This document shows positions 1 to 21,869 of a stretch of 21,869 nucleotides of DNA, one piece after another. Source of the stretch: a virus. Each line of letters starts with the position of its first letter. The stretch's first letter is position 1. The stretch covers positions 1 to 21,869 of IMG/VR virus record IMGVR_UViG_3300042448_001677, one strand, 5' to 3'. A program made the position numbers and the translations under genes. The notes below the pieces were generated by a model. The model did not search any database. It was given only the letters and a program-made list of their open reading frames with translations, and was not told the origin of the DNA.

Positions 1-1
1 G

Positions 2-1852
2 GTTGCAGACTCAATAACCGATGTTTTAACTTTTGTGGCTGGTACAAACGTATCTATTACAACAAATGCCACAACTGATTCTATTACTATTAATTCAGCT
101 GGTGACTACTCCTCTGTTGACTCTATCACATATCCAGACTACATTACTTTTGATACCACCCCAGAAACTGTTCCAACTGCAACAGGAAGCATCTTTTGGG
201 ACGAAGGGGACGGTCTCCCAGCAACAGTTTTAAATGCAAACGTAACAATTGGTTTAGGGCAAGAACAAGTTGCTTTAGTTAAAAACGATACAGGTGCATC
301 TATTGCTAAGGGCAAAGTTGTTTATATTAATGGTGCTCAGGGTCAAAGACCAACTATCACTTTGTCTGATGCAGATACAGAATCAACATCCTCTAAAACA
401 TTTGGTTTAACAGCAGAGGCTATTGCAGATGAAGCGGAGGGGTTTGTAACAACCTTTGGTATATTGCGTGGGGTTAATACTCTTGGGCTAACTGAGGGTG
501 CTGCACTATGGCTATCCACAACAGCAGGTGGTTATACCACAACAGTACCAGCAGAACCTGCACACTCTGTGTTTATTGGTTATGTAGTTAAAGCTCATGC
601 AACAGCTGGCGAAATTTTTGTAAACATTCAAAACGGATACGAGCTTGATGAGTTGCATGGAGTTTCAATAAATGGTGTGTCAGAAGATCAAACTCTAAGA
701 TATGACGATGCTTCTGGGCTTTGGAAAAACACCCACCCAAATATAATTACTGCAAAAAATGCTACTGAATCAACAATAGCAGCTTTTACTCCAGTATATA
801 TTAATACTCAGGAGTTTGATCAGGATAATGTAACTTTCGTACCTGCTGATGCTGCAACATCTATGTATCTTGCAAAACTACCAGCAGATGCAATAACGGT
901 TGAATCTGTATTAAGTAATAATTCTACAAAGCTTGTTACAATGGGTGTGGTTTCTGGACTTAACTTAACTGGGTACTCTCTTGGTCAACTTTTATATATA
1001 GGTGTTGGTGGTGGTCTAACTTCAACAAGACCAACGGGAACAAATGCTATTCAGCCATTTGCAAGGGTGTTATCTACAGATAACGGAACTATATATGTTT
1101 ATGGAAATACTTTTGTTTCTTCAATAGACACTTTACCAAACCTAGCATCAGATAAGATATGGCTTGGAACATCTGGAAGACCAGTAGAAACAACTCTAAA
1201 TACCTCAGTTGTTCCAGAGGGAACCAACCTATACTTTACTGATGAAAAGGCACAAGACGCAGCAGCCTCAATGATAACTGGTGGAGCACATAATGGTGTA
1301 TCTGTAGAGTATGTAGACTCATCTGGAATATTTAACTTTACGAATACTGGCGTTACCGCACTTTATGGAACAACAAATGAAATTTCTGTATCTGGATCAA
1401 CTGGTGGAGTCACTATTGGTATTCCAGATTCCCCAGTTTTTGTTACTCCAAATATTGGAGCAGCAACAGCAACATCTCTTGTTGTTAATGGTGCAACGGT
1501 AAAAACCACAACCACAACACTTACATCAGCCTCTCCAACAACCATTGCTACCTTTTCACCAGGTGATGGGGCACTAGCAATAGAATGTCTGGTCCTAGTT
1601 TCAAGTCTTAATATTGGTGCATACACAACCTCTAAGATTTTACTTGCAGGAGACGTATCTGCATCTGATACTGTTGATATTACTGAGTATGCAATTATAG
1701 AAAAAGATTCTGGATCTGGTTTTATTGACCTAACACTCAGTGCTGATACTGGAGGAGGCAATATATTGCTAAAAGCTACAGTAACTAATTATAACGGAGT
1801 GACTGTAAAAGTTGTTTCAACTTCAATACAGGCTCCATTAGGGGCTTCATAA
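2..1852 (+). CDS. Large virion structural / tail-fibre protein, 5' end missing
   Basis: The reading frame is open from the first full codon (nt 2), so the true start lies upstream; the GTG at 35 is inside a conserved beta-rich stretch (VAGTNVSITTNATTD) and is not a credible start. The protein is Thr/Ser/Gly/Asn-rich, with no signal peptide or membrane segment. It contains two diverged copies of one about 120-residue domain (nt 269-634 and 746-1108). These are followed by the motif VPEGTNLYFTDEKAQDA (about nt 1210-1260), which is common in structural proteins of cyanophages and other marine or freshwater phages. A C-terminal beta module (about nt 1490-1840) recurs in the protein at 9720. The first domain (VKNDTG...KGKVVYING, then GxxRGVNT) matches virion proteins I recall from metagenomic Caudoviricetes. 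It probably forms part of the distal tail or baseplate fibre. The exact position in the virion cannot be told. Confidence 0.8.
   Translation, partial: VADSITDVLTFVAGTNVSITTNATTDSITINSAGDYSSVDSITYPDYITFDTTPETVPTATGSIFWDEGDGLPATVLNANVTIGLGQEQVALVKNDTGASIAKGKVVYINGAQGQRPTITLSDADTESTSSKTFGLTAEAIADEAEGFVTTFGILRGVNTLGLTEGAALWLSTTAGGYTTTVPAEPAHSVFIGYVVKAHATAGEIFVNIQNGYELDELHGVSINGVSEDQTLRYDDASGLWKNTHPNIITAKNATESTIAAFTPVYINTQEFDQDNVTFVPADAATSMYLAKLPADAITVESVLSNNSTKLVTMGVVSGLNLTGYSLGQLLYIGVGGGLTSTRPTGTNAIQPFARVLSTDNGTIYVYGNTFVSSIDTLPNLASDKIWLGTSGRPVETTLNTSVVPEGTNLYFTDEKAQDAAASMITGGAHNGVSVEYVDSSGIFNFTNTGVTALYGTTNEISVSGSTGGVTIGIPDSPVFVTPNIGAATATSLVVNGATVKTTTTTLTSASPTTIATFSPGDGALAIECLVLVSSLNIGAYTTSKILLAGDVSASDTVDITEYAIIEKDSGSGFIDLTLSADTGGGNILLKATVTNYNGVTVKVVSTSIQAPLGAS
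269..1108 (+). repeat. Internal domain duplication in the first structural protein
   Basis: Two protein-level copies at nt 269-634 and 746-1108 align by eye. Both have a K-N-x(4-5)-I opening followed by VYIN, an F/M-G-(I/V)-x(2)-G-(V/L)-N-(T/L) strand, a (E/L)G-A/Q-LxL/I turn, a Gly-Gly-x-T-x-T-x-P turn, and a closing G-(E/T)-I-(F/Y)-V-(N/Y). The DNA is no longer visibly repeated, so this is an old duplication. Confidence 0.6.
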
Positions 1853-1854
1853 TG

Positions 1855-1863
1855 TGCTATAAT
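1855..1863 (+). promoter_or_regulatory. Possible extended -10 promoter element
   Basis: TGCTATAAT is a perfect TGnTATAAT extended -10 motif just downstream of the stop of the first gene. No convincing -35 is seen 16-18 nt upstream. A start near 1870 would leave a leader of about 19 nt carrying the GAAGGGA ribosome site before the TTG at 1889. This may be fortuitous in AT-rich DNA. Confidence 0.35.
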
Positions 1864-1888
1864 TTTTCTGAAGGGACAGTGAACTTCA

Positions 1889-3616
1889 TTGGCTAGTAAA
1901 AATTTTATTGTTAAAAACGATATTGAGTTAAAGGGAAACCTCATATTTGAGGGTGCCACTAAAGATGCCAATGAAACAACCCTTACAATAACTAATCCTA
2001 CAGCAGATAGAACTATAACCTTTCCTGACAATTCTGGAACAATATCTTTAACTTCCCATAATCACACATTAGATAGCCTTTCAAATGTTGTGGTAACTGG
2101 AACGCCCACCGATGGACAGGCAATCGTTTGGGATACTGACACTTCAAAGTGGATAAATCAAACAGTTGATTCTTTTCCATCACAATCTGGAAACACTGGC
2201 AAGTTCTTACAAACAAACGGAACAAGTGTTTCCTGGGCTTTTGTAGATTTATCTGCTTATTTAACCGCAGAGTCTGACACCCTTGAAACGGTAACTGATC
2301 GTGGTGCAACATCAACAAACGCCATTACAATATCTAATACAACACAGGCAACCAGTTCAACTACAGGCTCATTAATTATATCTGGTGGTGTGGGAATTGC
2401 CAAAGATGTTTGGATTGATGGAAACCTTTATGTTGCTGGTACAACTACTACTGAAAATACCCAGACAGTAGCAACTCATGACAACTTAATCTATTTAAAT
2501 GCTGCTCAGGATAGTGTAATTACAAATGCTGTTGGAAGTGGAACTTATGTAACATATACCGCAGAAAATGATTATACTCCAGGAATGGATATTAGAGTTA
2601 CTGGAATGAACCCAGCAGGATATAACATATCTTCTGCAGATGGTCTTACTGTTTTTTCTGCTACAGCTACACAGTTTGTTGTTGCTAAAACTACCACTGG
2701 AACATTTGTTTCTGGTGGAACTGCTCATGCAAAGACAGAAGCAAATCCAGACTTAGGTTTTGCAGGTGGATATTATAATGCAGGATATGCTCACGCAGGT
2801 CTGTTTAGAGATGCATCTGACGGAGTGTTTAAGTTCTTTGAGGGATACACACCAGAGCCAGATGAGGCAGTAAATATTGACACCACCCACGCATCTTTTA
2901 CCCTAGCAGACCTTACTGCAAATGGTGCCGTGTTTACTGGGACAGTAGTTGTTGGTGGAATACAGAACAATGGTCAAGACATTACTTTAAACTCGTCACA
3001 GACTGGCACTCCATCCTTAAATGCATCTATGGTTGTAGAGCGTGGAAGTAGCAACAATGTAGCAATCCGCTGGAATGAAACTTTAAATATGTGGGAGTTT
3101 ACAAACGATGGTATTGAATATCAGGGGTTTGGATCTGGCGGTGGAGTAGAGATTTCCAATGATCCACCAACTGAAGCACTTACTGCTGGGCTAACCTGGT
3201 TTCAAATAGAAACTGGAAGACTTTATGTATATGACGGTACTTTCTGGGTTGAAGCATCTAACAACCTTAATGATGAAGCGGTAATGGATATTGTTTCAAC
3301 AATGGTTGCAAACGGAACCCATAACAATATTGAAATTACTTACAGTGACGTAAGCAATTCCCTAAGCTTTAATGTTCTTAGCGAACCAATCACAGATTTC
3401 CTGACATTAAATGAAAATATCACTGGCACTCCTACAGGCAATGCTGGTATAATAGTAAATCGTGGAGATTTAACTGATGTTTCAATTAGGTTTAATGAGA
3501 CAGAAGATCAGTGGGAATACACGAATGACGGTTCAGAGTACCAGTCAATTGGTTCAGGCGGAGGAGCAGTATCTACAATGACTGCCCTTTCAAATAGTTT
3601 TTGGTTAGGAGCATAA
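1889..3616 (+). CDS. Tail-fibre-like virion protein with duplicated receptor/shaft module
   Basis: 575 aa, TTG start chosen because it follows GAAGGGA (1870-1876) and begins the conserved N-terminus MASKNFIVKNDIELKGNLIF. An attachment-type region follows (TADRTITFPDNSGT, residues about 38-52), then GSLIISGGVGIAKDVWIDGNL (about 160-180), typical of cyanophage-like tail fibres. Two copies of a beta module with the pattern TGTP...N-A-G/S...V-x-RG...I-R-(W/F)-N-E-T...W-E-(F/Y)-T-N-D-G sit at residues 360-419 and 502-559. Between them lie a Y-x-YDG-x-FWV hairpin (about 446-454) and a segment (about 460-496) that resembles a piece of the preceding protein. The family is usually a trimeric fibre with beta-helical or beta-prism repeats. 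No chaperone domain or catalytic residues are seen. Position on the tail is inferred. Confidence 0.75.
   Translation: MASKNFIVKNDIELKGNLIFEGATKDANETTLTITNPTADRTITFPDNSGTISLTSHNHTLDSLSNVVVTGTPTDGQAIVWDTDTSKWINQTVDSFPSQSGNTGKFLQTNGTSVSWAFVDLSAYLTAESDTLETVTDRGATSTNAITISNTTQATSSTTGSLIISGGVGIAKDVWIDGNLYVAGTTTTENTQTVATHDNLIYLNAAQDSVITNAVGSGTYVTYTAENDYTPGMDIRVTGMNPAGYNISSADGLTVFSATATQFVVAKTTTGTFVSGGTAHAKTEANPDLGFAGGYYNAGYAHAGLFRDASDGVFKFFEGYTPEPDEAVNIDTTHASFTLADLTANGAVFTGTVVVGGIQNNGQDITLNSSQTGTPSLNASMVVERGSSNNVAIRWNETLNMWEFTNDGIEYQGFGSGGGVEISNDPPTEALTAGLTWFQIETGRLYVYDGTFWVEASNNLNDEAVMDIVSTMVANGTHNNIEITYSDVSNSLSFNVLSEPITDFLTLNENITGTPTGNAGIIVNRGDLTDVSIRFNETEDQWEYTNDGSEYQSIGSGGGAVSTMTALSNSFWLGA
2966..3565 (+). 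repeat. Duplicated beta module inside the second structural gene
   Basis: Protein-level copies at nt 2966-3145 and 3392-3565 are strongly alike: both carry GTP, VERG or VNRG, IRWNET or IRFNET, WEFTNDG or WEYTNDG and end in GSGGG. A weaker trace (DNLIYLNAAQ, about nt 2483-2512) may be a decayed third copy. Confidence 0.7.
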
Positions 3617-3617
3617 T

Positions 3618-4604
3618 ATGGGTTTAATGAGATTAGGACTTTCAAATCCTTCAGCAAATACAGACGTTGCTATTTATACAGCAACAGGTCCATTTCTAGC
3701 ATCCATCATTGCTACAAATAAGTCTGCTTCAGTTACTTCAAATGTTAGAATGTGGATTGTACCAAGCGGTGCAACACTAACATCACAATATGCCTATCTT
3801 GCATATGATCAAGATATTGTGCCACAAAACAGTTTAGAAACACACCGCTTTGCATTAAATCAAAATGACGTGGTATATGTAAGAGCAGATACAAATGATA
3901 TGTCATTTATGATTAATGGATTAAAGCAGGTAGATATTGCATTAGCAGCAGGTGTTACATCATATTCAAATACCCCACCATTAGATGTTATGGATGGAAT
4001 GATTTGGGTAGATAAAGATGGAAATGGAACTGCATTAAACACTCTTGCAGGTCAGATAATTCAGTCAAATTCTACTACACAAGTTCCACTTACTGTAAGA
4101 GGGATTACATCACAGACAGCAGATATATTTGACGTGCAAAATAGTGCAAGTGCAGATTTATTTTCTGTTAATAAAGATGGATACGTTAAAACTCCACTGC
4201 AACCAGCATTTAGATATCATGGATTTACTTTAAATGGCAGTGGTATGCAAGGTGGATCTGCACCATTAAATGTAAGTTCCTCGCTTTCTGTTTTTCCAGT
4301 AGGAAATGCAAGCTATACTAGGTTTACAGCACCAATTGCAGGGACATATCTTTTAGGATTTTCTCATCTAATAACTGAAAATACAGGAAGATGTGAAATA
4401 AATCTTCGAAAAAATGGATCTCAAACAATTGATGGATATGGCTCTTATTCTGGAAATGACTGGACTGGAGGATACTCTACAGCACAAAATACTTTTTTGC
4501 TTTCTTTGAGTGCAAATGATTATGTAGATGTGGTTCTTGTTTTAGGAACTCTTTTTGGGTCTCCAAGAGCAGATCAACAATTTTGGGGATATTTACTAGG
4601 ATAA
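3618..4604 (+). CDS. Tail-fibre protein with C-terminal C1q/TNF-like domain
   Basis: 328 aa. The start ATG follows TTAGGAG (3605-3611) at good spacing and gives the same N-terminus (RLGLSNPSANTD) as the paralogue at 5524 (RLAISNPGATTD). Residues 1-108 form that shared adaptor domain (ASIIATNK, then MWIVP, then LETHRF). Residues about 126-133 hold a short GMIWVDKDG hairpin. Residues 155-198 form a linker also found at 4889 and 9091. Residues about 198-328 look like a C1q/TNF jelly-roll: RFTAPIAGTYLLGFS, then INLRKNG, then FLLSLSANDYVDVVL, ending in WGYLLG. C1q-like heads in phage fibres are trimeric and bind receptors. The combination suggests a short trimeric adhesin. It is co-translated with its neighbours. 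Confidence 0.75.
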   Translation: MGLMRLGLSNPSANTDVAIYTATGPFLASIIATNKSASVTSNVRMWIVPSGATLTSQYAYLAYDQDIVPQNSLETHRFALNQNDVVYVRADTNDMSFMINGLKQVDIALAAGVTSYSNTPPLDVMDGMIWVDKDGNGTALNTLAGQIIQSNSTTQVPLTVRGITSQTADIFDVQNSASADLFSVNKDGYVKTPLQPAFRYHGFTLNGSGMQGGSAPLNVSSSLSVFPVGNASYTRFTAPIAGTYLLGFSHLITENTGRCEINLRKNGSQTIDGYGSYSGNDWTGGYSTAQNTFLLSLSANDYVDVVLVLGTLFGSPRADQQFWGYLLG

Positions 4605-4617
4605 AAAGGAGAATAAA

Positions 4618-4881
4618 ATGGAATATACGGTAACACTAACAGAAGCACAAGACAAGGCATTAGCCTATGTTGCATTTGATCCACAAGAATGGATTCAAAA
4701 TGCCGCTTCAGAACGTGCACGAATTGCGATGGAAGAAATTTTTCAGGCAGAGGTAGCAAGAATGCTTGCTGACCCGTCTGTAACTGAAATTCCTGCAGAT
4801 CGTGAAGCAGTAGTTCTTGCAGCAGATGTACTTTCTGCAGCAGAGCGTCAAGCTTCAATTTCAGCACCAGAGGCGGTATAA
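4618..4881 (+). CDS. Small acidic tail-fibre-associated protein
   Basis: 87 aa, preceded by a strong ribosome site (AAAGGAGA, 4605-4612). The sequence is predicted mostly helical and is acidic and Ala-rich (TLTEAQDKALAYVAFDPQEWIQNAASERARIAMEEIFQAEVARMLAD). It is quite unlike its beta-rich neighbours. Small proteins with a start like this (Y-x-V-x-L-T-x-A-x-x-K-A-L-x-Y-V-A...PQEW) occur next to tail-fibre genes in many aquatic phages. A role in fibre folding or assembly is a reasonable guess from context only. No catalytic motif is seen. Confidence 0.65.
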   Translation: MEYTVTLTEAQDKALAYVAFDPQEWIQNAASERARIAMEEIFQAEVARMLADPSVTEIPADREAVVLAADVLSAAERQASISAPEAV

Positions 4882-4882
4882 T
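4877..4882 (+). promoter_or_regulatory. TATAAT placed 6 nt before the ATG at 4889
   Basis: A consensus -10 hexamer overlaps the stop codon of the preceding gene, and a standard start site 7 nt past its end would fall on the A of the ATG. The best -35 at 17-nt spacing is TTCAAT (4854-4859), a poor match. The gene at 4889 has no ribosome site at usable distance. Confidence 0.3.
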
Positions 4883-4888
4883 TAAAGA

Positions 4889-5524
4889 ATGGTAGCATCA
4901 CAAGCAAGACCAGCATATATTTATGATACTACTCTAGGCGATTGGGTTCCAATGTCTGGGGTAGTTGATACTGGTCAAGCATACACTTTTACAGCTAATC
5001 AAACATTTAATGGTTTAGTTAATGCTAATAATGGTATTAATGCTGCTACCACTTTAAGTTTACAAACAGGTGGAACAACTAGACTAAGTATTGATTCTGG
5101 TGGCAGGGTAAATAAGCCATTTCAACCATCATTTTATGTACTACATACAGGTGGTGGCTTAAATGATATAAATGCAGCCCTAATACTTAATAGTCCACAG
5201 GTTAATGTTGGAAATCATTATTCTGCATCTACTGGAAGATTTACTGCACCTATTGCTGGAGCATATATGTTTTACTTTGGCACAATTAAATCGGATAATG
5301 GAAAAACTCCAGATACAGGTACATCTAGGTTTAGAATTAGAAAAAACGGAACAGCTTTTTCAACAGAATTAAGATTAAGTGAAAATGGCGGATATGGAGA
5401 AAGCTCTTCTCTGGTTGCTTCTACATTCTTGTCTGCAAATGACTATGTAGATGTTTTTATAACTGATGCTGGTGGTTGGTATGGTGGAACCTATGCTCAC
5501 TTTGGGGGGTATCTAATAGGATAA
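4889..5524 (+). CDS. Short tail-fibre protein with C1q/TNF-like head
   Basis: 211 aa. The N-terminus carries an aromatic hairpin (AYIYDTTLGDWVPMSG, residues about 9-24), then a linker (TRLSIDSGGRVNKPFQPSF, about 64-82) matching those at 3618 and 9091. The head (residues about 80-211) is C1q-like: GRFTAPIAGAYMFYFG, then RFRIRKNG, then TFLSANDYVDVFI, ending in FGGYLIG. No Shine-Dalgarno sequence precedes the ATG; translation is by coupling or from a leaderless message (see 4877). The end of the gene and the start of the next share a 26-nt segment with the 9091/9720 junction. It is probably a trimeric receptor-binding protein. Confidence 0.72.
   Translation: MVASQARPAYIYDTTLGDWVPMSGVVDTGQAYTFTANQTFNGLVNANNGINAATTLSLQTGGTTRLSIDSGGRVNKPFQPSFYVLHTGGGLNDINAALILNSPQVNVGNHYSASTGRFTAPIAGAYMFYFGTIKSDNGKTPDTGTSRFRIRKNGTAFSTELRLSENGGYGESSSLVASTFLSANDYVDVFITDAGGWYGGTYAHFGGYLIG
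5225..5247 (+). repeat. 23-nt exact direct repeat, copy 1 (with 9421-9443)
   Basis: A 23-nt stretch beginning GCATCTACTGGAAGATT is identical at 9421-9443. In both it encodes the A-S-T-G-R-F-T-A strand of the C1q-like heads, in genes about 4.2 kb apart. Confidence 0.85.
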
Positions 5525-5528
5525 TGGC
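5503..5528 (+). repeat. 26-nt gene-junction repeat, copy 1 (with 9699-9724)
   Basis: TGGGGGGTAT[C/T]TAATAGG followed by ATAATGGC spans the last codons of a C1q-like gene, its stop, and the overlapping ATG of the next gene. The copy at 9699-9724 differs at one base and occupies the same kind of junction. It includes the AGGA ribosome site used by the downstream gene. Confidence 0.85.
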
Positions 5529-6777
5529 AATTTCAAGATTAGCAATTTCAAATCCAGGTGCAACAACAGATACCCTTCTTCATACCGCCACTCGTAGTTC
5601 ACTCGCATCTATCATTGCAACTAATAAAGCAAATACTGTGGCGGAAGTTAGAGTTTGGATAGTTCCACAAGGTCAAGATGCTACCCCTGCAAATTGGTCA
5701 TACATTGCATATGATGCAGATATTACTGCAACTAACTCTCTTGAAACATTCCGCTTTCCAGTAATGTCTGGAGATAAGATTTATGTAAGATCAACAACAG
5801 CAGATGTATCATTTCAAATTATGGGTATCTATGAAACAGGTGCAGATACATATGTTTATGCACAAGCAACTGAACCTACCGCTCCACAAGTTGGAGATAT
5901 CTGGGTAGATACAGCAAGTGATGTTCCAAGCATTGATAATACAACTGTATATCGTTGGTCAAAAACTGCGGTAGGTGGAGAAACTTCTCTATCTGGAGCT
6001 GGAAATGATTTATCTATTCTTAAATATATTGCAGGGTATGAGCAGGTGTATTTAAACGGGGTACTCCTAGCAAAAAATCTAGACTACTTTGCGACCAATG
6101 GAACATCTATTACATCTTTAACCGCACTTTCTGCAGGGGATATTGTAGAAGTAATTTCCCCATACGCTATTGAATTAACAGATGTATATACTAAGTCTGC
6201 TTCTGATGCCAAATACGATACTAAAGTATCTAATGGATTAAATTTAGTTATTCCTACTGGAGTTGTAGTTGGCTCTGGAACTGGAACTATTTCTGCAAAT
6301 GGTCAAATATCATTTAGCGGTTCCAGTACAGTTGATGTAATTAATTGTTTTTCATCCACATATGATACCTACAAAATTTTAATATCTGCACATGCTGCTA
6401 CTGGAGGACCTGCACTAGCAATGAACTTTAGGGACGCTACCACTCTTGTAAGCACTGGATACTATGGTGGCGTTTGGAGTACAAGGTTTGATGGCGTAAC
6501 TGCTGCAACTGCTATAAATAATGCAAGCTCTATAACAGTTGCTACAACTATGGGAAGCATACCTGGAAATAGGTGTGTTGTTAGTTTAGATTTATATAGA
6601 ACAGCTATTGATGGTGTTGTTACTGGTACTGGATTTGGCGGTTCTAATTCCGCAGCACTTACTGTTTCTGCTAACAGAACTGGTATGACAAACTTTACTG
6701 GACTTACAATTAGCCCCTCTTCTTCTACTATGACGGGTACAATAAGAATTTATGGATATAATAATGGTGGTGCATAA
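5524..6777 (+). CDS. Multidomain tail-fibre protein
   Basis: 417 aa from the ATG at 5524, which overlaps the previous stop by 1 nt (TAATG). An in-frame extension to 5476 would run into the previous gene and is rejected because MAISRLAISNPGATTD aligns with the start of the 3618 paralogue. Residues 1-108 form the shared adaptor domain. A GDIWVDTAS/VYRWSKT hairpin follows (about 122-150). Next comes a segment of about 60 residues with YEQVYLNGVLLAKNLDYFA, a common phage tail-fibre insert. A TDVYTKSASDAKY segment likely forms a trimeric coiled linker. The C-terminal beta domain (about residues 255-417: ISFSGSSTVDVINCFSSTYD, later TGTIRIYGYNNGG) resembles a recurrent phage tail-tip domain. Function: virion adhesin, by family and context. 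Confidence 0.75.
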   Translation: MAISRLAISNPGATTDTLLHTATRSSLASIIATNKANTVAEVRVWIVPQGQDATPANWSYIAYDADITATNSLETFRFPVMSGDKIYVRSTTADVSFQIMGIYETGADTYVYAQATEPTAPQVGDIWVDTASDVPSIDNTTVYRWSKTAVGGETSLSGAGNDLSILKYIAGYEQVYLNGVLLAKNLDYFATNGTSITSLTALSAGDIVEVISPYAIELTDVYTKSASDAKYDTKVSNGLNLVIPTGVVVGSGTGTISANGQISFSGSSTVDVINCFSSTYDTYKILISAHAATGGPALAMNFRDATTLVSTGYYGGVWSTRFDGVTAATAINNASSITVATTMGSIPGNRCVVSLDLYRTAIDGVVTGTGFGGSNSAALTVSANRTGMTNFTGLTISPSSSTMTGTIRIYGYNNGGA

Positions 6778-7305
6778 ATGAGTAGAGCTAGAGATAATGC
6801 AAGTGGAGCAATGCCTGGTAATACAATTCAAGTTGTACAAAAAGTTTTTAAGGATGTTTGGTCTTCAGCAACAGGGGCAACTACTTTTTCTCAAATTACA
6901 GGATTTGAACAGGCTATAACTCCAAAATATGCTAGTAGTAAAATTTTAGTGTCATATCATATGCATCTTTCTACTGGATATTGGGAAATCCAAGGAAGAA
7001 TGACAAGAAATGGTTCAGTTTTAACAGATTCTCTTGGTCTTACTCGTGGATCACGAATACCTGTATCTTTTGCAGTTAATAATTATGAAGGTGGAACATC
7101 TGGAAACTCGTGGAATGATACTTTCTTTCAATTTTTAGACTCTCCAAATACAACTTCAACCTTAACTTATGGTATGCAGCTTAATGCATACTCAACTTAT
7201 ACCGTAGGTATAAATAGAAATGTTTATGCAGACACCGATGCTGCTGACTACTATGGACAGCCGATATCAACAATTACTATAATGGAGATTGCACACAATG
7301 GGTAA
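6778..7305 (+). CDS. Short tail protein with beta-sandwich tip domain
   Basis: 175 aa. The ATG directly follows the previous stop codon. The body is a single beta-rich domain (IQVVQKVFKD...ITGFEQAITPKYASSKILVSYHMHLS...FFQFLDSPNTTSTLTYGMQL...INRNVY...ISTITIMEIA). It is the same family as the gene at 8534 and as many phage tail-tip proteins. The short N-terminus (MSRARDNASGAMPGN) is the only linker. No signal peptide or metal-binding His cluster is present. It is probably a small trimeric adhesin or fibre tip, co-expressed in the fibre array. Confidence 0.68.
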   Translation: MSRARDNASGAMPGNTIQVVQKVFKDVWSSATGATTFSQITGFEQAITPKYASSKILVSYHMHLSTGYWEIQGRMTRNGSVLTDSLGLTRGSRIPVSFAVNNYEGGTSGNSWNDTFFQFLDSPNTTSTLTYGMQLNAYSTYTVGINRNVYADTDAADYYGQPISTITIMEIAHNG

Positions 7306-8356
7306 GAGAACATATACATATGATGGAACGGATTGGGTAGGATTAACTTCAACTACCGCCGATTTATCTAATTATGCCAACATGACTACTACCCCAATTA
7401 GTGGTTTTAGAAATGTAATTATTAATGGTGACTTTAGAATTAATCAACGTGGTCTAGGATCTGCTGGAACAGTTTATACTTCAGGGTATGGATTTGATAG
7501 ATGGTATGTAGAAGCAAATAATGGAACATTGACTCACTCTGCACAAACATTTACTCCTGGAAATGCTATAGCTGGATATGAGCCAATAAGTTTTGCAAGA
7601 TTAACTACTAGTGGTCAAACTTTGTCTGGTGCTTATGCAGCATTAATTCAAAAAATTGAAGATGTTAGATCACTTGCAGGGCAAACAATTACTATATCTT
7701 TTTGGGCTAAGGCTGCATCTGGTACTCCAAAAATTGCAATTGAAATGGATCAAAACTTTGGATCAGGTGGCTCAACCCGTGTAACAACATTGGCAGGTCA
7801 AGTAACTCTGTCTACTTTATGGAATAGATATTCGGTAACAGTTCAGGTTCCTTCTATTTCTGGAAAAACAATTGGATCAAGCTCGTTTATTGCCTTAGAT
7901 TTATTTACATCTGCAGGTGCTGATTTTAATGCTCGTAGCGGATCACTTGGTATTCAAAATAATACCTTTGATTTTTGGGGTGTTCAAGTTGAGGCAGGAA
8001 CTACTCCCACACCGCTTGAGCAACGTCCAATAGGACTTGAAACAACTCTTTGCCATAGATACTTTCAAAGATTTATTGACCCTGCTGGATTTGGAGTTAA
8101 CGCTGGAGGAAATGCAACAAGAGTATTAATGCCCTTATACACAAGAATGAGGGCAATCCCAACTACCGTTATCTCTGGAACTTTTAATTTTTGGAATGGA
8201 GGAGGCACTGGAACTTCAACTGCTCTACAAGCTGCATATAATTCTATATCGCATGGTCAACTAGATTTTCTTGGTGGAGCAGGAACTACAGGTCAGCCAA
8301 ATGCACTATATACAAATGGTGGATCTAATTATGCAGATTTTAGTGCGGAGTTATAA
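7298..8356 (+). CDS. Receptor-binding tail protein with carbohydrate-binding-like domain
   Basis: 352 aa. The ATG at 7298 is preferred to the TTG at 7289 because GGAG (7284-7287) is correctly spaced for it. The gene overlaps the previous one by 8 nt. The N-terminus has a hairpin YTYDGTDWVG (residues 6-15), then a conserved entry motif RNVIINGDFRINQRG. A beta-sandwich follows: YGFDRWYV, QKIEDVRSLAGQTITISFWAKA, WNRYSVTVQVP, FDFWGVQVEAG. It closes with the boundary LEQRPIGLETTLCHRYFQRF and a further C-terminal beta segment. This layout is common in putative receptor-binding proteins of aquatic phages and resembles carbohydrate-binding modules. Glycan binding is inferred. Confidence 0.75.
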   Translation: MGKRTYTYDGTDWVGLTSTTADLSNYANMTTTPISGFRNVIINGDFRINQRGLGSAGTVYTSGYGFDRWYVEANNGTLTHSAQTFTPGNAIAGYEPISFARLTTSGQTLSGAYAALIQKIEDVRSLAGQTITISFWAKAASGTPKIAIEMDQNFGSGGSTRVTTLAGQVTLSTLWNRYSVTVQVPSISGKTIGSSSFIALDLFTSAGADFNARSGSLGIQNNTFDFWGVQVEAGTTPTPLEQRPIGLETTLCHRYFQRFIDPAGFGVNAGGNATRVLMPLYTRMRAIPTTVISGTFNFWNGGGTGTSTALQAAYNSISHGQLDFLGGAGTTGQPNALYTNGGSNYADFSAEL

Positions 8357-8526
8357 TGTATAAAAAATGTATTGACTCAATAACTGGAGAAGAAGCAAAA
8401 TGTGTTAATCGTTTATCAGATAACGCAATAATACCATTTGACGAATCAAATATGGACTATCAAGAATATTTAAAGTGGCTAGAAGAAGGAAATATTCCTG
8501 AGCCTTCTGATCTAGAGGAGGTATAA
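8356..8526 (+). CDS. Tiny tail-fibre partner protein (56 aa)
   Basis: The ATG at 8356 overlaps the previous stop (TAATG) and the frame runs 56 codons to the TAA at 8524-8526. The sequence ends DYQEYLKWLEEGNIPEPSD. I recall this pattern (D-Y-x-x-Y-x-x-W-L-x-x-G-N-x-P-x-P-x-D) from small phage proteins encoded beside, or at the ends of, tail-fibre genes. It is acidic, with Cys5 and Cys16. Its own 3' end supplies the ribosome site of the next gene. Conserved pattern, position and coupling make it a real gene; an assembly or accessory role is inferred. Confidence 0.75.
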   Translation: MYKKCIDSITGEEAKCVNRLSDNAIIPFDESNMDYQEYLKWLEEGNIPEPSDLEEV

Positions 8527-8527
8527 T
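8515..8527 (+). promoter_or_regulatory. Consensus ribosome site GAGGAGGT fused to a TATAAT hexamer
   Basis: GAGGAGGT (8515-8522) is a near-perfect Shine-Dalgarno sequence 11 nt from the ATG at 8534. TATAAT (8522-8527) overlaps its last base and ends 6 nt before the ATG, so a transcript starting 7 nt downstream would begin at the A of the ATG. No -35 is recognisable. The ribosome site is the safer reading. Confidence 0.5.
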
Positions 8528-8533
8528 AGTAAT

Positions 8534-9091
8534 ATGCCTGGATATTTAGTACCTACAAATACTGTTGATCAATCTACCACCGTTGGTGGATATAATATAT
8601 TTCAAGCAGTTAATAGTGGCTCTATATTACAAGTAAAAAATATTACAAAGACTGATGCACAGGTTATAAGTGGTGCATTGTGGAATGACATTTCTGGTTT
8701 ATCTTTATCAATTACCCCCACATATTCTAGTAGCAACATATTAATAATTGCAGATGTAAAGGCAGCTGGAGATACTGATGCAAGCGTTGTAAGATCTAGG
8801 GTACTTAGAGATTCAACGGCAATTGGAATTGGAGATGCCTCAAGTTCTAGACCAAGGTCCTTGTCAGAATTTTATATGGCATCAGGTGCTGGACCATTCT
8901 ATGTAGCACAGCTTGGTGGAAATATTTGGGACTCGCCCAACACAACATCTGCAATAACCTATAAAGTTCAATTGGGTGGGGACAGCAATGGCTCAACTGT
9001 ATTTATTAATAGAACTGAAGGCGATAGAGATACTGCTTATTACGATGGAAGATTTATATCTTCAATAACTTTAATGGAGATTGCAGGATAA
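8534..9091 (+). CDS. Short tail protein, paralogue of the 6778 gene
   Basis: 185 aa. The N-terminus MPGYLVPTNTVDQSTTVGGYN is a short adaptor; the next gene also starts MPGY. The body (residues about 30-185) is the same beta domain as at 6778: ILQVKNITKTDAQ, LSLSITPTYSSSNILI, RVLRDSTAIGIGDASSSRPRS, IWDSPNTTSAITYKVQL, VFINRTEGDRD, FISSITLMEIAG. The two share the pattern D-S-P-N-T-T-S, x-I-N-R and S-(T/S)-I-T-(I/L)-M-E-I-A. This domain is frequent in phage tail-tip proteins of unknown ligand. It probably forms a trimeric spike or fibre tip. Confidence 0.7.
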   Translation: MPGYLVPTNTVDQSTTVGGYNIFQAVNSGSILQVKNITKTDAQVISGALWNDISGLSLSITPTYSSSNILIIADVKAAGDTDASVVRSRVLRDSTAIGIGDASSSRPRSLSEFYMASGAGPFYVAQLGGNIWDSPNTTSAITYKVQLGGDSNGSTVFINRTEGDRDTAYYDGRFISSITLMEIAG

Positions 9092-9720
9092 TGCCAGGAT
9101 ATGTAAAGCCCCCAGTAAATGGACGTATAAACGGCACTATGGAAATGATACCGTCTCTTTCTACCCAAACCCCCCTAACAATTAAAGGGGCTGTATCTCA
9201 AACAGCAAACTTATTAAACATTCAGGATAGTAGTGGAACCGTAATAGGATCTATTGATTCATCTGGAAGACATGTAAGAAACAACCCCTCATTTTTAATT
9301 CGTAGTTCGGCTGGAACGGCATATAATGGTGGAGGCACATGGCTAGACATATCAAGGCTTTTAACATCTGGTGGGGTTTCTACGGCAATTGTAGATCATA
9401 ACATTGGTTCAAACTGGAATGCATCTACTGGAAGATTTACTGCCCCAGTTTCTGGAAGATATTTGTTTTATGCAGGTGGATGGACCAACTATAATGGTGC
9501 AGGAAATAGGTATGCAATTTCTTTTACTATCAATGATGGCTCTCTAACATATATTTCTGGAGCAAATACCTCTATAGCGGATTCACCTGTTGTATTTTCT
9601 CCAGTAATTTACAACCTTGCTGCAGGTGACTATATGATTTGCAAGATGTTTTCTTCCGTTGCAATGAATCTTGGAACAGGAAGTCATGCATTTTACTATG
9701 GGGGGTATTTAATAGGATAA
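9091..9720 (+). CDS. Tail-fibre protein with C1q/TNF-like head
   Basis: 209 aa, 1-nt overlap with the previous stop; AGGA lies just upstream. The N-terminus MPGYVKPPVNGRINGTMEM matches the first residues of the 8534 protein. The linker (TPLTIKGAVSQTANLLNIQD...IGSIDSSGRHVRNNPSF, residues about 28-70) is clearly related to the 3618 protein (LTVRGITSQTADIFDVQN). The C1q-like head (about 70-209) includes GRFTAPVSGRYLFYAGG and NLAAGDYMICKMF, ending in YYGGYLIG. DNA repeats shared with the 4889 gene (5225/9421 and 5503/9699) show recombination or recent duplication of the module. It is probably a receptor-binding head. Confidence 0.73.
   Translation: MPGYVKPPVNGRINGTMEMIPSLSTQTPLTIKGAVSQTANLLNIQDSSGTVIGSIDSSGRHVRNNPSFLIRSSAGTAYNGGGTWLDISRLLTSGGVSTAIVDHNIGSNWNASTGRFTAPVSGRYLFYAGGWTNYNGAGNRYAISFTINDGSLTYISGANTSIADSPVVFSPVIYNLAAGDYMICKMFSSVAMNLGTGSHAFYYGGYLIG
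9421..9443 (+). repeat. 23-nt exact direct repeat, copy 2 (with 5225-5247)
   Basis: Identical to 5225-5247 and lying at the equivalent place in a C1q-like head. Confidence 0.85.
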
Positions 9721-9724
9721 TGGC
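9699..9724 (+). repeat. 26-nt gene-junction repeat, copy 2 (with 5503-5528)
   Basis: One mismatch to copy 1. It spans the C-terminal GGYLIG codons, the stop and the overlapping start of the next gene. The downstream genes differ at the two sites (adaptor 'ISRLAISNP' at 5524, 'TIFPLDP' at 9720), so the repeat marks a border at which different genes have been joined. Confidence 0.85.
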
Positions 9725-10175
9725 TACTATATTTCCTTTAGACCCAGAACTTAATGATACATATACATCAGGCAGTGTTACTTGGATTTGGGACGGTGAA
9801 GCATGGGTAAGATCATTTGTTGATGATACCGTCAATACTGATGTTCTTGTAGATATTGTTTCACAAACTGTATCTATTACTGCAAATACCGCCACAACAA
9901 TTAGCTCCTTTGCTACAACAAAGTATAGAACTGCTGAGTTTATTGTTCAGGTAACACAGGGAACAGACTACTATTCCTCAAAGATATTTTTAATACATGA
10001 TGGCACCAATACAAAAATTACTCAGTATGGTATCCTTGAAAGCACAGTTAATGCAATTCCAGTAACAATATCATCTACAATATCTGGAGGAAATGTCCTT
10101 TTAAGAGCAACAGTAACAGATGCTTCCACATCTAATTGTTCTGTTAAAATAATCAGAACTGCGGTAACTGTTTAA
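9720..10175 (+). CDS. Small tail protein with MATIFPLDP adaptor
   Basis: 151 aa from the ATG at 9720 (1-nt overlap, AGGA upstream). A longer in-frame version from 9639 lies inside the previous gene and is rejected because MATIFPLDP is also the start of the gene at 15937. Residues 1-32 form that adaptor with an aromatic hairpin (WIWDGEAWVR). Residues about 45-151 (TVSITANTATTISSF, YYSSKIFLIHDGTNTKITQYGIL, GGNVLLRATVTD, VKIIRTAV) match the C-terminal module of the first gene in the window (SKILLAGDVSASDTVDITEYAII, GGGNILLKATVTN, VKVVST). It is therefore a two-module protein made from parts found elsewhere in the array. Structural role inferred. Confidence 0.7.
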   Translation: MATIFPLDPELNDTYTSGSVTWIWDGEAWVRSFVDDTVNTDVLVDIVSQTVSITANTATTISSFATTKYRTAEFIVQVTQGTDYYSSKIFLIHDGTNTKITQYGILESTVNAIPVTISSTISGGNVLLRATVTDASTSNCSVKIIRTAVTV

Positions 10176-10846
10176 TGATTAATCTAAAGGTAAAATCTGG
10201 TTTAGAGTCCAAAGAATATGGACAAAATATATTGCCACAAGTTGGAACAATTTTAATATATGCTGGAACTACAGCACCTGCTGGATGGCTTTTATGTAAT
10301 GGTTCAACCTTTGATCAAACCTTATATCCACAACTATATGCTCTTTTAGGTAATTCAAATACCCTCCCAGACTTAAGAGAAAGATATTTGATTGGTAAAG
10401 GCAGTGATAGTCTTACTTTAAATACAAATACTGGTTCAAGTAATCATGAGCATTCATATTCATATGCTGGTAATAATAGCAATAACACCGCAATTTCTCA
10501 TGCTCATAATGTTGGTACATATTTTAATGCAACCTATACCGCTCATGCACACTACTCATATTTAAATGTTGGCATTGATTTTTTTGGAAACAATGCTGCT
10601 AACTATAGAGCAGGAAGCTCTCAGAATATGACAACTCAAAACCATGAGCACTATACTGGTGGATATGCATCGGGATCAAACTATGCTGGATATAATCATG
10701 CACATAATGGAGCCATAACTAGAAATGATACGAATGCACCTGCACACGCTCACACTGTAGCATCAAGTGCAGCTGGGTATATTTCCTCAAACACCGCAAT
10801 TATACCTCCAACAATCTATTTAAACTTTATAGTTAAGGCAGGATAA
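10175..10846 (+). CDS. Tail-collar protein with HxH needle region
   Basis: 223 aa, 1-nt overlap with the previous stop. A phage tail-collar domain (Pfam Collar type) covers residues about 20-75: GTILIYAGTTAPAGWLLCNG, YPQLYALLG, LPDLRERYLIGKG. It is followed by a Gly/Asn/His-rich region with six His-x-His motifs (HEH at 91-93, then HAH, HAH, HEH, HAH, HAH) and the closing strand PPTIYLNFIVKAG. In T4, HxH motifs of trimeric gp37 and gp12 bind metal ions along a needle-like tip. The same layout suggests a metal-stabilised trimeric receptor-binding needle. It is the first of three consecutive collar paralogues. Confidence 0.82.
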   Translation: MINLKVKSGLESKEYGQNILPQVGTILIYAGTTAPAGWLLCNGSTFDQTLYPQLYALLGNSNTLPDLRERYLIGKGSDSLTLNTNTGSSNHEHSYSYAGNNSNNTAISHAHNVGTYFNATYTAHAHYSYLNVGIDFFGNNAANYRAGSSQNMTTQNHEHYTGGYASGSNYAGYNHAHNGAITRNDTNAPAHAHTVASSAAGYISSNTAIIPPTIYLNFIVKAG

Positions 10847-10847
10847 A

Positions 10848-11522
10848 ATGAGCAACTTTAACGTAAAAGATGGAGTACAAATAGCAGACAGCAAAAATCC
10901 ATTTTTCTTGCCAGGTGCAATTGTATCCTCAATGGTTGCAGCAACCCCTGATGGTTGGTTAAACTGTAATGGTCAAGAAGTTTTAATAACTCAGTATCAA
11001 GACCTATATACTTCAATTGGAACAACATATAACTTAGGCACTGAAACTGTAGGTTACTTTAGATTGCCAAATATGTCTTCAAGATATCTTATTCAGAAAA
11101 CATCTGGTAGTGGTATTTATGGAAACTCTAGCACACATAGCCACTCAACTTCTGCAAACTATGATTTAGCAGCAAAAACCGTAGATCATGGTCATCCAAC
11201 AAACAATTATGTAAATAACAATAACATTTACCATGCCCCAGGTGGTGGTGGATCAGGTGGTGGTACTGACAATAACCCACTAAATGCAAACAAAACTGGT
11301 TTTTCTTCTGGTGGTGCCTCTGGTGCAGGTCATTTCCACTCAGTAAACTGTGGTGGGAACCAAGATGGACCTTATGGAAATGATCATGGTCATGGAATGT
11401 CTACAGGTATTGGAAACTCTTCACAAAGTCATACGCATTCTGGGTCATTTGCAGCAGTAAACTCCAATAGTTCATCCATAAACCCACAAAGTTTTGTAAT
11501 AAATTATTTTATAAAGTCTTAA
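10848..11522 (+). CDS. Tail-collar protein with HxH needle region (second paralogue)
   Basis: 224 aa. AGGCAGGA lies 5 nt before the ATG. The N-terminus (MSNFNVKDGVQIAD) resembles that of the preceding gene (INLKVKSGLES). The collar domain covers residues about 21-88: GAIVSSMVAATPDGWLNCNG, YQDLYTSIGTTYNLG, FRLPNMSSRYLIQK. The distal part is Gly/Asn/Ser-rich with five HxH motifs (HSH, HGH, HFH, HGH, HTH) and a glycine run (GGGGSGGG) that could be a flexible loop. It closes with SFVINYFIKS. It is probably a trimeric metal-binding tip like its neighbours, with different loops. Confidence 0.82.
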   Translation: MSNFNVKDGVQIADSKNPFFLPGAIVSSMVAATPDGWLNCNGQEVLITQYQDLYTSIGTTYNLGTETVGYFRLPNMSSRYLIQKTSGSGIYGNSSTHSHSTSANYDLAAKTVDHGHPTNNYVNNNNIYHAPGGGGSGGGTDNNPLNANKTGFSSGGASGAGHFHSVNCGGNQDGPYGNDHGHGMSTGIGNSSQSHTHSGSFAAVNSNSSSINPQSFVINYFIKS

Positions 11523-11528
11523 GTAGGA

Positions 11529-11534
11529 TATAAT
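11529..11534 (+). promoter_or_regulatory. TATAAT placed 6 nt before the ATG at 11541
   Basis: In the 18-nt gap before the third collar gene lies a consensus -10 hexamer, 7 nt from hexamer end to the A of the ATG. The only ribosome-site-like bases (AGGA, 11525-11528) are 12 nt from the start, longer than usual. No -35 is obvious; the region at 11503-11512 is A/T only. Confidence 0.35.
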
Positions 11535-11540
11535 ATAAAC

Positions 11541-12278
11541 ATGACTAGCGTAGACTTAGAGGTAATATCTGGATATGATATTGACACAAACACCAATAGC
11601 TTTATTCCAGTTGGCTCAATTGTTTCCTATGGTCATAACTCTTTTTTAACAAACATTGATGAAATTGGAATGGTTCCCTGTGATGGAAGATCACTGAATA
11701 CATTTACATACAGCAATCTTCACAAAATAATTGGAAATATTTATGGTGGTACAGCATATTCTGCAGGAACAACAGACCAACCTTCTGCGGTTACAACCTT
11801 TAATGTTCCAACCTTAAACAATTCTGTTAAGTTTTTAGCAATGAAAAATGCTCAAGCGTTAAATGCATCTGGGGGTTCTGCATCGCACACCCACACAAAT
11901 TCTATAAATGCTACTACAACTGCTGGAACCTCAACCTTTGATCATGGTCACTACTGGTCAGCTTATGCACAGGCACAGGGAGAATATCACGCACACTATA
12001 TGGGTGGGTTTTATTTTGGAAACTCAAATACTCCAGCAAATCAACCAGTTGGAAAAGTTGATGGTAATCAGTCTGCTGCAGGGCGATACCATGCTCACAG
12101 TGGATATGTTCCTGCAATTGGATATGGAGCGTACACTGAACACGATCATTATGCAGATGGCAATATGTATACTGCAAGTGGAACTAATCATGATCATACG
12201 GTATCTGTATCAACAACTACTGCTGTTACAACGGCAGTACCGAACTACGCAACAGCAATGTTTTATATAAAAATATAA
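11541..12278 (+). CDS. Tail-collar protein with HxH needle region (third paralogue)
   Basis: 245 aa. The collar domain covers residues about 22-103: FIPVGSIVSYGHN, MVPCDGRSLNTFTYSNLHKIIGNIYGG, TFNVPTLNNSVKFLAMKN. It is followed by a His/Tyr/Ala-rich distal part with six HxH motifs (HTH, HGH, HAH, HAH, HDH, HDH) and the end strand PNYATAMFYIKI. The collar motif is more diverged than in the two preceding genes (GMVPCDGR instead of GWLLCNG). The start codon follows an unusual TATAAT-containing gap. It probably forms a trimeric needle tip on the same tail structure or an alternative to the other collar proteins. Confidence 0.8.
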   Translation: MTSVDLEVISGYDIDTNTNSFIPVGSIVSYGHNSFLTNIDEIGMVPCDGRSLNTFTYSNLHKIIGNIYGGTAYSAGTTDQPSAVTTFNVPTLNNSVKFLAMKNAQALNASGGSASHTHTNSINATTTAGTSTFDHGHYWSAYAQAQGEYHAHYMGGFYFGNSNTPANQPVGKVDGNQSAAGRYHAHSGYVPAIGYGAYTEHDHYADGNMYTASGTNHDHTVSVSTTTAVTTAVPNYATAMFYIKI

Positions 12279-12293
12279 GGATAGGAGGGTAAA

Positions 12294-12653
12294 ATGACAT
12301 ACAAGAAAATATTAGTGGGAGACAAGTTAATCTTTGGAGTATCTGATACCGAGTTTATTGACATAGATGGACACGAAAAGTTTAACTATTTTTGCAGTCT
12401 TTCTGAGTCTCATAAAGAAGATCTAATTCAAGACATAAAAGATGGTCTTATGGAGGCGGTAGAAGAAGAGCTATCATGCTTAGACACTGGATCACAAGAC
12501 CACTTGACAAAAACTATTGCATATGTTAGACTTATGCAAACAGTATCTTCATCTATTTACATAAATAATGAAACTTTAGCTAAGGAGCAAGAACAAGCAT
12601 TGCTACAGCAAAGTTTAATAGATCAAGCAGAAAATTGGAGTTTTAGTGAGTAA
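12294..12653 (+). CDS. Small acidic protein of unknown function
   Basis: 119 aa with a very strong ribosome site (TAGGAGGGT, 12282-12290). The N-terminal third (ILVGDKLIFGVSDTEFIDID) looks beta-stranded. The rest looks helical and acidic (ESHKEDLIQDIKDGLMEAVEEELSCLD, and a Gln/Glu-rich C-terminus ETLAKEQEQALLQQSLIDQAE). No known motif was recognised. It begins the cassette between the collar genes and overlaps the following gene by 8 nt, so the two are probably translated together. It could be an assembly partner for the neighbouring virion proteins; nothing in the sequence proves it. Confidence 0.65.
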   Translation: MTYKKILVGDKLIFGVSDTEFIDIDGHEKFNYFCSLSESHKEDLIQDIKDGLMEAVEEELSCLDTGSQDHLTKTIAYVRLMQTVSSSIYINNETLAKEQEQALLQQSLIDQAENWSFSE

Positions 12654-13368
12654 GAACGCAAAGCCAGTTATAGAGTTTGTGGAGGCTAAGGTTGGGTATT
12701 CAAAAATATTTGATGCACCAGTTTTAGCCTCTGCAACTATACCTAAGTGGTATAAAGATCAAAACCTAAACATTGGAGACAAGATGGTTTTGGATAAGAC
12801 GGGAACACCAGCGAGAACAATTAAGGCGTGTATGCCAGTGTTTGATTTAATTACCGCTGGATATGTTATTAAGTGTCCAGGAGATATACTTTTTCAAGTT
12901 GATGAAAACAATGTTCCCCTAACTTCCTGGTCCGTTGATGGAATGTCTCTGGTTCAATCACATTCAAAAGATCAGTTTAATAAGTTTTCTGTACCAGAGG
13001 GATATCATCCAGATGTAGCCCTAAAGTTTATCAATCCTTGGATTGTTAGAACCCCTCCAGGATACTCAACATTGTTTATAACGCCAGTAATGAGAGACGA
13101 GTTGCCATTTTATTGTGTACCAGCCATTGTTGATACTGACAAGCACCCATCTCCAGTAAACTTTCCATTCTTTATTAAGAAAGGTTTTGAAGGAATTGTA
13201 GGTTATGATACCCCAATGATTCAAATGATACCTTTTAGAAGAGAAGAATGGTCTCATAAAATATCAGAAGCTGATGAGCTTTTAGAGCACGTTGTTTGGC
13301 AACATGCTAAGAGAAAGATTCAAAATAGATATAAAACATTCTTTAGAACAAAGAAGGTATGGAAATGA
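12646..13368 (+). CDS. Conserved phage protein, 'PKWYKD' family, copy 1
   Basis: 240 aa. The GTG start is preferred because TGGAG precedes it and the reading overlaps the previous gene by only 8 nt. The ordered motifs are IPKWYKD (32-38), RTIKACMP (57-64), TAGYVIKCPGDILF (70-83), NPWIVRTPPGYSTLFITP (130-147), IVDTD (161-165), VNFPFFIKKG (171-180) and TPMIQMIPFRREEW (189-202). The C-terminus is basic. I recall such proteins from cyanophage-like and metagenomic phages, annotated only as hypothetical or DUF (possibly DUF6065; not verified). They are globular with no signal peptide or membrane span. The paired copy downstream and the adjoining glycosyltransferases are the only functional hints. 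Confidence 0.72.
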   Translation: MSKNAKPVIEFVEAKVGYSKIFDAPVLASATIPKWYKDQNLNIGDKMVLDKTGTPARTIKACMPVFDLITAGYVIKCPGDILFQVDENNVPLTSWSVDGMSLVQSHSKDQFNKFSVPEGYHPDVALKFINPWIVRTPPGYSTLFITPVMRDELPFYCVPAIVDTDKHPSPVNFPFFIKKGFEGIVGYDTPMIQMIPFRREEWSHKISEADELLEHVVWQHAKRKIQNRYKTFFRTKKVWK

Positions 13369-14075
13369 GAATAAAGAAAAAAACATTTGAGGTGTGGGCA
13401 GAAACACCAGAAATATCTAATCTTTTTCCAGAACCAGTTTCAGCAAAAGAATTAATTCCAAAATGGTATAAGGACCTGTCTAGATACTCTGTTGGAAATA
13501 AACTAACCATTGCAGAAAATGGTGGTGCTAATATGAGTGTAAAGGCATGTATGCCATTTTTAGATAGTTTAACATCTGGATATATAGTTAAACTGCACTG
13601 CGATATCCTTGTTGAATGGATAGATGATGATAACTTTACAATGAAATGGACTAGTGAAATACCACCATTAACACCAAGAGGAAAGCCCATAGCTGATTCA
13701 GTGCCAACAGCAGAAGGATACTCAACATTTTCTCAGGCTTGGGAAATTAAATATTGTTTTAAAGCACCAAAGGGATATAGTGTTTTAGTCACCCATCCTT
13801 TAAATAGGCTAGACCTGCCATTTATTGCTACTAGCGGAATTGTTGATGCAGATAATGGAATAGGAACTGGCGGTGTGCCGTTTGCACTTAAAAAGGGATT
13901 TTCTGGGATAATAGAAGCTGGGACACCAATTTTGCAAATGATACCATTTAAGAGAGAAGACTGGAAAAAAGAGTTAGTACCTTCTATGCAAACAGCAGGT
14001 TGGAGTGCCAGACCTAGAAATAAAATTACTGGGTGGTATAAAAATGAATTATGGAAAAGGAAGGTTTATGAATAA
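13365..14075 (+). CDS. Conserved phage protein, 'PKWYKD' family, copy 2
   Basis: 236 aa. The ATG at 13365 overlaps the previous stop (ATGA) with AAGAAGG 7 nt upstream; the ATG at 13359 is too close to that ribosome site. It shares the motif order of copy 1: IPKWYKD (31-37), MSVKACMP (57-64), TSGYIVKLHCDILV (70-83), APKGYSVLVTHP (134-145), GIVDAD (158-163), VPFALKKGFSGII (171-183), GTPILQMIPFKREDW (186-200). Copies are clearly homologous but well diverged, so they probably have different jobs or form a heteromer. Function unknown. Translationally coupled to both neighbours. Confidence 0.72.
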   Translation: MRIKKKTFEVWAETPEISNLFPEPVSAKELIPKWYKDLSRYSVGNKLTIAENGGANMSVKACMPFLDSLTSGYIVKLHCDILVEWIDDDNFTMKWTSEIPPLTPRGKPIADSVPTAEGYSTFSQAWEIKYCFKAPKGYSVLVTHPLNRLDLPFIATSGIVDADNGIGTGGVPFALKKGFSGIIEAGTPILQMIPFKREDWKKELVPSMQTAGWSARPRNKITGWYKNELWKRKVYE

Positions 14076-14395
14076 TGCTAGATTCAGATAAGCTTAACGA
14101 ATACATTAAAAAATTAGCAAGAACCTATGAGATGATGCAAGATAGAACTGGTAGACCAAATAAATACATCTATCCAGAAGACATCAAAGATGGTGCTGTT
14201 ACTTTTACCTTTGGTGTAGCCCTGCATCCATTTGGAGATGTAATTGATCTAGAAAAAGAAAATGTAACAATGAGGTCTGCCCTTCTTCTTCCATTTATAG
14301 ACAACAAGACATTTAACTTTGGTACCTTTAAAGACTTTTACAAAATGGTTGACATGTGGTACAACCGTGAACTATCACTTATTGAAGATGAATAA
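14075..14395 (+). CDS. Small conserved-looking protein of unknown function
   Basis: 106 aa. The ATG overlaps the previous stop by 1 nt and AAGGAAGG precedes it. The N-terminal half is helical and charged (LNEYIKKLARTYEMMQDRTGRPNKYIYPEDI). The rest has beta character (GAVTFTFGVALHPFGDVIDLEKENVTM) and an aromatic stretch (FNFGTFKDFYKMVDMWYNREL). It has no recognised motif. It sits between the PKWYKD pair and the glycosyltransferases and is coupled to both, so it most likely serves the same pathway. Confidence 0.62.
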   Translation: MLDSDKLNEYIKKLARTYEMMQDRTGRPNKYIYPEDIKDGAVTFTFGVALHPFGDVIDLEKENVTMRSALLLPFIDNKTFNFGTFKDFYKMVDMWYNRELSLIEDE

Positions 14396-15033
14396 TGAAG
14401 AAAGTAGCAATACTTACACCAGCCTATGATGGTTCTGTTTCTATAGAATACTCCTCAAGTCTGTTAAAATCAGCAATTCTTTTAAAAGAAAACGGGTATG
14501 AGCTTAGCCATCACTATATTAATGGGGAAGCTATTGTTCAAAGTGCAAGGAATAAATTATTATTTAATGCCTATCATAATCAATACGATTGTGTAGTTTG
14601 GATTGATTCAGATATTGATTGGGATCCAACAGACCTATTAAGATTGATTACTAGCCCTTTAGATGTTGTGGGTGCAACATATAGAAGAAAGACAATAAAA
14701 GAACTTTATGTTGCAAAGATACCTAATCTAGTTAATGGAGACATTATAGAGGTAGATGGCATTGGATTTGGATTTTTAAAAATGTCTAAAGAGGTAGTTA
14801 ATTCTTTATGGGAAGCAAATGAAAGTTATCAGGATGATGGCTTGCTATGTAAAAATGTATTTGAAGTCTTAGTAAAAGATAGCGAAATGTATTCTGAAGA
14901 CTATGTTGTTTGTGGTAAAATTAAAGACTTAGGAATTAAAGTTTATTTAGATAAGACAATTAATCTTTCTCACACATCAAAGATTAATCTAATAGGAAGT
15001 TTTTTGAATTGGGAAAAAAAATATTTGACATAG
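14395..15033 (+). CDS. GT-A fold (family 2-like) glycosyltransferase
   Basis: 212 aa. The N-terminal nucleotide-binding strand is VAILTPAYDGSVSIEY (4-19). A conserved SARNKL sits at 50-55, and the metal/sugar-nucleotide motif is WIDSDIDWDP (69-78, DSD at 71-73). A DGIGFGFLKM acceptor-loop region follows (121-130), then SED at 167-169 as the likely catalytic-base region and LSH at 191-193 as a possible extra metal ligand. At about 210 residues it is a minimal soluble GT-A domain with no membrane anchor. Such enzymes occur in many phages and may glycosylate virion proteins, modified DNA bases or host-surface polymers; the target cannot be read from sequence. The last 25 nt overlap the next gene. 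Confidence 0.8.
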   Translation: MKKVAILTPAYDGSVSIEYSSSLLKSAILLKENGYELSHHYINGEAIVQSARNKLLFNAYHNQYDCVVWIDSDIDWDPTDLLRLITSPLDVVGATYRRKTIKELYVAKIPNLVNGDIIEVDGIGFGFLKMSKEVVNSLWEANESYQDDGLLCKNVFEVLVKDSEMYSEDYVVCGKIKDLGIKVYLDKTINLSHTSKINLIGSFLNWEKKYLT

Positions 15034-15926
15034 ATCATTCCTGGATTGGCGGAACAGAGCTAATGGCTTTGGCTATGGAAGAAAAAGTATTACCAGTTTT
15101 ACCGTCCCTATTGGAATGGAACTGGATACTTGCTCCAGGAAAAAATGATTTAAGAGAAGATGGTAAAAACATTGTATGGGTTCACCTTGGAGAGTTTGAG
15201 GGTGACTTATCATGGCTAACAGACCCATTAGTTGCCCATATAATATTTGTTTCTTATTATCAATATCAAAGGTTTGTTGAAGCATACCCAGGGCTAGATC
15301 AATCTAAGTGTCATGTAATAAGAAACGCTATTGAACCAATACCATTTTTAGACCCACCAAAAGATAAGATAAAACTAGTATTTCATTCTGAGCCATATAG
15401 AGGTCTTGAGGTACTCTTAGATGCATTTGCTTTAATAAAAGACCCAGACGTTGAGCTACACGTTATAGGAGACCTTGATACTAAAACTGTTGACTGGAAA
15501 ATAGATATACAAGATAGGATTAAAGAGTCTATTTTATTAGATGATAGGATTATCTGTCATGGTAGGTTATCAAATGAGGAAACTAGGAATAAGTTGCAAC
15601 AGTCCCATATCTTTGCATACCCTTCAACTTGGAGAGAAACATCCTGCATAGCACTAATTGAGGCTATGAGTGCAGGTCTATATTGTATTACAAATAGTTT
15701 TACCGTTCTTCCAGAAACTGGCATTGGTTTAACAAAAATATACCCCTTTGATGAAGATTTAAAGAAACAAGCGAAAGATATATCTGTTAAGATTATTAAA
15801 GCTATACAAGAGGTTAGAGACGACCTTATTGATGCACCTAATCAAATAGATAGGGCTAACAACTGCTACTCCTGGAAGGCTGTTTTGCCTGAATGGAAAG
15901 ACTTTGCCAATAGAATTAAGGTATAA
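15009..15926 (+). CDS. GT-B fold (GT4-like) glycosyltransferase
   Basis: 305 aa from a TTG start with AGGAAG (14995-15000) 8 nt upstream. The gene overlaps the previous one by 25 nt, implying coupled translation. The N-terminus IFDIDHSWIGGTELMALAM (5-23) has the Gly-Gly-Thr-Glu loop seen in GT4 enzymes. The C-terminal half has FHSEPYRGLEVLLDAF (125-140), ELHVIGD (149-155), a RIICHGRLSNEE strand (180-191) and the EX7E signature ETSCIALIE (210-218) before AMSAGLYCI. The N-terminal domain is shorter than in bacterial GT4 enzymes. It probably acts in sequence with the GT-A enzyme just upstream. Acceptor unknown. Confidence 0.83.
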   Translation: MGKKIFDIDHSWIGGTELMALAMEEKVLPVLPSLLEWNWILAPGKNDLREDGKNIVWVHLGEFEGDLSWLTDPLVAHIIFVSYYQYQRFVEAYPGLDQSKCHVIRNAIEPIPFLDPPKDKIKLVFHSEPYRGLEVLLDAFALIKDPDVELHVIGDLDTKTVDWKIDIQDRIKESILLDDRIICHGRLSNEETRNKLQQSHIFAYPSTWRETSCIALIEAMSAGLYCITNSFTVLPETGIGLTKIYPFDEDLKKQAKDISVKIIKAIQEVRDDLIDAPNQIDRANNCYSWKAVLPEWKDFANRIKV

Positions 15927-15936
15927 TTAGATTACT

Positions 15937-17070
15937 ATGGCTACTATATTTCCACTTGATCCAGATATTGGAGACGTGTATGAAGACTATGTATGGAATG
16001 GTGTTTCCTGGGACTTAGTTGGAGTAGATCTTACAACAAACTATCTAGAAGAGTCTACTGCCGTTTCTCTTTACGCAACAAAGGTTTATGCAGACAATGC
16101 TGTAAGTACTGCAATTACTAATCTAATAGACTCATCTCCAACCACACTTAATACTTTAAATGAGTTAGCAGCAGCTTTAAATGATGATGCAAACTTTTCT
16201 GCAACAGTAACCGATCTAATTGCTCAAAAAATAACAAACGTTCCTGGAATGATTGTTCAATATGCAGGGGCTTCTGCTCCCTCTGGCTGGTTGATTTGTG
16301 ACGGTTCTGCTATTAGCAGGGTAACTTATCCTGTTTTATTTTCTGCTATCTCAACAACCTATGGTGTTGGTGATGGCTCAACGACCTTTAACTTACCAAA
16401 CTTAAAAGGTAGAATACCTGTTGGATTAGACTCTGCTCAGACAGAGTTTGACGCACTCAATGAAACTGGTGGTGCAAAAACTCACCAACATGCTTCTGCA
16501 AATACAGGTGATGCTGGTAATCATAGTCATACAACGACAGATCATTCACACAATACGGCAGATCATAGTCACTATGCAGACCATAGTCACTATTCAGACC
16601 ATAGTCACTACGCAGATCATAGTCACAACGCCGCACATGATCACAACATCACTGGTGGTTCTCACAATCATGGTATCTCTGGTTCCGTATCTGCAAATAA
16701 TACCGCAGGAACCAAGGCTTCTTCTGGAAATACTTCCAATACCCTACAGTCTATAGGTCACGCCCATGCTGACAACTTTGCTGTGTCTAACAGCCCAGAT
16801 CATGCACACAATGTTGTAGCATTTAATGGTGGAACTTCTAATGCAAATGGTGCTGGTATTACAACTGGAAACTCAAACTACGGAAATACATCCAATGCTA
16901 ATGGTTTTGGCATTACAACTGGTGGAGCTAATGCTGGAAACGGTACAGGCGGTGCAAGTGATGGAAATACCACTAGCAATCAAGCAGCACACTCTCATAG
17001 TGTATCTGCATCAGACACCCTATCAAACCTACAACCTTATATAGTAGTAAACTATATAATTAAAACATAA
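15937..17070 (+). CDS. Tail-collar protein with very long HxH needle
   Basis: 377 aa. It has the MATIFPLDP adaptor of the 9720 gene (1-32, with hairpin YVWNGVSWDLV), then a shaft segment typical of phage fibres (AVSTAITNLIDSSPTTLNTLNELAAAL, about 55-81). The collar domain covers about 102-165 (GMIVQYAGASAPSGWLICDGSAI, VLFSAISTTYGVGDG, FNLPNLKGRIPVGL). The distal region holds twelve HxH motifs (183-185 through 352-354), including a periodic DHSHYA block at 202-236 and two 18-residue repeats at 300-335. It closes with LQPYIVVNYIIKT. By analogy with T4 gp37/gp12 this should be a trimeric, metal-ion-studded receptor-binding needle. No good ribosome site precedes the ATG. It is separated from the other collar genes by the 12294-15926 cassette. 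Confidence 0.85.
   Translation: MATIFPLDPDIGDVYEDYVWNGVSWDLVGVDLTTNYLEESTAVSLYATKVYADNAVSTAITNLIDSSPTTLNTLNELAAALNDDANFSATVTDLIAQKITNVPGMIVQYAGASAPSGWLICDGSAISRVTYPVLFSAISTTYGVGDGSTTFNLPNLKGRIPVGLDSAQTEFDALNETGGAKTHQHASANTGDAGNHSHTTTDHSHNTADHSHYADHSHYSDHSHYADHSHNAAHDHNITGGSHNHGISGSVSANNTAGTKASSGNTSNTLQSIGHAHADNFAVSNSPDHAHNVVAFNGGTSNANGAGITTGNSNYGNTSNANGFGITTGGANAGNGTGGASDGNTTSNQAAHSHSVSASDTLSNLQPYIVVNYIIKT
16540..16644 (+). repeat. In-frame DHSHYA periodic repeat
   Basis: Codes for residues 202-236. One 7-residue unit (DHSHNTA) is followed by four 6-residue units (DHSHYA, DHSHYS, DHSHYA, DHSHNA) and a terminal AHDH. The DNA units of 18 nt (GATCATAGTCACTATGCA type) are nearly identical, so copy number can change by slippage without shifting frame. 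Confidence 0.9.
16834..16941 (+). repeat. Tandem 54-nt (18-residue) repeat in the collar protein
   Basis: Two adjacent units, 16834-16887 and 16888-16941. They encode TSNANGAGITTGNSNYGN and TSNANGFGITTGGANAGN. The first ten codons are near-identical in protein; DNA differs mostly at third positions, so the duplication is not brand new. Confidence 0.8.
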
Positions 17071-17073
17071 CCC

Positions 17074-17102
17074 TTGACAACAATATTCATAATTGATATA
17101 AT
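17074..17102 (+). promoter_or_regulatory. Consensus sigma70-type promoter, predicted leaderless start
   Basis: TTGACA at 17074-17079, 17-nt spacer, TATAAT at 17097-17102, with an extended -10 TG at 17094-17095. All twelve hexamer bases match consensus. It occupies the only non-coding gap (17071-17107) between the virion genes and the WhiB-containing unit. The expected start site (17108-17109) falls on the ATG of the next gene, which has no ribosome site, so the first message should be leaderless. Confidence 0.85.
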
Positions 17103-17107
17103 ATAGT

Positions 17108-17473
17108 ATGAAAATTTTAGTATATGGAACAGATAAGTTTGAAGACTACCCCACATTTATGCGTGGCATGGTAGTTGCTATTGAAGAAAATATGAAAAAT
17201 AGTGACGGTAGGCTTGAAATATATACTGCTGGTCCCCATAAGATTAATAACTTCACTGCTGAGTTTGTTAACCGAAGCGAAGGAATGCTAAAGCAAAATG
17301 GAATCAAGGCTAAGTTTAGCAGAGTAAGAAAAGCACAAGTAGTTGAAGACTTCGATACATATGAGTTTGATCATGTGCTATCATTTAACTCTAAAGAAGA
17401 TCAAAGGTTCTTTGATTCTTTGTTAGACAAAGCAGAAAACAGTAAGACCAAATCATCCTATTACAAATACTAA
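17108..17473 (+). CDS. Small Rossmann-like protein, function unknown (SLOG/YspA-like?)
   Basis: 121 aa and the first gene of the downstream transcription unit. It opens with a classic beta strand and turn, MKILVYGTDKFEDYPTFMRGM, followed by a helix, then RLEIYTAGP (about 35-43) and FVNRSEGMLKQNGIKAKFSRVR. This is the order seen in SLOG/YspA-type nucleotide-binding proteins (strand-G-x-D-x-F-x-D-Y, helix, second strand with a Gly turn). The diagnostic Gly-Gly-A-x-G-A motif is not present, so the assignment is weak. The tail is basic and Tyr/Ser/Lys-rich. No ribosome site; the ATG is 5 nt from the -10 element. A leaderless, strongly promoted first gene suggests early, high expression. Confidence 0.6.
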   Translation: MKILVYGTDKFEDYPTFMRGMVVAIEENMKNSDGRLEIYTAGPHKINNFTAEFVNRSEGMLKQNGIKAKFSRVRKAQVVEDFDTYEFDHVLSFNSKEDQRFFDSLLDKAENSKTKSSYYKY

Positions 17474-17482
17474 AGGAATATA

Positions 17483-17695
17483 ATGTTAGTTACAAACTAT
17501 GCTTATGCACATAAGTTAGTAGATAAGACACCAGCCCTATCCTGGGATGGCTGGGATATAGTAGAGTTTAAACCAGATCCAGATGCATATTTTATGCCAA
17601 GCGGTATCTTTAAAAGTTTTAAGTGGGGCTTTGCTAAAACATTCCCAATTACTGAAGAGGGATGGGAGATACCTAACCGATATGCTAGAGGATGA
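17483..17695 (+). CDS. Small conserved actinophage-like protein
   Basis: 70 aa with AAAGGA (17473-17478) upstream. Trp/aromatic-rich (LSWDGWDIVEFKPDPDAYFMPSGIFKSFKWGFAKTFPITEEGWEIPNRYARG). I recall small actinophage proteins with the pattern LSWDGW...W...F...EGWxIPN near WhiB genes; function unknown. It overlaps the WhiB gene by 14 nt, so the two are likely translated together. Confidence 0.65.
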   Translation: MLVTNYAYAHKLVDKTPALSWDGWDIVEFKPDPDAYFMPSGIFKSFKWGFAKTFPITEEGWEIPNRYARG

Positions 17696-17963
17696 GTGGG
17701 TACTTAAAGCCCAGTGCAGAGCTATGGACAAGGAAATGTTCTTCGATAAGTATGAAGAAGATGAAGACCTTGCAAAGGCTATTGATGAAAATGTTTGTCT
17801 TAGGTGTCCAGTAATTAAAGAATGCTTTAACCAAGGAACAACCAATGCAGAATGGGGTGTTTGGGGTGGAGTGTACCTAGTTGATGGTGAAATTAATCAG
17901 GCTCGTAATGCACACAAGACCAAAGAGATATGGCAAAAAATATTAGAGGCTATTAATGGCTAG
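17682..17963 (+). CDS. whiB: WhiB-family iron-sulfur transcription regulator
   Basis: 93 aa from the ATG at 17682. This start keeps the first essential Cys and overlaps the previous gene by 14 nt; earlier in-frame codons run through the preceding gene in another frame and lack WhiB similarity. Four Cys ligands of the 4Fe-4S cluster are at 12, 39, 42 and 48 (C-x26-C-x2-C-x5-C), followed by the family signature GVWGG at 59-63 and a charged C-terminal helix (KTKEIWQKILEAI). WhiB proteins bind the primary sigma factor and redirect transcription. Phage copies (as in mycobacteriophage TM4) can inhibit host WhiB2 and septation and affect superinfection. This is the best host indicator in the window. 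The C-terminal tail is only weakly basic, so it may lack its own DNA-binding arm and act only through sigma. Confidence 0.93.
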   Translation: MLEDEWVLKAQCRAMDKEMFFDKYEEDEDLAKAIDENVCLRCPVIKECFNQGTTNAEWGVWGGVYLVDGEINQARNAHKTKEIWQKILEAING

Positions 17964-18213
17964 GTTTACCCCAGAGATTTTAGCAGCAATGAAGTCTGTG
18001 AAAAAACCATATGCAAAACTAACAGTAGACTTTGTAGAGTTTCCAGATTATCTTGCTGCAAGAACATATGAAAATGAAGTAATGTCTATGAGTGATGGAC
18101 AACAGGTTGGAACACTTGAGTATCTTCATGAGCTTCGTAATATTGTAGAATCATTTGGGATACCTTTCCACTTTGACGGTGCAAAAGGCGATCCGCCAAG
18201 GAGAGCAGTGTAA
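17956..18213 (+). CDS. Small protein of unknown function following WhiB
   Basis: 85 aa, 8-nt overlap with whiB, AGAGG (17945-17949) upstream. The sequence (FTPEILAAMKSVKKPYAKLTVDFVEFPDYLAARTYENEVMSMSD..., then LEYLHELRNIVESFGIPFHFDGAKGDPPRRAV) suggests an alpha/beta fold with a basic, proline-containing tail. No known motif. Its tight coupling to WhiB and to the next small gene suggests a shared regulatory or host-takeover role. Confidence 0.65.
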   Translation: MARFTPEILAAMKSVKKPYAKLTVDFVEFPDYLAARTYENEVMSMSDGQQVGTLEYLHELRNIVESFGIPFHFDGAKGDPPRRAV

Positions 18214-18398
18214 TGTTTTATCGTTTAGTTTGGATGATTGAAGAGCATGTAACTGCTGAGTTAGTTTCTTTTGGTGCTCATTCATCCCGTGTACAGTTTA
18301 CATTAGATGGCATTCACTATGATGAAGTCGTTATGAATGAAGACTTTATTCCGCTAGATGACTTAGGAATTGAACATGAAACTATTGAGGAACTATGA
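18213..18398 (+). CDS. Small acidic beta-rich protein of unknown function
   Basis: 61 aa, AAGGAGAG (18198-18205) upstream and 1-nt overlap with the previous stop. It reads MFYRLVWMIEEHVTAELVSFG...VQFTLDGIHYDEVVMNEDFIPLDDL, probably a small five-strand barrel (SH3-like in appearance) with an acidic tail. I recall similar short proteins in actinophages and freshwater phage metagenomes. No function is known to me. It overlaps the following glycosyltransferase gene by 4 nt (ATGA). Confidence 0.65.
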   Translation: MFYRLVWMIEEHVTAELVSFGAHSSRVQFTLDGIHYDEVVMNEDFIPLDDLGIEHETIEEL

Positions 18399-19531
18399 AA
18401 AGTATTGTTGCCTGTAATAATGCATTAGACTTACCAAACGATGCTTCCATATTGCACTTGTCACCATTTCCTCCAGATGGAGAGTGGGGTGGTGCTATTA
18501 GGTCCCAGCAAGTATTTAAAGTAATTAAAGATGTATACCCAAACTCAAAGATATTGCACGTCCATCAACTTCCGATTAGATTTTTACCAGATATTCCAGA
18601 GTGGACTAATCACAAGCACCCACAATTAGATGATATTATAATGATGTTCAAGGATTATTATACAGAAAACTACTTGGACCGTATTCCAGATGCAATTAGC
18701 TTTGATCACCCCTGGCTATGGGAAGAAGCAAAAAAACTTAAAAAGATGTTTCCAAACGCTAAACTAATTCATTCAAGCCAAAACATCGAGTTTTTATTAA
18801 AGTCTGACCTATTAAAAGAACTTCCTGAAAATGCTAGAATTAGTGCAGTTAAGTATGTTAGAGAACTTGAAGAAGAGATTGCAAGAGAATGTGATTTAAT
18901 TTTATGTATCACGGAACTAGATAAACTTTGGTTTCAAAATAATGGTGCAACAAATGTTATTGCTGCAAACAACGGTACAGTGGCAAGCCCACAAAAGATT
19001 GCATCTGTTAACAACTATGCATTAGTTATTGGCTCTGGACACCCACCAAATGTTGAGGGGTCAATGAAATACCTCAACGATGCTGCTGAATGGCTACCAG
19101 AAAACTCTAGGCTTATTTATGTTGGCAGTATGTGTGATGCTTTGCGTGGAAATGTTGGTAAAGAGGTCAGTCTTATAAAAGGAACGGAAGTATTCTTTTT
19201 AGGAATTAGATCTAATGATGAGTTAAACAAACTTATTGCATCTGCTAATGTTATTCTTTTGCCAATACCTTATGGCGGTGGTAGTAATCTAAAGACAGCA
19301 GAAGCCCTGGTATCTGGAAGACCAGTTGTTGGAACAACAAAATCATTCAGAACATTTGAATCTTTTGCTAATTCTAGAAATGTTGTTATAGCAGATGATG
19401 TAGACTCATTTAGAGAAGCATGTTTTAACTTTGTATCTGAAAAACTACCAACTGTATATAGATATGGACATGAAAAATTGATGTGGGAAAACACTCTTTT
19501 ACCGTTTAAGAAATATTTAGCTGGTGAATAA
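18395..19531 (+). CDS. GT-B fold glycosyltransferase, larger GT4-like enzyme
   Basis: 378 aa, GAGGA 5 nt upstream, ATGA overlap with the previous gene. The N-terminal domain has ILHLSPFPPDGEWGGAIRSQQVF (19-41), typical of GT4 donors' N-terminal Gly-rich loop, then AKLIHSSQNIEF (122-133), ARECDLILCITELDK (163-177) and NVIAANNGT (187-195). The C-terminal domain has LVIGSGHPPNVEGSMKYL (210-227), RLIYVGS (239-245), VFFLGIRSNDEL (266-277) and the donor-binding segment PYGGGSNLKTAEALVSGRPVVGT (292-314). It is a complete two-domain enzyme with no membrane anchor. Acceptor unknown. It is adjacent to a sugar-type methyltransferase, so the pair may make or cap a methylated glycan. Confidence 0.85.
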   Translation: MKSIVACNNALDLPNDASILHLSPFPPDGEWGGAIRSQQVFKVIKDVYPNSKILHVHQLPIRFLPDIPEWTNHKHPQLDDIIMMFKDYYTENYLDRIPDAISFDHPWLWEEAKKLKKMFPNAKLIHSSQNIEFLLKSDLLKELPENARISAVKYVRELEEEIARECDLILCITELDKLWFQNNGATNVIAANNGTVASPQKIASVNNYALVIGSGHPPNVEGSMKYLNDAAEWLPENSRLIYVGSMCDALRGNVGKEVSLIKGTEVFFLGIRSNDELNKLIASANVILLPIPYGGGSNLKTAEALVSGRPVVGTTKSFRTFESFANSRNVVIADDVDSFREACFNFVSEKLPTVYRYGHEKLMWENTLLPFKKYLAGE

Positions 19532-20223
19532 TGGGGCACCTTCGTAATGTCAATCCGCTAGAGCCCCTAGCAACTAACTATAGAAAGTTTTTTGGAGACA
19601 CTGCCGAAATCATCATTGATGTTGGTACTCGTGATGGTCATGATGCTTTTTACCTAGAGTTTACCTTAAATAGTAAACATGAGTATGTTATAGATGCTAA
19701 TCCAGAAGCCATAAAGATAACCCAAAAGAATTACCCACACATGGCGGTAATACATACAGCCATATCTGATTACGATGGAGTGACAAGTTTTCAGCAGGTA
19801 TCTCACGAAAGAGAAGACTATGTTGGATGCTCATCTATTTATGCCCAAAAGCTGGTAGACCAAGAACAGTTTAAAAATCATGTAACCACTATTGAAGTAC
19901 CAGTAAAAAAGATGACAACCTTACTATCAGAGTTAAACTTATTAGATAAAATAATTGATCTAATAAAGGTTGATATTGAGGGTTATACCTGGGAGTTTTT
20001 AATGGGGCTTGGGGATAAGATTAAAGACGTTAAATGTTTTCATTTAGAAACAGAACAAGACTCAACACACCCAAATCATAAGAACTCAAAAATGGTGGCG
20101 GATCATATGAATTATCATGGCTTTTATTTAGCAGATAAATCATATGAATGGGGATGGCATATAGAAGATCAGGTATGGATAAACAAGGAATTAGCCTTGA
20201 ATAATAAGGAATGTTGGATTTAA
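19531..20223 (+). CDS. FkbM-type SAM-dependent methyltransferase
   Basis: 230 aa, 1-nt overlap with the preceding glycosyltransferase. SAM-binding motif I is IIIDVGTRDGHDAFYLE (27-43). An acidic loop YVIDANPEA (52-60) holds the ribose-binding Asp. HTAISDYDG follows (75-83), then IDLIKVDIEGYTWEFLMGL (142-160), whose VDIEG is the hallmark of the FkbM family. A C-terminal HMNYHGF is typical too. FkbM enzymes mostly methylate hydroxyl groups of sugars and polyketides and often sit beside glycosyltransferases in O-antigen or flagellin glycosylation loci and in phage genomes. It probably acts on the product of the upstream enzyme. It is the last gene before a short gap. Confidence 0.87.
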   Translation: MGHLRNVNPLEPLATNYRKFFGDTAEIIIDVGTRDGHDAFYLEFTLNSKHEYVIDANPEAIKITQKNYPHMAVIHTAISDYDGVTSFQQVSHEREDYVGCSSIYAQKLVDQEQFKNHVTTIEVPVKKMTTLLSELNLLDKIIDLIKVDIEGYTWEFLMGLGDKIKDVKCFHLETEQDSTHPNHKNSKMVADHMNYHGFYLADKSYEWGWHIEDQVWINKELALNNKECWI

Positions 20224-20231
20224 GCCAAATG

Positions 20232-20249
20232 TCTGATAAACTTATTAGA
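20232..20249. promoter_or_regulatory. Imperfect palindrome overlapping a start region (possible operator)
   Basis: TCTGATAA-AC-TTATTAGA forms two 8-nt arms with one mismatched position (G·T in a hairpin). It ends on the A of the ATG at 20249. A poor -10-like TAAACT (20237-20242) lies inside it, 7 nt from the ATG, with TTGGAT (20214-20219) 17 nt further upstream. No ribosome site precedes this ATG. It could be an operator over a weak leaderless promoter, or chance in A/T-rich DNA. Confidence 0.3.
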
Positions 20250-20752
20250 TGGGGAAAAAGTTAATAGCAATAATCTGTTCGATTTCATTATTTGCCTTTA
20301 GCTCAACCCCTGTAAATGCTGCAGAAACTGTAAGATATAAAGACTCATCCATTCAAACAATTAAAAAGGACAAATGGGTTACACTAAAGTTTAATGGCAA
20401 GACAGCCATTCAGGGAAATGGTCAAAGATCATTATTTTGCTATCAGGCAGCCGTCAAAATGGATGGCAAGAAAAAGCCAAAGTATATCAAACTTAGATTA
20501 GTTAGACAAAAATCAGGTGGTTCAGATTCAACCGCTACAAACATATACCCAGTTACCTCAAAGCCTGGCTCAACTTGGGTAGGGGCTAACTGTTGGAGTA
20601 TATTTACAAAGTCACCAGTTGTAGTTCAGATAAGAATTACTGGGGGAAGCAAGACATACCAATCCGATATGAGACAGTTTAAAATGTGGACACCTGGTGC
20701 AGATTATCCAGCAGACTTTTCAGATTTTATTCCTGAAGCCACAATTAATTAG
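20249..20752 (+). CDS. Exported protein with Sec signal peptide, unknown function
   Basis: 167 aa. Residues 1-24 are a typical Sec signal peptide: MGKK, hydrophobic core LIAIICSISLFAFSS, cleavage site VNA/AE after residue 24. The mature part of about 143 residues is Lys-rich and beta-rich. It has two Cys (64 and 115) that could form a disulfide once exported, and an aromatic C-terminus (MWTPGADYPADFSDFIPEA). The Cys within the signal core is not a lipobox. No family was recognised. No ribosome site is seen, although the start agrees well with the signal peptide. An exported small protein in a phage could serve superinfection exclusion, envelope modification or lysis; none is shown by sequence. 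Confidence 0.75.
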   Translation: MGKKLIAIICSISLFAFSSTPVNAAETVRYKDSSIQTIKKDKWVTLKFNGKTAIQGNGQRSLFCYQAAVKMDGKKKPKYIKLRLVRQKSGGSDSTATNIYPVTSKPGSTWVGANCWSIFTKSPVVVQIRITGGSKTYQSDMRQFKMWTPGADYPADFSDFIPEATIN

Positions 20753-20774
20753 TCTGATGATATAATTAATTAGT
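20743..20774 (+). repeat. 11-nt direct repeats 21 nt apart
   Basis: AATTAATTAGT occurs at 20743-20753 and again at 20764-20774, a 21-nt period (about two helical turns). The copies flank and overlap a TATAAT element, as paired protein-binding sites often do. In AT-rich DNA the match could be accidental. Confidence 0.5.
20758..20766 (+). promoter_or_regulatory. Extended -10 promoter for the last gene
   Basis: TGATATAAT is the same 9-mer as at 17094-17102 and a perfect extended -10. No -35 match is found at 16-18 nt. A start near 20773 would give a leader of about 43 nt carrying AAGGAG (20797-20802) ahead of the TTG at 20816. It sits in the 63-nt gap between the two exported-protein genes. Confidence 0.5.
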
Positions 20775-20815
20775 TAGACATATAAAAATGTTTAACAAGG
20801 AGTACAACTGAAAAA

Positions 20816-21869
20816 TTGAAGAAAATTCTTTCCTACCTACTATTATTTCCGCTAGTCTTTGCTACAGCAACGTTTTTAGTATTGCCAATTACTCAAGCAA
20901 ACACCCCACTTACCTGCAATATGTCTACTATTACGGGTGATGATGATGGATCATTTGAAATGTTGCTCCCATTTTCACTTACCCTTGGACCAACAGACTA
21001 TAATAGGATATATTACAGCACGAATGCAACTGTAACCTTTGGTCAACCAGATGGTACTTTCTGGGATTATCCACAAACCCCTTCGGTTTCTATTGCTGGT
21101 AGAGACTGGGTTTCTTTTGGTCCAGGAGCATACACTTCATATGGATACAATCAAGACTCTTTCTGCATAGAATGGTCAGTTCGCCCATTTCCACAATCAA
21201 GTGGTCCACTAACTCAAATGAGATTAGTTGTGAATAAGTTTCCAAATGGTGGATGGCATGGAGAAATCATTACAATGACAGATCTTCCTCCAGATGTTAG
21301 AAGAGGTATAAGATATGAACAGGGTCAGCCTGTTGTTTTAATAGAGGCAGCGTTTGATGTTAATGGCGGTCTGCCTGTTGAAGTTGAACCTGCACCAGCC
21401 CCAAGCTCATTTGATGAGCCCGTAGTTATTCCAACCCCAAGCCCTTCACCTACGCCAAGTCCTAGCACTGAGCCAGTCCCAAGCATTGAGCCAACTTTGA
21501 ACCCAGAGCCAACGCCAGTACCTGAACCTACTCAAAGTGCTACGCCCAGCCCTGAACCACAGCCGTCAGTATCACCAGAGCCAACAGTAGAACCGTCACC
21601 CCAGCCATTACAGCCAAGCCCAGAGCCATCAGAACCTGCTGTGCAACCCTCAGAAACTTCTTCACCTATTCCAACTCCTTCAGTATCCGAATCAGTGGCT
21701 CCAGTATCTCCAGTAACTCAGAGTCCAATTCCTGAGCCAGAGCCTTCAGTTCCATCAGAGTTAGTTCCAAGTCCAGAAGAGAGTCTAACTCCCGATCCAG
21801 ATCTTCCATCCACTGATCTTCCATTTGATAATGATATCACAGATGGTTTGACGGCAGAAGAAGCAATAG
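20816..21869 (+). CDS. Exported protein with Pro/Ser/Glu-rich stalk, 3' end missing
   Basis: Reads from a TTG start with AAGGAG (20797-20802) upstream and stays open to the last base, at least 351 codons. Residues 1-28 are a Sec signal peptide (KK, long hydrophobic stretch ILSYLLLFPLVFATATFLVL, likely cleavage TQA/NT). Residues about 30-190 form a globular, aromatic-rich beta domain with two Cys (34 and 122; probable disulfide) and motifs TVTFGQPDGTFWDYPQ and SIAGRDWVSFGPGAY. From residue about 192 on it is a low-complexity stalk of Pro, Ser, Glu, Thr with repeating PSPEP/PTPSPSP units, ending in a more acidic segment. It looks like a surface-displayed or released protein with an extended stalk; an anchor may lie beyond the window. 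No nearer in-frame ATG fits the signal peptide. Confidence 0.8.
   Translation, partial: MKKILSYLLLFPLVFATATFLVLPITQANTPLTCNMSTITGDDDGSFEMLLPFSLTLGPTDYNRIYYSTNATVTFGQPDGTFWDYPQTPSVSIAGRDWVSFGPGAYTSYGYNQDSFCIEWSVRPFPQSSGPLTQMRLVVNKFPNGGWHGEIITMTDLPPDVRRGIRYEQGQPVVLIEAAFDVNGGLPVEVEPAPAPSSFDEPVVIPTPSPSPTPSPSTEPVPSIEPTLNPEPTPVPEPTQSATPSPEPQPSVSPEPTVEPSPQPLQPSPEPSEPAVQPSETSSPIPTPSVSESVAPVSPVTQSPIPEPEPSVPSELVPSPEESLTPDPDLPSTDLPFDNDITDGLTAEEAI

Follow-up and report, generated by a model that had tools for sequence, protein, structure and literature searches.

Conserved N-termini combined with exchanged C-termini, arrays of several receptor-binding protein (RBP) genes, and variable C1q genes are all known from phages (PMC10253068, PMC11414711, PMC3909814, PMC7468147). 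CBA120 and the Ackermannviridae (TSP1-4), RaK2 and phiK64-1 (Alcyoneusvirus) carry RBP genes in tandem whose N-terminal domains are conserved and whose C-terminal parts can be exchanged (PMC10253068, PMC11414711). In the distal tail-fibre locus of T-even phages, specificity is swapped by recombination between conserved motifs (Tetart 1998, via PMC7468147). Metaviromic islands hold C1q, lectin-like and carbohydrate-binding hypervariable host-recognition genes, with recombination inferred around conserved parts (PMC3909814, PMC7468147). Fibre chaperones are encoded beside their cognate fibres, and exchange of a tail fibre with its adjoining chaperone gene has been described (PMC10579305). Among freshwater actinophages, the 'Ca. 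Nanopelagicales' phages E7 and F5 encode WhiB and have a variable island at the fibre genes (PMC10202952), and the lake phage DSL-LC01 also carries WhiB (PMC10611076).

Freshwater actinobacteria are very abundant, and host recognition by their phages is poorly known. We analyzed a 21.9-kb IMG/VR fragment of an uncultured tailed phage (the window). Its fibre locus has tandem RBP genes like CBA120 and RaK2, variation between conserved parts like the T-even locus and the metaviromic islands, and small genes adjoining fibre genes as in the chaperone systems. We think it fairly likely that this region is a slot array of RBPs, in which slot-specific adaptors carry exchanged lectin-like heads and certain heads are accompanied by linked companion genes.

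Results

Layout of the fibre array

Thirteen fibre/adhesin-type ORFs and two small ORFs form one co-oriented run (Table 1). The tandem arrangement of virion-type genes with near-zero spacing claimed in the initial annotation was borne out: intergenic distances are -5 to +36 nt, and the single larger gap (177 nt) contains the 56-aa ORF comp56. The two small ORFs had been missed; they are companion genes rather than adhesins. The array had also been described as standing in place of one long fibre. Long fibre-type proteins are present as well, namely g02 and g01 (727 aa in the near-identical contig L030, where it is complete), and precede the short genes. The short genes are thus additional to long fibres. 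The start codon of g08 is uncertain; the ORF list places it at TTG 7289.

Table 1. Positions of the array genes and of other features in the window.
Feature	Position	Strand	Description	Remarks
g01	2..1852	+	long fibre-type protein	cut by left edge of window; C-terminal module shared with g11
g02	1889..3616	+	long tail-fibre-type protein, 575 aa, TTG start	phrog_9729, E 4e-10
g03	3618..4604	+	LSNP adaptor (aa 1-139), neck, C1q head (aa ~177-328)	
g04	4618..4881	+	87-aa companion of C1q heads, unnamed family; candidate C1q-fibre assembly chaperone	
g05	4889..5524	+	short adaptor (aa 1-74), C1q head	
g06	5524..6777	+	LSNP adaptor and linker (aa 1-242), beta-rich head (aa 243-417)	
g07	6778..7305	+	MSRARD N-terminus, TNF-like head homologous to g09	
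g08	7301..8356	+	MGKRTY adaptor, carbohydrate-binding-module-like head	CBM_4_9, phrog_4492
comp56	8356..8526	+	56-aa companion of g08-type heads; candidate fibre-assembly factor	
g09	8534..9091	+	MPGY adaptor peptide, TNF-like lectin-fold head	AlphaFold2; best match PLTL, Z 14.7
g10	9091..9720	+	MPGY adaptor and neck (aa 1-60), C1q head	
g11	9720..10175	+	MATIFPLDP adaptor, head	
g12	10175..10846	+	tail-collar-domain fibre	
g13	10848..11522	+	tail-collar-domain fibre	
g14	11541..12278	+	tail-collar-domain fibre	
g25	15937..17070	+	separate collar fibre, MATIFPLDP adaptor, His-rich repeats	
WhiB	17622-17963		WhiB-family regulator	

Family scans detected C1q in g03, g05 and g10, CBM_4_9 in g08, and tail-collar domains in g12-g14 and g25. 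PHROG tail-fibre profiles matched most of the remaining members. These profiles are often much longer and were covered at their C-terminal end only, so that heads found elsewhere on long fibres sit here on short proteins. The adaptors range from a peptide of 4-8 residues to the ~130-aa LSNP domain plus linker.

Modules shared within the window and between phages

The module reuse noted in the initial annotation was largely reproduced by BLASTP. The LSNP adaptors of g03 and g06 are 46% identical over 136 aa (E 3e-28), the C1q heads of g03, g05 and g10 match each other at E 2e-9 to 2e-12, and the tip domains of g07 and g09 are 36% identical (E 7e-13). The module common to g01 (approximately nt 1511-1828) and g11 showed 35% identity over 109 aa (E 8e-7), and the MATIFPLDP adaptor of g11 and g25 was matched at E 1e-4 (DNA 86% over 29 nt). 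For the MPGY pair (g09 and g10), the shared start of four N-terminal residues stands, and there was no significant BLASTP match. A chance match is unlikely, since nine different array ORFs among the loci retrieved start with MPGY, and PGY followed 0 of 4687 internal Met residues.

In other phages one head occurs on differing adaptors, and one adaptor with differing heads, which is direct module exchange. Proteins of 938-1718 aa (L016, L012, L013) end in a C-terminal segment with 54-59% identity to the g11 head, and a g11-type head (46% identical) sits on an LSNP adaptor in L056. One TNF-like head (67% identical) was found on an MTAARV and on an MPGY adaptor. The MATIFPG adaptor (84%) bears a g08-type head in L014, but in L054 its head is of the g06 type, and a single MALDFP adaptor in L059, L060 and L063 is joined to C1q, TNF-like, collar-like and g06-type heads.

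Sister phages keep the slots and change the heads

Contigs with the same slots are few, which limits the statistics: L030 (98.8% identical to the window over 7890 nt) and L003/L004 (99.7-99.96%) represent the same virus, and sister phages are represented by L031, with its near-duplicate L073, and by L032. Slot order and slot adaptors in L032 and L031 are the same as in the window. The genes had been called shuffled; they stay in fixed slots, and it is the heads that are exchanged.

Boundaries were located by two-rate change-point analysis of protein identity between sisters. Across sisters, identity dropped abruptly at the adaptor/head boundary, from 87-100% before it to 15-39% after. For L032 the changes were 97 to 15% at aa 139 in slot 3 (s03), 91 to 39% at aa 74 in s05, 94 to 33% at aa 242 in s06, 100% (8 aa) to 23% in s07, 88 to 22% at aa 256 in s08, 100 to 26% at aa 21 in s09, and 88 to 27% at aa 60 in s10; s11 was ~67% identical along its whole length with no drop. 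L031 agreed for s06, s09 and s10 (87-95% before, 24-39% after), and its s08 was ~97% identical throughout. Where g03 has a C1q head in the window, L032 has a non-C1q head; in slot 7, L032 has a g06-type head in place of the window's TNF-like one; and the g06 head differs in both sisters. Beyond the array, identity to L032 was lower (s16 49%, s17 47%, collar genes lower still). These genes are far less alike, so the history of the flanks differs from that of the adaptor block.

A sister comparison had been proposed as a check on the idea of a combinatorial adaptor-head architecture built by recombination. Instead of identical genes in identical order with no module exchange, it displayed the exchange directly, with heads replaced in both L032 and L031.

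Synonymous sites in adaptors and heads

Third-position identity was scored at codons with unchanged amino acid; counts were small (25-59 codons per head). It was 0.75-0.92 in adaptors and 0.39-0.59 in the replaced segments of 7 of 9 comparisons. The other two, the L031 s06 head and the C-terminal part of L032 s08, gave 0.70-0.72, and the flanking genes s16 and s17 gave 0.57-0.59. Selection at the protein level does not saturate synonymous sites. Since these sites are close in the adaptors and near saturation in most heads, the heads appear to differ in ancestry from their adaptors and to have been mostly replaced rather than mutated. The two segments at 0.70-0.72 are unsaturated and may reflect recent or faster divergence.

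Predicted folds of the heads

Judged by sequence and modelling, the heads are lectin-like, with three C1q domains, two predicted TNF-like folds and one carbohydrate-binding-module-like domain. Pfam C1q (PF00386) scores were 24.4 bits for g03, 35.9 for g05 and 23.7 for g10, all at or above the gathering cut-off of 23.7, and g05 retrieved C1q-family PDB chains by sequence. AlphaFold2 predicts g09 (mean pLDDT 77.7; head mostly >80, loops weaker) as a TNF/C1q-type jelly roll. The best matches of this model were the TNF-like bacterial lectins PLTL (9ib7; rmsd 1.9 over 126 residues) and the N-domain of BC2L-C (2wq4, Z 14.2), together with the C-terminal domain of Pgp3, followed by C1q/TNF domains at Z ~10-11. 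The predicted g09 head thus resembles PLTL and the BC2L-C N-domain in fold (Z 14-14.7), at a sequence identity of only 13-18%. A lectin is the natural reading of the g09-type head as a predicted function.

The model of g06, which includes the LSNP adaptor, was too poor (pLDDT 54.5) to name that adaptor, and its head matches were at background (Z ≤ 7.6). The adaptors gave no Pfam hit that would point to T4 gp10-like branching (XD) domains. In profile comparison, the TNF-like head alignment matched neither g05 nor the heads of L032 slot 3 and L031 slot 7, leaving these heads unclassified or TNF relatives only at the level of fold. Pfam and PHROG scans of the heads yielded C1q, CBM, collar and unnamed fibre domains, and no depolymerase or other enzymatic head.

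Companion genes of specific heads

The g04 family was initially found in 18 IMG/VR contigs, and a profile search extended it to 367 IMG/VR loci. We examined the neighbourhoods of the best 80 of these 367 loci, set aside the loci behind the hypothesis, and retained 48 distinct new cases. In 45 of the 48 (among the best 80 of 367), a C1q head, recognised by a profile built from the discovery loci, ends the gene directly upstream of g04; for comparison, 25 of the 230 remaining same-strand ORFs with a length of 150 aa or more had a C1q head. Because the sample is enriched for g04 by construction, it tests C1q given g04 and not the reverse. By sequence, the non-matches (L093, L102, L128) look like incomplete loci or a wrong ORF; they were kept as non-matches in the count. 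Bacterial and archaeal genomes contained g04 at one locus only. Of 8 comp56 ORFs first found, 7 (about five distinct phages) follow a g08-type head. The same placement was seen in 13 of 14 other phages, whose hosts range from cyanobacteria to Acidovorax and Xanthomonas.

Pfam, PHROGs and NCBIfam gave no named function for g04 or comp56 and no match to a Tfa/gp38-type chaperone family. In PHROGs, comp56 hits families of unknown function (phrog_20370, E 5e-14), and single public records label a comp56 relative tail fiber assembly-like. We propose a helper role for both because their gene position is like that of known fibre chaperones (PMC10579305); by this analogy g04 and comp56 are candidate head-specific assembly factors. 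The C1q heads of g05 and g10 have no adjacent g04, and L032 retains g04 in slot 3 with the upstream C1q head lost, so any g04 helper must act in trans. Small genes also follow g06-type heads (L032 7004-7234, L060 10269-10457, L062 10858-11067), possibly a third companion family.

Source, likely host and flanking genes

No close nucleotide match to the whole window was found among 50,697 phage records. The large terminase encoded upstream in the L030 contig is 63-66% identical to Streptomyces phage terminases; Gilson, the one top match looked up, belongs to the Stanwilliamsviridae. WhiB, regarded as an actinophage marker (PMC10202952), occurs in the window and, among its relatives, only in a single distant one. 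The only phage record matching the LSNP adaptor was the lake actinophage assembly DSL-LC01, with two matches (PMC10611076). On the strength of the terminase, WhiB and this adaptor, the hosts are probably freshwater actinobacteria. The Gp23 major capsid protein occurs only in two distant relatives sharing g16, which gives little ground for a T4-like placement of the lineage.

The tandem paralogues g16/g17 (12646-14075; phrog_7084, unknown function) have ~30% identical relatives in haloarchaeal tailed viruses and cyanophages, an unusually wide host spread. Within g25, 18-nt tandem repeats (16513-16650) encode a His-rich (ADHSHYADHSHY) stretch that may bind metal, as such stretches do in other fibres. 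The fibre genes are followed by glycosyltransferase-like genes and one for an FkbM-type methyltransferase (14395-15926 and 18395-20223), which may serve glycan or virion modification. Two adjacent genes at 20249-21868 have signal-peptide-like N-termini and possibly encode secreted or envelope proteins; a long Pro-Ser-rich repeat is present in the second.

Discussion

The slot array would work as follows. Each slot-specific N-terminal adaptor probably docks at a particular site on the virion or on a neighbouring fibre, and each C-terminal lectin-like head (C1q, TNF-like or CBM-like) probably binds a host surface glycan. Adaptors and slot order would stay fixed because they are fitted to the virion, and heads would be replaced through recombination. 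Conserved DNA flanks every head on both sides, in its own adaptor and at the start of the next gene, so the likely route is homologous recombination between phages infecting one cell. The co-oriented genes probably form one transcription unit from which all heads are produced together, to be displayed as a multivalent set; promoter-like sites were no commoner than in shuffled sequence, and terminator-like sites were about as frequent. Companions g04 and comp56 probably aid folding or trimerisation of C1q and g08-type heads, respectively.

Could rapid point mutation, driven by diversifying selection, have altered the heads in place, with recombination unneeded? Slots 5, 6, 9 and 10 retain their head class in the sisters at 24-39% identity, and the two segments with less eroded third positions would fit such a course. 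This is nevertheless very unlikely, given that unchanged codons in most heads are far more eroded than those in the adaptors of the same genes and that slots 3 and 7 switch head class outright. Programmed variation, in which invertible DNA, a site-specific recombinase or a diversity-generating retroelement selects the adhesin, would account for several related modules in one locus, and the initial annotation had allowed for adhesins being swapped. Fifteen related records, which may be fragments, contained no match to a reverse transcriptase (RVT_1), a serine recombinase (Resolvase) or a tyrosine integrase (Phage_integrase). The window has no close inverted repeats, the sole one being 26 nt at 81% with arms 15.8 kb apart, and all array genes are intact and co-oriented. 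With no reverse transcriptase, invertase or integrase found in these 15, possibly fragmentary, records, we regard programmed switching as very improbable, and simultaneous display fits better.

Where the short proteins sit on the virion is a separate matter. They might be capsid (head) fibres or decorations for loose glycan adhesion rather than tail RBPs: g08 resembles the NCBIfam GTA head-spike-fibre domain (E 4e-8, just below the cut-off), so that some array members could decorate the capsid, and the array in the near-identical contig comes after the large terminase and small genes, not after tail genes. Collar-domain fibre genes adjoin the array, however, and most members match PHROG profiles annotated 'tail fiber', which makes an array of capsid fibres unlikely. 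For the companions, a role as structural partners (stalk or cap) or as passengers of the heads, not chaperones, seems the less probable reading but deserves some weight. In its favour, g04 and comp56 have no family match or fold to go by, and g04 persists in L032 where the upstream C1q head is lost. Against it, each follows immediately on one head type in diverse phages, which is where known fibre chaperones are encoded (PMC10579305). The slot-array reading would be unaffected either way.

The array reveals where lectin heads swap while the socket stays, and makes host-range evolution testable slot by slot. g04 offers a sequence marker by which C1q-headed fibres can be traced in hundreds of uncultured viruses, and the companion genes are a testable candidate for a new fibre-chaperone family. 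More speculatively, host recognition in freshwater phages might be plug-and-play, with fixed sockets, short adaptors, and interchangeable trimeric lectin heads that spread together with dedicated folding factors (the g04 family for C1q heads, comp56 for CBM-like heads) forming an unrecognised class of head-specific chaperones.

In the limited open literature available, we found no earlier description of so long and ordered an array of short lectin-like slots whose heads are replaced at domain boundaries, nor of the two head-linked companion families; both may be new. g04 and comp56 differ from described chaperones in having no family match in Pfam, PHROGs or NCBIfam. The fibre loci of E7/F5 and DSL-LC01 are described or annotated as collagen-like, with no C1q/TNF slot array described there (PMC10202952, PMC10611076). 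The metaviromic islands, as far as these reports present them, are single variable genes or islands, in contrast to the ordered slots, domain-level boundaries and companions of the window (PMC3909814, PMC7468147). Phages of the CBA120/RaK2 kind have large enzymes, depolymerases or tailspikes, as heads, together with T4 gp10-like branching domains (PMC10253068, PMC11414711), whereas the proteins here are 150-420 aa long, with small lectin-like heads on adaptors down to a few residues. The T-even and chaperone-exchange systems involve one or two fibres (PMC7468147, PMC10579305), compared with approximately nine slots in the window.

Follow-up and report, generated by a model that had tools for sequence, protein, structure and literature searches.

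An array of tail-fibre genes in an uncultured bacterial virus joins constant gene starts, which we call anchors, to divergent gene ends, which we call heads. Between related phages the difference extends to silent sites, the edges of similarity islands fall at gene borders, and heads and anchors occur in reshuffled pairs. We consider it probable that heads in this array have been swapped by homologous recombination at anchor and border islands, with gene borders probably serving as exchange points between related viruses. The original prediction had taken the junctions after two C1q genes as recombination joints; gene borders and starts do behave like homologous joints between phages, but a role as joints is not supported for the 26-nt and 24-nt repeats that it named.

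The window (the whole 21,869-nt stretch analysed) contains tail-fibre genes in a row, with at least seven fibre-like genes in series, named here by their start positions (Table 1). PHROG tail-fibre families match genes 3618, 5524, 6778 and 7298, and genes 4889, 8534 and 9091 match only PHROG families of unknown function. We call gene 4889 putatively fibre-like from its C1q domain and its position, and genes 8534 and 9091 are candidates for the same label. The C1q domain PF00386 was found in genes 3618, 4889 and 9091 at 24.4, 35.9 and 23.7 bits, the last lying exactly at the Pfam gathering cut-off of 23.7 bits, and a Collar domain in genes 10175, 10848 and 15937. Structure predictions for genes 9091 and 5524 from three-sequence alignments reached a mean pLDDT of 41.2 and 44.3, too poor for use. 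The host is probably actinobacterial. In a screen of 24 of the 31 ORFs, each against at least one library and from a record that is a fragment, neither a site-specific recombinase, as an invertible or shufflon-type cassette system would carry, nor a reverse transcriptase, as a diversity-generating retroelement would, was found. The 17 inverted pairs in the window, of 18–31 nt, are scattered, and none was seen with both arms at gene borders.

Table 1. Features of the fibre array, in window coordinates.
Feature	Position	Strand	Description
Tail-fibre gene	3618..4604	+	Anchor residues 1–138 (97% aa identity in L020), then C1q head
Small ORF, 87 aa	4618..4881	+	98% aa identity in L020
Putative fibre-like gene	4889..5524	+	Anchor residues 1–82, then C1q head; Pfam C1q 35.9 bits
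24-nt exact repeat, copy 1	5224..5247	+	Inside C1q motif ASTGRFTA
Border copy 1	5503..5528	+	GGYLIG and stop of C1q head gene 4889–5524, then ATGGC of 5524–6777
Tail-fibre gene	5524..6777	+	Anchor residues 1–245 constant; head residues 246–403 variable; terminal RIYGYNNGGA constant
Best candidate joint	6736..6802	+	End of 5524–6777 plus first 8 codons of 6778–7305; 66/67 nt identical to L020
Tail-fibre gene, start MSRARDNA	6778..7305	+	Three phages, head different in each
Tail-fibre gene, CBM_4_9-like part	7298..8356	+	C-terminal 89 aa exchanged among relatives
Putative fibre-like gene	8534..9091	+	Start residues 1–27 constant, head variable and related to that of 6778–7305
Putative fibre-like gene	9091..9720	+	Anchor residues 1–54 constant; C1q head variable
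24-nt exact repeat, copy 2	9420..9443	+	Inside C1q head of 9091–9720
Border copy 2	9699..9724	+	End of C1q head gene 9091–9720, then ATGGC of 9720–10175
Gene following 9091	9720..10175	+	Start MATIFPLDP in common with 15937–17070

IMG/VR yielded no more than three array-bearing lineages, so independent exchanges are few. The two sister phages, L018 and L020, keep the gene order, and their flanking genes share 45% and 55% aa identity, respectively, with those of the window. Protein identity is 93% in the anchor set, which comprises anchors, gene starts, small ORFs and the constant end piece. Between relatives the N-terminal parts are conserved and the C-terminal parts divergent, except in gene 7298, which is conserved throughout in L018. 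Such a pattern might arise with no recombination at all, through purifying selection on anchors bound to fit the tail and diversifying selection on heads, and the retention of C1q heads in the sisters' counterparts of genes 4889 and 9091, where we observe saturated divergence within the same head family, fits that account. Protein selection would not, however, act on silent sites. With anchor limits taken from the BLAST islands themselves, the anchor set uses the same codon at 502/576 identical residues in L018 (87%) and 668/794 in L020 (84%), as against 223/418 (53%) and 376/631 (60%) in flanking genes and about 46% expected by chance. Heads, whose alignments at 20–40% aa identity are uncertain, share 149/302 codons (49%) with L020 and 207/311 with L018; once the fully shared 7298 head is set aside, the L018 figure is 92/192 (48%). 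Silent divergence (pS) is 0.00–0.45 in most anchor windows, and heads and the flanks downstream are saturated, mostly at 0.45–0.9. Gene 1889, upstream of the array, falls in between, with a pS of 0.55 over the whole gene and low values in some windows.

A control that makes no use of islands gave the same picture: the first 24 nt match at 19–24 positions in 14 of 14 fibre-gene comparisons and at 6–17 positions in 7 of 7 flanking-gene comparisons, the start sites of some flanking genes being uncertain. The flanking genes compared therefore lack such conservation at their starts, and anchors 3618 and 6778 carry different head types between phages; we regard selection without recombination as unlikely.

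Most island 5' edges fall close to gene borders. Of the ten in L020, seven are found no more than 70 nt before a gene start, a limit set after the edges were seen, and 5 of 6950 circular shifts reach that count; limits from 10 to 150 nt leave 4 to 85 of 6950 shifts reaching the observed count. The same 70-nt zone holds none of the ten L020 3' edges. Four of four L018 edges fall within 42 nt, leaving out the first island, which begins at the contig end. Among the remaining L020 islands, two (5201 and 9418) begin in the C1q motif, away from the border, and one (3197) begins 421 nt before a gene start. The clearest candidate for a border acting as a homologous joint is 6736–6802, where heads diverge on both sides and the following gene carries a different head type in L020. 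Because the match over the first 75 nt of gene 6778 falls to the level of flanking genes (35/75 and 40/75, against 19–39), this joint is short.

Conserved borders could also reflect nucleotide-level constraint from coupled translation at stop/start overlaps. Several genes do abut or overlap through TAATG or similar, and across the three phages the two positions have no more than TAATGGC of the 26-nt repeat in common. A border outside the fibre genes is conserved as well, at 13324–13370 (47 nt at 93.6% against L020), where the last 30 nt of 12646–13368 match L020 at 27/30. Yet most islands extend 59 to 1339 nt, past the size of a ribosome-binding site, and the flanking-gene starts compared carry no conserved border; we hold this explanation very unlikely.

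Exchange of heads is also suggested by how they are paired with anchors. On one and the same anchor, gene 3618 carries a C1q head in the window and none detectable by Pfam at its position in L020, and gene 6778 differs in all three phages. Conversely, one head family occurs on different anchors: C1q heads sit on 3618, 4889 and 9091, and in L020 the MSRARDNA start is followed by a head of the 5524 type. In L023 a 7298-type C-terminus ends ORF 817–2181, with the anchor found in ORF 2341–4830; counting against exchange, L018 has retained the 7298 head. Recombination-like tracts are also seen between members of the species: of the 96 differences to L052, 95 fall in 121–610. Comparison with L022 and L054, as a test for a sister origin of this divergent L052 tract, placed neither version clearly nearer.

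The two repeats that drew attention to the array are real. The border repeat mismatches at 1 of 26 positions, and the head repeat, originally given as 23 nt, is indeed exact but 24 nt long, lies in the same reading frame in both genes and is the only exact direct repeat of at least 18 nt in the window. Judged by their length, both are far beyond random-DNA expectation. The alignable stretches exceed the repeats, reaching 51 nt (86%) and 30 nt (93%), and the preceding gene holds a third, weaker copy of both elements at 4307–4357 (63%) and 4579–4608 (70%). As a null we took two homologous C1q proteins (PF00386), held the proteins fixed and resampled synonymous codons from the usage of 15 window genes in 4000 trials. 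An exact match of at least 23 nt arose in 11 trials, a border with at most one mismatch in 127, and both together in none, figures that overstate the excess because the pair was picked for its striking look. Over the whole C1q gene pair the codon is shared at 33 of 57 identical residues (25.2 expected); given this and the resampling, the resemblance is mostly protein homology, with a modest DNA-level excess remaining. Head-only identities, with which we tested an origin of the 9091 head from the 4889 position, are 26–41% in all 15 pairs, without clear grouping. The genes after the junctions had been described as unrelated at their N-termini, which is true of 5524 against 9720 (best BLASTP E 2.9) but not of each against other array genes: gene 5524 has a relative in 3618 (45.6% aa identity across residues 1–129), and the start of 9720 is common to 15937 (29 nt at 86%). 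We think it quite likely that the two C1q border repeats mark one head family on different anchors, with no dedicated joint.

We also weighed whether the repeats are themselves the joints, with recombination between copies deleting or adding a 4.2-kb block. Their shared codons do stand somewhat above the protein-homology prediction, the copies sit in the same frame and, as originally proposed, recombination at the border would leave genes intact, in agreement with the sequence there. But 24–26 nt is short for homologous recombination, and the upstream half of the second border, with GGYLIG, is missing in both sisters (last 30 nt match 12/30 in L018 and 14/30 in L020). Border copy 1 is identical in L018, and the last 30 nt of its gene match 16/30 in L020. 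A degenerate border scan of IMG/VR returned ten loci, four of this phage group and none with a deletion join; the remaining six do not match the window at nucleotide level (E 1e-5). Contigs of the same species run collinear with the window through copy 1 (L052/L004) and through copy 2 (L013/L003, L014/L009), with none independent that spans the whole interval. Around 7.8–8.3 kb, in the region of gene 7298, each of the three same-species contigs comes to its end. The repeat pair is thus not supported as a recombination joint, and we hold this reading very unlikely; a rare 4.2-kb deletion may exist in the population.

In the head-swapping mechanism that we prefer, the constant 5' part of each gene would be an anchor that presumably holds the fibre on the tail, and the exchangeable 3' part a presumed receptor-binding head. 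As the next gene starts directly or shortly after the head, each head would be flanked by two conserved DNA stretches, and co-infecting phages recombining in these would replace heads, and possibly receptors, with frames, order and anchors kept. It may instead have been the anchors, or the entire cluster, that moved. More tentatively, the array may be a series of sockets in which each gene start is both its own anchor and the downstream homology arm of the preceding gene. If so, two ordinary crossovers, even between distantly related phages with little else in common, would suffice to replace any of the at least seven heads or to copy it into the following socket. This work places probable head exchange, at silent-site resolution, at the gene borders and anchor ends of a multi-fibre phage, and supplies short sequences for tracking head-swap frequency in metagenome time series.

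The exchange of tail fibres has been studied earlier in P2, Mu and T4-like phages. Megablast of window positions 3000–12000 against named phages gave no match, and scanning genome contigs for the pattern of the 5524 alignment yielded 46 hits, none of them a relative. The 5524 anchor matches 29 records, 17 from Pelagibacter phages and 8 from Roseobacter phages; those listed match at about residues 95–239 with 30–37% identity. Among the 15 of 29 records listed, the lowest E-value belongs to Actinomycetia phage DSL-LC01 (OQ999401; 35% aa over residues 1–130), which has no DNA-level match in 3000–12000. Its matched gene is annotated collagen and is followed by a second collagen gene, a hypothetical gene, a halogenase and a glycosyltransferase.

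Pas et al. 2023 (PMC10408124) describe receptor-binding proteins with a conserved N-terminal anchor and an exchangeable C-terminal domain, and propose conserved DNA motifs around the variable part as recombination hotspots across phage genera. In our array, too, conserved DNA lies on either side of the variable, presumed receptor-binding part. The motifs there, from E. coli phage tailspikes, are 44, 95 and 20 nt long with mean identities of 63, 69 and 81%, and the downstream motif is noncoding and terminator-like, whereas here the following gene's start forms the downstream arm and at least seven fibre-like genes stand in series. The array also resembles the fragment shuffling between otherwise unrelated phage proteins that Smug et al. 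2023 (PMC10684548) report as recent, ongoing and pronounced in receptor-binding proteins; theirs is a protein-level survey, and ours resolves DNA-level island edges at gene borders. Head exchange at conserved flanks is a process of a known kind (PMC10408124), here proposed for a serial array.

The window, a complete IMG/VR virus record of 21,869 bases that is itself a fragment, includes short tail genes in a row, all on one strand. Genes 3618, 5524, 6778 and 7298 (named by start coordinate) match PHROG tail-fibre families, and 4889, 8534 and 9091 match only families of unknown function; C1q content, shared heads and position suggest that these three also encode fibres. C1q domains score 24.4 bits in 3618, 35.9 bits in 4889 and 23.7 bits in 9091 (cut-off 23.7), and phage Collar domains are present in genes 10175, 10848 and 15937. 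A WhiB-type ORF, together with a relative in the lake-derived Actinomycetia phage DSL-LC01, suggests an actinobacterial host, but of the 29 records with a match to gene 5524, 25 come from Pelagibacter or Roseobacter phages.

Both repeats described in the original prediction are real. The border copies, 26-nt stop/start junctions, differ at one position, and the head repeat is exact as claimed, though over 24 nt and not 23, and is the sole exact direct repeat of at least 18 nt within the window. A third, weaker copy of each lies inside gene 3618, because C1q heads are common to all three genes. When codons were resampled from local usage under unchanged proteins, an exact match of at least 23 nt occurred in 11 of 4,000 simulations, a border with no more than one mismatch in 127 and the two together in none, figures to be read knowing that the pair was chosen for its striking look. 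The same codon is used at 33 of the pair's 57 identical residues (25.2 expected). Simulations and codon sharing together indicate that the repeats are for the most part shared motifs of the encoded proteins, to which the DNA adds a modest excess.

Crossover between the border copies had been predicted to delete about 4.2 kb (5.5–9.7 kb). Scanning the viral collection with a degenerate pattern covering both border versions returned 10 loci, of which four from this phage group (L003, L004, L008 and L009) each proceed as the window does at the corresponding copy; none of the remaining six aligns with the window at the nucleotide level at E 1e-5. Same-species contigs are collinear with window 1–7890 (L052), 7814–13325 (L013) and 8272–20003 (L009). 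No deletion variant appeared among the 10 loci or these contigs, a limited test because no contig crosses the whole interval. Each of the three same-species contigs detected (L052, L013, L014/L009) terminates inside gene 7298–8356 (7814–8272), perhaps because alternative heads branched the assembly.

Of 96 differences between L052 and the window, 95 fall within a single tract, with one other in 7.9 kb; the tract is about 19% different, and its mismatches are mostly silent (60 codons of the gene differ silently, 21 non-silently). Likewise, 12 of 16 differences in L013 cluster in gene 11541, which 0 of 5,000 random placements reproduced. Recombination-like tracts are thus present within the species; none lies at either border copy in the same-species contigs compared.

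Gene order is retained in the sister phages L018 and L020, whose sequences are mosaic; a second contig of L018's species (L019/L055) is 99.99% identical to L018 over 10,271 nt. Seven of the 10 L020 islands (stretches with nucleotide match) start no more than 70 nt before a gene start, and none ends there. A count of seven was reached by 5 of 6,950 circular shifts and, with random placement, by 2 of 200,000; the 70-nt limit was fixed only after the edges were known. Within 10, 25, 50, 70, 100 and 150 nt the starts number 3, 5, 6, 7, 7 and 7, reached by 7, 4, 10, 5, 35 and 85 of the 6,950 shifts. For L018, all four edges are 42 nt or less upstream of a start (island at contig end excluded).

Features of the window and their coordinates
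Feature	Position	Remark
Border copy 1	5503–5528	
Border copy 2	9699–9724	
Head repeat	5224–5247, 9420–9443	
L020 array islands	3197–4033, 4595–5134, 5201–5278, 5519–6308, 6736–6802, 7297–7980, 8467–8614, 9073–9258, 9418–9476, 9718–10076	
Clearest joint	6736–6802	Gene 5524 end and first eight codons of gene 6778
L052 tract	121–610	490-nt version
L013 cluster	11622–12134	Within 520 nt of gene 11541 (11541–12278)
Gene end outside fibre array	13324–13370	47 nt, 93.6% in L020; gene itself ~50% aa identity
Similar gene starts	9720–9748, 15937–15965	29 nt, 86%, MATIFPLDP; 15937 goes on into collar domain
Tandem repeat	16559–16648	18-nt unit in collar-domain gene; codes for DHSHYA-like units
WhiB-type ORF	17583–17963	

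At identical residues, where usage predicts about 46% shared codons, anchors (constant 5' gene parts), starts, the constant end piece and small ORFs share 502/576 with L018 and 668/794 with L020, and flanking genes 223/418 and 376/631. The variable 3' heads share 149/302 in L020 and 207/311 in L018, where the wholly shared 7298 head contributes 115/119. As anchor limits derive from the islands, we made a further comparison over the opening 24 nt of each gene: 19–24 match in 14/14 fibre-gene comparisons and 6–17 in 7/7 flanking ones. Over 75 nt, fibre genes match at 50–72 positions (6778 excepted, 35 and 40) and flanking genes at 19–39; some flanking start sites are uncertain, but in the flanking genes the aligned first windows are silently diverged too (silent divergence, pS, 0.50–0.79). 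Conserved silent sites beside saturated ones are not a product of protein selection alone. Two observations count against an effect confined purely to fibre genes: flanking gene 12646 matches L020 at 27/30 over its final 30 nt, and gene 1889, upstream, has an intermediate value (pS 0.55).

The clearest joint differs from L020 at 1 of 67 positions, with countable codons the same at 12/12 (end) and 7/7 (start) in L020 and 12/12 and 5/6 in L018, and the L020 heads flanking it have 30% and 27% amino acid likeness. The originally singled-out borders are less stable across the sisters: copy 1 is identical in L018 and matches L020 at 16/30, and copy 2 matches at 12/30 and 14/30, the head terminus there being VS, not GGYLIG. 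After the joint, the L020 gene has a 5524-type head and ends in a second, related border copy (88% over 42 nt). L020:6425–7003 has an MSRARDNA start, and its head and terminal border resemble the preceding gene's; it looks like a copied head.

The 3618 anchor has 97% amino acid identity in L020, and Pfam detects no domain at E 0.1 in the head it carries there; by contrast, C1q is kept in the sisters tested at 4889 (L020, 67.5 bits) and 9091 (L020, 46.8 bits; L018, 36.4 bits). Head type therefore changes at 3618 and 6778, and 4889 and 9091 show deep divergence only. Among 35 loci returned by a scan for gene 7298, many of them near-copies of one another and the counts thus non-independent, 34 encode the anchor part, 33 of those have room for the C-terminus, and in five of the 33 the window's 89-residue C-terminus is detected directly behind the anchor: L018 and L019 (one species), L013 (the window's species), L031 and L047. 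In a longer search the match extends to residue 351–352 in L023, L038, L041 and L050, which may therefore carry a C-terminus that has diverged. In L023 a close relative of the C-terminus (1912–2178) ends ORF 817–2181, and the anchor (3829–4503) lies in a separate ORF, 2341–4830.

We consider it likely that homologous exchange replaces the heads, taking place in the anchor and border islands, with the start of the following gene acting as the downstream homology arm for the preceding head. Exchange of this kind is already known, since Pas et al. (2023, PMC10408124) propose the same role for DNA conserved on either side of the receptor-binding domain in tailspikes of E. coli phages. Conserved DNA around the head is common to those tailspikes and the window, and the local feature here is the serial arrangement, with that arm supplied by the following gene.
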